The notes under the pieces are model-generated. The model had not been told where the DNA came from, did no database searches, and was given only the letters and a program-made list of their open reading frames with translations. Made by a program: the position numbers and the translations under genes. From NCBI RefSeq assembly GCF_000179555.1, contig NZ_AECZ01000010.1, positions 86,895-150,894 of the forward strand: DNA of 64,000 nt. The letters run 5' to 3'. Below, one piece after another: positions 1 through 64,000 of this stretch. Source of the stretch: Solidesulfovibrio fructosivorans JJ] (GTDB taxonomy: Bacteria > Desulfobacterota > Desulfovibrionia > Desulfovibrionales > Desulfovibrionaceae). Each line of letters starts with the position of its first letter. Position 1 is the stretch's first letter.

Positions 1-118
1 TGGAACCGGCAATATCCTGCCGGTACATGCGTCGGTCATAGGAAACCGACTCGCTGTACGCCTCCATCAAGGCCCCGGTTCCTTCGCCAAACCGCCCGCC
101 CCACATTTTGGTGGACAT
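1..118 (-). CDS. argH: argininosuccinate lyase, N-terminal part (cut by window edge)
   Basis: Reading the minus strand from the ATG at 118 gives a protein that opens with [14 protein letters not shown] and continues with a segment ending RQDIAGS. This matches the WGGRF start and the following DIxGS segment of argininosuccinate lyase, the last enzyme of arginine synthesis, which splits argininosuccinate into arginine and fumarate. A GGAGGAT ribosome site lies 9-15 bases upstream. Only 39 codons are inside the window. It is the third gene in line after argF and argG on the same strand, which supports the call. A long hairpin separates it from argG. Confidence 0.85.
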
Positions 119-150
119 GGTGTGTATCCTCCGGAGGAGGGGAAGAGGAA

Positions 151-199
151 CCGGGGGAGGGAACCCCTTTTTTGCAAAAAAAGGGGTTCCCTCCCCCGG
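151..199. terminator. 23-bp perfect inverted repeat between argG and argH
   Basis: Arms at 151-173 and 177-199 are perfectly complementary with a three-base loop. The outer part is G/C-rich and the inner part is a T-run facing an A-run, so it can act as a terminator in both directions. A C-rich tract and the string CAAAAACTCTCAACG follow. The same architecture recurs at 14645, 16869, 63862 and 63971. For transcription from argG it would reduce read-through into argH. Confidence 0.7.
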
Positions 200-361
200 A
201 CCCCCACCCTCCCCCAAAAACTCTCAACGGAGTTGTATAATCCCCTGGTCCTAACGTTCTTCCATGCGGCGCTTCGCCGCTGGCGCACCTTGTCGCCGCA
301 ATCCGTCCGGCGTCCCGCTTCCCCGCCATGGTCTCGCCCGACCAAAGCCGAAAAAGGGGGC

Positions 362-429
362 CCGGGGGGCATCAAGCCCCCCGGCAGGTCCAGGGCAGAG
401 CCCTGGCGGGGTCAGGGGCGGAGCCCCTG
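362..429. repeat. array of three adjacent short hairpins (REP-like intergenic element)
   Basis: Three perfect hairpins stand side by side. Arms 362-370/376-384 have a 5-base loop, 390-396/400-406 have a 3-base loop with core CCAGGGC, and 413-419/423-429 have a 3-base loop with core CAGGGGC. They lie just after the argG stop codon. This kind of CAGGGC-AGA-GCCCTG array is, from memory, a common intergenic repeat in Desulfovibrio-like genomes. A role in 3'-end protection of the argFG message is inference. Confidence 0.6.
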
Positions 430-444
430 CGCTTCCCCCCTCCC

Positions 445-1638
445 CTACTTCCCGAGTCCGCGCAGGCGCAGGCCGACCAGTTTGATGAAGCCGGACGCGT
501 CGGCCTGGTTGTAGATCTCGTCCTTTTCGAAAGTGGCGAGCTTGGGGTTGTAGAGGCTATTGGGCGACTTGCGGCCCACCGGATAGGCCTGACCCTTGTA
601 CAACTTGACGCGCACGGCACCGGTGACGCGGCTGGAAGCTTCGTCGATCATGGCTTGCAGGGCCTTGCGTTCCGGACCGTACCAGAAGCCGTTGTAGACC
701 ATCTCGGCATACTTGGGGATGAGCCCGTCGCGCAGATGCATGACCTCGCGGTCGAGGCAGATGCCTTCGAGGTCGCGCTTGGCGATATGGAGTATGGTGC
801 CGCCCGGGGTCTCGTAGACGCCGCGCGACTTCATGCCGACAAAGCGGTTCTCGACCATGTCGATACGGCCGATGCCGTGTTTGCCGCCGAGCGTGTTGAG
901 AAGCTTTATGAGCGAGGCCGGCGAGAGTCTCTCGCCGTCAACGGCCACCGGGTCGCCGTGCTCGAAATCGATGGTGACGACGTCCGGGGTGTCCGGGGCC
1001 TTCTCGACGGGCACGGTGAGGAGATAGGTGTCGGGGCCGGGCTCGTTCCAGGGGTCTTCCAGCTCGCCGCCCTCGAAGCTCAAGTGCAGCAGGTTGCGGT
1101 CCATGCTGTGGTCCGAGCCTTTCTTGTCCGAGGGTACGGGGATGCCGTTTTGCTTGGCGAAATTGATGAGGTCGGTGCGCGAAGCGAAGTCCCATTCACG
1201 CCAGGGGGCGATGGTGCGCAGATCGGGAGCCAGGACGCCGGTGGTCAGCTCGAAGCGGACCTGGTCGTTACCCTTGCCGGTCGCGCCGTGGGCCACGGCC
1301 TGGGCGCCTTCGGCCCGGGCCACATCGACCAGGCGCTTGGCGATAAGCGGCCGGGCGATGGAGGTGCCGAGCAGGTAGCGGCCTTCGTAGACGGCGCCGG
1401 CGCGCAGCATGGGGAAGATGAAATCCTTGGCGAATTCCTCGCGCAAGTCGTCGATGTAGGCCTTGGACGCGCCGGTGCGCAGGGCCTTTTCCTCCAGGCC
1501 GTCGAGTTCCTCTTCCTGGCCCAGGTCGCAGGTGACGGTAATGACTTCGCAGTCATACGTCTTCTTGATCCATTTGAGGATGACGGAGGTGTCGAGGCCG
1601 CCGGAATAGGCGAGCACGACTTTCTTGATGGCGCTCAT
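445..1638 (-). CDS. argG: argininosuccinate synthase
   Basis: 397 residues, the usual family length. The enzyme joins citrulline and aspartate with ATP to make argininosuccinate in the cytoplasm. The N-terminal ATP pyrophosphatase motif [10 protein letters not shown] is at residues 10-19, and the family segments [13 protein letters not shown] and [11 protein letters not shown] are present. The start is the ATG at 1638, 20 bases after argF, with a purine-rich AAAAGGAACGAGCC before it. It forms an operon with argF upstream and, past two hairpin elements, argH downstream. Confidence 0.97.
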
Positions 1639-1658
1639 GGCTCGTTCCTTTTGCGGGG

Positions 1659-2567
1659 TTATTTCCCCTTGGTGAAAATCCATTCGAGAATGGCTTTCTG
1701 GACATGGAGGCGGTTTTCGGCTTCGTCCCAGACCACGGAGTGCGGCCCTTCCATGACGGAATCGGTGATCTCCTCCCCGCGATGGGCGGGCAGGCAATGG
1801 AGCACCCTGACGTCGGGCTTGGCCAGGGCGACGAGGGCGTCGTTGATCTGAAATCCGGCGAAGGCCCTGGCCCGAATGGCCTGCTCCGATTCCTGGCCCA
1901 TGGAGGCCCAGACGTCGGTATAGAGGTAGTCCGCGCCCTTGGCCGCTTCTGCGGGATCGTCGACCACCGCCACATCGGCCCCTTCTTCCCGGGCGCGGGC
2001 GACCACGGCGGGATCGGGCTGATAGCCCTTGGGCGCGGCCACGACCACGCGGAAGGGGAAGCGTGCGGCGGCGTTGATAAGGGAATGGGCAATATTGTTG
2101 CCGTCGCCGACAAAGGCCAAAGTGAGCCCTTCCAGGCCGCCGGAGTGCTCGCGCATGGTGAGCAGGTCGGCCATGATCTGGCAGGGATGGTATTCGTCGG
2201 ACAGGGCGTTGACCACGGGGATGGAGCCGGCCGCGGCCAGTTCCTCCAGCTTGTGGTGCCCGAAGGTCCGTACGATCAGGCAGTCGGCGTAGCGGGACAG
2301 CACCCGGGCGGTATCGCGGATGGGTTCGTCGCGGCCGAGCTGGGAATCGTTTTGGGTCATGAAAATGGGCCAGCCGCCGAGATGCCGCACGGCGACCTCG
2401 AAGGAGACGCGGGTGCGGGTGGAGGCCTTTTCGAAGACGAGGATGCAGGTTTTGCCGTCGAGCAGGTCCGAGCGGTAATCGACGGCCTTCATGGCGGCGG
2501 CCCTGTCGAGCAGGGCGGCCGCCTCTTGCTTGGAGAAATCCAGAATGGTCAGGAAGTGTTGGGGCAT
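1659..2567 (-). CDS. argF: ornithine carbamoyltransferase
   Basis: 302 residues. It transfers the carbamoyl group from carbamoyl phosphate to ornithine, giving citrulline for ArgG. The carbamoyl-phosphate motif STRTR is at residues 49-53 and the ornithine-side motif HCLP lies near residue 260. The start at 2567 is preceded by AAGGATAT. Open sequence extends upstream, but it has no family similarity and crosses the promoter, so the short start is preferred. It is the first gene of the argF-argG-(argH) unit. Confidence 0.97.
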
Positions 2568-2614
2568 GACGATATCCTTGCGACGCGACTTGCCGGAAAT
2601 TGTAGAAAAGATAA

Positions 2615-2644
2615 TATATAGTCTTATCCTGTGCATCTTGTAAA
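2615..2644 (-). promoter_or_regulatory. sigma-70-type promoter for argF
   Basis: On the minus strand a -35 TTTACA (2644-2639), an 18-base spacer and a -10 TATATA (2620-2615) precede argF by about 50 bases. The site sits in a short AT-rich island within GC-rich DNA. No arginine-repressor operator could be assigned with confidence. Confidence 0.55.
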
Positions 2645-2807
2645 GGCCCATGGCGGCGCGCGGCCGTCCCGAATGCGTTGACCCGGCCGCCGTCAGGGTG
2701 GTAGCAAACTCCATGCTCATACATCCCATCCGTCGCCGGGCCAGCGATACGGCCTTGCGCGGAAACACGGGCCCGGCGGCCCATAATCCAGGCGGGAGGA
2801 GGCACTT

Positions 2808-3179
2808 ATGAAGGCAATGCGCGCGGTGTGCCTGTTGGTTGGTTTCACGGCCCTTGTGGCCCTGTCCGGATGCGTGGTCGCGGCCGGCCCCACGGTGTAC
2901 GTGCCGACGCCGCCGCCCGTTTGCCCGGACGGCTACTACTGGTCGCCGGGATACGGCTGCGTGGCCACACCTGTCGTGGTCGCCCCGAGCGTCGTCTACG
3001 CCCAGGTCAATACCCAGTATCTGAGCCTGCGGTCCTGCCCGACCACCAAGTGCGGCATCATGGCCTCGCTCGATCTCGGCGAGCAGGTCCAGGTGCTCTA
3101 CCACCAGGGCGGTTGGACCCATGTTTTTGTCCCCGGCCGGGGGCTGGAAGGCTGGGTCGCCACCAAGTACCTCGATTAA
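2808..3179 (+). CDS. small lipoprotein with SH3-like domain
   Basis: 123 residues. A signal peptide ends in the lipobox LSGC at about residue 21, so the mature protein should be lipid-anchored. A proline-rich linker and a WSPGYGC segment follow. The C-terminal 60 residues (YLSLRSCPTTKCGIMASL through LEGWVATKYL) look like a bacterial SH3 (SH3_3) domain, often used for cell-wall binding. GGGAGGAGG precedes the ATG. Its specific job is unknown. Confidence 0.85.
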   Translation: MKAMRAVCLLVGFTALVALSGCVVAAGPTVYVPTPPPVCPDGYYWSPGYGCVATPVVVAPSVVYAQVNTQYLSLRSCPTTKCGIMASLDLGEQVQVLYHQGGWTHVFVPGRGLEGWVATKYLD

Positions 3180-3196
3180 AGCTTTTTTCGGACCAT

Positions 3197-3227
3197 GCGG
3201 CGGGCGATCGGCCAGACCGCCCGCCGC
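3197..3227. terminator. 10-bp GC hairpin after the SH3 lipoprotein gene
   Basis: Perfect arms GCGGCGGGCG (3197-3206) and CGCCCGCCGC (3218-3227) enclose an 11-base loop, 17 bases after the stop codon. There is no T-run on the plus strand after it, so it may be a transcript-end stabiliser instead of a strong intrinsic terminator. Confidence 0.45.
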
Positions 3228-3243
3228 CGACCCGCTCCCCGTC

Positions 3244-3272
3244 TGGACAAAGCGCCCCGCCGGCTCTATAGT
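3244..3272 (+). promoter_or_regulatory. sigma-70-type promoter ahead of the SGNH hydrolase pair
   Basis: TGGACA (3244-3249), a 17-base spacer and TATAGT (3267-3272). It leaves a leader of about 200 bases before the ATG at 3483. The 300-base gap from 3180 holds only this and the hairpin. Confidence 0.45.
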
Positions 3273-3482
3273 TGACCGGATGCGACATTTCCCGCCGACA
3301 GCCGCACGCCGGCACATCCTCTGGTTATACGAACGCCTCTTTACCGCCGCAACGCCGGTTCGGGCCGCCGCCTTCCATCACGCCCCGACCCCGCCCGCAA
3401 ACGAGAATGCCCGGGCCTAAGCCGACCGATGGCTTGCGGCGAATCCCCCATTCCTCCTAACTCCCGAGCACAGTCAAGGCCC

Positions 3483-4637
3483 ATGAGCTGGAAAAAAGCC
3501 TGCCTGATTTTTTATATCGCCGTGGTGGTGACGGCCATGGCCAACATTGAAAAGGTGTCGGTGTGGGTCGATGAGCGGCTGGCCGACGGCCCCGCCCCCG
3601 GTGTGGCCCGCGAAGTGCGGCACGTGCGCAACCTCTGGCGCGAAACCGGCCTCGCCGCCGTCTCCCGGAAAATGGACTGTGACCTGGCTCCTTATTTCGA
3701 CGAGACCTACAAGAACACCCTGGCGTGTCGGGACGCGCCGGCCACGGCCAAGGCGGCCCAGGCCCTGCATGACCGCCTGGACCCCAACCAGCCGGTGCTC
3801 AAGGGCGATATAGCCGTGGATACGACCGGCTTGCTGGCCGCCCTGGCTCCGCCCCATCCTCTGGGAACGGGCGATGAAGAGGCCACCGCCCCCGTTGCGG
3901 GCGCACCCGCAACGGAACACCAGGAAGGCCCCAAACTGACGGCCGCCAAGTTGCAAGCCCCGCATCGCATGCTGGTGGTGGGCGATTCCCTGGCCATCGG
4001 CCTATCCCTGTCCCTTCGCCGGTCCGTGGCCGAACTCGACGGCGTGCAGCTTTTCGAGGAAGGCAAGGTTTCGAGCGGCCTGGCCAATCCCAAGTATTAC
4101 GACTGGGGCAGGGCGCTGCGCGTCTTCCTCGACAAATACGATCCCGACGTCGTGGTCGTCATGATGGGGGCCAACGACGCCAAGTACATCAACGTCAACG
4201 AAAAACCCCGCCCCCCCGGAAGCACCAACAAGACCTGGCCCGAGGTCTTCGCCATGCGCCTGGAAAACCTTCTTGGCGCCCTGCAGGACAAAGGCATCCG
4301 CAATTACTGGATCGGGCTGCCCATCATGGGCGATCCGGCCTTTGCCAAGCAGGCCCAGGTCATGAACGAGATTCTCAAGACGGAATGCGCCAAATACTCC
4401 ACCAGTCGCTTCCTCGAAACCTGGAATCTGCTCACCGACGCCCAGGGCAATTATTCGACGTTTCTGCCCAATGAAAAAGGCGTCAAGATCAAGGTCCGGG
4501 CCAACGACAAGATACATTTCACCGTGGCCGGGGGCGACATCCTGGCTCAATCCTTCCTGGCCTCCCTGGCCAAGGACATGGAACTGCGGCCCAAGAAATC
4601 CGATGCGACCAATACGACGGCTTCCAACAAGCCATGA
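3483..4637 (+). CDS. membrane-anchored SGNH/GDSL hydrolase (DUF459-like)
   Basis: 384 residues. One N-terminal hydrophobic segment (ACLIFYIAVVVTAMANI) acts as signal or anchor and puts the rest outside the cytoplasm. After a variable linker, the SGNH blocks appear in order: VVGDSLAIG (nucleophile Ser), a Gly at SSGLANP, VVVMMGANDAKY (Asn block) and NDKIHFTVAGG (catalytic Asp-x-x-His). Such proteins are esterases or acyltransferases acting on cell-envelope glycans; the substrate is not evident. The ATG at 3483 is chosen because the hydrophobic segment follows at once. It overlaps the next gene, a second SGNH hydrolase. Confidence 0.85.
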   Translation: MSWKKACLIFYIAVVVTAMANIEKVSVWVDERLADGPAPGVAREVRHVRNLWRETGLAAVSRKMDCDLAPYFDETYKNTLACRDAPATAKAAQALHDRLDPNQPVLKGDIAVDTTGLLAALAPPHPLGTGDEEATAPVAGAPATEHQEGPKLTAAKLQAPHRMLVVGDSLAIGLSLSLRRSVAELDGVQLFEEGKVSSGLANPKYYDWGRALRVFLDKYDPDVVVVMMGANDAKYINVNEKPRPPGSTNKTWPEVFAMRLENLLGALQDKGIRNYWIGLPIMGDPAFAKQAQVMNEILKTECAKYSTSRFLETWNLLTDAQGNYSTFLPNEKGVKIKVRANDKIHFTVAGGDILAQSFLASLAKDMELRPKKSDATNTTASNKP

Positions 4638-5757
4638 TCTCCGCACCAAGGCGCCAAACGCCGGCCTAGCCCGCGCCCGACACGTCGGGACGGAGCGCGT
4701 TCTCCCGCTGCTTTTGGCCTGTGCCCTGTGTCTGACGGCCGTCTCCTGCAAAGGCGAGAGCGGCGAGACGACCCAACCCGACGGCCAGCTTACCCCGTCG
4801 GACCTTTTTTCCCGTCGCGCCCCCAAGCCGCCCCACGCCAAGCCCCTGCGCGTGCTCGCCGTCGGCGATTCGCTCTCCATAAGCCTTGGCGAGCAGATGG
4901 AGCATGCCCTCGCCGGCGCGACGGGCATCGACTTCACCCGCGACGGCACGCGTTCGACCGGGCTGACCAGACCCGAACTTCTCGACTGGCCGGCCAGGCT
5001 GCGCGAACGCGTCGCCGGCGACGATCCGCCGGATGTCGTGGTCATCATGATCGGGGCCAACGACGTCATGCCCGTGGATGGGCCGGACGGCAGCCGCGTC
5101 TTCTTCGACAATCCCGACTGGCCCAAGGCCTATGCCGCCAAGGCGCGCGAGATGGTGGCCATCTGCCGCGCGGCCAATCCGAACGTCCGGGTCTACTGGG
5201 TGGGTGTGCCGGCCATGGGCGAGACGGAGCTGGCCAAGGGCGTCGGGCAAGTCAACACAGCGCTCGCGGCCATGTGCGCCGCCGCGCCTGGCTGTCGCTT
5301 CATCGACACCCAGGCCGCCTTCAGCGATCCCGACGGCCATTACAGCCGCCATGGCCGCGACGGCGCAACCGGCGAGCACCTGACCCTGCGCACGGCCGAT
5401 GGCGTGCATATGACGGAATCCGGGGCCAAGCTTCTCGGCGGCGTCGTTCTGGCCGGCATCGCCAAGCGGGAGCACCTGCCCCCCATCGCCGGCGTGGACG
5501 AACTGCGCGCCTACGCCCGGGACGTACACCCCATCCCCGACCAGATCGTCGCCGCGCCCCAGGAGACAAAGCCCCCAAAGAGCAAGGCCAGGCCGTCGGG
5601 CAAGGTCTATACGGTAAAAAAAGGGGACACCATCCGCGTCATCGCCCGCCGCATGGGGATCTCCGCCGACGATCTCATGGCGATCAATCCCAACGTGGAG
5701 GCGACCCGCCTGTCGCTCGGGCAGGCCTTGCGCCTCCCGGTCAAACACAGACAGTAG
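4603..5757 (+). CDS. SGNH hydrolase lipoprotein with C-terminal LysM domain
   Basis: About 384 residues. A long N-terminus is followed by a hydrophobic stretch and the lipobox-like LTAVSC. SGNH blocks follow: AVGDSLSIS, VVVIMIGANDV and DGVHMTESG. The last 50 residues (VYTVKKGDTIRVIARRMG through LGQALRLP) are a LysM peptidoglycan-binding domain. The only ATG that covers the signal region is at 4603 and overlaps the previous gene by 35 bases, so translational coupling is likely; the start is uncertain. It is a paralogue of its neighbour with a wall-binding module added, so both probably act on the same envelope polymer. Confidence 0.82.
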   Translation: MRPIRRLPTSHDLRTKAPNAGLARARHVGTERVLPLLLACALCLTAVSCKGESGETTQPDGQLTPSDLFSRRAPKPPHAKPLRVLAVGDSLSISLGEQMEHALAGATGIDFTRDGTRSTGLTRPELLDWPARLRERVAGDDPPDVVVIMIGANDVMPVDGPDGSRVFFDNPDWPKAYAAKAREMVAICRAANPNVRVYWVGVPAMGETELAKGVGQVNTALAAMCAAAPGCRFIDTQAAFSDPDGHYSRHGRDGATGEHLTLRTADGVHMTESGAKLLGGVVLAGIAKREHLPPIAGVDELRAYARDVHPIPDQIVAAPQETKPPKSKARPSGKVYTVKKGDTIRVIARRMGISADDLMAINPNVEATRLSLGQALRLPVKHRQ

Positions 5758-5765
5758 TCCCTTAT

Positions 5766-8759
5766 TTAGGTCGCCATCTTGCCCCGGGCCCGCAGCAGCG
5801 CCGCGACCAGGGCATTCTGATCCACGGGCTTGGACACGTAGTCGTCCATGCCCGCGGCCAGCAGGTTTTCCCTGTCCCCGGCCATGGCATGGGCCGTCAT
5901 GGCGATGATTGGGACGGGCTCTCGCCCCGCTTCCCGGTTCCGCTCCCGGATGCGCGCCATAGCTTGGACCCCGTCGAGAACCGGCATGCCCACGTCCATG
6001 AAAATACAGTCGGGTTGGACGGTCAGCGCGAGGTCCACGGCTTCACGACCGTTATGGGCCACGGTCACGACATGACCGAGTTTTTCCAACATGCGGCTTA
6101 TGGCCATGGCGTTTATGGCGTCGTCCTCGGCCACCAGAATGCGCATGTCGGCGGCGGCTCCCGATGCGGCGTCAGCCGCAAGGGCCGCCCGCTCTTTTTG
6201 ATGTTGCGGTTGCGGACGGATGAGCGGCAAAGCACACACACAACGCGTCCCCCGGCCGACCTCGCTTTCCACGCTGATGGTCCCCTGCATGAGGTCGAGC
6301 AGGCGGCGCACGATGGCAAGACCGAGTCCCGCCCCCTGAAAACGCCTGGAAAATGACCGCTCCACCTGGTGAAAGGCTTCGAAAATCCGTTCCAGTTCCG
6401 GTGCCGGGATGCCGACCCCGGTATCGGTCACGGCAAAAAACAGGCTCCCGCAGCCCGAGGCGTCGACCGGCCCGGCCCAGACCTCCAGGCGAACGCCGCC
6501 GGTCTTGGTGAACTTCACGGCATTGCCGACCAGATTGTAGAGAATCTGGCGCACCCTGCCCTCGTCGCCGAAAAGAATCTCGGGGACGCCCGGGGCGACT
6601 TCCGTGCCCCAGTCGATTCCCGCCTCGAGGCAGGCCGGCATGAAGGCGGCCGCCACCGCGGACAGAAGGTCCGCCAACCGGAACGGTTCGGGGAGCAAGG
6701 TGAGCTTGCCGGATTCCACTCGGGACAGGTCGAGGATATCGCCCAGAAGACGCGTCAGCCGGCGGCAGGAAACCAGGGCGGCGCGCACGTATTCGCGCTG
6801 TTCGGGCGTCAGGCTGGTCGCGGCGAGCAGTTGGGTCATCCCTTGAATGCCGTTTAAGGGTGTGCGGAGTTCATGGCTCATGTTGGCCAGAAATTCGCTT
6901 TTGACCCGGCTGGCGCGCTCCGCCGCCTCCTTGGCCGAAAGCAACGCCGCCGCATCGCGTCGTCTGGCCACCATTCGCCATACGGCATCCATGAAAAGAG
7001 AGGTTATGCGGATGTCGGAAGCGTCGTAGGGTTTGCGCTTGCCGGCAACGACCAGCATTGCCGCCACTTCCTTGTCCGATACGATGGGCACGCACAGGGT
7101 CTCCCCGTCTTGGCCCCCCGGTCCGCCATCAAGGACAATGGGCCGGCGGCCTGTCAGCGCCTCGGACCATTGTTCCGGAACTTGCCGCTCAAACGGTCCG
7201 CCCGGCCAATGGCGCAGGCATTGACCGTCACAGGCCTCGGCCACGCGCGACAACCGGCCGTCCGCCCCGTCCTCGACAAACATGCAGCCGAAAAGGCTCC
7301 CCGTCAGCCGCCTGGCCTCTTCCACGGCATGGACGAGCAGTTCGTCGAGGCCGGCCGCCTCCATCTGGGTGACGGCGAAAAGGCTTTGCATTCGGGCTTC
7401 GCTTAGGCGCAGGCGCTCCTCGTCGCGCTTGCGCTCGGTGATGTCGTGGAAAAAGACCAGGGAACCTTCCTTGCCGTCCCACTCGACGGGAACCGCCGCC
7501 ACTTCGGCCAGAAACGCGCCCCCGTCCATGCGCAGCATGTTTTCCTCGATCATGGGCACGGCGCGGTGGAGAACGTCGGTTTCATGCATGCGCGCGCGCA
7601 CCATGGCCCGGTCTTCGGGGGCAATGCGCTCCAACACCGGGCTGCCGACCAAAGCCCCGGGCGTATCCACGTCCAGCAAGCTGCGGGCATGGGGATTGAC
7701 GTAGGCGAAAAGCCCCCCGGTCTGGACGAAAACACCGCTTGGGGCATGCTCCACGAGTTGGCGAAACCGCTTCTCGCTTTCGATCAGTCGACGCTGGGCC
7801 TCCAGGCGATCCGTCACATCAATGACCACGGAATACAGCAATTCCCGGCCCATGAGGCGAATCGGCCCGGCATTAACCTCGACCTCCCGGATGCGGCCGT
7901 CGGCCAAACGATGGCGGAAACTGAAGGTGGTGACACGCCGATTCCTCGCGTTCACCATGGCGGCGCGCACGGCAGCGGGCGGCAGCGTGTTGATGTCGCG
8001 CATCCGTTTTTGCCGGATCTCCTCGCGGGTCCAGCCGTAATAGGCGCAGGCCGAGGGATTGGCGTCGACCACGGCGCCATCCTCGGGATCGATCAGCAAC
8101 ATGACGGCGTGGCTATTTTCAAAAAGGCTCTGGTAGCGCGACTCGCTTTCGGAAAGCCGCATGACAAGCTGGTTTCGGGCCAGCCGCCTGACCAGCAAAA
8201 GCCCCAGGGCCGCCGTGGCTACGGGGTAAACGGCAAACACCGGCAGGGCGATGCGACGCAGCGTCATCAGGGCATAGTCGCCCGGCAACAGCAGCATGCA
8301 GGCCAGCATGGCCGCATGGACGGCCACACCGAAAAGATAGAGTTCGCCAAGGGTTATCGTGGCCAGCCGGTCCTTGCGCCAGCGCCGCCAGAGCAACCCG
8401 ATCAGACTCGAGACAACGCTGACGGCAACGCCGACATACATGCCGACGCCGCCTTGGGCCAAACGCAGGCCGGCCACCATCACCGTGGCCACGACCGTGG
8501 GCATAAGCCCGAAAAAAAGCCCGGCCACGCCGAGCAAAATGGAACGGGTATCGAAGAAAAGCCCCGGCTCCAGCTCCCATGGGTTGAGCATCACGGCCAT
8601 GGCGATGCCGCCCAGGCAAATCGCCGTCAGCACGCGCCTTGGACCGGAAGGATGGGGTCCTTCGCCCCTGGTGAACGAATCGTAAAGAAAGGCGAGCGCC
8701 AGCAGCAGCGCCGCGTTGTTGACAAGACCAAGGAGCATGGTCTTTGGGAACAAATTCAT
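5766..8759 (-). CDS. hybrid sensor histidine kinase, 5TM-LYT / PAS / GAF / HisKA / HATPase / receiver
   Basis: 997 residues. The N-terminal 190 residues form five or six membrane helices with the LytS-type signature GLFFDTRSILLGVAGLFFG. Two PAS domains (SLFENSHAVMLLIDP; RQLVEHAPSGVFVQT), then a GAF-like domain, follow. HisKA has FLANMSHELRTPLNG with the phospho-His, then HATPase motifs GVGIPAPE and GAGLGLAIV, and a C-terminal receiver (ILVAEDDAIN, FMDVGMPVLDG, SKPVD). Start at 8759 is set by CAAGGAGCATCC. No partner regulator is adjacent on this strand. The signal is unknown; LytS-type 5TM domains sense small ligands or membrane state in other kinases. Confidence 0.92.
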   Translation of the reverse strand: MNLFPKTMLLGLVNNAALLLALAFLYDSFTRGEGPHPSGPRRVLTAICLGGIAMAVMLNPWELEPGLFFDTRSILLGVAGLFFGLMPTVVATVMVAGLRLAQGGVGMYVGVAVSVVSSLIGLLWRRWRKDRLATITLGELYLFGVAVHAAMLACMLLLPGDYALMTLRRIALPVFAVYPVATAALGLLLVRRLARNQLVMRLSESESRYQSLFENSHAVMLLIDPEDGAVVDANPSACAYYGWTREEIRQKRMRDINTLPPAAVRAAMVNARNRRVTTFSFRHRLADGRIREVEVNAGPIRLMGRELLYSVVIDVTDRLEAQRRLIESEKRFRQLVEHAPSGVFVQTGGLFAYVNPHARSLLDVDTPGALVGSPVLERIAPEDRAMVRARMHETDVLHRAVPMIEENMLRMDGGAFLAEVAAVPVEWDGKEGSLVFFHDITERKRDEERLRLSEARMQSLFAVTQMEAAGLDELLVHAVEEARRLTGSLFGCMFVEDGADGRLSRVAEACDGQCLRHWPGGPFERQVPEQWSEALTGRRPIVLDGGPGGQDGETLCVPIVSDKEVAAMLVVAGKRKPYDASDIRITSLFMDAVWRMVARRRDAAALLSAKEAAERASRVKSEFLANMSHELRTPLNGIQGMTQLLAATSLTPEQREYVRAALVSCRRLTRLLGDILDLSRVESGKLTLLPEPFRLADLLSAVAAAFMPACLEAGIDWGTEVAPGVPEILFGDEGRVRQILYNLVGNAVKFTKTGGVRLEVWAGPVDASGCGSLFFAVTDTGVGIPAPELERIFEAFHQVERSFSRRFQGAGLGLAIVRRLLDLMQGTISVESEVGRGTRCVCALPLIRPQPQHQKERAALAADAASGAAADMRILVAEDDAINAMAISRMLEKLGHVVTVAHNGREAVDLALTVQPDCIFMDVGMPVLDGVQAMARIRERNREAGREPVPIIAMTAHAMAGDRENLLAAGMDDYVSKPVDQNALVAALLRARGKMAT

Positions 8760-9106
8760 GGATGCTCCTTGCCGGGGCATGAAGGATGTCCACCCGATTG
8801 CTGCGCCTGCCTGACGCGGGAGGCCCACATGCGCCGTGCGCCCGCAAGCGGCTTTTCGCCATGCCGTTACGCCCGTGCCGTGTCTCCCCGGGGCATTTTG
8901 TCTGGAGAGGCATTTCAAGGCCCCCGAAAGGAAAATCCCCTTAAAATATGCTCGGATTTCTTCCGGGATGCAACAAGGGCATGGCTTGCGCGGGGAGAAA
9001 GCGCCCCCCTTTTGCCGGCAGACGGGGCGACAAAAAACGCCCGCCAAGCCCCCCAGACGGGCGAAACGGCGTGGCCGGCATCGCGACCCGGCCGCGGCAA
9101 AAGGGC
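8760..9106. other. 347-base gap between two minus-strand signalling genes
   Basis: No protein-like reading frame or RNA gene is recognised. It must hold the start signals of the hybrid kinase at its left end and the 3' end of the sigma-54 regulator at its right end. GC content is high throughout and I see no convincing promoter boxes. Confidence 0.4.
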
Positions 9107-10466
<1,360 letters not shown>

Positions 10467-10474
<8 letters not shown>

Positions 10475-12302
10475 GATGCTCCGTCTTCGTCCGCCGAAAG
10501 TCGGACGGCAGGTACACCGTGGCCACGGTGCCGCCTTCCGGCCGCGCGGCCAGGACGATTTCGCCGCCGTGGGCCGCCACGATCTTGTGGGCGATGGGCA
10601 GACCCAGTCCGGTCCCATGCGGCTTGGTGGTGTAATACGGGTCGAAAATCCGGTCGCGCTCCATATCGTCGATGCCGCCGCCGGTATCGGCCACGGACAG
10701 AAACGCCCGTCCGTCAGGGGCGGTACCCGTGGCCAAGGTCATGACGCCGCCGGCCTGCATGGCCTGGATGGCATTGAGGCACAAATTGAGCAGCGCCTGG
10801 GTGAGCCTGTCCGGATCGGCCAAGATTTCCGGGCCTTCGACCGCGCCGGCAATGTCCACGGACACGCCCCGGGCCGTGGCGTCCGGCAGGGTCAGCCGGG
10901 CGGCGTGGGACGCCAGCTCGGACAGGCGCACAGGCCGGCGCTTGATGTCCGAGGGGCGGGCGAATTCGATCAGTTCGGAAATGACGCGGTTTAAGCGGTC
11001 CACCTCGCGGACCATGACCTCGGCCGCCTGCCGGTCCTCGCTGCCCGGGGCGAACTTGGCCCCGAAATAGGCGGCGTAGCCCCGGATGGAGCTCAAGGGA
11101 TTGCGGATCTCGTGGGCCACTCCGGCGGCAAGGTTGCCGACGGCGGCCAGCTTCTCCCGCCGCCGGATCTCGGCCTCCAGGCGGCGCATCTCGCGTAGGT
11201 CGCGCAGGACGACCAGCGACCCCACCGGAGTCCCCTCCTCGGTGCGCACGGCGGAAACCGCAACGCCAAGGGCAATGGGCCCGCCGCCGCCGACAATCAC
11301 GTCCATCTGGCGTTCGCCGCCCTCCTCGTTTTCCAGGATATCGGGCGGCAGCACCTCGCCGACCGGCCGGCCGACGAGATCCCCGGAAGCAACGCCAGCC
11401 AGGCTTTCGGCCGCGCCGTTGGCCATGGCCACCCGGCCGTCCGGAGCCACGAGCAACAGCCCCGCCGGCATGGCGGCCACCACTTCCGAAGCCAGGGCCG
11501 TGGTCTGGCGCAAAGCCCGGCGCTGTGCGCGGTAGCTTTGGGCCCAGAAAAGGGCCAATACGCCGCCAAGTCCGAGCACCAGCAGCACGCCGGCCGTGGT
11601 CAGGGTGTTTTGCAGATCGACCCGGCGGGCGGCCTCGATGGGGGCGACGTCGAGGCCCACGAATATGATGAGCGGCATGCCGCGCAAGTCGCGCCGGCCT
11701 CCGGGAACGTCGCAGTCGTCGGTGCAGAAAAAACCAGGGTTGTGCATGGAGGAATGATTGCCGTGAAAGCCGTGGAGTCCCCTCCCGCCTCCCCGCGCCG
11801 AGGGAATGAAACGCCGGTAGACCAAAAAGGACTCGCGTCCATCGTCCTCTTTGGCCAGTCGCCATTTTTCCGTGGCGTCCGGAGCCAGCTCCCGCATGGC
11901 TTTGGGGCTGAAAAGCTGGTCGCCGATGCGCGCGGCGTTGTTGTGGGCCAGAATGCGTCCGTCGGTATCCGTGACGGCGATATAGAAGATGCCGGGCTGG
12001 TTGGCCGTTTCCTCGATCAGGTGCTGGAGGCGGATATTGGCTCCGAACCCGCCGCGCATGCCGGTGCGGGTTCCGGCTTCGAAGGCCTTGATCAGGGCCG
12101 CGCCTTTTTCCAGCAGCAGCTGGGTGACGTATTGCTTTTCCCGGCCCAGGTCGATGACGGCCATGGCGATGACGACCGCCGCCAGGATCGCGGCCGCACC
12201 AATGACCAGCAAGGGCGACGACGCCCCGCGAAAGGGATTTTTTCTGAAAAACGCAAGCGCGCGTTTCCCGCGAGTGGACAATCTATTTTGCATAAAAATC
12301 AT
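10467..12302 (-). CDS. ZraS-like sensor histidine kinase with a His/Cys-rich extracytoplasmic segment
   Basis: About 611 residues. TM1 is at about 30-50. The extracytoplasmic sensor domain (about 51-225) contains a cluster with H177, H180, H183, H187, C193 and C197, a plausible metal site. TM2 ([17 protein letters not shown]) is followed by a PAS domain ([16 protein letters not shown]), HisKA ([17 protein letters not shown]), N-box [10 protein letters not shown] and [10 protein letters not shown]. It likely phosphorylates the regulator encoded immediately downstream. The start is 12302 or the ATG at 12293; neither has a clear ribosome site. Metal or envelope-stress sensing is inferred from the residue pattern. 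Confidence 0.92.
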
Positions 12303-12559
12303 GCATGTCGATTAAATTTTATACACCAAAGAACCGTATCTGTCCAGAAAGGCGACGGTCCAGAGAGGAAAGGGCCCGCCGGAGCCACGGTTGCATGGAA
12401 CATTCCAGGGATCATGACGATGGTCACCGTCAGGGCTGTCCGAAATCGTCACAAAACGCAGCGGATAAATTTGACAAGCCGTCACTCGCCGCCGTAGGAA
12501 ATTTGGGAAATCATCAGCAAGCGTCTTCTGTGGAACAATCCGGCAAGGGGGTGTATTTC

Positions 12560-14629
12560 ATGCGGAATTTGAAGCTCGGGGTCAAACTCATCGGAAGCTT
12601 CCTTCTCAGCGCCGCCATCACGCTCGTTGTCGGGCTGGTAGGGCTGGCGGGACTCTCGGCTGTTTCTCATCAATTAAGCACGGTAACAGACGTCAACATG
12701 CCGGCCGTGCGTGACCTGCAGCTCATAAAAATCGCCGGCGAATCCGTCCGCGTGGCCCAGCGGACCATGCTCGTGCCCGGCCTGCCCGAAGAGGACCGAA
12801 AACGCCAGTACGACAACGTCGCCCGTGTCCGCGACAGCTACCATGAAGCCTGGAACGAATACGAGAAGCTGCCCAAATCCGATGCGGCCAAGCGCCTCTG
12901 GCAAGAATTCGTGCCAGCCTGGCAGGAATGGGTCAAAATCAACAACGAAACCTTTGCCGCGGCCAAGGAATGGGATAAATCCGATCTCAAGGATCCCGGC
13001 GCGTTAAGCGGCAAGATCGCCAAGTTCCGGGGCGACCACTACAAGCTTTTGGCCAACGCCTGGGCCCTGGCCCTTTCCGGTACGCCCTTTTCCGGCGGGG
13101 ATGACGCCACGGCTTGCACCTTTGGCCAATGGAGCAACAGCGAAGGCCGCGATATCAAGAACGCCGTCTTTCGGAAAAGCCTGACCGCAATCCAGCCCGT
13201 CCACGAGGCGCTGCACAAGGCCGTGGCCAAGCTCAAGGAGCTGGCCGCCCAAAAAGCCCCGCGCGAAGAACAGATCGCCCTCATACAGCACGAAATCGAA
13301 CCGGCTGTGGAAAAGACCATGCGCCAGTTTGCCGCAATGGCCGACGAAGTGGCCCGCATCGCGGAGGTCTATGCCAAGATGCGCCAGCAGGCCATGGTCA
13401 CCACACGGGTTAAGCAGATCCGCTGCTTCAAGCTCCTCGACGAACTCATAGCCGACTCCCTGGCCGCCGCCCAGAAAGGCAAGACGGACGGCGAGAAAGC
13501 CGCTTCCCGGGCGATGGTCATGTCGGCTTCGGGCATCGGCGTCGGCGTGCTCTTGGCCGTGGTGCTCGGACTCGTCATTGCCCGCATGATCGCCAAACCC
13601 ATTTTGCTCGGGGTCAAGGCGGCCGAGGGGCTGGCGGCCGGCGACCTCAACCAGACCATCGACCTCGACCAGAAGGATGAGATCGGCGCTTTGGCGGCGG
13701 CGCTGCGCCACATGATCGCCAAACTGCGCGATGTCGTGGGACAGGTCCAGGCCGGGGCGGAAAATGTGGCCTCGGGCTCGGAGGAGCTTTCGGCCACGAC
13801 CCAGAGCCTGTCGCAAGGCGCGACGGAACAGGCGGCCAGCGTCGAGGAAATCTCCTCGTCCATGGAAGAGATGGCCGCCAACATCCGCCAGAACGCCGAT
13901 AACGCCAAGCAGACCGAGCAGATGGCGCTCAAGACGGCCAAGGATACCGAAAGCGGCGGCCAAGCCGTGGCCCAGACGGTTTCGGCCATGAAGCAGATCG
14001 CGGAAAAAATCGGCATTATCGAGGAAATCGCCCGCCAGACCAACCTGCTGGCCCTTAACGCCGCCATCGAGGCGGCAAGAGCCGGAGAGCACGGCAAGGG
14101 ATTCGCCGTGGTGGCGGCCGAAGTCAGAAAGCTCGCTGAACGCAGCGGCAACGCCGCAGGCGAGATCAGCGAACTGTCCTCCTCGAGCGTGAAAATCGCC
14201 CAAAACGCCGGGGAGCTGCTGGCCCGCATCGTGCCGGACATCCAGCGCACGACCGAACTCATCCAGGAAATCGCGGCCTCGAGCGTGGAGCAAAACGCCG
14301 GTGCCGAACAGGTCAATAGGGCCATCCAGCAGCTCGACCAAGTGGTGCAGCAAAACGCCTCGGCCTCTGAGGAAATGGCCTCCACCGCCGAAGAACTTTC
14401 GGGACAGGCCCTTCAGCTCCAGGAGACCGTCTCCTACTTCCGCCTGGACACGGTGCACCAAGTGCGCCGCGCCGCGCCCAAAGCCCTGGCCGCCGCCAAG
14501 CCCGCCAGCCCGGCCGCGCCGGCGGCGAAGCCAGCAAAAACGGCGGTAAAGCCCCAGGCCAATGGCACAAGCGGCGTCTCGCTCAATCTGTCGAGCGAAA
14601 CGTCGGACGACGATTTCGAACGGTTTTAG
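12560..14629 (+). CDS. methyl-accepting chemotaxis protein with CZB-type zinc motif in the ligand-binding region
   Basis: 689 residues. TM1 is at 10-32, an extracytoplasmic helical region spans about 33-400, and TM2 is [21 protein letters not shown] and the signalling hairpin follow, with the tip [20 protein letters not shown]. Within the sensory region H160, C186 (ACTFGQW), H215 and H219 have the order and spacing of the chemoreceptor zinc-binding (CZB) ligand set. The C-terminus has an Ala/Pro/Lys linker and ends DDDFERF. The ATG at 12560 is chosen because TM1 follows directly and AAGGGGG precedes it; open sequence upstream to 12305 crosses the gap. Its ligand is unknown, zinc-linked redox or oxidant sensing being one possibility. 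Confidence 0.92.
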
Positions 14630-14644
14630 AAAGAGAAAGGCCAT

Positions 14645-14684
14645 GCGAGAGGGGAAACTCTTTAAAAAAGAGTTTCCCCTCTCG
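14645..14684. terminator. hairpin terminator between convergent genes
   Basis: Arms GCGAGAGGGGAAACTCTTT (14645-14663) and its complement (14666-14684) meet almost without a loop. A C-rich tract and a run of T follow. It belongs to the same hairpin family as 151-199 and serves the chemoreceptor gene on the left and the DUF1566 gene on the right. Confidence 0.7.
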
Positions 14685-14722
14685 CACACTCCCCTTCCTA
14701 AACTTTTTTAAATTTTAGCCTG

Positions 14723-15724
14723 TTAGATATTTTCTGGCCCGCAAACCGGCCAGACAAGAAAATCCCAACCGCTTTTGAAGCCCACGCCCACGGCTCCCTT
14801 GTGGAGGTAGAGGGCGTGGGCCCAATTTTTTTCAAAGGCGCTGGTGGTCGAAGACCAGTAGGCTTCGCCCACGTGCGTGAAGGGATGCCCGGCGGGCAGA
14901 GCCGGAAAGGCGCTCCCGGCATCGACCAGGGATTCCAATTCGTTGATGTTGGGCAGCCGCCAGCCCTCGCCGGAGGCGGCGGCAATGTCCAGCGCCTCGG
15001 CCCATGAGACCGTCCCCTTGGCCGCGTCAGCCGCGCGAGCCCAGAGGAGGCCGGTCAGCCGATCGAGCACGTTCGCGTCCCGCGTCTCGAAACGGGGCGT
15101 CGGCCAGAGCGTCCCCCGAAGCAGTTCCCCGTCCTGCCCCGTGCCGGCGCAGGTGATCCCCTCCCCGGCTCCATCGAAACAGCGGGTCTGCCCGGTGCGC
15201 GGCAAGAGCGTCTCCCCGGCCACGGGCCAACACAGGCAATCCTGGTCCTTGCGGCCGTAAAACATCCGCCCGCCCTCCATGTGGACGTACCAGGCATAGC
15301 CCGGCGCGGGAGCGGCGGTGGTCGAAGTCCAATACCAGCCAAGAAACACGTTTTGAAAAGGATGTCCGGGTGGAAGGGCCGGGCGCGCGGCCCCGTAGGA
15401 AAGAAGGCTTCGCAGCTCGCGACGGTTGGGCAGCCGCCAGTCGGTCCGGCCGAAGCGCCCATCGCGGGCCCAGCCAGCGGCGAAAGCGAGCGCCTCGGCC
15501 CAGGGCATGGGGAACCCGGCAAGTCCGGCGTCGCGGGGCCAGACAAGTCCGGTCAGCGCGTCGGCAACCAGGTCCGGGCCAGACGCAACGAAACGGTCCC
15601 CAGCAGGCAGCAAGGGGGAGGCAAACGCCGCATCCTGGCCACTGCCCGAGCAAGGAACGTCCCGTCCGTCCACGTCATGGCAGGTCGTCTGCCCGGTCGG
15701 CAGCACTGTTCTTGAAAAAGTCAT
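14723..15724 (-). CDS. protein with two DUF1566 repeats
   Basis: 333 residues made of two similar halves. Each half contains a TGLVWPRD/TGLLWARA segment, then WAEAL, WRLPNRREL/WRLPNINEL, a YWTSTT/YWSSTT motif and a closing CLCWPV/FLVWPV. This is the DUF1566 (Lcl C-terminal) fold, common in secreted bacterial proteins. No signal peptide is visible at the chosen ATG, which is unusual for the family. Function unknown. Confidence 0.82.
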   Translation of the reverse strand: MTFSRTVLPTGQTTCHDVDGRDVPCSGSGQDAAFASPLLPAGDRFVASGPDLVADALTGLVWPRDAGLAGFPMPWAEALAFAAGWARDGRFGRTDWRLPNRRELRSLLSYGAARPALPPGHPFQNVFLGWYWTSTTAAPAPGYAWYVHMEGGRMFYGRKDQDCLCWPVAGETLLPRTGQTRCFDGAGEGITCAGTGQDGELLRGTLWPTPRFETRDANVLDRLTGLLWARAADAAKGTVSWAEALDIAAASGEGWRLPNINELESLVDAGSAFPALPAGHPFTHVGEAYWSSTTSAFEKNWAHALYLHKGAVGVGFKSGWDFLVWPVCGPENI

Positions 15725-15830
15725 CCGGCCATTCTACCCGCCAACGGGTCGCATGGCCAGAAAAAGGCCCGCAAAGGCCGCCGCCGCGCGTGGGAAAAGC
15801 CGTACGCCGGATACTTGCGAAAACCAGCTG

Positions 15831-16121
15831 TCAGAAATGCAGCAACGCGTCCAAGCCTGCGCCGGCCATGCTCGGCACGAATTCCACCACCTCATAACGG
15901 GCCGCGCCCTCGCGCCAAAACGGGTCCCGGGCCAATATGGCCAGCAGGGCCTCGCGATTTTCGCAGCGGGCCAGGATCACGCCGCCCGTACGCGGCTCCC
16001 GGCGTCCGGACAACAAAAAAACACCCGCCGCGTACTGGGCCTCCAGAAAACGGATGTGCTCGGCGAGCAGGGCGTCAATGACATCAAGGCCTTTTTCATA
16101 GGTCAGCAAGACGACGAACAT
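15831..16121 (-). CDS. YciI-family protein
   Basis: 96 residues. It opens MFVVLLTYEKGLDVIDALLAE and contains HIRFLEAQYAAGVFLLSG, the typical YCII layout (ferredoxin-like fold) with the conserved H and the downstream Gly. Members are small dimeric proteins, some with dehydrochlorinase-like activity, but most have no known job. AAAGGAGATG precedes the ATG at 16121 and fixes the start; longer open sequence upstream is rejected. Confidence 0.85.
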   Translation of the reverse strand: MFVVLLTYEKGLDVIDALLAEHIRFLEAQYAAGVFLLSGRREPRTGGVILARCENREALLAILARDPFWREGAARYEVVEFVPSMAGAGLDALLHF

Positions 16122-16293
16122 GGGGCATCTCCTTTGGCAACAAAGGCCGGATGCGCCGCTTGAATGGAAGGCAAGCCCCCAAACCGGCGCATTCGCCCTT
16201 TTTTCTTGCCACAAAGGCGTATAAGGTAGCCCTCGAAAGCTGGCAAGGAAGCAGGCAACACGCCGCCGTCGCGGCCACCGTTGGGAGGGCAAG

Positions 16294-16773
16294 GTGAACG
16301 AGGAACAACGGGAAGCGGAAATCGCGGCCATCGCCGAACGCCTCGACGGACTCAAGCTCGCGGCCGACTTCACCGCCGGGGAAATTCGGGTTCTCGCCGC
16401 CTATGTCCAGGAAAGCGCCTTCCCGGCCGGCACGGTCGTCATCCAGGAAGGCCGCAAGGCCAATTCGCTGGCCTTCATGGCCGAGGGCGTGGCGACCATC
16501 CAGAAAGAGGACAGCAACGCGCCCGAGCGCCACATTATCGAGCTGGGCCGGGACGCCGTCATCGGCGAAATCGCCTTTTTCGACAATGAACCCCGTTCCG
16601 CCACAGTGGTGGCCAAGACCGACGTGCGCCTCCTGGTCCTGACCCGTGACCAGTTCGATGCTCTGGCCGTTGAGCAGCCGCAACTCGCCATCAAGGTGCT
16701 TTTCGCCGTGGGCCGCGTCTTGAGCCACCGCCTGCGCCAGGTGACGGGCCGTTTCGTGGGCTTGCTCGCCTAG
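16294..16773 (+). CDS. cyclic nucleotide-binding-domain protein
   Basis: 159 residues with a GTG start after GGGAGGGCAAG. The central 100 residues are a cNMP-binding beta-roll: FPAGTVVIQEGRKANSLAFMAEG, then IGEIAFFDNEPRSATVVA, which corresponds to the phosphate-binding cassette (G-E-x-x plus R-S/T-A). No helix-turn-helix follows, so it is a stand-alone sensor or regulatory subunit and not a Crp-type activator. The partner is unknown; the next gene on the opposite strand is a chemoreceptor. Confidence 0.87.
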   Translation: MNEEQREAEIAAIAERLDGLKLAADFTAGEIRVLAAYVQESAFPAGTVVIQEGRKANSLAFMAEGVATIQKEDSNAPERHIIELGRDAVIGEIAFFDNEPRSATVVAKTDVRLLVLTRDQFDALAVEQPQLAIKVLFAVGRVLSHRLRQVTGRFVGLLA

Positions 16774-16868
16774 AAAAAATACTCCCCTACCCCGTTTGCG
16801 AGGCTTTTTAAAATATCAACCGCCCTTCTCCTTCCCCCAACGGTATGAACGTGAGGAAGAGAAAAACG

Positions 16869-16906
16869 CGAGAGGGGAAACCCTTTTTCAAGGATTTCCC
16901 CTCTCG
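16869..16906. terminator. hairpin terminator between convergent genes
   Basis: Outer arms CGAGAGGGGAAA (16869-16880) and its complement (16895-16906) are perfect; the inner part pairs with one mismatch around a T-run. Same family as 14645-14684, again placed between convergent genes. Confidence 0.65.
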
Positions 16907-16932
16907 TGGATCATGGCATTTTTTCTCTTGCG

Positions 16933-18963
16933 CTAGGCCATAATGGCTTCCTGACCGGATTCCAGGCCCGAGACCACGCTTTCCAGGCTCCGCGCCTGTC
17001 CGCCAAGCTCGGCCACGGCCTTGGCCGAGGCGGCCATGGCTTCCAGGGTATCGACGGCGATGCGGTTGATTTCCTCCGTGGCCCGGCGAATCTCCTCGGA
17101 CGTGGCGGACTGCTCCTCGGCGGCCGTGGCCATGGAGCGGATCTGGTCCGAGGTCTTGACCACGATGCCCACAATTTCCTGCAACATCTCGCCCGAGTCG
17201 TTGGCCTTCTTGGTGCCGTCCTGGATGGCGACGCTGGTCTGCTCGGTTTTTTCGATGTTCTTGCGGGTGCTCTGCTGCATGGTGGTGATAAAACCGGCCA
17301 CATCCTTGGTGGCGGCCATGGTCTTTTCGGCGAGCTTGCGCACCTCGTCGGCCACCACGGCGAACCCCCGGCCGGCTTCCCCGGCCCGGGCCGCCTCGAT
17401 GGCGGCGTTTAGGGCCAGCAGGTTGGTCTGATCAGCAATGTCGGCAATGACGCCCATGATCTTGCCGATGCCCTCGGCCTGACCGCCGAGTTCATCCATG
17501 TCCCGCCGCAGTTCATCGGCAAGCTTGTTAACGTTGCGGATAGCCTCCACGACGCCGGCCACCATCCCTGCCCCGGTTTCCGCCTTTTCCTTGGCAGTCT
17601 CGGCAAGGGCGTCGGCGGCGGAGGCGTTTTGGGCCACTTCCGTCACCGCTTCGGTCATGGCGTCCATGGCCGAGGCGGTCTCGCCGATGCGGTCCTTTTG
17701 CTGCATGGCCCCGCTCTCGACCATGTTGACGCGCTGCGTCAGATCCTCGATCTCACGGGCCAGGCTGTCGGCGATGGCCTGGGCTTCCCGGGCCGTTTCG
17801 CGCATGCGGCCGGTCTGGGCCAGCATGGCGGCCTCGCCATGACGCAGTTCGGTGAAATCCGAATAGACACAAAGCGAGCCCATCAGCTGCCCGTTAATCG
17901 TGTTGTAGAGCGGCGACGCATCAATGAGGACATTGCGCTCGTTGCCCTTGCGGGAGGTGATCACGACTTCTTTGCGGATGTTCCTGTTTTCGGTCATGGC
18001 CGTGGCAAGTACGGTCTTGCGCGTGGAATCCCCATAAAAAAAGCCGGCCACATTTTCCCCATAATGCTGCTCCGGGGTGCCGGATTGTTCGATCAGGGTC
18101 ATGAGGCTGTCGTTGGTGAGCTGCAACTTTTCCTCGTTGTCCACCACGACGTACGGCGTGGCAATGCCGCGCACGATTCCCTGGTAATAGCCCAGCGACG
18201 TTTCCAGGTAATGAACCATCTCCTGCAACGACGACGCGATCTGAGCGAATTCGCGCGGCAGGCCGGTTTTCGGCTTGGTGCTGAAATCGCCGCCGCCAAT
18301 GGTCCTGGCGTAGGTGATGATGGCCGTCGCGCCCCGGCCGAGGCCGCGAATCAAGAAGACGATCAGCCCCGACAGCAAGATCACCGAAACAATGGCCATC
18401 GCCAGAAACATATGGAAGACCGAGGTCTCTCCGGCCTCAATGGCCTTGAGGTTGTCCGCCGCGACACGTTGCTGGATAGTGATGAGGGAAAGCACCGTTT
18501 TCTTTATGATGCGCCAAAGCGGCGTTTCTTCGGTGTTGAGCATGGCCACGGCTTTTGAAACGTCTCCTGCTGTGGCCATTTCCATCAAGTGTAGCTTGAT
18601 ATCATGACTTTTATTCCATTGTGGTTCTATGCCGGAAAGTTGCCTGGCCATATCACCAGTGGCCAATGACGCGGCGGCAGCGAGAGCTTTACGGAATTTT
18701 TTGTCGGCAGCGGCAAAGTTATCCTTGGCTTTTTGATCCTGTGGATTGAGAATAACATTGCGTGTGGCCTGTTCCGTTTGCAAACCTTGGGCATAGACAT
18801 CCTGAAGGTGGAAAAGCAGCGGGCTATCAACACTTCCGATCGATTCCAGATACCCGAACATCCGTCCCTGTTGTAGATAGAGAAGAAATATGGTGAGCGC
18901 TGCACCTATGATGCTGGCTATACCTAGTGTCATCAACAACCACTTAATGCTCATTCGCCCCAT
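16933..18963 (-). CDS. methyl-accepting chemotaxis protein with cytoplasmic PAS domain
   Basis: 676 residues. TM1 is at about 6-26, followed by a four-helix-bundle-like extracytoplasmic domain (about 27-180) and TM2 ([21 protein letters not shown]). A HAMP-like segment is followed by a PAS domain ([26 protein letters not shown]-like end) and the signalling domain with tip [24 protein letters not shown] lies six bases before the ATG at 18963, which decides against the longer reading frame. The ligand is unknown. No che genes are near. Confidence 0.92.
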
Positions 18964-19557
18964 ACTATTCTCCAATGCAAAATGAAAACATCGTTCACAT
19001 GACGACAATATCGGGCCCTGCCCGGAACAAGCCGTTCCCTTTCATAAAACTTGACTATATTATTTTGTATATAGCGAAATAGCAAGCAGAAGGCAACGCT
19101 TTTGCCTTAAAGCCCAACTTTCGCGAAAAATATCACAAAAAAACACCTCTCGCGCAATAGGAAAATGACTTATTTTGTGATAAAAATAACAAATATATTT
19201 CCTGCTATCACCATCCCATAGCGGCAACAACAGTTCTGAACCCGCGTTATTGCTAGGAAAAGAATTCCAGTTCTCATGACGCGGCACTACCGCAAAGGGT
19301 GGACACGGCAAGGTGAAAGACTCGCAATGCGCCTCACACAATCTTCAGCAGGGATGACGGACACAGGCATCTTCAAGAAAGCCAGGGAGCCAAATGCCCC
19401 GGAAGCGGCCGGAAAAAAGACTTCCCGAAAGCGATGGCACGCGGTAAAGAAAAAGCGGAAGGTTCGGGCCTGTTCGCCGCAGTAACGCCGCGAGAGGGCC
19501 TTTTTGTCACTCTCATGCGCCGCGTCGCTTAATCCAGACGACGCGAGGAGACTCGCC
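18964..19557. other. 594-base gap, strongly AT-rich in 19040-19260
   Basis: No gene is recognised. The stretch around 19040-19260 is markedly AT-rich compared with the rest of the window. It contains the imperfect palindrome TTTGTGATAAAAATAACAAA near 19174 and an upstream TATCACA half-site. This could be the control region of the chemoreceptor gene or part of the old insertion zone next to tmRNA. A 69-codon frame at 19276 has no ribosome site and is not called. Confidence 0.35.
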
Positions 19558-19803
19558 ATGCGCCCTACCATTCTGGCGTTCCTTGTCTTTTTTGCCCTTG
19601 CCGCCGGCTGCACCCGCGCGCCGTATTCCAAGGCTGGCGTGGAACAGGCCACGGTGGAAAACGATTATTCCGATTGCTTCAGCAAGGCGTCGCTTGCGGT
19701 CAACACGCCGCCCTTTCCGGAGAGCCCCATCGGGCAGCGCAAACTGGATACGGACGCCTGCATGAAGGAGCGCGGCTACCAGGGGCTTTTGCAGCTGTTT
19801 TAG
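19558..19803 (+). CDS. small lipoprotein
   Basis: 81 residues. A signal peptide (LAFLVFFALAAGC) ends in the lipobox AAGC at residue 18, so the mature chain is about 64 residues. It contains two further Cys (YSDCFSKAS and TDACMKERGY) in a pattern seen in small Desulfovibrio lipoproteins. CGAGGAG precedes the ATG. Longer open sequence begins at 19504 but would bury the signal peptide. Function unknown. Confidence 0.75.
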   Translation: MRPTILAFLVFFALAAGCTRAPYSKAGVEQATVENDYSDCFSKASLAVNTPPFPESPIGQRKLDTDACMKERGYQGLLQLF

Positions 19804-19815
19804 CCGAGAGGCCAC

Positions 19816-19843
19816 TTGCCTTTTGGCCGGTGTGCGTTATACA
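19816..19843 (+). promoter_or_regulatory. sigma-70-type promoter of tmRNA
   Basis: TTGCCT (19816-19821), a 16-base spacer and TATACA (19838-19843) precede the mature 5' end at 19856. A few extra 5' nucleotides would be removed by RNase P, as is usual for tmRNA. Confidence 0.55.
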
Positions 19844-19855
19844 TAGTATCTTGAC

Positions 19856-20212
19856 GGGGGCGCCCTGGTTTCGACGGGGATAGTGAAGCCTTGGTTGCAG
19901 GTCGAGGTGCCGCGAGGCCTCGTAAAACACGCGGCAACTGGTTAACTGCCAACGATTACGATTACGCTCTGGCTGCTTAATGACAGCCAGCGTCCCCTCG
20001 GCTGACGCCTGATACGCCGAACCGGGACGCCACCCCTATCAGGCTGGCGCAAACCTTCGTCCGTTGGGGGGCGCGCGAGACCTTAGACGGACTGGCCGAG
20101 GGCGGCCCGGCCGAAAGGCCTGCCTGAGGCGAGATTGTTTTTCGGTCTAAGCCTGTAGACGCTAGGAGCGGAGCATTCTCGGACGGGGGTTCGATTCCCC
20201 CCGCCTCCACCA
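19856..20212 (+). ncRNA. ssrA: transfer-messenger RNA (tmRNA)
   Basis: 357 bases. The 5' end GGGGGCG pairs with CGCCTCC just before the encoded CCA at 20212 to form the acceptor stem (one G-U pair). The 5' part carries the tmRNA signature CTGGTTTCGACGGGGAT, and the 3' part has the T-arm GGGGTTCGATTCCCCC-like sequence. The tag frame at 19948-19980 encodes ANDYDYALAA and then TAA. tmRNA with SmpB rescues stalled ribosomes and tags the nascent protein for proteolysis. Its 3' end has been used as an integration site, as the integrase remnant downstream shows. Confidence 0.96.
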
Positions 20213-20384
20213 ACTGACCATCCGACACCGTCCGTTACGGTTCAAAAAGTCAGAAATTTCAGCCAAGAAGCCGGTCCGCAAGGTCCGGCTTCTTCCGTTT
20301 TGGTTCGTTGACATCCGGACAACTCACCGGATAACTAACCGGACAACACGCCAATTCCTCAACTTTCCGCAAGGAGGTTGTCCG

Positions 20385-21146
20385 GTGGCTCTTACCAACG
20401 TAGCGATTTCTAACGCAAAACCAGGAAAGTCTGTTGTCCGGTTGAAGGACGAGCGAGGCTTGTATTTAGAAATCTCACCACGGGGCGGAAAATGGTGGCG
20501 GCTGCGCTACTGGATCGGCGGGAAGGAGAACCGGATTTCCCTTGGCGTCTATCCCGACGTCTCCCTCAAAGATGCTCGGGGGCGGCGTGACGAGGCTCGT
20601 AAGCTCATCGCCAACGGCATCGACCCGAGCCAAGCCCGCAAGGAAGAAAAAGCCGAAATCGCCTCCGACGCCGTGACCTTTGAGAAGGTAGCGCGGGAAT
20701 GGTTCGCCAAGTTCAAGGAGAACTGGACACCCGGCCACGCCGCCCGGACCATGCGGCGCTTCGAGATGGACGTCTTCCCGTGGATCGGCGCGCGCCCCAT
20801 CCGCGACATCCTGGCCCCGGAGCTACTGACCACCATTCGTCGAATCGAATCCCGGTGAGCCATCGAGACGGCGCACCGGACCTTGCAGAACTGCGGCCAA
20901 GTCTTCCGCTACGCCGTGGCGTCTGGCCATGCTGACCGCGACATCTCCGGCGACCTGCGCGGAGCCATGCGCGGAGCCATCCCCCCTTCCAAGGAAAAGC
21001 ATCACACTTCCGTCATCGACCCCAGGGACGTGGCGTCCCTGCTGCGGACTATCGAGACGTACCAGGGCTCTTTCATGACCATGAGCGCCCTACGCTTGGC
21101 CCCTATGCTGTTCGTGCGCCCCGGCGAACTGCGCCATGCCGAATGG
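20385..21146 (+). pseudogene. P4-type tyrosine recombinase (integrase), interrupted and truncated
   Basis: The frame begins MALTNVAISNAKPGKSV with the DUF4102 arm-binding domain, then the core-binding domain (TFEKVAREWFAKFKENWTPGHA). A TGA at 20856-20858 interrupts it after RRIESR. The same frame goes on directly as AIETAHRTLQNCGQVFRYAVA and into the start of the catalytic domain (LAPMLFVRPGELRHAEW). Here the family sequence breaks off near 21146, so the HxxR and Tyr catalytic residues are missing. Homologues usually have Gly where the stop is, so GGA to TGA is the likely change. It lies 172 bases downstream of tmRNA, the classical attachment site of this integrase class. Confidence 0.9.
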
Positions 21147-21477
21147 ACGAAATACACAACAAGCCTTCACTTCATCCTCACAAATTCAATAAAATAACTT
21201 GAAGACCAGCTCCATTCAATGGATAAAATTAAAAAAATAGCAACACAAGAGCGAGACGAATTTATAAACAATTTAATCTTGGTTTTATATCAAAGATAGA
21301 CTGCTTAGCTTTAATGTCAAAAATTGGATGAAAGACACTTCTTTAAACTTTCTTGATTCTATAATAGCTCCAGCCACAACGCTGTCAATACCGTATTCCT
21401 GGCCCGTACCTTCATACTCAAGACCCGGTTCCGATTTGACCAGAGGAAATAAGAGCAGAACGCCGCAGAGGGTACTG
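21147..21477. other. AT-rich junction after the integrase remnant
   Basis: Composition drops sharply in AT-rich sequence from about 21150. It contains no recognisable gene. The minus strand holds an open stretch of about 60 codons, from the 3' end of the regulator gene to a TAA near 21296, with a segment LEYEGTGQEYGIDSVVAGA that I cannot assign. This looks like leftover island DNA joined to the core chromosome. No second copy of the tmRNA 3' end was noticed. Confidence 0.4.
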
Positions 21478-22902
21478 TCAGGACGAGGAATGGCGCGTCA
21501 GCCCATGCTGGCGCAGCAAGGCATAGAGCCTGGCCCGGGACAACCCCGACAGGGCCTCGGCCCGTTCCATGCTCTCCCCGGCAACGTGCAGTAAAGCCTC
21601 CAGGTAGAGCCGGTCGATCCGGGCCAGTTCCTTGGCCCGAAAGGCACGAATGGGAGGGAAATGCTCCGGATCGAGGTCGGGACGCGGAGAGGGTTCCCGT
21701 TCCGCGATCGGGGCGCTCTCGACCGTGACGGAACGGCGGGCCAGCCAGGCTCGGATGTGCACCGGCAAATGCCGGGGGAGCAGGGTCGTTTCGGCCTCGG
21801 CCGCAGCCAGGGCGCTGTCCGTGGCGCTGAAAAGTTCACGCACGTTGCCGGGCCAGCCGTATTCGAAAAGCGCACCCCAAAATTCCGGTGAGCCCTCCCT
21901 GGCCGGCTCGTCCTCCTCCCCGGCCCGCATCTGCAGGCGATGGCGGCAAAGTGCCTCGATGTCCACCGTGCGGCCTCGCAGCGGCGGCAGTTCTATGGTC
22001 ATGCCCCGCAGCCTGAAGAGCAGGTCCTGGCGAAAGGTCCAATCCGCCACCATCCGTTCCAGATCCCGGTTGGTGGCCGCCACCAGCCGAAAATCGCTGC
22101 GCACCTCCTCGGTGGCCCCCACCGGGCGAAAGCGATGCTCCTGCAGCAGGCGCAGGAAGGCCTTTTGCACGGCCAGGGGCAGCTCACCGATCTCGTCGAG
22201 AAACAGCGTGCCGCCGTGGGCTTGGCGGATCAGCCCCGGATGCTTCTTCTCGGCCGTGGTGAAGGCCCCCTTCTCGTGGCCGAAGAGCATGCTCTCCACC
22301 AGCGATTCCGGCAGGGCGGCGCAGTCCACCACCACGAAGGGCCCGTCGCGACGGTCGCTGTTGTCGTGGATGACCCGAGCGAAAAGCTCCTTGCCCGTGC
22401 CGGTCTCGCCCACGATCAGGACGTTGGCCCCGCTTCTGGCCGCCCGGGCCGCCATGTCCAGGCAGGCCGCCAGCGCCTTGCTCTCGCCGATGATGCCTTC
22501 GCGCCGCAGCGGAGCCCTGGGCTTGGCCAGAGCCTTGTTGTGGTGGTACTCCACGGCCCGGCTTATGGGGAGACGGATTTTGCTCAGGGTGCCGGGTTTG
22601 GTGATGTAGTCCCAGGCCCCGCTTTTGATGGCCAACTCGGCCCCGTCCGGGTCGCCCTGGCCGGTGAGGATGATGATCTCGGGCGCGTCCGGCATCTCAC
22701 GGACGGCCGGGATGTGCTTTAGGCCATTGCCGTCGGGCAGGACCACGTCCAGCACCACCACGTCGAAACCGCCCAGGGCCAGCTTTTCCAGGCCGGTCTC
22801 AAGGCTGTTGGCCGCCTCGCTTTCCCAGCCCAGGCCGGCGATGATGGCCTGGAGGGAGCGGCAGAAGCCGACGTCGTCGTCGATGACGAGAATGCGGGGC
22901 AT
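21478..22902 (-). CDS. sigma-54 response regulator with altered GAFTGA loop
   Basis: 474 residues. Receiver: IDDD at 7-10, phospho-acceptor D52 (VLDVVLPDG), TKPG. AAA+ domain: GETGTGKE, FLDEIGE, ATNRDL, WPGNVREL. The sigma-54 contact loop reads GAFTTA instead of GAFTGA. The C-terminal Fis-type DNA-binding helix is AEALSGLSRARLYALLRQHG. GGGAGGCGGACAATC precedes the ATG at 22902. It follows its kinase gene by 26 bases. The divergent Hdr operon begins with a -24/-12 promoter, so this protein is its likely activator (inference). Confidence 0.93.
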   Translation of the reverse strand: MPRILVIDDDVGFCRSLQAIIAGLGWESEAANSLETGLEKLALGGFDVVVLDVVLPDGNGLKHIPAVREMPDAPEIIILTGQGDPDGAELAIKSGAWDYITKPGTLSKIRLPISRAVEYHHNKALAKPRAPLRREGIIGESKALAACLDMAARAARSGANVLIVGETGTGKELFARVIHDNSDRRDGPFVVVDCAALPESLVESMLFGHEKGAFTTAEKKHPGLIRQAHGGTLFLDEIGELPLAVQKAFLRLLQEHRFRPVGATEEVRSDFRLVAATNRDLERMVADWTFRQDLLFRLRGMTIELPPLRGRTVDIEALCRHRLQMRAGEEDEPAREGSPEFWGALFEYGWPGNVRELFSATDSALAAAEAETTLLPRHLPVHIRAWLARRSVTVESAPIAEREPSPRPDLDPEHFPPIRAFRAKELARIDRLYLEALLHVAGESMERAEALSGLSRARLYALLRQHGLTRHSSS

Positions 22903-22928
22903 GATTGTCCGCCTCCCTGAAAATGTCC

Positions 22929-24875
22929 TCAGACCGCGACGAAAAGAACCTCCCGAATCACCCGGTCCAGTTCCTCGAAACAAAACGGCTTGGCCAGCAC
23001 CCGCCTGCCGCCGCAGGCCCGCAGCATGTCCCCGGCCAGGGCCTCGTCATGGCTGGAGAGCATCACCACCGGCAGGTCCGGCCGCAACTCCAGCAGCTCC
23101 CGGGCCAAAAGAATGCCGTCCTGGCCGGGCCGCGACAGATCGACCAGGGCCAGATCGAAGCCCCGGGGATCTTCAGATAATGCCCGCCTGGCCTCGCCGC
23201 GTCCCGTGCTGGTTTTGACCGCATAGCCCAAACGGGCCAGGGCCATGGTCGTGCAGTGGACCATCTCCGGGTCGTCGCCCGCGAACAAAATGCGGGCCTG
23301 CGGCCGGGGCGGCAACTCCCTGGCCGGGACCGACGCGTCCGGTGTCCCGGCAACGGTCGGCCCCTTGGGAAACAGGACCCGAAAGGAGGTCCCGAGCCCG
23401 GGATGGCTTTCGACGCTTATGGCCCCGCGCATCTGGGTCACGATGTGCCGGGCCACGGTCAGGCCCAGGCCCGTGCCGTGGCCCTCGCGCTTGGTGCTGA
23501 AAAACGGCTCGAAAATCCGTTTCATGACGTCGCTGGTCATGCCCTGTCCGGTGTCGCTGACGCAAAGCCGCAGATAGGCCCCCGGCGGCAGGGACGACTC
23601 CTCGGACCAGTCGCCCTCCGTGACCACGGCGTCCTCGATGCGGACGGTCAAAAGGCCCCCCTCCTGGTCTTTCATCGCCTCAATGGCATTGGTCAAAAGA
23701 TTCATTATCACTTGGTGGCCCCGGGTCGGGTCACCCCGCATTTCGCTGCGCGCCGCCTCGATGCGCAGGCGGATGGACAGGCCGGGGGGCAGGCCCGGGG
23801 CCAGGAACTTGAGACATTCCTTGACCAGGGTGCTCAGGCGGAAACGCACGGGCGTGTCGCTTTCCACGCTACGTCCCAGGGAAAGCAACTGTTCGCCGAG
23901 CGCCCGGGCCCGCCCCACGGCCTCGACGATCTCCCGCAGGGACTCGGCCTGGGGATCGCCGGCCTCAAGCCGCTCCAGACATAGTTCGGCATGCAGGATG
24001 ATCGGTCCGAGAATGTTGCGCAGGTCATGGGCGATGCCGCTGGCCAGGGTACCGATGACCTCCATCTTCTGGGCGTGGCGCAACTGTTTTTCCAGGCCGC
24101 TGACTTCCGTGGAATCGCGCCAGACAAAGGCGTAGCCCTCCACCAAGCCGTGCTTGCCCCAAACCGGGGAAATGGTCTGGTCGCACATGCGGGTGTCCCC
24201 GGCCGCGTCCACCAGCAAAAAACGGCCCTTCCAGACGTCGCCGCGCTCCAGGGCGGCCGCGCCGCGCTCGAATTTCCGGGCCTGCCGGCTGCCCTTGTAA
24301 AAGGTCTTGAGACCGCGTCCCCGGGCCTGCCCTTGCGACACCCCGGTCATGGCCTCGAAAGCCTGATTGACGTATTCGATGCGAAAGCGGTCGTCGGTGA
24401 CGATCACCGCTTCCATGGCCTGCTCGATGGCCGCGGCGAGCTTGTGGCATTGCCTGAAGGCACGCTGTTCCCGGCTGGCGTCGCGCAGGCGCACGGCCAC
24501 GGCGGTCACCTTCCCGGCCGCGTCCAGAAGCGGCACCAGCCGCGCGTCCGCCACCCTGTCCGGCGGCAACGCCAACCGGTAGCGGCGCGACGTCCGCGAC
24601 AGCAGGACCTCGGCCACCGCGCCCCGCCAGAACTCCCCGTCGTCGTCCTCGAAACAGGTAGACAGCGAACCGTACCGACCGGCCTTGCGGTCGGCCGGCA
24701 GCCAGCCGGCCAGCCCCGGATCGACGGCCAGGACGGTTCCGTCCGGTGCCACGATCACCACGTCCTCCGGCTCCGAAGACGGATCACAGGCCGGTACGGC
24801 CCGGGACGGACGCGTCTGCGCGTCCGTGGAAGACGCCATGTTTTCCGGCGTCGGTCCATCCGTATTTTTTCCCAT
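22929..24875 (-). CDS. soluble PAS sensor histidine kinase with C-terminal receiver
   Basis: 648 residues, no membrane segment. An N-terminal PAS-like region (DVVIVAPDGTVLAVDP) and a clear PAS (IEQAMEAVIVTDDRFRIEY, QAFEAMTGVSQ) are followed by HisKA (GIAHDLRNILGPIILHAEL), N-box MNLLTNAIEAM, DTGQGM and GTGLGLTVARH. The C-terminal receiver has FAGDDPE, VDLSRPGQDG (Asp kept) and AKPF. The ATG at 24875 is preferred over 24902 because GAGGCGGG lies ahead of it. It is transcribed with the sigma-54 regulator downstream, and away from the Hdr operon. A cytoplasmic redox or metabolite signal is plausible but not shown. Confidence 0.92.
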   Translation of the reverse strand: MGKNTDGPTPENMASSTDAQTRPSRAVPACDPSSEPEDVVIVAPDGTVLAVDPGLAGWLPADRKAGRYGSLSTCFEDDDGEFWRGAVAEVLLSRTSRRYRLALPPDRVADARLVPLLDAAGKVTAVAVRLRDASREQRAFRQCHKLAAAIEQAMEAVIVTDDRFRIEYVNQAFEAMTGVSQGQARGRGLKTFYKGSRQARKFERGAAALERGDVWKGRFLLVDAAGDTRMCDQTISPVWGKHGLVEGYAFVWRDSTEVSGLEKQLRHAQKMEVIGTLASGIAHDLRNILGPIILHAELCLERLEAGDPQAESLREIVEAVGRARALGEQLLSLGRSVESDTPVRFRLSTLVKECLKFLAPGLPPGLSIRLRIEAARSEMRGDPTRGHQVIMNLLTNAIEAMKDQEGGLLTVRIEDAVVTEGDWSEESSLPPGAYLRLCVSDTGQGMTSDVMKRIFEPFFSTKREGHGTGLGLTVARHIVTQMRGAISVESHPGLGTSFRVLFPKGPTVAGTPDASVPARELPPRPQARILFAGDDPEMVHCTTMALARLGYAVKTSTGRGEARRALSEDPRGFDLALVDLSRPGQDGILLARELLELRPDLPVVMLSSHDEALAGDMLRACGGRRVLAKPFCFEELDRVIREVLFVAV

Positions 24876-25042
24876 GATACCCGCCTCGTACCATACCGGC
24901 ACAGCTTGTCAACGACGCTCATGCTGCAAAAACGACGCCGCCCTTAGCAACAAGCGCGCTTCCGTCGGACTTTTCTCTTCAACCCGCATAGAACAGGGAT
25001 TTATATCCCGTTATGGAGCCGACGTTTCCATAGCAACCTTTC

Positions 25043-25091
25043 GACAAGGAAATCTTCGTCTTGTCAGGGAAGACTTTTCTTCTTGTTCAAG
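25043..25091 (+). promoter_or_regulatory. candidate enhancer sites for the sigma-54 activator
   Basis: An inverted repeat GACAAG (25043-25048) and CTTGTC (25060-25065) with an 11-base spacer is followed by the palindrome CTTGTTCAAG (25082-25091). They lie 90-135 bases upstream of the -24/-12 element, the usual distance for enhancer-binding proteins, in the divergent gap beside the regulator gene. Assignment to that regulator is inference. Confidence 0.4.
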
Positions 25092-25179
25092 ACGCTTTTC
25101 CTGAGCAATCCCTGTCCCAAAACACGGCCCATATCGGCAAATCTCGCGAATTTTCAATCATCCTGGTCCACTGTGCCCC

Positions 25180-25195
25180 TGGCACGAATATTGGT
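25180..25195 (+). promoter_or_regulatory. sigma-54 (-24/-12) promoter of the Hdr operon
   Basis: TGGCACG, four bases, then TTGGT. The -24 block is perfect; the -12 block has GG where consensus has GC. It lies 42 bases before the HdrA ATG, leaving a leader of about 30 bases. A divergently encoded sigma-54 activator supports the call. Confidence 0.7.
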
Positions 25196-25236
25196 CATAA
25201 AGAGACAAACGACCGGGCAAAAGACAGGGAGGCGAC

Positions 25237-27261
25237 ATGGCCAACAGAATCGGGGTCTACGTCTGCCATTGCGGCACCAACATCGCCGGCAAGGTGGACA
25301 CTGCCGCCGTGGCCGGCTTCGCGGCCGGACTCAAAAACGTGGCCGTGGCCCGGGACTACAAGTTCATGTGCTCCGATCCCGGCCAGGAAACCATCATACG
25401 CGACATCAAGGCGTACCGCTTGAATCGGGTGGTGGTGGCTTCGTGTTCGCCGCGTCTGCACGAGAAAACCTTCCAGAACGCCTGCGCCCGCGCCGGGCTC
25501 AACCCCTTCCTCTTCCAGATGACCTGCATCCGGGAACACTGCTCCTGGGTGGTGGCCGATCCGGCCGAGGCCACGGCCAAGGCCAAGCACCTCGTGGCCG
25601 GAGCCGTGGACCGGGTCAACCACCACGAGGAACTCTACTCGCGCACCGAACCCGTGCACCCCGACGTGCTGGTGGTCGGCGGCGGCATCGCCGGCATCCA
25701 GGCCGCCCTGGACATCGCCAAATCCGGGCACAGGGTCCATCTGGTGGAACGGAGTCCCTCCATCGGCGGGCACATGGCCCAGTTCGACAAGACCTTCCCG
25801 ACGCTGGACTGCGCCGCCTGCATCTCCACGCCCAAGATGGTGGCGGTATCCCAGGACCCGAACATCAACCTCATGACCTATGCCGAGGTGGCCGAGGTCA
25901 CGGGGTTTGTCGGCAACTTCACGGTCACCATCCGCCGCAAGCCCCGCTACATCGACGAAACCAAATGCACGGGCTGCGGACTGTGCCTGGAGAAGTGCCC
26001 GACCAAGGTCCCGAGCGAATTCGAGGAAGGCATCGGCATACGCCGGGCCATCTACCGCAATTCGCCCCAAAGCGTGCCCAATAAGCCCGTCATCGACACC
26101 GAGCACTGCCTGTACTTCCGCAAGGGCAAGTGCCGGGTGTGCGAAAAGAACTGCCCCTCCGGGGCCGTCGATTTCGAGCAAAGGGAAAGCCTGCTGACGC
26201 TCGAGGTCGGCACCATCGTCATGGCCACCGGGTTTGCCGCCTTCGACCCCACGCCCCTTGGCCAGTACGGTTTCGGCCGCTACCCCGAGGTGTACACGGC
26301 CCTGCAGTTCGAACGCTTAAATAACGCCGTGGGGCCAACCGGCGGCAAGATCGTCATGAAAAACGGGGCGCCGCCCGCGTCCGTGGCAATCATCCATTGC
26401 GTGGGCAGCCGCGACGCCGCCCATCATCCCTACTGCTCGCGCGTGTGCTGCATGTACGCGCTCAAATACGACCACCTGATAAAAGACAAGCTCGGCCACG
26501 ACACGGAGGTCTACAACTTCTACATCGACCTGCGCTGCTTCGGAAAGGGCTACGAGGAATTCTACGAGCGGGTGCAGAAGGAAGGCGTGACCTTCATTCG
26601 GGGCCGGCCGGCCCTGGTCACGGACGAGGCGCTCTCCCCGGAAGAGGAAGGCAAGCTCATCGTGGTCGGCGAGGACACCCTGCTTGGCCGCACCCTGCGC
26701 CTGCCCGTGGACATGGTGGTCCTTTGCACGGCCATGGAGCCGCGACACGACGCGGCCGAGGTGGCCCGGACCTTCGGCATAAGCCAGGGCCTCGACAAGT
26801 TCTTTCTGGAGGAACACCCAAAGCTCGGGCCGGTCTCCACGGCCACGGACGGCGTCTATCTGGCAGGCACCTGCCAGGGGCCCAAGGACATCCCGGACAC
26901 CGTGTCCCATGCCTCGGGCGCGGCCTGCCAGGCCCTGGCCCTGGCGAGCAAGGGCCAGGTGACCATCTCGCCCACGGTCAGCCACATCAACCCGGACGTG
27001 TGCATCGGCTGCGGCATCTGCATCAAGCTGTGCGCCTACGGGGCCATTGATTTCGACCAGCGCCTGGGCGTGGCCGTGGTCAACGAGGCTATGTGCAAGG
27101 GCTGCGGGGCCTGCGCCGGACACTGTCCATCCGGGGCGGCCCAGGTGCGCCACTTCAACCAGCGGGAGCTTTTCGCCGAGATCGACGGCTTGATCGAGCC
27201 GTTGCCCGTTTTGATCGCCGCCACGGACGAGGAAACCAAGGCCGCGCCTGCCCCGGCCTGA
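25237..27261 (+). CDS. hdrA: heterodisulfide reductase subunit A-like flavoprotein
   Basis: 674 residues. The N-terminal HdrA domain has VCHCG (10-13) and CSDPGQ. FAD is bound at GGGIAG (148-153). The insert has DCAACISTPK (191-200) and a ferredoxin-type cluster motif CTGCGLCLEKCP (244-255). Two more 4Fe-4S motifs, CIGCGICIKLCAYG and CKGCGACAGHCPSG, lie near the C-terminus. HdrA is the bifurcating flavin subunit that splits electrons between ferredoxin and a disulfide-type acceptor. GGGAGGCGAC precedes the ATG. It is the first gene behind the -24/-12 promoter. Confidence 0.95.
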   Translation: MANRIGVYVCHCGTNIAGKVDTAAVAGFAAGLKNVAVARDYKFMCSDPGQETIIRDIKAYRLNRVVVASCSPRLHEKTFQNACARAGLNPFLFQMTCIREHCSWVVADPAEATAKAKHLVAGAVDRVNHHEELYSRTEPVHPDVLVVGGGIAGIQAALDIAKSGHRVHLVERSPSIGGHMAQFDKTFPTLDCAACISTPKMVAVSQDPNINLMTYAEVAEVTGFVGNFTVTIRRKPRYIDETKCTGCGLCLEKCPTKVPSEFEEGIGIRRAIYRNSPQSVPNKPVIDTEHCLYFRKGKCRVCEKNCPSGAVDFEQRESLLTLEVGTIVMATGFAAFDPTPLGQYGFGRYPEVYTALQFERLNNAVGPTGGKIVMKNGAPPASVAIIHCVGSRDAAHHPYCSRVCCMYALKYDHLIKDKLGHDTEVYNFYIDLRCFGKGYEEFYERVQKEGVTFIRGRPALVTDEALSPEEEGKLIVVGEDTLLGRTLRLPVDMVVLCTAMEPRHDAAEVARTFGISQGLDKFFLEEHPKLGPVSTATDGVYLAGTCQGPKDIPDTVSHASGAACQALALASKGQVTISPTVSHINPDVCIGCGICIKLCAYGAIDFDQRLGVAVVNEAMCKGCGACAGHCPSGAAQVRHFNQRELFAEIDGLIEPLPVLIAATDEETKAAPAPA

Positions 27262-27281
27262 CGTCGCCAACGGAGGATATG

Positions 27282-27704
27282 ATGGACGACTTCGAACCCA
27301 CCATCGTGGCCTTTGTCTGCAACTGGTGCACCTACACCGCCGCCGACCTGGCCGGCACCTCGCGCATGATCCAGTCCCCCAACGTGCGGTTGGTGCGCAT
27401 GATGTGCACGGGCATGGTGGACCCCAAGTACGTGATCAAGGCGCTTCTGTCCGGGGCCGACGCGGTGCTTATCAGCGGCTGCCACCCCGGCGACTGCCAC
27501 TACATCAACGGCAATTACAAGGCCCGGCGGCGGGTGAAGCTCTTGAAGGAAATCCTGCCGCGCCTGGGGATCGAGGAGGACCGGCTCCTGCTCACCTGGG
27601 TCGGGGCCAGCGAGGGCAACGAATTCGCGGCCACGGTCAACGGGCTCGTGGCCCGGATCAAGGAACTGGGACCCATCGAGGCCAGGCGCACCCTGGTCGT
27701 ATGA
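27282..27704 (+). CDS. mvhD: MvhD-family iron-sulfur subunit
   Basis: 140 residues. Conserved Cys occur in FVCNWCTYTAAD, VRMMCTGMVD and SGCHPGDCHY, which match the MvhD domain (2Fe-2S) that carries electrons between a hydrogenase or dehydrogenase partner and HdrA. GGAGG spacing favours the second of two adjacent ATGs. It lies 20 bases after hdrA and before an FrhB-like gene, which suggests electrons enter HdrA through this subunit. Confidence 0.93.
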   Translation: MDDFEPTIVAFVCNWCTYTAADLAGTSRMIQSPNVRLVRMMCTGMVDPKYVIKALLSGADAVLISGCHPGDCHYINGNYKARRRVKLLKEILPRLGIEEDRLLLTWVGASEGNEFAATVNGLVARIKELGPIEARRTLVV

Positions 27705-27728
27705 CCGGACAGTGACGGAGGGCGGACC

Positions 27729-28883
27729 ATGTCTACCACCATGAAGATCGAAGTGCCGGGCGAGGGCCCGACCGCCGCCCTGCGGGGCGTTTTGGCCAAA
27801 CTGCTGGACGTGCCGGACGTGGCCGCCGTCTTCACCCTGCGCCACACCCCGGGGGGGGCGGCCATGCCGGCGCTTGTGACCGACCCGGAGCTTCTGGCCG
27901 AAGCCGATCCCCTGGCTCCGGCTTTTCCCCTCAATGCCGCGACGATCCTTGCCCGGCTCACCCGGGGCGGCACCGAGGGAACCATCGCGGCGGTGCTTCG
28001 CCCCTGCGAGATCAGGGCCTTCGTGGAACTGGTCAAGCTCAACCAGGGCAACCTGGAGAACGTGCTGCTTTTAAGTGTGGATTGCCCCGGGGCCTTTAAC
28101 AACACGGACTATCGGGACTACGTGGCCCTCAACGGCGTCAAGGAGGTCGGCCGGACGTTCGTGCGCCGGATGCTCTCAACCGACGCGGCCGCCACCGACG
28201 ACGGTCTGGAGGTGGCCCGGGCCTGCCAGGTTTGCGAACACCCCGTGGCGGCCGCCGCCGACGGAGCCATCGGCCTTTTCGGCAATGATCCGGAAAAGGT
28301 CATGCTCGTGGTTCCCCAGACGGCCAAAGGCATGGGACTCTTGCGCCGCCTGGACCTGCCGGCTGCCGACGAGGCGCTTACGGCCAACCGCGAGGCGGCC
28401 CTGGCCAATCTGCTGCGTGAGCGCATGGTCCGGCGCGACGCCATGTTCGCCGAAACGGGCGCGGCCGTGGCGGGCCTCGAAAAACTCGGCGCCTACCTCG
28501 CCGGCTGCGTCAACTGCTACAACTGCCGGGTGGCCTGCCCGGTCTGCTACTGCCGGGAATGCGTCTTCGTCACCGACGTTTTTGACCACTCTCCCTGGGA
28601 ATACTTGAACTGGGCCAAGCGCAAGGGCGCGCTGAAGCTCCCGGCGGACACGCTTTTTTACCACATGACCAGGCTCGCCCACATGAGCCTTGCCTGCGTG
28701 GGCTGCGGCCAGTGTTCCAACGCCTGCCCGAGCGGCGTGCCGGTGATGGAGCTTTTCCGCACTGTGGCGGCCGGAGCCCAGGCGGCTTTCGGCTACGAGG
28801 CCGGGCGCAGTCCCGAGGAAGCGCCTCCGCTGTCGCTCTTCCAGGAAAAGGAATTCGCCGAAGTCACGGCGGGAGCGCAGTAA
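27729..28883 (+). CDS. FrhB/FdhB-like iron-sulfur flavoprotein subunit
   Basis: 384 residues. The FrhB-type segment VLRPCEIRAFVELVKLNQG and VDCPGAFNNTDY are present. Cys-rich cluster regions follow: GCVNCYNCRVACPVCYCREC and CVGCGQCSNACPSG. The family includes beta subunits of F420-hydrogenase and formate dehydrogenase that bind FAD and 4Fe-4S and pass electrons from a cofactor. Placed between mvhD and a second HdrA, it is probably the input module of the complex. The electron donor cannot be told from sequence; F420 is not expected in this kind of organism. Confidence 0.85.
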   Translation: MSTTMKIEVPGEGPTAALRGVLAKLLDVPDVAAVFTLRHTPGGAAMPALVTDPELLAEADPLAPAFPLNAATILARLTRGGTEGTIAAVLRPCEIRAFVELVKLNQGNLENVLLLSVDCPGAFNNTDYRDYVALNGVKEVGRTFVRRMLSTDAAATDDGLEVARACQVCEHPVAAAADGAIGLFGNDPEKVMLVVPQTAKGMGLLRRLDLPAADEALTANREAALANLLRERMVRRDAMFAETGAAVAGLEKLGAYLAGCVNCYNCRVACPVCYCRECVFVTDVFDHSPWEYLNWAKRKGALKLPADTLFYHMTRLAHMSLACVGCGQCSNACPSGVPVMELFRTVAAGAQAAFGYEAGRSPEEAPPLSLFQEKEFAEVTAGAQ

Positions 28884-28904
28884 CGCGGGCAAAAGGAGCG
28901 GATC

Positions 28905-31900
28905 ATGAAGCGCACCTGCGACGCCCTGGTGATCGGGGCCGGCATCGGCGGCATCCGGGCCGCGTTGGACCTGGCCGAGGCCGGGCACACCGTGACCGTC
29001 ATCGACAAGCGGCCCCATATTGGCGGCATCCTCACGCGCCTGGACCACCAGTTCCCGTCCGACCACTGCGGCATGTGCAAGATGTTGCCGTTGACCGAAC
29101 GCGAAGCCTCGAGCGAGTTCTGCCTGCGCAAGGGGCTTTTCCACCGCAATATCGACATCATGCTCTCCTCGGAGCTGACCTCCCTGGACGGCGAGCCGGG
29201 CGCGTTTTCGGCCGTCATCAACCGCCGGTCGCCCTTTGTCGACGCCACCAAGTGCGTGGGCTGCGGGGCCTGTGCCAAGGTGTGCCCGGTGTCCGTGCCA
29301 AACGAATTCAACGCCGGGCTCACCAGCCGTGGGGCGGTGTATCTGCCCGTGCCCCATGCCATTCCCAACCACTACGTGGTGGACCTCGATGCCTGCCAGC
29401 GCTGTTGGCAATGTTACGAAGCCTGTCCCACCGGAGCCATCGACTTCAAGCTCGACGAGCGCGAACGCCACGGCATCCTGGTGGTCGACCCCGATCCCGA
29501 GGCGGCCGGGCGCTTCGGCTCCTGGCTCGGCGCGCTCAAGTTCCCGGTCGTCTCCGCCGCCACCGGCGACAAGGCGCTCGACATCCTGGCCTCGGACGCG
29601 CCCGCCCGCATGATGCTCCTCTCGCCGGGCCTCACCGACATGGAGGCCTCGCGTGTCCTGACCCGGGCCCTGGAACTGCGCCCGGACCTGGCCGTGTTCG
29701 TTCCCGGCGACCCCGAAATGGCCGACGCCGCCCGGGAGATCATCGGCCTCGGAGCCCGGGCCGTCATGCCCCATCCCCTTTCCCGCAAGGTCTTCGTGCC
29801 CTGGATCGACAAGCAGTTCATGCGCCTGGCCTCGGATGACGCCGTGACCCTGGACGTGGCCGCCGTGATCCTGGCCGGGGGCTTCGACTGCTATGATCCC
29901 GGAACGGACGCGGCCGTGCTCGGCTACGGCGTGCTGCCCGGGGTGGTCACCTCGGTGGAATTCGAACGCCTGCTCTCCGGTACCGGCCCGACCGGCGGGA
30001 AGCTCACGCGCCCCGGCGACGGCAGGCCCGTGCGCGACATCGCCTGGCTCCAGTGCGTGGGCTCGCGCGATCTGCGCAAAAACGCCGATTTCTGCTCGTC
30101 TTTTTGCTGCATGGCGAGCATCAAGGAAGCCGTTCTGGCCAAGCGGGCCACGGGCGGCGAGACCAAGGCCACCATCTTCGCCATGGACGTGCGGACCTTT
30201 GGCCGGGATTTCGAGCACTACCGCCAGGAAGCCCAAAGCGTCCACGGCGTGCGCTTCGTCCACGGCCGGCTCCACACCACCCTGCCCGATCCCTCGGGCG
30301 ACGGCCGGCTGCGCCTGTCCTACACCGACGAGGCCGGGGCGCTTCACGAGGAATCCTTCGACATGCTGGTCCTGGCCGTGGGAGCGCGCCCGCCGGCCGG
30401 CATGGAAGGACTCGCCAAGGCGGCCGGGGTGGACACCAACGCCTTCGGTTTTTGCGCCACCCCGCCCTTCGACGCCAACCGGACCAGCCGACTGGGCGTC
30501 TTCGCCGCCGGGGCCATGGGCGGTCCCCGGGACATCGCCGAGTCGGTCATCCAGGCCAGCGCGGCCGCCCTTGGCGCGTCCCGGATCATCCAGCGCTTCG
30601 CCTCCATCCGGGAGCGCCCCCCCGAGGCCAAGCCGGTCTATCGGGATGTGTCCCGAGAAGCGCCCAGGGTCCTGGTCACGCTGTGCGACTCCTGCCCGAC
30701 CCTGACCCAGGCCGTGGATGTGGAGCAGGTGCGCCGGGGCCTCGCCGACCTGCCCGGAGTGTGCCAGGTGGAATGCGTGTCCCGGGCCTGCACCGGCGAG
30801 GGCTGGAAGGCCATCACGAAACTGGCCGCGGATCTCAAGCCCAACCGCATCTTGATCGGCGCATGCATGCCCTACGCCTACGTGCCGAAGCTGCGGGAAC
30901 TGGGAACGGCCCTTGGCCTGCGGCCGACGCTCATGGACGTCGTGGACATCCACACCCCGGCCTTTACGGCCGCCATGGAAGGAAACTCCGGGGCCGGGCC
31001 CGCTGTGGAGCAGGAGATCACGGCCCGGCTCGGCATGGCCGAGGCCAAGTTGCTCGGGGCCGACCCCACTCCGCTGCCGCGGCCGCTGGCCGTGACCCCG
31101 GCCGCCCTGGTGGTGGGCGGGGGGCTGGCCGGCATGACCGCCGCGCTCGGCATTGCCGATCACGATTACAAGGTCACGCTGGTGGAAGAGGCGGCGGAAC
31201 TCGGGGGGCTGGCCAGACACGTGCGCCTGACCCTTGGCGGCGGCGATCCGGTCCGCTTCCTGGAGGGGCTTGTCGACCGGGTGCGCCGCCATCCCAACAT
31301 CCGGGTCATGACCGAGGCCAGGGTGTCCCTGTCCACGGGCAAGGCCGGCCGGTTCCTGAGCATCGTCTCCACCGACGAGGGTGGCCTACCGGTGGAGCAC
31401 GGCGTCACCATCCTGGCCACGGGCGGCCGCCGGGCCAAGATCTACGACTTCGGCTTTCTGACCCGCAAGACCGTGACCACCCACCAGGATCTGGAACGCA
31501 TGCTCACCAGCGGCGAGCTGGACACGGCGACCCTCGGCAGCGTGGCCATGATCCAGTGCTTCCGCTCCCGGGACGAAAACCGGCGCTACTGTTCGCGCGT
31601 ATGCTGCGCCGGAGCGCTCAAAAACATCCTCTATCTAAAAAATAAGCACCCCGACCTGCCCATCTATGTCTTTTACCGCGACATCATGAGCTACGGCTTC
31701 GCCGAGCAGTACTACACCAAGGCCCGCCGGGCCGGAGCGGTGTTCATCCGCTACGATCCAGCCCACAAACCGCAAGTCCGCTTCGACGAGGCGGGCAAGC
31801 CCGTCATCACCGGCTACGACCCGGTGCTGCGTCGCGCGGTCGAGGTCCACGCCGACCTGCTTTCCCTCTCCGACGGCATCGAACCCGGGGATACGGCGGA

Positions 31901-32393
31901 ACTGAGCGAGGTCTTCGGCGTGCCCGTGGGTCCGGACGGCTTCTTCCAGGAGGCCGAATCCAAGTGGCGACCCGTGGACTTCCTGCGCTCGGGCATCTTC
32001 GTGTGCGGCGTGGCCAGGGCCCCGGGCACCATGGACGAGACGGTCTGCTCGGCCAAGGCGGCGGCCAGACACGCCCTGCGGGTCCTTGGCGAAAAGAACC
32101 TGGCCCCGGGCCATGTGCTGGCCTCGGTGCGCCACAGCCTGTGCACGCGCTGCGGCAAGTGCCTGGACGTGTGCCCTTACGGCGCCAGGACCCTCGATAC
32201 CGAACACGACCGCATCGTGGTGGACGACATCCTGTGCCAAGGCTGTGGCTCGTGCGCCTCGGCCTGTCCCAACAGCGCCAGTTTCATCCGGGGCTTTTCC
32301 GACCGCCAGGTCCTTTCCGTCATCGACGCGGCCCTGGCCGTTTCGGGCCGGCCCGCGCCCGCCCCGGCAACGGATGTGAAGGAGACCATATGA
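28905..32393 (+). CDS. HdrA-HdrA fusion protein with embedded degenerate receiver domain
   Basis: 1162 residues. First flavoprotein half: FAD motif GAGIGG (11-16), DHCGMCK (53-59), cluster motifs CVGCGACAKVCP (117-128) and CQRCWQCYEACP (164-175). Residues about 189-308 then read as a CheY-like fold (ILVVDPDPEA, MMLLSPGLTDMEA, VFVPGDPEMADAA, VMPHPLS) that lacks the phospho-Asp (S240), one acidic-pocket residue (P196) and the Lys (H290). The flavoprotein resumes (VILAGGFDCYDPG). An HdrA N-terminal-like domain starts near 588 and a second FAD site is GGGLAG (738-743). C-terminal clusters are CTRCGKCLDVCP and CQGCGSCASACP. AAAAGGAG precedes the ATG. It is likely the core of the Hdr complex encoded here. 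Confidence 0.9.
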   Translation: MKRTCDALVIGAGIGGIRAALDLAEAGHTVTVIDKRPHIGGILTRLDHQFPSDHCGMCKMLPLTEREASSEFCLRKGLFHRNIDIMLSSELTSLDGEPGAFSAVINRRSPFVDATKCVGCGACAKVCPVSVPNEFNAGLTSRGAVYLPVPHAIPNHYVVDLDACQRCWQCYEACPTGAIDFKLDERERHGILVVDPDPEAAGRFGSWLGALKFPVVSAATGDKALDILASDAPARMMLLSPGLTDMEASRVLTRALELRPDLAVFVPGDPEMADAAREIIGLGARAVMPHPLSRKVFVPWIDKQFMRLASDDAVTLDVAAVILAGGFDCYDPGTDAAVLGYGVLPGVVTSVEFERLLSGTGPTGGKLTRPGDGRPVRDIAWLQCVGSRDLRKNADFCSSFCCMASIKEAVLAKRATGGETKATIFAMDVRTFGRDFEHYRQEAQSVHGVRFVHGRLHTTLPDPSGDGRLRLSYTDEAGALHEESFDMLVLAVGARPPAGMEGLAKAAGVDTNAFGFCATPPFDANRTSRLGVFAAGAMGGPRDIAESVIQASAAALGASRIIQRFASIRERPPEAKPVYRDVSREAPRVLVTLCDSCPTLTQAVDVEQVRRGLADLPGVCQVECVSRACTGEGWKAITKLAADLKPNRILIGACMPYAYVPKLRELGTALGLRPTLMDVVDIHTPAFTAAMEGNSGAGPAVEQEITARLGMAEAKLLGADPTPLPRPLAVTPAALVVGGGLAGMTAALGIADHDYKVTLVEEAAELGGLARHVRLTLGGGDPVRFLEGLVDRVRRHPNIRVMTEARVSLSTGKAGRFLSIVSTDEGGLPVEHGVTILATGGRRAKIYDFGFLTRKTVTTHQDLERMLTSGELDTATLGSVAMIQCFRSRDENRRYCSRVCCAGALKNILYLKNKHPDLPIYVFYRDIMSYGFAEQYYTKARRAGAVFIRYDPAHKPQVRFDEAGKPVITGYDPVLRRAVEVHADLLSLSDGIEPGDTAELSEVFGVPVGPDGFFQEAESKWRPVDFLRSGIFVCGVARAPGTMDETVCSAKAAARHALRVLGEKNLAPGHVLASVRHSLCTRCGKCLDVCPYGARTLDTEHDRIVVDDILCQGCGSCASACPNSASFIRGFSDRQVLSVIDAALAVSGRPAPAPATDVKETI

Positions 32394-32938
32394 ACGCCAT
32401 CCCAACCGAAGCCGGCCCCGAACTGGAAGCCGTCCGGGATATGGTGCGCTCCTGCCTGCAGTGCGGCACCTGCACCGCCTCCTGTCCCAACGCCGCAGCC
32501 ATGGACGTCTCGCCAAGGCGGTTGTGGCGGCTTCTTACCACCGGCCACGCCGACGAGGCCCTGGCCAGCCGCAGCTTCTGGCTGTGCTCCTCCTGTTACG
32601 CCTGCACGCTGCGCTGTCCGCGCGGACTGCCGCTGACCGACGCCATGGCGGCGCTTAGGCGCCTGGCCAGCCGGCACGACCCGGCCGCGGCCAAGGAGGG
32701 GGCGGCCTTTTACGGGACGTTCATGGACAATGTCCGGCGCAACGGACGGGTCCAGGAAACGGATCTTATGGGCCGGTATTTTCTGGCCATGAAAAATCCG
32801 CTTTTGCCCCTGACCTTCGCGCCGCTCGGTCTGCGGCTTTTCGCCAAGGGCAAGCTCCACCGGCCCGTAACCGAACAGCGGGGCAGGCTCGGCTCCATGT
32901 TCGCCACGGCCGCCAAGGACGAGGGGGACCGGTCATGA
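32390..32938 (+). CDS. hdrC: heterodisulfide reductase subunit C-like iron-sulfur protein
   Basis: 182 residues. Two 4Fe-4S motifs, CLQCGTCTASCP and CSSCYACTLRCPRG, are spaced as in HdrC, which wires HdrA to HdrB. GGAGACC precedes the ATG. The start overlaps the previous stop (ATGA) and its own stop overlaps the next start in the same way, so the three genes are translationally coupled. Confidence 0.93.
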   Translation: MNAIPTEAGPELEAVRDMVRSCLQCGTCTASCPNAAAMDVSPRRLWRLLTTGHADEALASRSFWLCSSCYACTLRCPRGLPLTDAMAALRRLASRHDPAAAKEGAAFYGTFMDNVRRNGRVQETDLMGRYFLAMKNPLLPLTFAPLGLRLFAKGKLHRPVTEQRGRLGSMFATAAKDEGDRS

Positions 32939-33819
32939 AGTACGCCTACTACCCAGGCTGCTCACTCATGGAGAGCGCCGTCGAGTTCGACCAGGCGACA
33001 AGGGCCATGCTCGAGCGCCTGGACGTGACCATCGAGGAGATCCCGGACTGGACCTGCTGCGGCGCCAGCGCCGTGGACTCGGTCAGCCAGTCCCTGGGAC
33101 ACGCCCTGCCGGCCAGGAACCTGGCCCTGGCCGAGAAGCATCTGCCGGGCCTGGACATCCTCATGCCCTGCGCCGCCTGCTACCTCAACCACCTCAAGCT
33201 CACGCGCCAGGCGACCGGAGCCGTGACCCGCGAGGTCAACCACCTCCTGGCCGACGAGGGACTCACCTACACCGGCAAGGGCGGCCGGGTGCGCCACCTC
33301 CTCGACGTGCTGACGCGCGACGTCGGCCCGGACGTGATCAAGGCCAAGGTGACCCGGGAACTGGCCGGACTGGTGGTCGCGCCCTACTACGGCTGCCAGG
33401 TGCTGCGCCCCTATTCCGTGTTCGACGACCCCGAACATCCCCGGTCCATGGAGCCGATCATCGAGGCCCTCGGGGCCACGGTCCATCCCTGGCGCCGGGG
33501 GAACGTCTGCTGCGGGGCGTCGCTGATGGCCACGCACAAGGGCGCGGCCCTGGCCTCCGTGACGGCTATCCTCAAGGCGGCGGCCGGAGCCGACGTCATC
33601 GTCACGGTGTGTTCCATGTGCCAGATGAACCTGGACGCCTACCAGGCGCAGGCACTGGGCCACGGCGCGTCCGCCGTGACCGTCCTCTATCTGCCCCAGC
33701 TGGTCGGACTGGCCCTGGGGCTCTCCCCACGGGAGGTGCTCATGGAGAAAAACCTGGCCATTAACCCTGTGTTTACGTCCAAGCTGGAACAAACCGGGGC
33801 TGCCCGGGCCGTCTCCTGA
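32935..33819 (+). CDS. hdrB: heterodisulfide reductase subunit B-like protein
   Basis: 294 residues with two CCG domains. The first has YYPGCSLME, DWTCCGAS and PCAACYLNH; the second has YYGCQVLRP, NVCCGASLMATH and CSMCQMNLD. In HdrB these Cys bind the two non-cubane 4Fe-4S clusters where disulfide is reduced. All expected Cys are present, so it should be active on a disulfide or persulfide. It overlaps hdrC by four bases. Confidence 0.94.
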   Translation: MKYAYYPGCSLMESAVEFDQATRAMLERLDVTIEEIPDWTCCGASAVDSVSQSLGHALPARNLALAEKHLPGLDILMPCAACYLNHLKLTRQATGAVTREVNHLLADEGLTYTGKGGRVRHLLDVLTRDVGPDVIKAKVTRELAGLVVAPYYGCQVLRPYSVFDDPEHPRSMEPIIEALGATVHPWRRGNVCCGASLMATHKGAALASVTAILKAAAGADVIVTVCSMCQMNLDAYQAQALGHGASAVTVLYLPQLVGLALGLSPREVLMEKNLAINPVFTSKLEQTGAARAVS

Positions 33820-33870
33820 GTCGTCCCAACCGGCCCGCAGCCTTCCAACCGCATCCGCCAAGGAGGCGTT

Positions 33871-34794
33871 ATGTTCAAGGACATCGTGCTGGCCGTCACA
33901 CCATCGGCCATCTGTGAAAACGCTGCGGAAAAGGCCTTCTCCTTTGCCAAGCTTTTCGACGCCAAGCTCTACCTCGCCCATGTGTGCGGCCTGGAGCAGG
34001 GCTGGGGCGAGATCGAATACCTCGAATCATCCGGGGCCACAGCGCGCATCAAGGAGAATATCGAGGCCTACTACAAGGACCGCATCGCCGGCGTGCCGCA
34101 TTGCGAGATCATCGTGCGGGCGGGCATCCCGCACAACGAGGTCCTGCGCCTGGCCAGGCAGAAGAACGCCGACCTGATCATCATGGGTCCCCACACCAAG
34201 GAATACACCGAAAAGCGCTCCCGCATGTGGGGCATGGCCGGCAGCACCCTGGAACGCGTCAGCCAGCGCGCTTCCTGCCCGGTCATGATCGTCACCAACC
34301 AGGCTCCGGCCGCCCAGCGGTTCGGCCACCTGATCGCGGCCACGGACTTCTCCGACCAGGCGGAATGCGCCGTGTCCTACGCCGGACAGATGGCCCGGCA
34401 TTACCGGGCCTCGCTGACGGTCTTCCACGTCCTGGACAAGGGGGACCTCGACACTGCGGCGCTGCAGGCGGCCCAGGCGGACACGGTGGCCAGGCTGCGG
34501 GAGATTTACGAACCCCGCCTGGCCGGCATCGCCAACCACGACTTCCAGTGCCTCGTCGGGGACCCGGCCATGGAGATCCTGGGGATGTCCCAGCGGACCG
34601 AGACCGATCTCATCATCATGGCCCACCATTCCAAGGAGAAGGATCCGGAACAGGCTTTTTTGGGCTCCACCGTGACCAAGGTAGCGCTTAATGCCGCCTG
34701 TCCGACCATGAGCGTAAACAAGCACTTCGATCTGCGCTGCGGCCTGATGTACGACCAGACCGGCCAGGCCGTGTCGGCCGAGGCCACGGCCTGA
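33871..34794 (+). CDS. tandem universal stress protein (UspA)
   Basis: 307 residues with two Usp domains. The first (MFKDIVLAVTPS to CPVMIVTNQ) has an ATP-loop-like region ADLIIMGPHT; the second (FGHLIAATDFSDQAE to CPTMSVNKHF) has TDLIIMAHHS. The canonical G-x2-G-x9-G-S/T loop is only partly kept (GMAGSTLERV; GSTVTKVAL). Usp proteins bind ATP or AMP and help in energy stress. Its place inside the Hdr operon, 51 bases after hdrB, suggests co-regulation rather than a direct electron-transfer role. CAAGGAGG precedes the ATG. Confidence 0.9.
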   Translation: MFKDIVLAVTPSAICENAAEKAFSFAKLFDAKLYLAHVCGLEQGWGEIEYLESSGATARIKENIEAYYKDRIAGVPHCEIIVRAGIPHNEVLRLARQKNADLIIMGPHTKEYTEKRSRMWGMAGSTLERVSQRASCPVMIVTNQAPAAQRFGHLIAATDFSDQAECAVSYAGQMARHYRASLTVFHVLDKGDLDTAALQAAQADTVARLREIYEPRLAGIANHDFQCLVGDPAMEILGMSQRTETDLIIMAHHSKEKDPEQAFLGSTVTKVALNAACPTMSVNKHFDLRCGLMYDQTGQAVSAEATA

Positions 34795-34882
34795 TCGTGT
34801 CGGCCGCCTTTCGCGGAAGGGGACCGGGCGGGCGCTCTCTGAAAAGCCCCGCCCGGCCCCGCCGCCAACACGGGAGCTGAGC

Positions 34883-36250
34883 ATGGACACGCAACCCATC
34901 ACCGCCACGTCGCCCCCGCCCCTCGTTCTCGACGCGAACACCCAGGGACGGCTTAAAGGCCAGCCTTTGCGGCTCTTGCCGGAAAATCTCAACTTGCAGG
35001 CCTGCATGACCTGCGGAGCCTGCGTCAACGGCTGTCCGGCCACGGGCACGCCCGGTCTTGGCGACCTCGACGTGCGCAAGATCTTGCGCATGCTGGTCCT
35101 GGGCCTGGTCGACGAGGCGGCGGCTACGAATTTCCCGTGGTTGTGCACGGGCTGCGGCCGCTGTTCACTGGTATGTCCCATGGGCCTGGACATCGTGCCG
35201 GTCATGGCGGAACTTAAGCATATGCGCCCCCGGGAACAGGTGCCGGGCATCCTGCACAAGGGCGTGGAACGGGTGTTGCGCTCGGGCAACAACATGGAAA
35301 TTTCCCAGTCCGAGTACCTCGCCACCCTTCTCGACGTGGGAAACGACCTGGCCGAGGAGGAATGCCCGGGATTTTACGTGCCCGTGGACAAAAAGGACGC
35401 GGACATCCTGTTTTTTCCCAATTCCAAGGAAGTCTACGGCGACTTCGAAGACATGAAATGGTGGTGGAAGGTGTTTTATGCCGCCAGGACCAACTGGACC
35501 GTGCCGTCGCGCAACTGGGAGGCCGTGGATTGGGGGCTTTTCTCCGGAAACTTCGAAGCAACAGCCATCTTGGCCAAACGCAAGATGGAGCTCCTGCGGG
35601 AACTCCATGTGGGCCGCATGATCATGCCGGACTGCGGCGGCGGCTCCTATGGCTGCCGGTCGGGCATGAAGATGTGCGCCATGGAGGATCCTACCGAACA
35701 GGTGGACTTCATCTACCTCTACGACTATCTTATGGAAGTGATCACCCAAGGCCGCATCAAGCTCGACAAAAGCGTCAACGTCGGCCGGCGCTTCACTTGG
35801 CACGACTCGTGTAAGCACGGCCGCGAACTGGAAAAACATTTCGGCAAGGCCTACTACGAGGAACCGCGTTATATCATTGCGCAGTGTGTGGACGATTTCG
35901 TGGACATGATCCCCAACCGCGTCAACAACTACTGCTGCGGGGCTGGCGGCGGCAACTGGCCCATGCCCTTCGAGGCCCAGTCGGCCTACCACGGCCGGCT
36001 CAAGTACGACCAGATCCGCCGCACCGGGGCGGACGTGGTGGTGGTGGGCTGCTCCAACTGCCGCGACCAGATGATGAAGCGGCTGCCGCGTTTCTACAAG
36101 GACTACAAGTATGAGGTGAAATACATCTGGCAGCTTGTGGCCGAGAGTCTTGTCCTTGAGCCGTATTCCGGAGAGGAACTGGTCCGGGCCGAGGCCGAGG
36201 CCGAAGCCCAATGGGAACGGTTGGGCGTCACCCCCGAAGACGTGCTGTAA
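34883..36250 (+). CDS. HmcF/DsrK/HdrD-like iron-sulfur protein
   Basis: 455 residues. Two 4Fe-4S motifs near the N-terminus (CMTCGACVNGCPATG, CTGCGRCSLVCPMG) are followed by CCG-type domains with DCGGGSYGC, HDSCKHGRELEKHFG, YCCGAGGGNW and GCSNCRDQM. This combination of an HdrC-like and an HdrB/D-like part is typical of HmcF and DsrK, cytoplasmic subunits of membrane redox complexes. No cytochrome b partner is encoded next to it, so it may act as a soluble partner of the Hdr complex. Last gene of the operon. Confidence 0.88.
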   Translation: MDTQPITATSPPPLVLDANTQGRLKGQPLRLLPENLNLQACMTCGACVNGCPATGTPGLGDLDVRKILRMLVLGLVDEAAATNFPWLCTGCGRCSLVCPMGLDIVPVMAELKHMRPREQVPGILHKGVERVLRSGNNMEISQSEYLATLLDVGNDLAEEECPGFYVPVDKKDADILFFPNSKEVYGDFEDMKWWWKVFYAARTNWTVPSRNWEAVDWGLFSGNFEATAILAKRKMELLRELHVGRMIMPDCGGGSYGCRSGMKMCAMEDPTEQVDFIYLYDYLMEVITQGRIKLDKSVNVGRRFTWHDSCKHGRELEKHFGKAYYEEPRYIIAQCVDDFVDMIPNRVNNYCCGAGGGNWPMPFEAQSAYHGRLKYDQIRRTGADVVVVGCSNCRDQMMKRLPRFYKDYKYEVKYIWQLVAESLVLEPYSGEELVRAEAEAEAQWERLGVTPEDVL

Positions 36251-36500
36251 CCGGGTCTTCGCCACCAAGACGCGGGCGCTGAGAACCATCCCGCTCTCGC
36301 CGGCATTGAAGTTGCCGAGCCTCAGCCCCGAGCGACAGGACGCACCGCCTCCACCCCAGCGTGGCGAGACCTCGAAAATCCCGCGGTTTCGTCCCATAGG
36401 GCAGAAGGCTGTCCTCGACGCCTCTGCCGCAGACAAGAAGGGACAGGCGGGATAATCGCCCTTGCCGTCGCCTCCTGAGTCGCCGTACGAGCTTCCCCCG

Positions 36501-36822
36501 TCAACACCCGTGTGCGGCTTCCTGGGCGCGTACGACGCTTAAGCGCAGGCCCAACGCCCGCAGAATCGCCGTGCGCGTCTTGACGGAGGGGTTGCCCTTC
36601 GGGCCGAGGGCCCGGTACAAATTTTCCCGACGCAGCCCCGCCTTGTCGGCTATTTCCTGGATGCCGTACGCCTGGGCGATTCGAAGCAGCCCCAGGCGCA
36701 TGGCGGCGTCGTCCTCATCCTCAAGCGTCGCCTTCAGGTATTCGAGCCAACTCGGAGTCTTCTCGCAACTCCCGGACCACGGCGCCATGATGGCTCACGC
36801 TGGCTTGCTCGATATTTTTCAT
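36501..36822 (-). pseudogene. HigA-type antitoxin with a single-base frameshift
   Basis: The native start is the ATG at 36822, overlapping the toxin stop (ATGA). This frame gives MKNIEQASVSHHGAVVREL and on to REDSELA, then loses similarity at about 36745. The next frame continues at EYLKATLEDEDDAAMRLGLL and runs through the helix-turn-helix (IQEIADKAGLRRENLYRAL) to the end. One extra base near 36744 explains the break; removing it joins both parts in the order seen in HigA-2-type antitoxins. A shorter product from 36788 is still possible. Confidence 0.7.
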
Positions 36823-37089
36823 TTCGACCGCTCCTTGAGGTCCTGCAAATACTCCACGGCTCTTTCGATATCGGATTGTTGCGAACTCTTGTCGCCCGCA
36901 CAAAGGAGAAGGACCCACTCCGGGCCCATAATGCTGTAATACACCCGACATCCAGGACCGAAATCGATCTTCAGTTCAAAAACCCCGTCACGGCACGGCT
37001 TGCATGCGCCGTAATTGCCGCCCCCCCCTGAAATTCCATGCTTTTTCGTCGGCCCGGCCAAAGATGTTATCCAGCCCGGTTATCCACAT
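36819..37089 (-). pseudogene. HigB/RelE-like toxin, truncated and frameshifted at a G8 tract
   Basis: The C-terminal part GNYGACKPCRDGVFELKIDFG, then VYYSIMGPEWVLLLCAGDKS, is typical of the RelE/HigB addiction-module killer family. Upstream the similarity moves to another frame (WITGLDNIFGRADEKAWNF). The two join if one G is removed from the run of eight at 37021-37028. The first ten or so family residues are absent: a stop codon and a terminator lie there instead. So the toxin has lost its N-terminus and its frame. Confidence 0.7.
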
Positions 37090-37094
37090 GATAA

Positions 37095-37126
37095 AAGGGG
37101 TCAGGCCGAAAACGACCTAACCCCTT
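37095..37126 (-). terminator. terminator following the tRNA fragment
   Basis: AAGGGGTtAGGtCG, a TTTT loop and the complementary arm (with G-U pairs) end in TTTTAT on the minus strand. It lies ten bases after the CCA of the tRNA remnant, as expected for a tRNA gene terminator. Confidence 0.6.
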
Positions 37127-37136
37127 GAATTAATTC

Positions 37137-37184
37137 TGGTGCGCCCAGCAGGATTCGAACCTGCGGCCGTCTGCGGAGAAGGCC
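37137..37184 (-). other. 3' fragment of a tRNA gene (attachment-site scar)
   Basis: On the minus strand a perfect T-arm (GCAGG, TTCGAAT, CCTGC at 37064+84 to 37048+100, i.e. 37148-37164) is followed by TGGGCGC and ACCA. The matching 5' half of the acceptor stem (GCGCCC) is absent about 70 bases upstream, so this is not a whole tRNA. Sequence before the T-arm (CTTCTCCGCAGACGGC) loosely recalls the anticodon side of a tRNA-Arg(UCU). Such 3' halves are left when an element integrates into, or excises from, a tRNA gene. Confidence 0.65.
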
Positions 37185-37342
37185 GACCTTGAAATCGCAA
37201 CAACCCAGAATAACTTGTTTTTATTTAAAAAAAGATAACATGCACCGGCTAAAATGACCCAAAATAGCCCATAGATGGTTATCCAAAGGTTATCCACCGG
37301 GAAGGTTCTCCAGTCCCGGAGAATCGAAGTGTCTCCCGAGGC

Positions 37343-37477
37343 ATGGCCCCGGCAAAGAAGTCTGTCACCGCATCGGGGTCGTTTGAGCAGCCGGTCACCA
37401 GGATCGAGGAAATGCGCGAAGCCCTGGCCGTCTATACTGAACGGCTCCGCAAAGCCCGTAGCCACCTTAAATTTTAA
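37343..37477 (+). CDS. possible 44-residue hypothetical protein
   Basis: A short frame MAPAKKSVTASGSFEQPVTR, then a charged helix-forming tail rich in Glu, Arg and Ala, ends at TAA 37475-37477. The composition is protein-like and differs from the shadow frames around it, but there is no well-spaced ribosome site. I do not recognise the family. It sits in the scar region, so it could be a remnant. Confidence 0.3.
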   Translation: MAPAKKSVTASGSFEQPVTRIEEMREALAVYTERLRKARSHLKF

Positions 37478-37481
37478 GTTA

Positions 37482-38732
37482 TCAGCATTCCACGCGCACA
37501 GAATCCCCCTGGCAGGAGCCGTCTCCCTGAAGGCGAGTTAAGGCAAGGACTGTGACATCATCCGCTAACGGCTTATAATGCGTGAACTTCCGCATGGATT
37601 GGCACATGGTACGAATAATGGTGGCGGGGGAACTTGAGCCAACATCCTTGAGAACGCCTTCGATACCCTTCCAACCGAACCGCCGGGTACCCGCCGCGGT
37701 TCTGGTTTCCGCCTCACGCAGTCCATCAGTGAAGAGAAAGAGCAAATCTCCGGGATGGATCGACGTTGTCCGCATTTCGAAAACATAGTCGGGGTCGATA
37801 CCCAGTGGTATTCCCTTCCCCCCGAGCCGTTCCAGCGTTCCCGACGCGTCCCGACGCAATATCGGTGAATCATGCCCGGCGCGCACCCAGGACAACGTCC
37901 ATTCGCATGTGTCCAGAATACAATAAAACAAAGAAATAAACCGGGCATGTTCGGAAAAATCATTATGTATGGCCGAGTTTACATCGCTGACAATATCCAG
38001 AAGCGTTCCAGGGCTGTTTGCCCGCATCCGCAACAAGCCCCGCGCCGTGGCCATGAGGAGCCCTGCTTCCAATCCATGACCTGTTACATCGCCGACAAGA
38101 ATGTGCAGTCGGCTTTTGTCCCCTCTGGCCGTGAAATAATCGTAATAATCCCCGCTGACGCCGTGGGAGGGGACGAAGCGGACCGCCAAATCGAGCCCCG
38201 GGATGGCGGGATGGCTCTTGGGGAGAAGGGCCTCTTGTACCGCAAAGGCCATTTCCATGGCGGAAAGATGTTCGGTGAGATCCGTCAACAGGACGAAGTG
38301 ACCGATGATTGCGCCGTCGCCATCCCGCAAGGTGGAACCATGAACCATGACCGGAACCACTGTCTCGTCCGGCCTAACGATGCCGGCCCGAAAGTGCCGC
38401 TGATCCTTCCGGATGAGTTTGCGCCGGTGCCTGGTCAGGTAACGCCGTGTCAGTTCATCGAAAAACTGCCAGGGATGGCGTCCCAACAAGACACTTGCTT
38501 CACGTTGCGACAAGGCGACGAAGGCCGGATTAACTTCCACAATCTTGAGACTGGCATCCATCCTGAAGAATGCTTCGCCGGCATTATGTATGATGGCCCG
38601 ATACTCCGCCAACTCTTTCTCGCAACGGCATTTTTCCGATTCCAGGGAAGAAATCCGTTGGGAAAGGTCACACGAAAAAGCCCTGCGCCGTCTTGTTTTT
38701 GCTTGCAATGTATTCTTTGATTTCAAACGCAT
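37482..38732 (-). CDS. PAS-SpoIIE (PP2C-type) serine phosphatase
   Basis: 416 residues, no membrane segment. A short coiled coil (SQRISSLESEKCRCEKEL) leads into a PAS domain (AGEAFFRMDASLKIVEVNPAF). The C-terminal 230 residues are a SpoIIE/RsbU phosphatase domain with metal-binding Asp in SGDYYDYF, VGDVTGHGLEAGLLMA, LFLFTDGLREAE and ADDVTVLAL. Such proteins dephosphorylate anti-anti-sigma factors or act as output of PAS sensing. No STAS-domain partner is adjacent. Confidence 0.9.
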   Translation of the reverse strand: MRLKSKNTLQAKTRRRRAFSCDLSQRISSLESEKCRCEKELAEYRAIIHNAGEAFFRMDASLKIVEVNPAFVALSQREASVLLGRHPWQFFDELTRRYLTRHRRKLIRKDQRHFRAGIVRPDETVVPVMVHGSTLRDGDGAIIGHFVLLTDLTEHLSAMEMAFAVQEALLPKSHPAIPGLDLAVRFVPSHGVSGDYYDYFTARGDKSRLHILVGDVTGHGLEAGLLMATARGLLRMRANSPGTLLDIVSDVNSAIHNDFSEHARFISLFYCILDTCEWTLSWVRAGHDSPILRRDASGTLERLGGKGIPLGIDPDYVFEMRTTSIHPGDLLFLFTDGLREAETRTAAGTRRFGWKGIEGVLKDVGSSSPATIIRTMCQSMRKFTHYKPLADDVTVLALTRLQGDGSCQGDSVRVEC

Positions 38733-38783
38733 GGTTATTTGGAGCGGTGGCGGCCCGCTCTCCTCCCCAGCACTCTCGCACGA

Positions 38784-39344
38784 TCAAATAAAAAGCGTGA
38801 CGGAACTTTGGCCGGCCTCCTGGAGAAACTTGGCCACACCGGCCACGGTGATGTTGGGATAATCCCGGATTTCATCCCGGGAAATCCCCATGACATCCAT
38901 GGACATCTCGCAAAGCACGATCTCCACGCCGAAATCAGCAGCTTGCTGCATCAACTGCTCGAGTGTCAACACACCTTTTTTTTTCATGACCGCCTGCATC
39001 ATGGCTCTTCCCATGCCAAACATGTCCATGTGCGACAAGGGCAGTTGCTTGGGGCCGCGCGGCAACATGCGATCGAACATCTTGGCCGTCAATTCCGCCT
39101 TGGGCACGCGCTTGTTGGGATCGCGCATGGCCGTCGAGCCCCAGAACGTCACAAAGACCACCACCCGCTCGTACATGGCGGCGGCTCCGGTGGCGATAAT
39201 AAAGGCCGCCAATACCCGGTCCAAATCCCCACTGAATACAACCATGGAGAGTTGGTCCTTGGGCATTTGCTCCTGGAGCGCTTCGATGCGCTCCTCCAGT
39301 TGTGTGATACGCTGCTCGAGTTTCTCCACCACGCTGTCTTCCAT
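38784..39344 (-). CDS. DsrE2-type sulfur carrier (COG2210-like)
   Basis: 186 residues. An N-terminal coiled coil (VEKLEQRITQLEERIEALQE) precedes the DsrE2 core: MVVFSGDLDRVLAAFIIATG, FVTFWGSTAMRD and EIVLCEMSMDVMGI, where the Cys is the conserved sulfur-binding residue. DsrE2 proteins pass sulfane sulfur to TusA in organisms with sulfur-linked Hdr systems. GGGAG sets the start at 39344. It closes the minus-strand Hdr cluster that begins with TusA. Confidence 0.83.
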   Translation of the reverse strand: MEDSVVEKLEQRITQLEERIEALQEQMPKDQLSMVVFSGDLDRVLAAFIIATGAAAMYERVVVFVTFWGSTAMRDPNKRVPKAELTAKMFDRMLPRGPKQLPLSHMDMFGMGRAMMQAVMKKKGVLTLEQLMQQAADFGVEIVLCEMSMDVMGISRDEIRDYPNITVAGVAKFLQEAGQSSVTLFI

Positions 39345-39432
39345 GTGAATCTCCCTTGGCAGTAGTTTTCGGAATGTGAAGAAACGGGGAGAGCCCACGC
39401 CCTCCCCGTTCTGGATGCATCAGTGCAGGCGA

Positions 39433-39807
39433 CTAGAACACGAACACGGCATCGGCTTCGATAGCCGCGATGTTGACGGCTCCGCCGGCCGTGGTCTCGG
39501 CCCCCTCGATGAGGTCGCTTTCATCGATCTTGCGCTCCGCGATGCAGGGCTTGCACACCTTGATTTCGCCCCCGAGGCTGGTGAAGTCCTCCATCAGTTT
39601 CTTGATCGGCGGAAATCCACCCCCGGACACCATGTGGTCCACAAAGCCCTTCTTGGCCAGGTAGACGCCGTTGGACTGCAGCACCACCGTGGCCTTGATT
39701 TCCATGGCCAGGGCCGCGTTGCCGAGCACGAAGGGCAGGTGCGCCTTTTCGGGGTCGTCGTTGGCATGGGTGGCGATGTAGAGGATCTTTTCCTGCTTTT
39801 CGGACAT
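39433..39807 (-). CDS. DsrE-family protein
   Basis: 124 residues. DsrE/DsrF-like fold: ILYIATHANDDPEKAHLPFV, then ALAMEIKATVVLQSNGVYL and IKVCKPCIAERKI with two Cys that could carry sulfur. AAGGAAGAAACGACC precedes the ATG. It lies between an HdrB-like gene and the DsrE2 gene, so a sulfurtransferase or carrier role with TusA is likely (inference). Confidence 0.85.
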   Translation of the reverse strand: MSEKQEKILYIATHANDDPEKAHLPFVLGNAALAMEIKATVVLQSNGVYLAKKGFVDHMVSGGGFPPIKKLMEDFTSLGGEIKVCKPCIAERKIDESDLIEGAETTAGGAVNIAAIEADAVFVF

Positions 39808-39836
39808 GGTCGTTTCTTCCTTGCGGTTCGTACGGT

Positions 39837-40775
39837 TTACGAGGCCCCGAGGCTTCCTGCCAGGACCGTGGACAAATCCACGACATTGGCGCCGGCTTTC
39901 TCAAGGTTGTTGAGGCAGATGGGACACATGGCCACGAGCTGCGCCTCGGTCGCCGCAAGCGACTCCAGGCGGCGGGAGCCGATTTGGGAGGCGAGCTTGG
40001 GGGAAATGGATTCCGCCGGACCGCCGCAGCAACTGGTGAACGCGCCGCATTCGCGCACGTCCACGCACTGATAACCAAGCCCGGTCAGCGTCTGGCGCGG
40101 GGCATCCGACAACTCCAGGTAGCGTCCGTAAAAGCAGGGGTCGTGCAGCGTGAGCTTTTTTCCGCCGTTTTGGCCGGCAAGGGCAAGGTCCTCGAAGTAG
40201 GTGCGCACCTCAAAGCTCGCGCCGACGTATTTGGGGTAGAGCACCTTCAGGGCGTAGGTGGTGTGGGGATCGATGGTGATGATCCTGCGCACGCCGGCCT
40301 GTTGCAGTTTCGCGGCCACGCGCTTGGCATGGCGCACGAAGTTGTCCTGGTCGCCGAGGTCATAGAGCAGGATGCCGCTGTATTCGTCGAGGTCCGGGCG
40401 ATAGCCGAAACGCTTTCCGGCGGCGCGCAGCACCGCGACGATGTTTTTTACGTGTTGCGCGGCCTTGCGCTTGGCCTGTGCCGGGGTCATAAAAGCCAGT
40501 CCGATGCCGGAAATCCATGGCGGCACGATCCGGGCATAGGGCAGGTAGGCCATCCATTTGGTGTCCTCGAAGCGCTCCAACTGTTTGGTGGCGGTCTCGA
40601 TAAAGGGCACGAACTGGTACATCAGGCCGGTGACGAGCAGCGCCTCGCCGTCTTTCTCCAGCCCTTGTTCGTCCTTCCACCAGGTGTTGACCATGGATTT
40701 GGGGATGCCGAAGGGGCTCATGGTCTTCCTGACGTTGTCGGCCAGGATCTCGATGATGGCTTTGGGGTCGTACAT
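39837..40775 (-). CDS. hdrB: HdrB/HdrD-like CCG-domain protein
   Basis: 312 residues. The C-terminal half has one clear CCG cluster site: LHDPCFYGRYLELS, FTSCCGGPAESISP and CPICLNNLEKAG, as in the DsrK/HdrD type. The N-terminal half lacks a second complete Cys set. Its ATG overlaps the stop of the HdrC-like gene (TGATG). Predicted to hold the non-cubane cluster where a disulfide or persulfide substrate is reduced or oxidised. Confidence 0.88.
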   Translation of the reverse strand: MYDPKAIIEILADNVRKTMSPFGIPKSMVNTWWKDEQGLEKDGEALLVTGLMYQFVPFIETATKQLERFEDTKWMAYLPYARIVPPWISGIGLAFMTPAQAKRKAAQHVKNIVAVLRAAGKRFGYRPDLDEYSGILLYDLGDQDNFVRHAKRVAAKLQQAGVRRIITIDPHTTYALKVLYPKYVGASFEVRTYFEDLALAGQNGGKKLTLHDPCFYGRYLELSDAPRQTLTGLGYQCVDVRECGAFTSCCGGPAESISPKLASQIGSRRLESLAATEAQLVAMCPICLNNLEKAGANVVDLSTVLAGSLGAS

Positions 40776-41077
40776 CAGGACATCCTCCACTTGGCCACGA
40801 CATGCCGTTTGAGCGTGAGGATCACTTCCCCGGGGTTGGCTCCGCGCGGGCAGGTCTGGGTGCACAGGCCGCAGTGCAGGCAGCGCCAGAGTTCCTGGGC
40901 GTTTTGCAGAAGCAGGTCTTCCGCCCCGATCTGGACATAGCGGATCATTTTCCGGGGGAAATGCTCCGAAACCAGGGGGCATATGGCGGCGCAGGTACCG
41001 CAGTTGAAGCACTCCGCACCCGCGTCCTTGCCGGATTGTTCGAGCTTTTTAACGAAGTCGGGATTGACCGTGACCAT
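40775..41077 (-). CDS. hdrC: HdrC-like iron-sulfur protein
   Basis: 100 residues, short for HdrC. Two 4Fe-4S motifs, CFNCGTCAAICP and CLHCGLCTQTCPRG, fill most of the chain. AAGGAGAAGCATC precedes the ATG. It links the HdrA-like proteins upstream in the operon to the HdrB-like protein that overlaps its stop by one base. Confidence 0.92.
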   Translation of the reverse strand: MVTVNPDFVKKLEQSGKDAGAECFNCGTCAAICPLVSEHFPRKMIRYVQIGAEDLLLQNAQELWRCLHCGLCTQTCPRGANPGEVILTLKRHVVAKWRMS

Positions 41078-41092
41078 GATGCTTCTCCTTGG

Positions 41093-41410
41093 CTACGCTT
41101 CGTCGTCCCGGGGCTGGCCGCCAACCAGGGCGTACCGGTAGAAGGAGCCATCTTTTTCCGCTTCAACGATCTGGCCGAACTTTTTCATGGTGGCAATCAG
41201 CCACAGGGTCCTGTCCACAGCCAGTCCGGTCGCCTCGGCTATTTCCGGGACCGTGGCGCTGGAGGCGGCCAGGCGCTCTGATACGGCCCCAAGCGCCTTG
41301 CGGGTTTCCCGGGCGATGGCGGCGGCGGGGTCCACCCAGGCTTTGCGTTCATTGCGCAGCGCCTTCATGGCTTCCTTGTCCAGCGCGCCTTGTTTGCGAT
41401 CCTGTGCCAT
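41093..41410 (-). CDS. small winged-helix-like protein of the Hdr cluster
   Basis: 105 residues. The middle (ATVPEIAEATGLAVDRTLWLIATMKKFGQI) reads as a helix-turn-helix with a following wing (EAEKDGSFYRYAL). It could be a DNA-binding regulator or, since it is embedded in the operon between hdrA and hdrC with short gaps, a structural accessory. AAGGAAGGACCCC precedes the ATG at 41410; a longer frame to 41482 is rejected. Confidence 0.75.
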   Translation of the reverse strand: MAQDRKQGALDKEAMKALRNERKAWVDPAAAIARETRKALGAVSERLAASSATVPEIAEATGLAVDRTLWLIATMKKFGQIVEAEKDGSFYRYALVGGQPRDDEA

Positions 41411-41423
41411 GGGGTCCTTCCTT

Positions 41424-43379
41424 TTAGGCGGGAACAGCGGTTTGGCCGGGCGCGCCGGCGGCGACGCCCTCCGCACAGTCACAGCCGATGTCGGAAACGA
41501 TCATGTCCACCATCGCCTCGTACTGTTTGAGGGTCCAACCGTTGATGTTGATGGCGTTTTCCGGACAGACGGCCACGCAGGCGCCGCAGCCGAGGCACAG
41601 GGCGGGCGTCACCTGGGCCCGGTTGACGGTTTCGCCGCCGACGTCCATGGGGACCAGCCGCAGCGCCCCTTCGTTGAGGCAGGCCGACACGCACGCGCCC
41701 GTGCCCTTGCACCTGGCAAGGTCCACCTCGGCCACGAACGGATCGAGTTCCACATAACCCTTGCCGAGAAGCGACGCGGCCTTGACCGCGGCCGACGATG
41801 CGGCGCTCGCCGCCTCGCCGGCATCCATGGGGGCCTGGCAGGCGCCGGCCAGGAACACGCCGGAAAGCGGCAACTCCACAGGACGCAGCTTGGGATGGAC
41901 CTCGAGCAGGAAGCGGTCCGCGCCCACGGGCAGCTTGAGCATGTTCACCAGATCGGTGATGGGGGCGGGCTCCAGGCCCGTGGCCAAGACGACCAGATCC
42001 ACCGGGACCTGGAGCTCCTCGCCAAAGGTCAGCTCGTCCTTGACGGTGAGCGCCAGAGGGAATCCGCTGTCCGTGGCCCGGTCGACCGTGGGCGCTTCCT
42101 CGGGGCTAAAGCGCATGAACACGACCTTGTTGGCGGATGCCTTGGCGTACATCTCCTCCTGGCCCCGGCCGTAGGTGCGGATATCCCGGTACAGGTCGTA
42201 CACGGCTGTTTCGGGGTAGGCCTCGCGGATGGTGTTGGCCGCGTTGATGGCGGCCGAACAGCAGACCCTTGAGCAGTGCTCGTTGAGGTGGCCGCTTTCG
42301 TCTTCCTCGTGAATGCCCGGAATCTGGCGGCTGCCCACGCAGTGGATAAGGGCCAGACGGCGGATGGGGCGGCCGCCCAGGTGCAGCACGCCGCCGCCCG
42401 TGTGCTCCTTGGTGGCGAGTTCCCGGATAAGATCGGGCAAAGTGATGACCTCGTTGTGCTCGCCAAAACCGTACTCGCCGGTTCGCGGCATGTAGGAGGA
42501 AAAGCCCGTGGCCAGGACGATGACACCGGTTTCGAGGGTCACCGGCTCGCCTTGGGGCAGGGTTGGACCGGCCACCCCCTTGCCCTGGACGAACGTGCCC
42601 GGGATTTGGGCCGCGTCAGCCGCTTCCCCGTTCGGTTGCGGGGACAGGCTGACGGCGAATTTCCCGACATAGCCGCCAAAAGCGGTCAGGGACGCGCCGC
42701 AGTGCACGGTGACGGCGGGATGCCCCAGCGTCCTGGCGGCCAGGTCCGCGACGATGCCGGCGGCGTCCTCGCCGTTTGGGGCGAGGCGTCCGAGCCGGGC
42801 CACGCCGCCGCCGAGGTACGGGGTTTTCTCGATCAGGACCGTTTCGATGCCCCGGTCGGCCATGTCCAGCGCGGCGCGCATGCCGGCCAGTCCGCCGCCG
42901 ATGACCAGGGCATGGCGGCGGGCTTCCACGCGGATGGGTTCAAGAGGTTTTAAAAGGGCCGCCTTGCCCGTGGCGGCGCGGATCAGGCGGGTGGCCTTGT
43001 CCGTGGCGGCGTCGCCGTGGTGCACCCAGCTGACCTGTTCGCGGATGTTGGCGTGCTCGTACTGGTATGGGTTGCCGCCGGCCCGCTCGATGGCGGCGCG
43101 AAACGTGGTCTCGTGCAGGCTCGGGGCGCAGGACGCCACCACCACACGGTTGACGATTCCGTTTCGCAGGTCCTCCATGATGCTTTCCTGGCCCGGGTCG
43201 GAACACATGAACATGTTCGTCCTGGCCACGGCCACGCCGGGCGTGTCCTCCATGCGGCGCCGGACCTCCTCCACGTCCACGTGGTCGGAGATGTTGCCGC
43301 CGCAGTAGCAGATGTAGACGCCGACTTTCGGCTTATCCGACGCCTGCGGGATGGGGGTGTCGTTTTTCGCGTCAGGCAT
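41424..43379 (-). CDS. hdrA: HdrA-like flavoprotein (QmoB/HdrA type)
   Basis: 651 residues. The N-terminal HdrA domain has YICYCGGNISDHV, FMCSDPGQES and VVASCAPSLHE. FAD motif GGGLAG is in HALVIGGGLAGMRAAL, with EHCSRVCCSAA later. Near the C-terminus lie two cluster regions: RCKGTGACVSACLNEG (one Cys of the usual four is replaced by Thr-Gly) and CLGCGACVAVCPEN. The usual ferredoxin insert after the FAD motif is missing. GGAGG sets the ATG at 43379, inside the end of the previous gene by 8 bases. It works with the smaller HdrA-like protein, as QmoA and QmoB do. Confidence 0.92.
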   Translation of the reverse strand: MPDAKNDTPIPQASDKPKVGVYICYCGGNISDHVDVEEVRRRMEDTPGVAVARTNMFMCSDPGQESIMEDLRNGIVNRVVVASCAPSLHETTFRAAIERAGGNPYQYEHANIREQVSWVHHGDAATDKATRLIRAATGKAALLKPLEPIRVEARRHALVIGGGLAGMRAALDMADRGIETVLIEKTPYLGGGVARLGRLAPNGEDAAGIVADLAARTLGHPAVTVHCGASLTAFGGYVGKFAVSLSPQPNGEAADAAQIPGTFVQGKGVAGPTLPQGEPVTLETGVIVLATGFSSYMPRTGEYGFGEHNEVITLPDLIRELATKEHTGGGVLHLGGRPIRRLALIHCVGSRQIPGIHEEDESGHLNEHCSRVCCSAAINAANTIREAYPETAVYDLYRDIRTYGRGQEEMYAKASANKVVFMRFSPEEAPTVDRATDSGFPLALTVKDELTFGEELQVPVDLVVLATGLEPAPITDLVNMLKLPVGADRFLLEVHPKLRPVELPLSGVFLAGACQAPMDAGEAASAASSAAVKAASLLGKGYVELDPFVAEVDLARCKGTGACVSACLNEGALRLVPMDVGGETVNRAQVTPALCLGCGACVAVCPENAININGWTLKQYEAMVDMIVSDIGCDCAEGVAAGAPGQTAVPA

Positions 43380-44700
43380 GGACAGCCTCCGTTTTCGCCT
43401 CGGCCTTGGCGCTTGCCCCAAGGGAGGTCAGATATTTCGCCGCTTCCATGGCCGCGCCGCCGGCCTCGGTGATGGTGTCCACGATGTCCTTGGGCCCGGC
43501 CGCGGTCCCGGCCACGAACACGCCTTCCAGGTCGGTGACGGACGGGCGGGTCTTGGGCGCGACGGTCTTTAAAAAGCCGTCCCCGCCAAGGCCCACGTCG
43601 CAGATGCCCTGGGGCTGCCAGCCGGGGAGCATGCCCGAGGAAAGCACCACGAGATCGTGTTCGCGGCTGGTCACGCCGTCCCCGAGCTGGTCTTCGTAGC
43701 GCACCGCCACCGCGCCGTTTTCGCCGGCGTCGAGCGTAGCGACTTTGGCCTTGACGAACTCGATGCCCATGGCTTTGGCGTTTTGGTAGAACTGCTCGTA
43801 GTTTTTGCCGAAGGCCCGGATGTCCATGTAATAGATGGTGATGTCCGCCAGGGGCAGGGAACCCGAAAGCAGCATGGCTTGCTTTATGGCGTACATGCAG
43901 CACACCCGCGAGCAGTAGCCGACGCCCATGCTGGCGTCGCGCGAACCGGCGCACTGCACGTAGGCGATGGAATCCGGAATCATGCCGTCGGAGGGGCGCA
44001 GCACTCGGCCGTAGGGCCCGTGCGGGGCGAGCAGGCGCTCCATCTGCATGGCGTCGATGACGTTTGGGATCGCGCCCATGCCGTATTGCCGCTTGTCGGC
44101 GATGGGCGTGAGCTCGAAGCCCGTGGCCAGCACCGCGGCCTTGGCCGAAATCAGGCACGCCTCGGGCTGCTGGTCGTAGACGATCGCGCCCGTGGGGCAG
44201 ACACTGGCGCATTTGCCGCACAGCATGCACTGGGTGACGTCCAAAACGGCCTTTTGCGGAATGGCGTTGGAAAAGGGTATGCGGATGGCCTTGCGGCCGG
44301 AAAAGCCCCCTTGCTCGACATCGGGCACGACCACGGGACAGGCGTATTCGCATTTTCTGCAACCGATGCACTTGTCCATATCCACGTAGCGGGGCCGGTT
44401 GGTGAGCGAGGCCACGATGCGCTCACCCTGGCGTTCGATCCGGTTGACGTCGCAGTAGGTGAAAAGCGTGATGTTCTCGTGGTGGGCCGCGGCCGCCATC
44501 TTGGGCGTGGTGATGCAGCTGGCGCAGTCCAGGGTGGGGAACACCTTGGACAGCCGGATCATCTTGCCGCCGATGGAGGCGTCTTTTTCCACCACGGCTG
44601 TTTTGTATCCCTGGTCGGCAAGGTCCAGGGCGGATTGCAGCCCGGCAATGCCGCCGCCGATGACAACGGCGTCGAACTCGTATTCGCGTTGCGCGTCCAT
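43372..44700 (-). CDS. QmoA-like FAD/iron-sulfur protein
   Basis: 442 residues, HdrA without the N-terminal domain. FAD motif GGGIAG in AVVIGGGIAGLQSAL, DCASCITTPK, and two 4Fe-4S motifs CIGCRKCEYACP and CMLCGKCASVCP. GYCSRVCCMYAIK and VFVAGTAAGPKDI are standard HdrA blocks. GGAGCACG precedes the ATG. Together with the downstream HdrA-like protein and MvhD upstream it forms a three-part flavoprotein module. Confidence 0.92.
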   Translation of the reverse strand: MDAQREYEFDAVVIGGGIAGLQSALDLADQGYKTAVVEKDASIGGKMIRLSKVFPTLDCASCITTPKMAAAAHHENITLFTYCDVNRIERQGERIVASLTNRPRYVDMDKCIGCRKCEYACPVVVPDVEQGGFSGRKAIRIPFSNAIPQKAVLDVTQCMLCGKCASVCPTGAIVYDQQPEACLISAKAAVLATGFELTPIADKRQYGMGAIPNVIDAMQMERLLAPHGPYGRVLRPSDGMIPDSIAYVQCAGSRDASMGVGYCSRVCCMYAIKQAMLLSGSLPLADITIYYMDIRAFGKNYEQFYQNAKAMGIEFVKAKVATLDAGENGAVAVRYEDQLGDGVTSREHDLVVLSSGMLPGWQPQGICDVGLGGDGFLKTVAPKTRPSVTDLEGVFVAGTAAGPKDIVDTITEAGGAAMEAAKYLTSLGASAKAEAKTEAVHA

Positions 44701-44769
44701 GTATCGTGCTCCCGGACAGGCGGGGCCGCGCGGCCTCGCCTGTTGCTCGAAGTCCTCCGGCGATCCGCG

Positions 44770-45189
44770 TCAGGCCGCGGCCGGCGGCCCCAGTTCCTGG
44801 ACGATCTGGTTCATCTGGTTTACTTCATTAAGGAATGCCCTGTTGCACACCGTGCAGATCGCGGTGAGCCGCAGCCGGCGGATGTCCAGTCCCTGCTCCT
44901 TCATGCGGGCGTAGACGTCGTCCAGACGCCTGGCCATGGCCTGGTAGGCCCCTTCGTAGGGACACTCCTCGCCGCAGGACATGACGATGATGCCGCTTAT
45001 TCCCTTCTTGAAGCAGTCTAGGTAGAACCGCTCCGGGAAAAGCACCGGGGCCTTCACCTTGAGGATGTAGGTGTTGGGCGGGTAGGAGGCGTGCGCCTGG
45101 CCCACGGAATCCGCTCCGGGATAGGCGCAGCTCTCGGTCGCCAGAATCAGGATCTTCCCCTGCCCATACGCGGTTGCCTGGCTCGCCAT
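44770..45189 (-). CDS. MvhD-family iron-sulfur protein
   Basis: 139 residues. Cys occur in ATESCAYPGADS, IIVMSCGEECPYEGAY and ICTVCNRAFL, fitting the MvhD domain although the first pair is reduced to one Cys. It lies 11 bases after the TusA-like gene and 69 before the QmoA-like gene. The job would be electron transfer to or from the HdrA pair. Confidence 0.88.
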   Translation of the reverse strand: MASQATAYGQGKILILATESCAYPGADSVGQAHASYPPNTYILKVKAPVLFPERFYLDCFKKGISGIIVMSCGEECPYEGAYQAMARRLDDVYARMKEQGLDIRRLRLTAICTVCNRAFLNEVNQMNQIVQELGPPAAA

Positions 45190-45200
45190 AACCGCCTCGC

Positions 45201-45698
45201 CTACTTCTTGCGGCGCACGAAATGCTTGTCGTAGCCATCCGCGGACAGCATGCCCATGTACTCGTGCCCGACCTTCTTGGCCCAGGCCGGGATATCGGTC
45301 CGGGTGCCGGAGTCGTTGGAATAGATTTCCAGGACCTCGCCCACCTTGACCTTGCCGATGCCCTTTTTGGCTTCGAGCAGGGGACCGGGGCAGGCGCTGC
45401 CCCTGGCGTCGGCGGTGCTGCTGACCTGGACGGTAGAAAGATCGATGTCGGACATGGTAAACTCCTTTAAAGGTTGTTGTTTGCGCAAAATAAAGGCTAT
45501 GCCGGACTGATCGCCTTGTGTCTTGCAATGGATCTGTTCATAGGAGAAGTCATTGCGGATGTGTCGTAGCTCTTCAATCAGCGTTTCGTCGTCGCATAGG
45601 ATCTCGATGCAGTCTCCATATGGCAATTTCTGCATGATAGCCTCGATTTGCAGAATGGCCAGGCAGGTTATCGAAGACCTCATGTCAACACGATCCAT
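45201..45698 (-). CDS. tandem TusA-like sulfur-carrier protein with an internal start
   Basis: 165 residues when read from 45698 (GGAG at eight bases). The first half (DMRSSITCLAILQIEAIMQK, YGDCIEILCDDETLIEELRH) has a TusA-like fold with Cys in place of the Cys-Pro pair. The second half (TADARGSACPGPLLEAKKGI, VGEVLEIYSNDSGTRTDIPA) is canonical TusA with the sulfur-accepting Cys-Pro. A strong AAAGGAG lies seven bases before an in-frame ATG at 45455, so a separate 84-residue TusA could be made as well. No stop separates the halves. First gene of the cluster. Confidence 0.88.
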   Translation of the reverse strand: MDRVDMRSSITCLAILQIEAIMQKLPYGDCIEILCDDETLIEELRHIRNDFSYEQIHCKTQGDQSGIAFILRKQQPLKEFTMSDIDLSTVQVSSTADARGSACPGPLLEAKKGIGKVKVGEVLEIYSNDSGTRTDIPAWAKKVGHEYMGMLSADGYDKHFVRRKK

Positions 45699-45748
45699 TG
45701 GAAAGCTCCGTACTATCCCGAACCGTCAGCGATCTTGGGAAGGCCATA

Positions 45749-45763
45749 GCGACGAGTGTGCCA
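45749..45763 (-). promoter_or_regulatory. sigma-54 (-24/-12) promoter of the TusA-Hdr cluster
   Basis: On the minus strand TGGCACACTCGTCGC: GG at -24 and GC at -12 are correctly spaced. The -12 start TC differs from the consensus TT. It lies 51 bases ahead of the TusA-like ATG, with a divergent sigma-54 activator gene on the other side. Confidence 0.6.
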
Positions 45764-45880
45764 AACCGGAGCTCTTGGGCGTGCTGTCAGCCAGAAAATA
45801 TAATACCATGAAATAATAGGGTAAAATTTGAATGGAGTTTCCAAAACGTGCCAAGAGGTGTCTGAAAACTTGCGCGGACC

Positions 45881-45918
45881 TGTTCATGTGTTATTTTTCT
45901 GAACACGTGTTTTGTTCA
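45881..45918. promoter_or_regulatory. triple TGTTCA half-sites, candidate activator binding region
   Basis: TGTTCA (45881-45886), TGAACA (45900-45905) and TGTTCA (45913-45918) form two overlapping inverted repeats with spacers of 13 and 7 bases. They lie about 120-150 bases upstream of the minus-strand -24 element and 25 bases before the activator's own ATG. This suits both enhancer binding and autoregulation. Confidence 0.45.
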
Positions 45919-45940
45919 GAAGCTTAACAGGGAGAGTGTC

Positions 45941-47326
45941 ATGAACCTGTTCTCGATAAACGACTATTGGAAAACGGTCGTAAACACGATCCAGGACGGT
46001 GTGATGGTCGTCGATCCCGAGGGCAGGATCATCGCCATCAATAGCGCGTTCGAGGAGATCACCGGCTATGGTCGCGAGGAACTGGTTGGGGCTTCGTGCA
46101 CGGTGCTCAACTGCAACGCCTGTCATAAGGTCCGTGACGGCACGAGATGCTATTGGTGCGTCATGTTTCAGATGGGACATCTGCGCAAGCAACGCTGCGC
46201 CCTGACGCGCAAGGACGGCTCCGTCGTGCATATCGTGAAAAACGCGTCGGTGTTAAAAGATAGCGACGGAGCGGTCATCGGCGCGGTGGAAACCATGACC
46301 GACGTGACGGACTTGCTGGAAAAGGAATCGCAATTGGAGTCGTACCGGCAGGAATTGAGCGCGGCGGATACATTTTATGGGCTCATCGGCCAATCCCCTG
46401 TCATGCGAAAAGTATACGACATGATCGCCAATGCGGCGCAATCGGATGCGTCGGTCATCATCTACGGGGAAAGCGGCACCGGAAAGGAGTTGGTCGCATC
46501 CGCCATACACGCCGGCAGCAGCCGGGCGAAAAAGCCTTTTGTCAAAGTCAACTGCGCGGCCTTAAACGAATATCTGCTGGAGAGTGAACTCTTCGGCCAT
46601 GTGAAGGGCGCGTATACCGGAGCGCATTGCAATCGGGCCGGCCGGTTCGAGATCGCCAAGGACGGGGATATCTTTCTCGATGAGATCGGCGACATGCCGC
46701 TTGGCACCCAGGTCAAACTCCTGCGCGTTTTGGAGGACAGGGTCATCGAACGGGTCGGGGACAACAAGCCTATCCCGGTCCAGGCCAGAATCATTTCCGC
46801 GACAAACAGGGACCTGCCGGCGCGTATTGAAGAAGGAGCCTTTCGCCAGGACTTTTACTATAGGATCAATGTCATCCCCATCCGCCTGCCCGCGCTTCGG
46901 GAGCGCAAGGAAGACATTCCGCTTTTGGCGGACGCGTTTTTCCGCAGGATCAAACTGCGCGGCGAGAAAAAGATCCAAGGCATCACCAGGGACACCATGG
47001 ATCTTTTGACCGGTTATCATTGGCCGGGGAATGTCCGGGAACTCAAAAGCGCTTTTGAGTACGCCGTTATTGCCTGTCGGGGGGATATGCTTGAACCGGG
47101 CGACCTGCCGCAGGAAATCCTCACCAAGGCGGGCGAGGCCAATCCGCGCCCAATTCCAACGCAGCAGAAAGATATGGACCAGATTAAAAAGGAACGGTTG
47201 ATACAGGCGCTTCATGCGGCAAAGGGCAATCAATCCGAGGCGGCGCGAGTGCTTGGAATTTCGCGGACAACAATTTGGACTCAGATCAAGCGGTACAAGA
47301 TTGATATGACCAAACCCATGGCTTGA
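45941..47326 (+). CDS. PAS-domain sigma-54 activator with Cys-rich sensor
   Basis: 461 residues, no receiver domain. The N-terminal PAS (NTIQDGVMVVDPEGRIIAIN) carries C53, C58, C61, C70 and C73, including CNACH at 58-62 and CYWC at 70-73, so it may bind a metal cluster, heme or react with thiols. The AAA+ domain has GESGTGKE, GAYTGA (Tyr variant of the sigma-54 loop), FLDEIGD and WPGNVRELKS. The Fis-type helix is GNQSEAARVLGISRTTIW. Divergent to the TusA-Hdr cluster with its -24/-12 promoter, it is the probable activator. Confidence 0.94.
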   Translation: MNLFSINDYWKTVVNTIQDGVMVVDPEGRIIAINSAFEEITGYGREELVGASCTVLNCNACHKVRDGTRCYWCVMFQMGHLRKQRCALTRKDGSVVHIVKNASVLKDSDGAVIGAVETMTDVTDLLEKESQLESYRQELSAADTFYGLIGQSPVMRKVYDMIANAAQSDASVIIYGESGTGKELVASAIHAGSSRAKKPFVKVNCAALNEYLLESELFGHVKGAYTGAHCNRAGRFEIAKDGDIFLDEIGDMPLGTQVKLLRVLEDRVIERVGDNKPIPVQARIISATNRDLPARIEEGAFRQDFYYRINVIPIRLPALRERKEDIPLLADAFFRRIKLRGEKKIQGITRDTMDLLTGYHWPGNVRELKSAFEYAVIACRGDMLEPGDLPQEILTKAGEANPRPIPTQQKDMDQIKKERLIQALHAAKGNQSEAARVLGISRTTIWTQIKRYKIDMTKPMA

Positions 47327-47423
47327 AGGATGGATGCGTAATGTGTCGCAACGGATGCTGAACACCGCCCCTTTGGGTCGAATCGTTTCCACTAAAAAAA
47401 CGTTTTGGGAGCCGATGCGGCAG

Positions 47424-47885
47424 TCAAGACTTCCCCTTCCACTTATCGGCCCCCAGAAGGTACGCCACCTCTTCGCGCGTCAGGATGCGACGCTGGCCGC
47501 CTGACTGTTCGCTTTTTTTGGCTAATTGCCCGATAATAGTGCGCGCCTGCAGTATAAAAAGCTCCAGATCAACTGGAATACGGCACAGTCCATGAATTTT
47601 TCCGTTCGCAACAGCCTCGACAACAGGTTGCGGACAGGGAGGTCGAAACAGCACGACAATGTGCATGCCGTCTTTTCCCAATTCGAGAATATTGGAAACA
47701 GAGGCTTCGGCATCTGTACCGACTTCGATAAAACCAAGCTCAGGCCGGAATGGTCGAAATTGGGGGAAACTGGCCTCTTTGACAGTGTGAACAGCTACCA
47801 CGTTGTGATCACTGGACAAAACTGCAGTCATCGCCGCCAGATCAACGACGTCCGAACATACTATAAGGATATTTGCACGATACAT
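47424..47885 (-). CDS. receiver-like protein without phosphorylation site
   Basis: 153 residues. The first 115 residues follow the CheY layout (ANILIVCSDVVDLAAMTAVL, FRPELGFIEVG, GMHIVVLFRPP, CRIPVDLELFILQART). The acidic pocket is CSD, the phospho-Asp position reads IEVG, and the Lys is replaced by Pro-Val. The C-terminal tail (RRILTREEVAYLLGA) might be a small helix-turn-helix. No ribosome site is obvious at the ATG. Role unknown. Confidence 0.65.
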   Translation of the reverse strand: MYRANILIVCSDVVDLAAMTAVLSSDHNVVAVHTVKEASFPQFRPFRPELGFIEVGTDAEASVSNILELGKDGMHIVVLFRPPCPQPVVEAVANGKIHGLCRIPVDLELFILQARTIIGQLAKKSEQSGGQRRILTREEVAYLLGADKWKGKS

Positions 47886-48463
47886 AGATTATTTCATAAA
47901 CATACTCGACAACACGTTGGCAAACGGACAACGATCCCCACCCTGCCCAAGCGAGCACACTTGAGCTCAATGCTACACATCACGGAACCATCTTTCCGGG
48001 TCGGAGAGGAAACCTCAGCCCAGCTTTAGTATCGCCTATTTTTCAATAAACATCTTTGATACAGCAGTCTAGCACTTCCTGGTCGGGAGGATGGCTGGCG
48101 GCAGCGCCTTGGGTGGAGGCCGCGGACAATCACTTTGCTTTTGCAATAAAGCAGAATCACGGGCACGAAAGCCCGACGCAAGCTGACGAAATATCGTCAT
48201 CCGTAGAGCGAACCTCGACCAAAGCAACCACAAACGCACCAGCGACCAACATTCATACTGCCCGCTTTTTGCATCATGGCAGTCAGGTAGAAACGCTTTA
48301 TGCCGTCATGCGCACAGCATAGATCTGGGTCAACTTGAATCGGCCTGCCCGTCACTCCACGCCCCGCAAAAAAAGGAGGCCCTTTGTCAGCGGAAATAGT
48401 TGTTGAAAAAAAAAGCCGCGTTGGCTTATAGTGATAAAAAACCATGAAGGCTCTTGAGGAGAT
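47886..48463. other. 578-base gap with possible structured RNA at 48156-48215
   Basis: No convincing gene. Near 48158 two hairpins stand in a row: CGGGC-acgaaa-GCCCG, then ACGCAAGC, then TGACGA-aata-TCGTCA. The GAAA loop followed by ACGCAA recalls part of the cyclic-di-GMP-I riboswitch, but the 5' conserved strand and the second stem do not fit. The end holds the ribosome site TTGAGGAG for the next gene. Confidence 0.3.
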
Positions 48464-50869
48464 ATGCAAAGCGACAGGCCCACCGACACGCCCTCGGAAC
48501 AATTCGGCGAGGAAGAAAGTACAGCCCACGCACCCGGCCAATCGTCGGGATGTTTCCCCGAGGCGCCCCGTTTCGAGGACATCTTCTCCCTGGAGGATAT
48601 CCAGCGCATCCAGGACGCCTTTGCCGCAGCAGCCGATGTCGCCTCCGTCATCACCACCCCTGAGGGGCATTTTCTAACAAAACCAAGCAATTTTACAGCG
48701 TTGTGCCGCGACATTATCCGAGAAACGCCGTTGGGATCGGCCAACTGCGCCCGCTCGGACAGATCGCTCGGAGAGGCCTGTCCGCAGGGTCCGGCTGTGG
48801 CCAAATGCCTGAGCGGCGGGTTGCTCGACGGCGCGACGCCCATTTTTTTCGGCAAACGCCACATCGCCACCTGGTTTATCGGCCAAGTGGCCGACGAGTC
48901 CTTCGATGCCGCGGCCGGCATGGCCTATGCCCGGGAAATAGGCGCCGACGAGGACGCCTTTCGGCGGGCCCTCGAGAAAGTGCCCCGCATGTCCCGGGAA
49001 CGGTTCGGCAAAGTATGCACGGCCCTGTACTGCTTTGCCGAGCACCTTTCCGCCATGGCCTTGCGCAACCACCAGCAGTCACTTCTTATTGACGATCTGC
49101 GCCAGGCCCAGGCGGAACTCAAAACGCGCGACCGTAATCTGGCCGACCTCATCGACTTCCTTCCAGATCCGACCATGGTCGTCAACGCGCAAGGTTCCGT
49201 GGTTTTCTGGAACAAGGCCATGGAAAAGCTCACCGGGATCGCGGCTGTGGACATGCTCGGCAAGTCGCGTTTCGAATATGGGGAGCCGTTTTACGGGGCC
49301 CCCACGCCGCTTTTGATCGATTATGCCCGGGGCGCCGTGGGCCAGCCGGATGCACGGTACGTCGTGGCGGACAAGAACGTGGATTCCATCATCGCCGAAG
49401 TCTCCGTGGCCACCCTGCCCCGTGGCCCCCGCCATATCTGGGCCAAGGCCGTTGCCCTGCGCGACGATACGGGCCGGATCACCGGAGGCATAGAGGTCAT
49501 CCGGGACATCACGGACAACCAGCGGGCCGACCTGGCTTTGCGGGAGAGCGAGGAAAAATTCCGCCGCATCGTGGAAACGGCCAACGAAGGCGTCTGGGTG
49601 CTGGATGCGGCCGACAAAACGGCCTTCGTCAACCGGCGCATGGCCGCCATGCTCGGCTGTTCGGCGGAAGAAATGCCCGGCAGTTTGGTGGAGCCCTTTC
49701 TGACGGAAAAATCCCTCCCCACCGTCCGCGCGCATCTGGACAAACTGCGCCAGGGACAAACCACGGTGTTCGAACACGAGCTTCGGGCCGTAACGGGCGC
49801 GGTGCTTTGGGTCATGGTATCGGCCAGTCCCCTCTACGACGGCTCGGGTCGCTATATCGGCGCGCTCGGCATGTTCACGGACATCACGGCCAGGAAAAAG
49901 ATCGAAGAGGAACTGGCCGAAAGCAGCCACCGCCTTGAGGCCGAGGTGGAGGAACGAACCCGCGACCTGCGCCTCCAGGCCCTGGAACTGGCCGAGGCCA
50001 ACATTCGTTTAAGCGAGCTCGATCGCCTCAAATCGGCCTTTTTGTCCACCGTATCCCACGAACTGCGCACCCCGCTGACTTCCATTCTGGGGTTTGCCAA
50101 GCTGATCGGCCGCGACTTCAACGACCAGTTCCTGCCCCTGGCCACGGGTGTCCCGGCACTGGAAGCCAAGGGACGGCGCATAGCCTCCAACCTGGCCGTG
50201 GTCTACGGCGAAGCCGAACGTCTCACGCGCCTTATTAACGACGTCCTGGACCTCAACCGCATCGAATCCGGCAACATGCATTGGCGTGACACGCGCTTCA
50301 ACCCGTTGGAAGTGCTTGGGAAAGCCGCAAACAGCATCAAGGGGCTCCTGTCCCAGCGTCCGGAAATCACCTTTGTCCTCGAAATGAACGAGGACGTCCC
50401 GGAAGTCCGCATGGACCCGGACCAGCTCATTCAGGTCGTAACCAACCTGCTGCAAAACGCGGTGAAATTCACCCGGGAGGGCACGGTGCGCATGACCGTC
50501 CGGCGCGAGGGGGAGGCGGTCGAGCTCGCCATCGCCGATTCGGGCATCGGCATTCCGCCCGGGGAACTGGAAGCTATTTTCGGCAAGTTCCACCAAGTCG
50601 GCCGCAGCGACACCATGGGGGAAACGACCAAAGGGACGGGGCTTGGCCTGGCCATCTGCCGGCAAATCGTGCGCCATTACGGCGGCCGGATCTGGGCCGA
50701 GTCGCAACTCGGCCAGGGCAGCGTTTTTTACGTGCTCCTGCCCGGTTGCGACGCCGCCCAAGCCGAAACGCCGACCACGATGGCCACCGCGAAAGTCCGC
50801 TCTCCGGCCGCAGTGGATGACTGCGGCGTTAAAACTCCAGATGCCGCCAGGTGCGGGCAAAAGCCGTGA
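48464..50869 (+). CDS. PocR-PAS-PAS sensor histidine kinase
   Basis: 801 residues, soluble. A PocR domain (about 36-200) contains FTALCRDIIRETPLGSANCA, GEACPQGPAVAKC and ATWFIGQV, the Cys-bearing ligand pocket named after the propanediol regulator. A short coiled coil, two PAS domains (LIDFLPDPTMVVNAQG; IVETANEGVWVLDA), HisKA (FLSTVSHELRTPLTSILGF), N-box NLLQNAVKFT and GTGLGLAICRQ follow. GAGGAGAT precedes the ATG. The C-terminus extends 41 bases into the convergent asnS gene. Partner regulator not adjacent. Confidence 0.92.
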   Translation: MQSDRPTDTPSEQFGEEESTAHAPGQSSGCFPEAPRFEDIFSLEDIQRIQDAFAAAADVASVITTPEGHFLTKPSNFTALCRDIIRETPLGSANCARSDRSLGEACPQGPAVAKCLSGGLLDGATPIFFGKRHIATWFIGQVADESFDAAAGMAYAREIGADEDAFRRALEKVPRMSRERFGKVCTALYCFAEHLSAMALRNHQQSLLIDDLRQAQAELKTRDRNLADLIDFLPDPTMVVNAQGSVVFWNKAMEKLTGIAAVDMLGKSRFEYGEPFYGAPTPLLIDYARGAVGQPDARYVVADKNVDSIIAEVSVATLPRGPRHIWAKAVALRDDTGRITGGIEVIRDITDNQRADLALRESEEKFRRIVETANEGVWVLDAADKTAFVNRRMAAMLGCSAEEMPGSLVEPFLTEKSLPTVRAHLDKLRQGQTTVFEHELRAVTGAVLWVMVSASPLYDGSGRYIGALGMFTDITARKKIEEELAESSHRLEAEVEERTRDLRLQALELAEANIRLSELDRLKSAFLSTVSHELRTPLTSILGFAKLIGRDFNDQFLPLATGVPALEAKGRRIASNLAVVYGEAERLTRLINDVLDLNRIESGNMHWRDTRFNPLEVLGKAANSIKGLLSQRPEITFVLEMNEDVPEVRMDPDQLIQVVTNLLQNAVKFTREGTVRMTVRREGEAVELAIADSGIGIPPGELEAIFGKFHQVGRSDTMGETTKGTGLGLAICRQIVRHYGGRIWAESQLGQGSVFYVLLPGCDAAQAETPTTMATAKVRSPAAVDDCGVKTPDAARCGQKP

Positions 50870-52217
50870 CGTCGCGGATGTTGCCGATGCCGGTAACGAG
50901 CATGACCAGCCGCTCGAAACCGAGGCCGAAACCGGCGTGGGGCACGGTGCCGAAACGACGCGTATCCAGATACCACCAGTAGTTCTCCATGGGCAGCGAC
51001 AACTCGCGGATGCGCCCGGTCAGCACGTCCAGGCGCTCCTCGCGGGCGCTGCCGCCGATGATCTCGCCGATGCCCGGGACCAGCACGTCCATGGCCGCGA
51101 CCGTCTTCCCGTCGTCGTTTTGGCGCATATAAAACGCCTTGATTTCCTTGGGATAGTCGTAGAGCACCACCGGGCGCTTGAAATGGCGCTCGGTCAGATA
51201 CCGCTCGTGCTCGCTTTGCAGGTCGCAGCCGAACCCGACCGGGAACTGGAACGTCTCCCCGGCCTTGGACAAAATCTCCACAGCCTCGGCGTAGGGCAGG
51301 CGCACGAAGGGCCGTTCGAGAATCGCCCCCAATGTGTCGGGAAGGGACGGGTCCACGTATTTGGCGAAGAGTGCGAAGTCCTCGGCGCAGTCGTGAACAG
51401 CCACCCCGACCAGGTGCTTGAGCAGCGCCTCGCCCAGGTCCATGTCGTCTTCCAGGTCGGCAAAGGCCATCTCCGGCTCGAGCATCCAGAATTCGGCGGC
51501 GTGGCGCGAGGTATCGGAGTGCTCGGCCCGGAAGGTGGGGCCGAAGGTGTAGACCTTGCCCAAGGCCAGGGCCAGCGGTTCGGCCGAAAGCTGACCCGAA
51601 ACGGTGAGATAGGCATCCTTGGCGAAAAAATCCCGGGAGGCCCGTTCCCCGGGCGGCAGACAGGATTCGGCGTCGGAAAGCGCCGTGACCCGAAACATTT
51701 CGCCCGCGCCCTCGCAGTCCGAGCCGGTGATGATCGGCGTCTGGACCCAGGCGAAGCCGCGCGCGGCGAAAAAGGCGTGCACGGCCTGCCCCAGGGCCGA
51801 GCGCAGGCGCAGCATGGCCCCGTACTTGTTGGTGCGGGGGCGCAGATGGGCGATGGTGCGCAGGAACTCGTCGGAATGGCGCTTTTTCTGGAGCGGATAG
51901 GTCTCGGAGTCGGCCGGGCCGAGCAGTTCCAGCTTTGTCGCCCGCAGTTCGAAGCGCTGCCCCTTGCCGGGCGAGGGCACCAGTTCGCCTGTGACGGCCA
52001 CAGCCGCGCCCGTGCCGAGTTCCTTGAGAAGCGCCGCGCCTTGCGCGCCGTCGTCCACGATCGCTTGCAGGTTGGTCAGGCAGGAACCGTCGTTAATCTC
52101 CAAAAAGGAAAAGCCCTTGGCATCGCGGCGGGTGCGCACCCAGCCCATGACGCGCGCCTCGGCACCGCTGCCGACACCTTGCAGGGCCGCCTGGACGGTG
52201 GTGCGGCGCATGCTCAT
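50829..52217 (-). CDS. asnS: asparaginyl-tRNA synthetase
   Basis: 462 residues. The N-terminal OB-fold anticodon-binding domain ([20 protein letters not shown]) is followed by a class II catalytic core with [18 protein letters not shown] (motif 1 region), [20 protein letters not shown] (motif 2) and [12 protein letters not shown] (motif 3, here ended by GIGNIRDV). It charges tRNA-Asn. The ATG at 52217 overlaps the previous stop (ATGA), which selects this start over the ATG two codons later. Confidence 0.95.
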
Positions 52218-52702
52218 CGTTTTTCCCAGATAAAGGTGAAGGGACAGCGGTCCGCGCCGGAGGCAATGGTGCCGGGGCGGGTGAGCCGTAATTTGTCACA
52301 GTAGCCGGCCACGAACGCGCCGTCGCGCAGGCAGGAGATGCGCGTGACGAGTTCCTCGGGCAGCCCCATCTCGCGGTAGCGCTCGGCGTAGCGGCAACGG
52401 GTCACGTCAAAGGAAAGCCTGTCCGGCTCACGGCGCACATTTTCGATGGTCAGCGCCCCGCCGGCCCGCCACATGTCGGTGACGGCCGCGAAATGCGTAA
52501 GGCTCGGCCCGTCCGGGGCTTTGGCGGCGAAGCGTTTCCCCGCCTCCAGGGCCGCCCGTTCCACGGTCTCCTCGATGACGCCCAGGGCTGTTTCCTTGCC
52601 GCAGCGCTCCACCAGCACGGCATACACCTCGGCCAGCATGGCCGCCTCGAAGCACCGTTGCGCAAGCATCGTGACCGGTGCGCTTCCCTCTTCCGGTTTC
52701 AT
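52214..52702 (-). CDS. ATC-hydrolase-family protein (L-2-amino-thiazoline-4-carboxylate hydrolase-like)
   Basis: 162 residues. The C-terminal block CRYAERYREMGLPEEL, RISCLRDGAFVAGY and GADRCPFTFIW matches the ATC hydrolase family, whose few studied members open a thiazoline ring on the way to cysteine. Here three conserved Cys are kept. AAGGAG lies nine bases before the ATG at 52702. It is translationally coupled to asnS, with no obvious functional link. The enzymatic role is by family only. Confidence 0.78.
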   Translation of the reverse strand: MKPEEGSAPVTMLAQRCFEAAMLAEVYAVLVERCGKETALGVIEETVERAALEAGKRFAAKAPDGPSLTHFAAVTDMWRAGGALTIENVRREPDRLSFDVTRCRYAERYREMGLPEELVTRISCLRDGAFVAGYCDKLRLTRPGTIASGADRCPFTFIWEKR

Positions 52703-52908
52703 TGCGACAGACTCCTTTCCGGGGACGCGTCGCGCGCCCCCCGCATGCGGGTCTTTTGCCACAAGGCGACAACCGACCACAACCGCCGCGCGAGCGTTCC
52801 GTCCCGGAGCGGTTGCGCCCAGCCCTGCGCCCGGCTATACCTTGAAGCCGCGCGCGGCCTTGCGCGCTCCCGCCGCAACGATTTTTACCCGAACACAAGG
52901 ATGGGTTG

Positions 52909-54525
52909 ATGGGTTTTTTTTCGAAGATCAAAAAAATCTGGAAGACGGAAGAGGAATCGCCGACCGCCGCCGTCCCTTCCCCTGAAGAAGCCGAAGCGCC
53001 CGCCGCCGCGCCGGAGCCTGAAGGCCCCGCGCCAACAGACCGGGTCGTCACGCCGGAGCAACAGGTTCCCGAGCCCATCGCCGCCACGGCCGAAAAACCG
53101 GCGCAACCGGAACCCGAAGCCGCGCCCGTCGTTTCCATAGCGCCGACCGCACCCTTCGAAGCCGCAGCCTCCGAGGCGGACGCCGAGCCCGGGCAACCGG
53201 TGATCGAACCCGAGCCGACCCCCGCCACGCCGCCGGCGCAACCGGCCGCGCCTGAAGCAGCGGCCCCGGCGACCAAACCGGCCGCAGCCATGCCCGCGGC
53301 TTCGGCTGTTTCGGGAGAAAATGCGCCCTGGCGCGACGCGCTGGTGATCGAGCTGCGCCAGGCCGAACCCAAGCTCTCGGCCTGGCTCGACATCCTTCTT
53401 GCCGGCGTCACCGAGCCCGGACCGGGCCTTTGGGACCGGCTGCGGTTTCTGTTTGCGAGCTTGCAAGCCCCGGCCGACGAGGCCGACGCCTTTGTGGCCA
53501 AGTTCGCTGACTGGCTCGCGCTCATGGAATACGACGAGGTGGAGCTTTTCCGCTCGGAACTGCAATACCGCCTGGCCCTGGCCCTGGACCTCGAAGACGA
53601 GGAGGACGAGCGCAACCGGCTTTTCCTCAAGCTCTCCGAAGGGCTGGCCAAGACCAAGGATCAGATCGTCAAGCGCATCGACGGACTTCTCGGCAGCCAT
53701 ACCGTTATCGACGAGGCGTTTTGGGAGGAACTCGAGGAAATCCTCATCATGGCCGATGTCGGCTACGAGCCGGCGGCCAAGCTCATGGACAACCTGCGCG
53801 AGAAGGTCAGAAAACGCGGCACCACCGATCCGGCCGTATTCAAGGACATCCTGCGCGAGGAGCTGGCCGAGATCTTCCGGCCCCAAAAGACCATCAAGGC
53901 CATCAATCCGCCGGAAGTGGTCATGATGATCGGCGTCAACGGCGTGGGCAAGACCACCACCATCGCCAAGCTGGCCCACCGCGACATCATGCGGGGCAAG
54001 AAGGTGCTCATCGCCGCCGGCGACACCTTCCGGGCCGCGGCCATCGAACAGCTCAAAATCTGGGCCGACCGGGTCGGGGCGAGCTTTTACACCAAGGGCG
54101 AGAATGCCGACCCGGCGGCGGTGGCCTTCGAGGCCATGGACAAGGCGCTGACCGAGGGCTTCGACGTGCTCTACCTCGACACCGCCGGCCGGCTGCACAC
54201 CAAGACCAACCTCATGGAAGAACTGCGCAAAATCCGCCGGGTCGTGGCCAAGAAACACACCGGCGCGCCCCACCGCTCGGTGCTCGTGCTCGACGCCACC
54301 ACCGGCCAGAACGCCCTGTCCCAGACCAAGCTTTTCAACGAAGCGGCGGGCGTGGACGAAATCATCCTGACCAAACTCGACGGCACGGCCAAGGGCGGGG
54401 TGGTGGTCGGCATCGCGCTGTCCTTCGGCGTGCCCATCACCTACGTGGGACTTGGGGAAAAGATGGAGGACCTGCGGCCCTTCGTGGGACAGGACTTCGC
54501 CCAGGCGCTTTTGGGCGTGGAATAA
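52909..54525 (+). CDS. ftsY: signal recognition particle receptor FtsY
   Basis: 538 residues. It starts [17 protein letters not shown], followed by about 130 residues rich in Ala, Pro and Glu (the acidic A domain). The NG domain has a helical N part ([18 protein letters not shown]), the P-loop [34 protein letters not shown] and [15 protein letters not shown]-dependent docking of SRP-ribosome complexes at the membrane. AAGGA precedes the ATG at 52909; a TTG one codon earlier is possible. Confidence 0.97.
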
Positions 54526-54531
54526 AAGTGC

Positions 54532-54554
54532 CAGGGGAGGCCTAGCCTCCCCTG
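54532..54554. terminator. 10-bp hairpin between ftsY and the thioredoxin-like gene
   Basis: Perfect arms CAGGGGAGGC (54532-54541) and GCCTCCCCTG (54545-54554) with a three-base loop, placed between two convergent genes. No T-run follows. Confidence 0.55.
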
Positions 54555-54570
54555 ACTCCGCACCGAATAA

Positions 54571-54801
54571 TCAGGAAATCCAGGCCGCGATATCCGCTTT
54601 CGGCGGAATCGACCCCACGGACTTGATCACCCCGTCGACAACCACCGCCGGAGTGGTGAAAACGCCCATCATGGCGATCTGCTTGATGTCCGTGACCTTT
54701 TCGACCTGCGCGTCGCTCCCCTTCTCCGCGACCGTCTCCCGCACCAGCTTTTCCAGCTCCTTGCACTTGGCGCAGCCCGTGCCGAGCACTTGAATCAACA
54801 T
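54571..54801 (-). CDS. small thioredoxin-like protein (redox-active disulfide type)
   Basis: 76 residues. GTGCAKCKELEKLV holds a CxxC active site (Cys-Ala-Lys-Cys) near the N-terminus and FTTPAVVVDG the cis-Pro, as in the glutaredoxin-like redox-active disulfide protein family. Located 20 bases after the CMD-like gene on the same strand, so the two probably share thiol chemistry. Confidence 0.85.
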   Translation of the reverse strand: MLIQVLGTGCAKCKELEKLVRETVAEKGSDAQVEKVTDIKQIAMMGVFTTPAVVVDGVIKSVGSIPPKADIAAWIS

Positions 54802-54821
54802 CGTTTATTCCTCCGCGCGCC

Positions 54822-55145
54822 CTATTTCTTGCAGGCGCAGTCAATGTTGCCGGCCACGATGTCGGCCACGTCGCCGAGCACGTCGTGGGTCCAGCAGTCG
54901 TCGGCCCCGGCCGCCTCGCGCATGACCAAGGCCAGGATGTAGGCCAGCTCCTGCAAGCTCGCCCCGGCCTCGAGGGCCCCCTTGAAGTGCTTGAGCACGC
55001 AGGGTTTGGACCGGGCCTTGATGGAAAGGGCGAAGCAGATGAACTGATACGTCTTTTCGTCGATGAGCCGCTTCTCGGCATAAAGCGCGTCCTGGGCATC
55101 CAGGGACGCGGCGAACTCCGGGAACAACTGGGCCAGAAACCGCAT
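54822..55145 (-). CDS. carboxymuconolactone decarboxylase/AhpD-like small protein
   Basis: 107 residues, all helical. Segments ALYAEKRLIDEKTYQFICFA and SKPCVLKHFKGALEAGAS follow the CMD/AhpD layout. The AhpD CxxC site is reduced to one Cys with His three residues on (CVLKH), and a second CACKK lies at the C-terminus. AAGGAGG sets the ATG at 55145; longer open sequence to 55283 is rejected. Peroxidase-linked or unknown role. Confidence 0.78.
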   Translation of the reverse strand: MRFLAQLFPEFAASLDAQDALYAEKRLIDEKTYQFICFALSIKARSKPCVLKHFKGALEAGASLQELAYILALVMREAAGADDCWTHDVLGDVADIVAGNIDCACKK

Positions 55146-55511
55146 GACGACCTCCTTGGTTACAACCGTGCGTTGCACACATATCCCACAAGAAACACGC
55201 CGCTGCCGCGGCTTTCGCTCTTCCTGGACACATCCGTAATTCTTTTCTGTCCGTGGCAACGCTGTTATTGGTAATTTTGCCAAGAAGAAAAATAAAGGCC
55301 CGCCAAGGAATTGGCAAGAAGAAACTTGGCCATTACGCCAAACAGCATAATCACCTCAATTGACGCGGCAATACACGATGAAAGCGGGAGAAAAGGGAAA
55401 CGGGAGGCGAAAAAAAAACGCCCGTGCCGGTCACTGCGGCGCGCCCGGAAACAGTGCCCCGGCGTCGGCCATAGCGTCCAACGCCCCCAAGGAGGAAAGG
55501 CCTCGGCCGGC
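55146..55511. other. 366-base gap
   Basis: No gene recognised. It holds the start region of the CMD-like gene on the minus strand and the 3' end of the glycosyltransferase gene. A near-repeat GGCAAGAAGAAA occurs twice within 55280-55330, of unknown meaning. Confidence 0.3.
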
Positions 55512-56498
55512 TCAGACGCCCTCGAGCAACTCGCGCATGCGCTCCCCGATGGGGAGGGGACCGAATCGCTCCATGTCCTGTCGGGCCCGGACCGGGAGGC
55601 CTGGGGCATACTTGCGCCGCAGCACCTTGCGCAGCAGATAGGCGAGATGGCGCCGGTCGATCTCCGCCCACAGCATGTCCCGGGTATACAGCGGGATGCA
55701 CCCGCACATCCGCTCGGAAACCGGCACCAGATTGTAATCCGCCGGAAAGCTGTTTTCCCGGTTCATGTAGAACATGTTGCCGGAAAAGCCGGTGGCAATG
55801 ACCGGCTTACCGCAATACATGGCGTCGGAAAGCGACAGCCCCCAGGCCTCGGCGCGGTGCGCGCTGACATAGCAATCGAGCAAGGTATGGAGCGCCGCCA
55901 TCCCTCCACGAGGAAGAAAGGCATCCAGGCTGACGATATGGGGCAGTCCGGCGAGATCCCAGGCATTCCTGTACTGTTTGACGATCAGCTTCACCTTTTC
56001 CATTTTGGCGAACGTGGCGACGAACGTTTGCAGCAAGGCTTCCAGGTTTTTGCGGGGATTGACCGAATCGACGATGGTATAAAAGTAGAACGTGTCCGGG
56101 TCGTAGGCGATCCTCGCCTTGATGTCGTCGAGGTCGTCCGCCGTCGGCGGCTCGACGCGCACCACATGCGGCACGACATCCACGGCGAAACCGGCCTTGG
56201 CAAAGGCGGCCGCCGAAAAAGGCGAACAGGTCCAGACCCGGTCCACGCCGCGAAGCGCTTGCACGTAAGCATCGCAGAGCCTGTCCGTTTCCCAAACCGA
56301 ATAGGCGATGCGGTATTTGTCGCCGTAACGCGGGATGATCTCGGCCAGGGCCATGGGTTCGTCGTGCAGGATCAGCACGTCGGCCGTCTCGGGATCGGCG
56401 ACGCAGCCTATCCCCACGCTCGCCAGCGCGGCGATATAATCCTCACCGGCCCGTTTGTGGCTGACGTAGCGGCCGACATGGTAAGAGATGCGTTTCAT
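55512..56498 (-). CDS. glycosyltransferase, GT4-like
   Basis: 328 residues. It starts MKRISYHVGRYVSHKRAGEDY with a Rossmann-like first domain. The second domain has FYFYTIVDSVNPRKNLEALL and, near the C-terminus, AHRAEAWGLSLSDAMYCGKP, the E-x7-E-type signature of GT4 retaining transferases, then VIATGFSGNMFYM. It would add a sugar to an envelope polysaccharide or glycoconjugate; donor and acceptor are unknown. It stands alone, without a polysaccharide cluster. The ATG at 56498 lacks a strong ribosome site but begins the recognisable fold. Confidence 0.85.
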   Translation of the reverse strand: MKRISYHVGRYVSHKRAGEDYIAALASVGIGCVADPETADVLILHDEPMALAEIIPRYGDKYRIAYSVWETDRLCDAYVQALRGVDRVWTCSPFSAAAFAKAGFAVDVVPHVVRVEPPTADDLDDIKARIAYDPDTFYFYTIVDSVNPRKNLEALLQTFVATFAKMEKVKLIVKQYRNAWDLAGLPHIVSLDAFLPRGGMAALHTLLDCYVSAHRAEAWGLSLSDAMYCGKPVIATGFSGNMFYMNRENSFPADYNLVPVSERMCGCIPLYTRDMLWAEIDRRHLAYLLRKVLRRKYAPGLPVRARQDMERFGPLPIGERMRELLEGV

Positions 56499-57246
56499 GG
56501 CCTGTCCAAAAGCGTTATATTCGCCCGGTCGGCATCCTATCCTGTTACGGAGTCGGACGAAACAGGTCCGATGCCGGCGATCCCCGGACACTGTGCAACG
56601 ACGCGCCTCCGGTCGGAAGCATCCTACGAAATTGTCGCGCCTGTTCGTAACGGTATGAATCGCCCTGCGGGTATTTCACCGGGGACGCCGCGCGATAATA
56701 ATTTGACTATTGTGAACAGGCCCTAGGTCTACGACGGAAAGGCGCTTTTCTTCCATTCGGCCCGGGTGGGCACGAAAATCCGCATTCTCGAATACAATCC
56801 CCTGGTTTCGTTTGCAGTATCCCTGGACCAGGGCCTTGTTCCGAGCGAAACGGCCTGCGATTTCGAGGCCCGCACCGCACGGTCATCGTCTCGTTCAAAG
56901 GAAAATGCCACGGCATCGGCCAGGAACCATCCGGAAGCAGCGGGAACCCCTTCTTAATATGCATTCCCGGGTCGTTCGCCACGGCTTTCCGTTTTCCCGC
57001 GGCCACGCGGACTCTCCCCACTGGTTCGCGCGTGGGAAAGGAACTTCAAGGCCTCGAGGGCGGTCCGGGCAACCCAAATGAAACATTTCTTGTCTTCGGA
57101 CTCTTTTTTGCTTATTAATATAATTACTTGTTTTTACTAATAAAACGCATATTTCGCCATCAAGGACGTATTTTGCTATTGCAAATCGCCACAATAAACT
57201 GGTGACTTTTGACTCAAATCTTCCTAGTGTAGGGTAGTTTTTACGC

Positions 57247-57284
57247 GTTACCGTAACCTTCTGTTATGTTTAATTTGACATAAC
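57247..57284 (+). promoter_or_regulatory. inverted-repeat enhancer candidates
   Basis: GTTACCGTAAC (57247-57257) is a perfect palindrome, and GTTATGT (57263-57269) with ACATAAC (57278-57284) form an inverted repeat with an 8-base spacer. They lie 118-155 bases upstream of the -24 element at 57402, the usual enhancer position. No regulator gene is adjacent. Confidence 0.45.
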
Positions 57285-57401
57285 AAAAAAGTCGAAAATT
57301 CGCTCGAGTCCCAGGCCGCCGCCGGCTCCTTCCGCACCGCATCCAGGCCATGCTCGGAACGAGCCTAAACACAACATAAAGCAATTCCTGAAGAATAATT
57401 T

Positions 57402-57417
57402 TGGACCGGTAGTTGCT
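57402..57417 (+). promoter_or_regulatory. sigma-54 (-24/-12) promoter of the aldehyde dehydrogenase-nfn operon
   Basis: TGGACCGGTAGTTGCT matches the consensus TGGCACGNNNNTTGCW at the key GG and GC and most other positions, with correct spacing. It would give a leader of about 320 bases. Confidence 0.6.
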
Positions 57418-57735
57418 ATTTTTAGCATAACGGTCCAGACACCCCGCTTCTTGCCCGCCCAAGGCCAAGCCTCCGCAGGGATGTCCACGACCGGACGTTC
57501 GCGAAAAGGAGGAACGCATGGCCTTGCCGCACGCGTCGGTCAGGCGGCCCAAGAGTCGCCGCACCGGCCTCGACCCCCCGTTTCCCGCCCCCGACGTCGC
57601 CTGACGTCCCAGTTCTACGGTTCGCCCAGGCGGCGGGCTTCAAGCACCCGCCACCGCCCTCTCGCACCGCATCCGCCGGCGTGCGTGGTCTTTGTTGTCG
57701 CCCGCGCCGGTAAACATCGCAAAGGAGTCCGGTCC

Positions 57736-59208
57736 ATGAAGCCCAAGCTCGACGATACTTACAAGCTCTTCATCAACGGGAAATGGGTCGAAAGCAGCTG
57801 CGGCAAGACGTTCGAGGCCACCAACCCGGCCAACGGCGAAACCCTGGCCACCTGCGCCAATGCCTGTCCCGACGACGTGGACATGGCCGTGGCCGCCGCC
57901 TGGGACGCCTTCCCGGCCTGGAAAAAGACCAGCCCCCAGGAACGCGCCGCCATGCTCAACAAGATCGCCGACCTCATCGACGCAAATGCCGACCACCTGG
58001 CCATGGTGGAAACCTGCGACAACGGCAAGCCCATCCGCGAGACCAAGAACATCGACGTGCCGCTGTCCTCGGACCACTTCCGCTACTTCGCCTCGGTGGT
58101 GCGTACCGAAGAAGGCCGGGCCGCCATGATCGACGACCAGACCATGAGCATCATCCTGCGCGAGCCCATCGGCGTGGTCGGCCAGATCATCCCCTGGAAC
58201 TTCCCCCTGCTCATGGCCGCCTGGAAGATCTCCCCGGCCTTGGCCGCCGGCGACTGCGTGGTCATCAAGCCCTCCATCGAGACCTCGCTGTCCCTGCTCG
58301 AACTGGCCAAGATCATGGAGCAGGCGCTGCCCGCCGGCGTGGTCAACGTCATCACCGGCAAGGGCTCGCTCGCCGGCAACGCCATGCTGGAGCATGACGG
58401 CTTCACCAAGCTGGCGTTTACCGGCTCCACCGAGGTCGGCTACACCGTGGCCGAGTCAGCTTCCAAACGCCTGATCCCGAGCACCCTGGAACTCGGCGGC
58501 AAGTCGGCCAACATCTTCTTTCCCGACGCGCCCATGGAAAAGGCCATCGAGGGCATCCAGCTCGGCATCCTGCTGAACCAGGGCCAGGTCTGCTGCGCCG
58601 GTTCACGGGCGTTCATCCATGAGGATATCTATGACGCCTTCGTCGAAAAAGCGGCCGAGGCCTTTTCCAAGGTCACGGTCGGGCTGCCCTGGGAGCCGGA
58701 CACCCAGATGGGTTCGCAAATCAACGAACGCCAACTGGAAAAGATCCTGGCCTATGTCCAGGTGGGCAAGGACGAGGGAGCCAAGGTGGCCGTCGGCGGC
58801 GAGCGCATCAACGGCAAGCTCGGCAAGGGCGCGTTCATGCGGCCCACGCTTCTGGCCGGCGTGACCAACGACATGCGGGTGGCCCGGGAGGAGATCTTCG
58901 GTCCCGTGGTCTGCGCCATCAAGTTCAAGGACGAGGACGAGGTCGTGGCCATGGCCAACGACAACGAATACGGCCTTGGCGGCGCGGTCTGGACCAAGGA
59001 CATCAACCGGGCTCTGCGCGTGGCCCGGGGCGTCGAAACGGGGCGCATGTGGGTCAACACCTACAATATCCTGCCCGCCCACGCCCCCTTTGGCGGCTAC
59101 AAGAAATCGGGCATCGGCCGGGAAAACCACAGCATGATGCTCGACCACTACACCCAGAACAAGAACATCTTCATCAGTCTCTCCGAGGATAAGATCGGTC
59201 TGTACTAA
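57736..59208 (+). CDS. NAD(P)-dependent aldehyde dehydrogenase
   Basis: 490 residues. It opens DDTYKLFINGKWVES. Catalytic residues are N155 (IIPWNFPLLM), E252 (LELGGKSANI) and Cys 286/287 (GQVCCAGSR). IKPSIETS is the cofactor-binding strand. It oxidises an aldehyde, for example acetaldehyde from ethanol, to the acid with NAD(P)+. AAAGGAG lies eight bases before the ATG at 57736. It leads an operon with a DUF1858 protein and NfnAB, so the NAD(P)H it makes can enter flavin bifurcation. Confidence 0.94.
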   Translation: MKPKLDDTYKLFINGKWVESSCGKTFEATNPANGETLATCANACPDDVDMAVAAAWDAFPAWKKTSPQERAAMLNKIADLIDANADHLAMVETCDNGKPIRETKNIDVPLSSDHFRYFASVVRTEEGRAAMIDDQTMSIILREPIGVVGQIIPWNFPLLMAAWKISPALAAGDCVVIKPSIETSLSLLELAKIMEQALPAGVVNVITGKGSLAGNAMLEHDGFTKLAFTGSTEVGYTVAESASKRLIPSTLELGGKSANIFFPDAPMEKAIEGIQLGILLNQGQVCCAGSRAFIHEDIYDAFVEKAAEAFSKVTVGLPWEPDTQMGSQINERQLEKILAYVQVGKDEGAKVAVGGERINGKLGKGAFMRPTLLAGVTNDMRVAREEIFGPVVCAIKFKDEDEVVAMANDNEYGLGGAVWTKDINRALRVARGVETGRMWVNTYNILPAHAPFGGYKKSGIGRENHSMMLDHYTQNKNIFISLSEDKIGLY

Positions 59209-59285
59209 AAAAAGCCCGGACAGGCGGCGGCCAGGGACCGTCACGGCCGCCGCCGGCCGCGCGAGAAAACCCGAAGGAGGCAGTC

Positions 59286-59492
59286 ATGATCACCAGGAAC
59301 ACCCCGGCCGAAGCCATCTTGGATATCCCTGGCGTCATCGCCTACTGCATCGCCAAGGGGGTTTCGCCCTACACCTGCTCCGGAGACTACACCCAGAGCC
59401 TCGGCAGGCTGCTCGAACTGCGCGATGTGGCCGACCCTGAAGGGTTCATCGCCGGACTCAACAAGCTTGCGGCCAAACGCCGGCCGCGCTGA
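59286..59492 (+). CDS. small DUF1858-like protein
   Basis: 68 residues. NTPAEAILDIPGVIAYCIAK, then GVSPYTCSGDYTQSLGRLLE match the DUF1858 layout (a redox-disulfide-type domain found beside hybrid-cluster proteins), here with Cys in AYCIAK and YTCSG. GAAGGAGG precedes the ATG. It lies between the dehydrogenase and nfnA, with short gaps. Role unknown. Confidence 0.75.
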   Translation: MITRNTPAEAILDIPGVIAYCIAKGVSPYTCSGDYTQSLGRLLELRDVADPEGFIAGLNKLAAKRRPR

Positions 59493-59541
59493 CGACGTCA
59501 AAGCGGGATGCTTCCCGCAATCGCCAAGGAGCACGCTTTCC

Positions 59542-60399
59542 ATGACCAATACCATCATCCGCAAACGCCGCCTCATCCCGGGCCAGACCAGCGAACTGGT
59601 CATCGAGGCCCCGCAGATCGCGGCCAAGGCCAGGCCCGGCAATTTCGTCATCCTGCGGGTCTGCCCCCAAGGGGAGCGCATTCCGCTCACCATTGCCGAC
59701 GCCGACGCTTCAGCCGGCACCATCACCCTGGTCTATCTGGTCCTCGGCAAGACCACCGCCCAGCTCGACACCCTGGAGCAGGGCGAGGCCATTCTCGACC
59801 TGTGCGGCCCCCTCGGCAAACCCACCGACATCGGTAAGCAGGACGGCACGGTGGTCTGCGTCGGCGGCGGCACGGGCATCGCCGCCATGCACCACATCGC
59901 CAAAGGGCACAGCAAGGCCGGCAACCGCGTGGTCGGCATCATCGGCGCGCGCAACAAGGACCTGCTGCTCTTCGAGGAGGAACTGGCAAAAGTTTGCGAC
60001 GAGGTGCTCGTGTCCACCAACGACGGCTCGCGGGGCAGGCAAGGCCTGGTGACGGACATTCTTACGGACGTGCTGGAGGAATCCGGCAAGGGCGTGGCCG
60101 AGGTGCTGGCCGTGGGGCCGGTGCCCATGATGTCCGCTGTTTCCGACGTGGCGGCGCGGTTCACGGTTCCCTGCCTGGTCAGCCTCAATTCCATCATGCT
60201 CGACGGCATCGGCATGTGCGGGGCCTGCCGGGTCAACGTCGGCGGGGAGACGCTTTTCGCCTGCGTGGACGGCCCGGAATTCGACGGCAACCTGGTGGAT
60301 TTCCGGGAGCTGTCCCAGCGTCTGGGAGCCTTCAAATCCATGGAACGCCAGTCTTACGAGGAGTATAGGAAAAATCATGTCTGCCGCTGCGCCAACTGA
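59542..60399 (+). CDS. nfnA: NADH-dependent ferredoxin:NADP+ oxidoreductase, small subunit
   Basis: 285 residues. FAD/NAD-reductase fold: GNFVILRVCPQGERIPLTIA (FAD site), VVCVGGGTGIAAMHHIA (nucleotide site), and a C-terminal 2Fe-2S site GIGMCGACRVNV with FACVDGPEFDG. With NfnB it couples NADH, NADPH and ferredoxin by flavin bifurcation in the cytoplasm. The ATG at 59542 follows AAGGAGCACG. The end overlaps nfnB by 23 bases. Confidence 0.93.
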   Translation: MTNTIIRKRRLIPGQTSELVIEAPQIAAKARPGNFVILRVCPQGERIPLTIADADASAGTITLVYLVLGKTTAQLDTLEQGEAILDLCGPLGKPTDIGKQDGTVVCVGGGTGIAAMHHIAKGHSKAGNRVVGIIGARNKDLLLFEEELAKVCDEVLVSTNDGSRGRQGLVTDILTDVLEESGKGVAEVLAVGPVPMMSAVSDVAARFTVPCLVSLNSIMLDGIGMCGACRVNVGGETLFACVDGPEFDGNLVDFRELSQRLGAFKSMERQSYEEYRKNHVCRCAN

Positions 60400-61804
60400 G
60401 GGCAAAAGGAAAAAGACGCCGCGCACGGCCATGCCCGAGCAGCCGCCGCGCGTGCGCGTGACCAACTTCGAGGAAGTGGCCCTGGGCTACACACGGGAAA
60501 TGGCCATGATCGAGGCCGGGCGCTGCCTGGCGTGTAAAAAGCCGGCCTGCGTCGCGGGCTGCCCGGTCGGCATCGACATCCCGGGGTTCATCGCCGCCCT
60601 GCGCGCGGGCGATACCGGCGGGGCCTACGCCGTCATCCGCAAGACCAACTCCCTGCCGGCGGTGTGCGGCCGGGTCTGCCCCCAGGAAAGCCAGTGCGAG
60701 TCCCGCTGCATCCTGGGCAAAAAGGGCGAACCCGTGGCCATCGGCCGGCTCGAGCGCTTTGTGGCCGACACGTTCATGGCCGACGACGCCTGCGAGGAGC
60801 TGACCGGCGCGCCCGCCTGCCCTCCGGGACTCGAGGACACGCGCGTGGCCTGCATCGGGGCCGGCCCGTCAAGCCTCACCGTGGCCGGGACGCTGGCCGC
60901 CAAGGGCATCGGCGTCGACGTCTACGAGGCCCTGCACGAGCCCGGGGGCGTGCTGGTCTACGGCATTCCGGAGTTCCGCCTGCCCAAAGCCGTGGTGCGG
61001 CGCGAAGTCGAGGCCATGCAGGGGCTTGGCGTGCGCTTTTACACCAACTGGGTGGGCGGCCGGACCATCGGCATCGACGAACTGCTGGAGCGCGGCTACA
61101 AGGCCGTGTTCCTCGGCGTGGGGGCGGGGCTGCCCGTGTTTCTGGGCATCCCCGGGGAAAACGCCATCGGCGTGTGCTCGGCCAACGAATACCTGACACG
61201 CGTCAACCTGGGCCGGGCCTACGCTTTCCCGGAATGGGACACGCCGGTCCATCCGGGCAAGCAGGTGGTGGTCTTCGGCGCGGGCAACGTGGCCCTGGAC
61301 TCGGCCCGCACCGCCCGGCGCATGGGGGCAGAGCGCGTGGCCATCGTCTACCGGCGCACGGAAAACGAGATGCCGGCCCGGCGCGAGGAACTGCACCACG
61401 CCAAGGAGGAAGGCGTGGAGCTTTTCTGCCTGCACAGCCCCCTTTCCTTCAACAGCGACGGCAACGGCCGGTTGGTCTCGGTGGTCCTGCAGAAGATGCG
61501 CCTGGGCGAACCCGACGATTCCGGGCGCTGCCGGCCGCTGGCCTGCGAGGGCGAGTACTGCGAACTCCCGGCGGATATGGCCATCGTGGCCGTGGGCACC
61601 CGGGCCAACCCGCTGCTGCCGCGCGTCACGCCGGGACTGGCGGCCAATACCCGGGGCTATATCGTCATCGACGAGGAAACGGGCGAAACGAGCATCCCCA
61701 ACGTCTTTGCCGGAGGCGACATCGTGACCGGCGCGGCCACGGTCATCTCGGCCATGGGGGCCGGCCGCCGCGCCGCCGCCGCCATCGCCGACAGGCTCAT
61801 GTAA
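60377..61804 (+). CDS. nfnB: NADH-dependent ferredoxin:NADP+ oxidoreductase, large subunit
   Basis: 475 residues. The N-terminal cluster region has CLACKKPACVAGCPVGIDIP and CGRVCPQESQCESRC (two 4Fe-4S sites). FAD motif is CIGAGPSSLTVAG, NADP motif VVFGAGNVALDSARTA, and the closing FAD motif VFAGGDIVTGAATV. This is the glutamate-synthase-small-subunit-like half of Nfn. Overlap with nfnA implies coupled translation and a stable heterodimer. Confidence 0.95.
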   Translation: MSAAAPTEGKRKKTPRTAMPEQPPRVRVTNFEEVALGYTREMAMIEAGRCLACKKPACVAGCPVGIDIPGFIAALRAGDTGGAYAVIRKTNSLPAVCGRVCPQESQCESRCILGKKGEPVAIGRLERFVADTFMADDACEELTGAPACPPGLEDTRVACIGAGPSSLTVAGTLAAKGIGVDVYEALHEPGGVLVYGIPEFRLPKAVVRREVEAMQGLGVRFYTNWVGGRTIGIDELLERGYKAVFLGVGAGLPVFLGIPGENAIGVCSANEYLTRVNLGRAYAFPEWDTPVHPGKQVVVFGAGNVALDSARTARRMGAERVAIVYRRTENEMPARREELHHAKEEGVELFCLHSPLSFNSDGNGRLVSVVLQKMRLGEPDDSGRCRPLACEGEYCELPADMAIVAVGTRANPLLPRVTPGLAANTRGYIVIDEETGETSIPNVFAGGDIVTGAATVISAMGAGRRAAAAIADRLM

Positions 61805-61946
61805 GGGCCCCGCTCCGGAGACTGATCCCCCCCAGCGCGCCAGAGCGGGTTTCGCGCCCTCCACGGACCCGCTCCGGACGCGCCTGTCGCCCGGCAAAGC
61901 GCTTCCCTCCCCCTACCGCCTCACCGCGCGTCAAGAGAGCAAAAAC

Positions 61947-61975
61947 AAAAGGCCCGGCAAAAAGCCGGGCCTTTT
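61947..61975. terminator. bidirectional terminator between nfnB and tRNA-His
   Basis: AAAAGGCCCGGC, an AAAAA loop and GCCGGGCCTTTT form a perfect 12-bp stem with T-runs in both directions. It ends tRNA-His on the minus strand and probably the nfn operon on the plus strand. Confidence 0.85.
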
Positions 61976-61986
61976 CGAAAATTTGA

Positions 61987-62063
61987 TGGGGTGACTGGTG
62001 GGACTCGAACCCACGGCAACCAGGGCCACAACCTGGGACTCTACCAACTGAGCTACAGCCACC
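61987..62063 (-). tRNA. tRNA-His (anticodon GTG)
   Basis: Minus strand. The acceptor stem GTGGCTG pairs with CAGTCAC (one G-U), with the extra G at -1 opposite discriminator C, the hallmark of tRNA-His. D-arm TAGCTCAGTTGGTAGAG, anticodon loop TTGTGGC, T-arm GTGGGTTCGAGTCCCAC, and encoded CCA at 61989-61987. A terminator follows. Confidence 0.95.
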
Positions 62064-62217
62064 ATCGACTGGAGAACGGTTTCATTAGCCCCTCCCCACC
62101 GTCCCGTCAACATCTTTTTGATTCCCTTGCCCATATCTTTTCCCCGGGGTATCGTCCCCGGCGCAAGCGCGCCATCGCTCTTGCCAGTACCACGCAATTC
62201 AGCCAAGGATCCCATAC

Positions 62218-63468
62218 ATGGACAAACTGCTTATCCGGGGCGGCAAGCCCCTGCACGGCACCGTGCGCATCAGCGGCTCGAAAAACGCGGCCTTGCCCAT
62301 CCTCCTCGCCGCGCCCCTGCTCACCCGGCCGACGATCATCGAAAACGTGCCTAGGCTGCGCGACATCCACACCACGCTGCGACTCCTCGACATGCTCGGC
62401 TGCCCGTCCACCTTCGACGGCAACACGGTCAGCCTGGAACCGAGCCAAAAGCTCAATCCCGAAGCCCCCTACGATCTGGTGCGCACCATGCGCGCCTCGG
62501 TGCTGGTCCTTGGCCCGCTGCTGGCCAGGGTCGGACAAGCCCGGGTGGCGCTGCCCGGCGGCTGCGCCATCGGCGCGCGGCCCGTCAATTTGCACCTGAC
62601 CGCCCTGGAAAAGATGGGCGCGACCTTCAACCTGGAGGCCGGCTACATCGAGGGGCGCTGCGACAAGCTCACCGGCGCGCATATCGTCTTCGACTTCCCC
62701 ACCGTCGGCGGCACCGAAAACCTGCTTATGGCCGCAAGCCTGGCCGAAGGCACGACGGTGCTCGAAAACGCCGCCCGCGAACCGGAAGTGGCCGATCTGG
62801 CCGATTTCCTCATCGCCATGGGCGCGAAAATCTCCGGCCACGGCACGTCGATCATCACCATAGAGGGCGTTCCCCAACTCGGAGGCGGTTCCTACAGCGT
62901 CATGCCCGACCGCATCGAGGCGGCCACCTACATGATGGCCGCGGCCATCACCGACGGTGAACTCAGCCTCGAATGCTGCCCGTTCATGGAACTCGACGCC
63001 GTGGTGTCCAAGCTGCGGGAAATGGGGCTGCACTTCGAGGCCACCAACGCCGGGGTGCTGGTACGCCGCCGTGAGCAGCTCGTGGGCGTGGACGTGGCCA
63101 CCCAGCCCTATCCCGGCTTCCCCACCGACGTGCAGGCGCAAATCATGGCCCTTATGTGCGTGGCCATGGGCGCGGGCTCGGTGCGCGAAACCATTTTCGA
63201 AAACCGCTTCATGCACGTCCAGGAGCTGGTGCGCCTGGGCGCGCAGATTCGTATTTCGGCCCAAAGCGCCTTTATTCGCGGGGTGAAAAGCCTGACTGGC
63301 GCGCCGGTCATGGCCTCGGACCTGCGGGCCAGCGCCTCGCTGGTCCTGGCCGGGCTGGCCGCCAAGGGCGAAACGCTGATCCAACGCGTCTACCACCTGG
63401 ATCGCGGCTACGAGGCGGTGGAAGTCAAACTGCGCAACGTCGGGGCGGATATCGAACGCCTCGCCTGA
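62218..63468 (+). CDS. murA: UDP-N-acetylglucosamine 1-carboxyvinyltransferase
   Basis: 416 residues. It starts [21 protein letters not shown]22-N23 (GSKNAALP) and the catalytic loop [11 protein letters not shown] with C116 are conserved; the Cys implies normal fosfomycin sensitivity. [12 protein letters not shown] and [16 protein letters not shown] complete the family pattern. It transfers enolpyruvate from PEP to UDP-GlcNAc, the first step of peptidoglycan synthesis. AAGGATCCC precedes the ATG. Confidence 0.97.
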
Positions 63469-63484
63469 CGCACGGAGGCAGACT

Positions 63485-63838
63485 ATGGCACGGGCTCAAC
63501 TTGTTGCGGCAATGGCCTTTTTCCTGGCGGGACTGAACTTCGCCGCCGCTCCGGCCGGCGCGGTGGGACTTTTCGTCTGCGTGGACGGAGCCGGACGGCA
63601 GGTCTGCGTGGTGGATACCGGCAACATGACCGAATTCACTCCGTCGCGTCTGTGCAACACCTCCTGCCCGGCCTGCGCCGGACGTTGCGACGGCGCGCCC
63701 TACTACCCCTCGAAAACCGGCCATTGGGAAAAACGGTGGCAGGTCGCGCCCGGCATGGAAAACAACATGATGCGGCCCGGCCCCGATCTGCGCCAGGACG
63801 CCAAAACGATCCGCGACGAAGGCCTTGTGGGGAATTGA
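63485..63838 (+). CDS. secreted small Cys-rich protein
   Basis: 117 residues. The signal peptide LVAAMAFFLAGLNFAAAPAGA ends with an Ala-x-Ala-type cleavage site near residue 27. The mature chain has six Cys in FVCVDGAGRQVCVVD and LCNTSCPACAGRCDG, which suggests disulfides or metal binding in the periplasm. The C-terminal half is Cys-free (GHWEKRWQVAPGMENNMMRP). It follows murA by 16 bases and could be co-transcribed. I do not recognise a family. Confidence 0.75.
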   Translation: MARAQLVAAMAFFLAGLNFAAAPAGAVGLFVCVDGAGRQVCVVDTGNMTEFTPSRLCNTSCPACAGRCDGAPYYPSKTGHWEKRWQVAPGMENNMMRPGPDLRQDAKTIRDEGLVGN

Positions 63839-63861
63839 AAGGAAGAGGGGGGAAGAATGAA

Positions 63862-63905
63862 CCTGGGGGGGGAACCTTTCTTGAAGAAAGGTTCCCCCCC
63901 CCAGG
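63862..63905. terminator. hairpin terminator of the dispersed family
   Basis: Arms CCTGGGGGGGGAACCTTTC and GAAAGGTT plus a C9 run and AGG pair with one bulged C. A C-rich tract and CCAAAGACTTTCAACG follow, as after 151-199. It lies 24 bases after the secreted-protein gene. Confidence 0.65.
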
Positions 63906-63970
63906 CCCCCCTTCCAAAGACTTTCAACGATAACATCCCATCACCGTTAAAAGTTTTTGGGAAGGGAGAG

Positions 63971-64000
63971 CGCGAGAGGGGAACCCTTTTTTCAAAAAGG
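63971..64000. repeat. first arm of another hairpin of the same family, cut by the window end
   Basis: CGCGAGAGGGGAACCC, then a T-run and CAAAAAGG repeat the left arm and loop seen at 14645 and 16869. The right arm would lie outside the window. Confidence 0.5.

Follow-up and report, generated by a model that had tools for sequence, protein, structure and literature searches.

Why does a double HdrA-like flavoprotein carry, inside its first half, a receiver domain without the phospho-accepting aspartate? The protein (P0001) is encoded in the 64,000-nucleotide stretch of DNA that we analysed (the window). Discussions of how flavin-based electron bifurcation is controlled usually centre on substrates and gene expression. 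As our preferred answer, we put the probability at roughly 55% that residues 189–311 derive from a receiver that in relatives is phosphorylated by a neighbouring kinase to switch electron flow, while in P0001 the necessary residues are lost and the domain is likely a fixed structural or docking part.

Table 1. P0001, its domains and the neighbouring genes (positions are those of the window)
Feature	Position	Strand	Basis
Double HdrA-like flavoprotein with internal pseudo-receiver (P0001, 1162 aa)	28905..32393	+	profile matches, model
P0001 residues 1-183: front of the first HdrA half, with the FAD-binding start and an inserted two-cluster ferredoxin arm	28905..29453	+	alignment to residues 144-312 of 5odc chain A
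P0001 residues 189-311: receiver-derived insert, pseudo-receiver without phospho-accepting Asp (S240, codon 29622-29624)	29469..29837	+	predicted fold, residue comparison
P0001 residues 313-566: remainder of the first HdrA half, completing its FAD domain	29841..30602	+	alignment to 5odc chain A, starting at its residue 316; full-length model
P0001 residues 585-725: domain resembling HdrA N-terminal domain	30657..31079	+	model, structure alignment
P0001 residues 731-1066: second HdrA FAD domain	31095..32102	+	profile matches, model
P0001 residues 1070-1144: C-terminal two-cluster ferredoxin domain	32112..32336	+	profile matches, cysteines, alignment
HdrA, 674 aa, first gene of the operon	25237..27261	+	profile matches
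MvhD/FlpD-like electron-transfer protein (whole frame from first start codon)	27093..27704	+	frame list, profile matches
FrhB/FdhB-like iron-sulfur protein	27729..28883	+	profile matches
HdrC-like protein	32387..32938	+	profile matches
HdrB-like protein, two CCG domains	32935..33819	+	profile matches
Tandem universal stress protein (Usp)	33871..34794	+	profile matches
HmcF/DsrK-like iron-sulfur protein	34883..36250	+	profile matches
Divergent hybrid sensor kinase (PAS, HisKA, HATPase, receiver)	22929..24875	-	profile matches
Divergent NtrC-type sigma-54 activator; own receiver has DD, D, T, K residues	21478..22902	-	profile matches, residue check

P0001 has the HdrA fold with an FAD domain and the cysteines of the ferredoxin arm, and its cluster cysteines are invariant or nearly so in 80 aligned sequences. 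We call it HdrA-like because it misses the NCBIfam HdrA/HdrA2 cutoffs (644.5 bits against the HdrA2 cutoff of 1100; 483.1 of 1400; 469.9 of 1300). Both of its halves align with methanogen HdrA (5odc, 8rwn, 7bkb) and HdrA2, in which a two-cluster ferredoxin arm is likewise inserted into the FAD domain and a C-terminal ferredoxin domain is present. Unlike these proteins, P0001 joins two HdrA-like units in one chain and holds a receiver between arm and FAD domain. A comparable set of genes is described for HdrA4 of Desulfobacterium autotrophicum locus VIII, with tandem hdrL/hdrA, mvhD, a formate dehydrogenase B gene and hdrCB (PMC2702500). By description alone that system differs from ours, since the portions of the text available mention no receiver in HdrA; a figure legend of the same paper names a CheY-like regulator among the neighbouring genes. 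Our literature search found no paper on a receiver within HdrA.

The predicted structure of residues 189–311 is a receiver with a (beta-alpha)5 fold (pLDDT 89), and in a fold search with the segment NtrC-type receivers ranked with the top PDB hits, which bears out the initial annotation's claim of a receiver fold inside the first HdrA half. The segment itself misses the curated cutoff for Response_reg (PF00072; 16.8 bits vs 30.2, E = 0.0076), and only two proteins matched when the receiver region was used alone as query. All 83 aligned family members match PF00072 at E ≤ 0.01, and it is through the sequences of such relatives that kinship with receivers is established for P0001. An assembly error or an oddity of a single genome is ruled out by a 93% identical protein (P0002) and by segment-spanning matches in 43 of the 199 family genomes.

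At the catalytic positions, P0001 has Ser240 for the Asp, His290 for the Lys, Gly268 for the Thr and Pro196 for one acidic residue; that is, the set DD, D, T, K reads D-P, S, G, H. The initial annotation had correctly read S240 at the phospho-Asp position and the change from Lys to His, and had called the receiver non-phosphorylatable, in agreement with the absence of four of the five residues; the Pro that it saw at the Thr position is in fact Gly268. By the definition given in PMC12632262, the sequence places the segment among the pseudo-receivers, in the aspartate-less subset. It shares with the bacterial examples treated in the available portions of that paper a kinship with receivers in the absence of the Asp; it differs in its setting, as oxidoreductase, heterodisulfide and Desulfo- have zero mentions in the main text.

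The insertion lies at the boundary of arm and FAD domain, where HdrA residue 312 corresponds to residue 183 and HdrA residue 316 to residue 313 (alignment with 5odc chain A); the position of the domain relative to the ferredoxin arm is a prediction of the full-length model. One could argue, as the initial annotation had itself considered, that the segment belongs to the normal make-up of HdrA FAD domains in close homologues and was misread as a receiver. The low Pfam score of P0001's own segment would fit this idea. However, the flanks are joined directly in receiver-less relatives (five in one comparison, eight in another), archaeal HdrA has both flanks without the receiver, and intact homologues match Response_reg with E down to 1.1e-35. 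Given these observations and the full-length model, we reject the idea as having practically no chance of being right.

Is the loss of the catalytic residues old or new? With duplicates and coverage-filtered ORFs left out (the fragments L049, L056, L067, L068, L071, L073, L075-L077, L080 and L084 among them), the full DD-D-T-K set is found in 49 of 203 receiver-bearing rows, the other 154 being without at least one residue, and the two groups separate along a single branch of the tree. Among the matches listed, 120 of 120 homologues of the Desulfonema magnum protein keep all five residues; these partly overlap the 49 intact rows. The trees require the fewest changes with one gain of the receiver and one degeneration. 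No receiver-less row falls within the degenerate clade, where such rows may be under-sampled by our full-length query. For records named 'Deltaproteobacteria bacterium', the taxon labels assigned during tree building are left out of account.

On the evidence of these sequences, the receiver of P0001 is a decayed copy of a form with the full catalytic set, four of its five residues having gone, and the loss of phosphorylation is the derived state of one clade. Because the tree-ancestral form has all catalytic residues, the simplest assumption is that the fusion started out as a functional phospho-acceptor rather than as a docking module. The docking or allosteric module proposed in the initial annotation is plausible for P0001, given residues that are almost fixed in its clade and a dN/dS of 0.32 for the segment in the window pair, although some more distant pairs of the clade exceed 1. 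This is a clean case: receiver chemistry was lost once and the domain was kept throughout a whole clade.

Receivers on metabolic enzymes have precedents. The available portions of PMC5847659 describe response regulators in which a receiver is combined with thioredoxin reductase or pyruvate phosphate dikinase, and in our fold search thioredoxin reductases also match HdrA-like FAD domains. P0001 differs in that its receiver is internal and sits in an HdrA-type flavoprotein, with a whole clade lacking the phosphorylation residues. P0001 is a receiver-enzyme fusion, as in a response regulator with enzymatic output; judged by its residues, its receiver is not phosphorylatable (the Asp is gone), whereas intact relatives have the residues.

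With all five phosphorylation residues kept in the intact relatives, direct control of electron flow by an adjacent sensor kinase would be likely. Phosphorylation at the Asp would reshape the receiver. Since this domain interrupts the chain where the two-cluster ferredoxin arm meets the FAD domain, the arm would thereby be moved or locked, and electron exchange with ferredoxin would be gated. In P0001's clade the switch would be fixed in one state and the module hard-wired, with helices alpha3 and alpha5 re-adapted to pack on the enzyme or a partner, and the divergent NtrC-type activator would have taken over control of the operon. A broader scenario, for which we see slightly less than even odds, is that a whole lineage of sulfate reducers placed a putatively bifurcating (or confurcating) flavoenzyme under direct two-component control with the hinge receiver as gate; the cassette would have been copied into Usp, one kinase addressing both, and P0001's clade would have frozen the gate by losing the Asp. 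A strictly conserved intact phospho-acceptor site at the joint of the electron arm makes direct kinase gating of bifurcation a testable question, for which nature supplies the same enzyme in intact, frozen and receiver-less versions.

The degenerate domain could also be a dying relic without a function of its own, tolerated since its removal would break the fold. In the intact set, mean pairwise identity of the receiver is 69.0%, vs 39.7–70.6% for five other parts of P0001-type proteins. The corresponding figures for the degenerate set, from which 45 of the 154 rows were drawn, are 43.3% vs 54.5–75.4%; here the receiver is the lowest of the six parts, as expected for a relic. Values of dN/dS for receiver and rest are 0.094/0.131, 0.085/0.192 and 0.055/0.111 in three intact pairs, and 0.316/0.167, about a twofold excess, in the window pair. 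Several more distant degenerate pairs exceed 1 in the receiver (up to 1.58, with dS probably underestimated), which fits plain decay. Nevertheless, the window pair is still at 0.32, new residues have been fixed, and the clade contains no receiver-less row in our sample, so that we regard a mere relic as unlikely. The fixed residues lie on alpha3 and alpha5 (R254 in 100% of the clade, K303 and R307 in 99%, D302 in 96%, W300 in 92%) and are variable in intact forms.

Such a pattern is what a newly made interface should leave, and it speaks for a receiver that, intact and decayed alike, serves chiefly to localise or dimerise the enzyme or to dock it to a kinase or another partner, without gating electron transfer. 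According to PMC12632262, fifteen of the available pseudo-receiver structures are dimers without phosphorylation. Docking alone would not need all five catalytic residues, though, and these are kept in every intact-type row examined; the insertion is also internal at the arm/FAD boundary rather than terminal. We consider this explanation rather unlikely as an account of both forms. It is very unlikely that the pseudo-receiver of P0001's clade is an allosteric domain that binds a ligand such as a nucleotide. An emptied active site could hold another anion, and the Caulobacter ShkA pseudo-receiver binds c-di-GMP, according to the portions of PMC7010744 available. Yet the former active-site positions are unconserved in the degenerate clade (at the Asp site, 59% D, 31% G and 8% S; at the Thr site, 62% A and 17% G).

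Phosphorylation of the intact form by a neighbouring kinase, as our preferred reading has it, finds a sensor kinase adjoining that form in 22 of 27 well-flanked loci and none in 5. A same-strand downstream kinase is present in 5 of 6 intact loci vs 4 of 20 receiver-less loci (p 0.01), in a comparison of related loci picked from match lists, 2 of 20 with under 2 kb of downstream sequence. Any nearby kinase was counted in 15 of 20 receiver-bearing vs 9 of 20 receiver-less loci, which is no significant difference (Fisher p 0.11). The two best-scoring receiver-less relatives (L145, L146) also have a same-strand downstream kinase, so the kinases do not need the receiver. The first-gene HdrA of the operon is mostly longer and HdrL-type in loci with an intact receiver.

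In the sampled degenerate-type loci the divergent NtrC-type activator is present throughout (14/14) and a kinase beside it in only 9 of 14. This weakens the tie between receiver and divergent kinase that the initial annotation had tentatively drawn, as does a strict sigma-54 scan (-24/-12, at most one mismatch) that found nothing upstream of the window operon; a sigma-54 promoter there is not supported. The same pattern occurs in 3 of 97 upstream stretches, some from paralogous loci, with 0.64 expected from plain shuffles.

In four other loci the Usp counterpart holds a receiver between its two Usp domains, and these receivers are closely related to the HdrA-internal ones. None of 297 genomes of the phylum yielded a Usp-receiver-Usp gene at E ≤ 1e-70, which shows little with five candidates per genome scored and no known positive sampled; that the gene is widespread is not supported.

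HdrA-internal receivers are nearest to NtrC-type receivers among those compared, where NtrC-type ones scored best, others scored 75–130 bits and weaker ones, including the NtrC-type genes of degenerate loci, were left out. Receivers of NtrC1, NtrC4, NtrX and FleR are among the nearest by sequence and structure; they are matched in nearness by a CheY-like archaeal receiver (3crn). Unlike the NtrC-type response regulators, P0001 lacks an AAA+ or DNA-binding output.

The ORF at 28905-32393, in a genome of 4.67 Mb, encodes a 1162-aa protein with two HdrA-like units. Its closest named relatives belong to Solidesulfovibrio (P0002 with 93% identity and S. alcoholivorans with 91%). The gene is part of an operon-like row in the order hdrA, mvhD, frhB-like, double HdrA-like gene, hdrC, hdrB, usp and hmcF-like, with a hybrid kinase and an NtrC-type activator divergent upstream. 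The locus in PMC2702500 has this gene order, but no receiver within HdrA is described in the accessible part of that paper. By eye, two frames at 20385-21197, adjoining the NtrC-type gene, resemble parts of a broken tyrosine integrase. A second Hdr-like cluster runs in the opposite direction at 38784-43421 (HdrA-like, small HdrC-like and CCG-type proteins and two small proteins, DsrE-like in appearance; all by eye).

The inserted segment (residues 189-311) lies between the ferredoxin arm, a two-cluster insert in the first HdrA half, and the FAD domain, and is predicted to adopt a receiver fold. At the five receiver positions, intact relatives have D-D, D, T and K, and the window protein has D-P, S240, G268 and H290. 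The initial annotation thus placed the missing aspartate (S240) and lysine (H290) correctly, but its proline at the threonine position is a glycine. By the definition in the accessible part of PMC12632262, the segment counts as an aspartate-less pseudo-receiver.

How did this state arise? The comparison covered 208 distinct full-length relatives, of which 121 are proteins (counting the query) and 87 are ORFs from loci, with fragments and duplicates left out. The segment is present in 203, with all five residues complete in 49 and at least one missing in 154. A first tree, computed without the receiver columns, splits off the intact 49 by a branch with support 81; the degenerate 154 and the five receiver-less rows likewise form groups of their own (support 100 each). 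In another tree (58 rows), which includes more outgroups that lack the receiver, support is 99 for the receiver-bearing set and 100 for the degenerate set, the intact set being paraphyletic. Since two changes of state are needed on either tree, the receiver would most simply have been gained once, in intact form, and have decayed once, with a rooting that rests on the receiver-less rows. All five residues are also complete in 120 of 120 homologues of a Desulfonema magnum protein (best 120 of 6116, E<=1e-150), rows chosen independently of these residues and partly overlapping with the intact 49.

Sequence conservation differs between the two sets. The intact receiver, with a mean pairwise identity of 69.0%, comes close to the most conserved of five other parts (70.6%). 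Among degenerate rows (45 of 154 drawn) it is the least conserved part (43.3%). By simple Nei-Gojobori counts over the 60 closest pairs, uncorrected for codon bias, dN/dS of receiver and rest is 0.094 and 0.131, 0.085 and 0.192, and 0.055 and 0.111 in three intact close pairs; a fourth has no receiver differences. For the window protein and its nearest relative the values are 0.316 and 0.167. Receiver values above 1 (up to 1.58) in several more distant degenerate pairs, where dS seems to be underestimated, fit decay. Some residues are nearly fixed in the degenerate clade and variable in intact forms (R254 100%, K303 99%, R307 99%, D302 96%, W300 92%); R250 (94%) is mostly Glu in intact forms. 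This pattern fits relaxed phospho-chemistry and a newly acquired surface for packing or docking.

The receiver-bearing form is a minority, as most of the phylum matches listed start near residue 310. Window-protein matches occur in 208 of 297 phylum genomes, and segment-spanning matches in 43 of 199 family genomes; within the genus of the window the count is 2 of 14 genomes (all E<=1e-100). Thirty fetched phylum loci include 10 with a receiver and 20 with none seen; 8 of the latter align on both flanks of the absent segment, 11 only from about residue 300, with a different N-terminal part, and 1 is interrupted by a contig end.

The literature search, with most subscription papers outside its reach, found no paper on a receiver within HdrA, and the accessible parts of PMC5109826, PMC10553843, PMC6295475 and PMC4215793 mention none. 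Public records already name Desulfonema magnum-type homologues 'response regulator', so the domain is detectable by automatic annotation. Receivers on metabolic enzymes, thioredoxin reductase among them, have precedents in the accessible part of PMC5847659.

Twenty-seven intact loci have flanks of 5 kb or more on each side; 22 of them contain a histidine kinase and 11 an NtrC-type gene. Several intact loci (e.g., L030, L052, L057) have a same-strand kinase after hdrB, then a kinase with its own receiver; in L168, an additional intact locus, a kinase of this type carries HAMP, PAS and HisKA domains. The 14 sampled degenerate loci all have a divergent NtrC-type gene, adjoined by a kinase in 9. 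As a control, 40 loci drawn from the match lists, half without and half with the receiver, were compared over flanks of at most about 8 kb per side; any nearby kinase was found in 9 of the 20 receiver-less vs 15 of the 20 receiver-bearing ones (Fisher p 0.11). A same-strand downstream kinase, judged from offsets, was present in 5 of 6 intact vs 4 of 20 receiver-less loci (p 0.01); two of the 20 extend less than 2 kb downstream. The kinase association may be older than the insertion, because the two best-scoring receiver-less relatives share it, with an NtrC-type gene also close.

The first operon gene is an ORF of 1126-1191 aa in 32 of 38 intact loci where it is visible (HdrL-type with a pyridine-nucleotide domain in L019, the one checked), shorter in the other six, mostly at a contig end, and 1032 aa in L168. 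In 11 degenerate loci it is a plain HdrA of 671-791 aa (25237-27261 in the window). The change matches one tree branch and is inseparable from shared descent.

The HdrA arm is mobile in solved complexes. In intact relatives, a phosphorylation-driven change of the receiver would shift or lock the ferredoxin arm and thereby gate electron exchange; in the window's clade, the arm joint would be fixed.

A tree of 103 receivers from Hdr neighbourhoods unites HdrA-borne receivers with four Usp-borne ones (support 99). This group adjoins 7 of the 8 included NtrC-type receivers (support 87), a biased choice of the best-scoring of their kind, and is separate from the other receivers compared. Inside the HdrA-borne group, the Usp-borne receivers branch at two points, both modestly supported (89 and 85); a single origin would be compatible with the well-supported branches. 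The Usp-borne receiver of L082 is 75% identical to that of the HdrA-like protein of the same locus.

Usp-receiver-Usp proteins encoded beside Hdr operons
Locus	Coordinates	Strand	Check
L082	14177-15502	-	Pfam
L047	13941-15278		Pfam
L085	10827-12149		
L084	2831-4033		

A separate receiver-HdrA fusion occurs at L064 17903-19642, with two intact-looking receivers before an HdrA N-terminal part and, downstream, genes resembling NuoE/HydC- and HydB-type subunits (by eye). In five loci with a decayed HdrA receiver (L012, L013, L014, L050, L058), a gene for a stand-alone receiver (about 153 aa), at about 14.9-15.5 kb, separates usp from the HmcF-like gene. This gene is absent from the window's row; in L014 and L050 its product has apparent DD, D, T and K.
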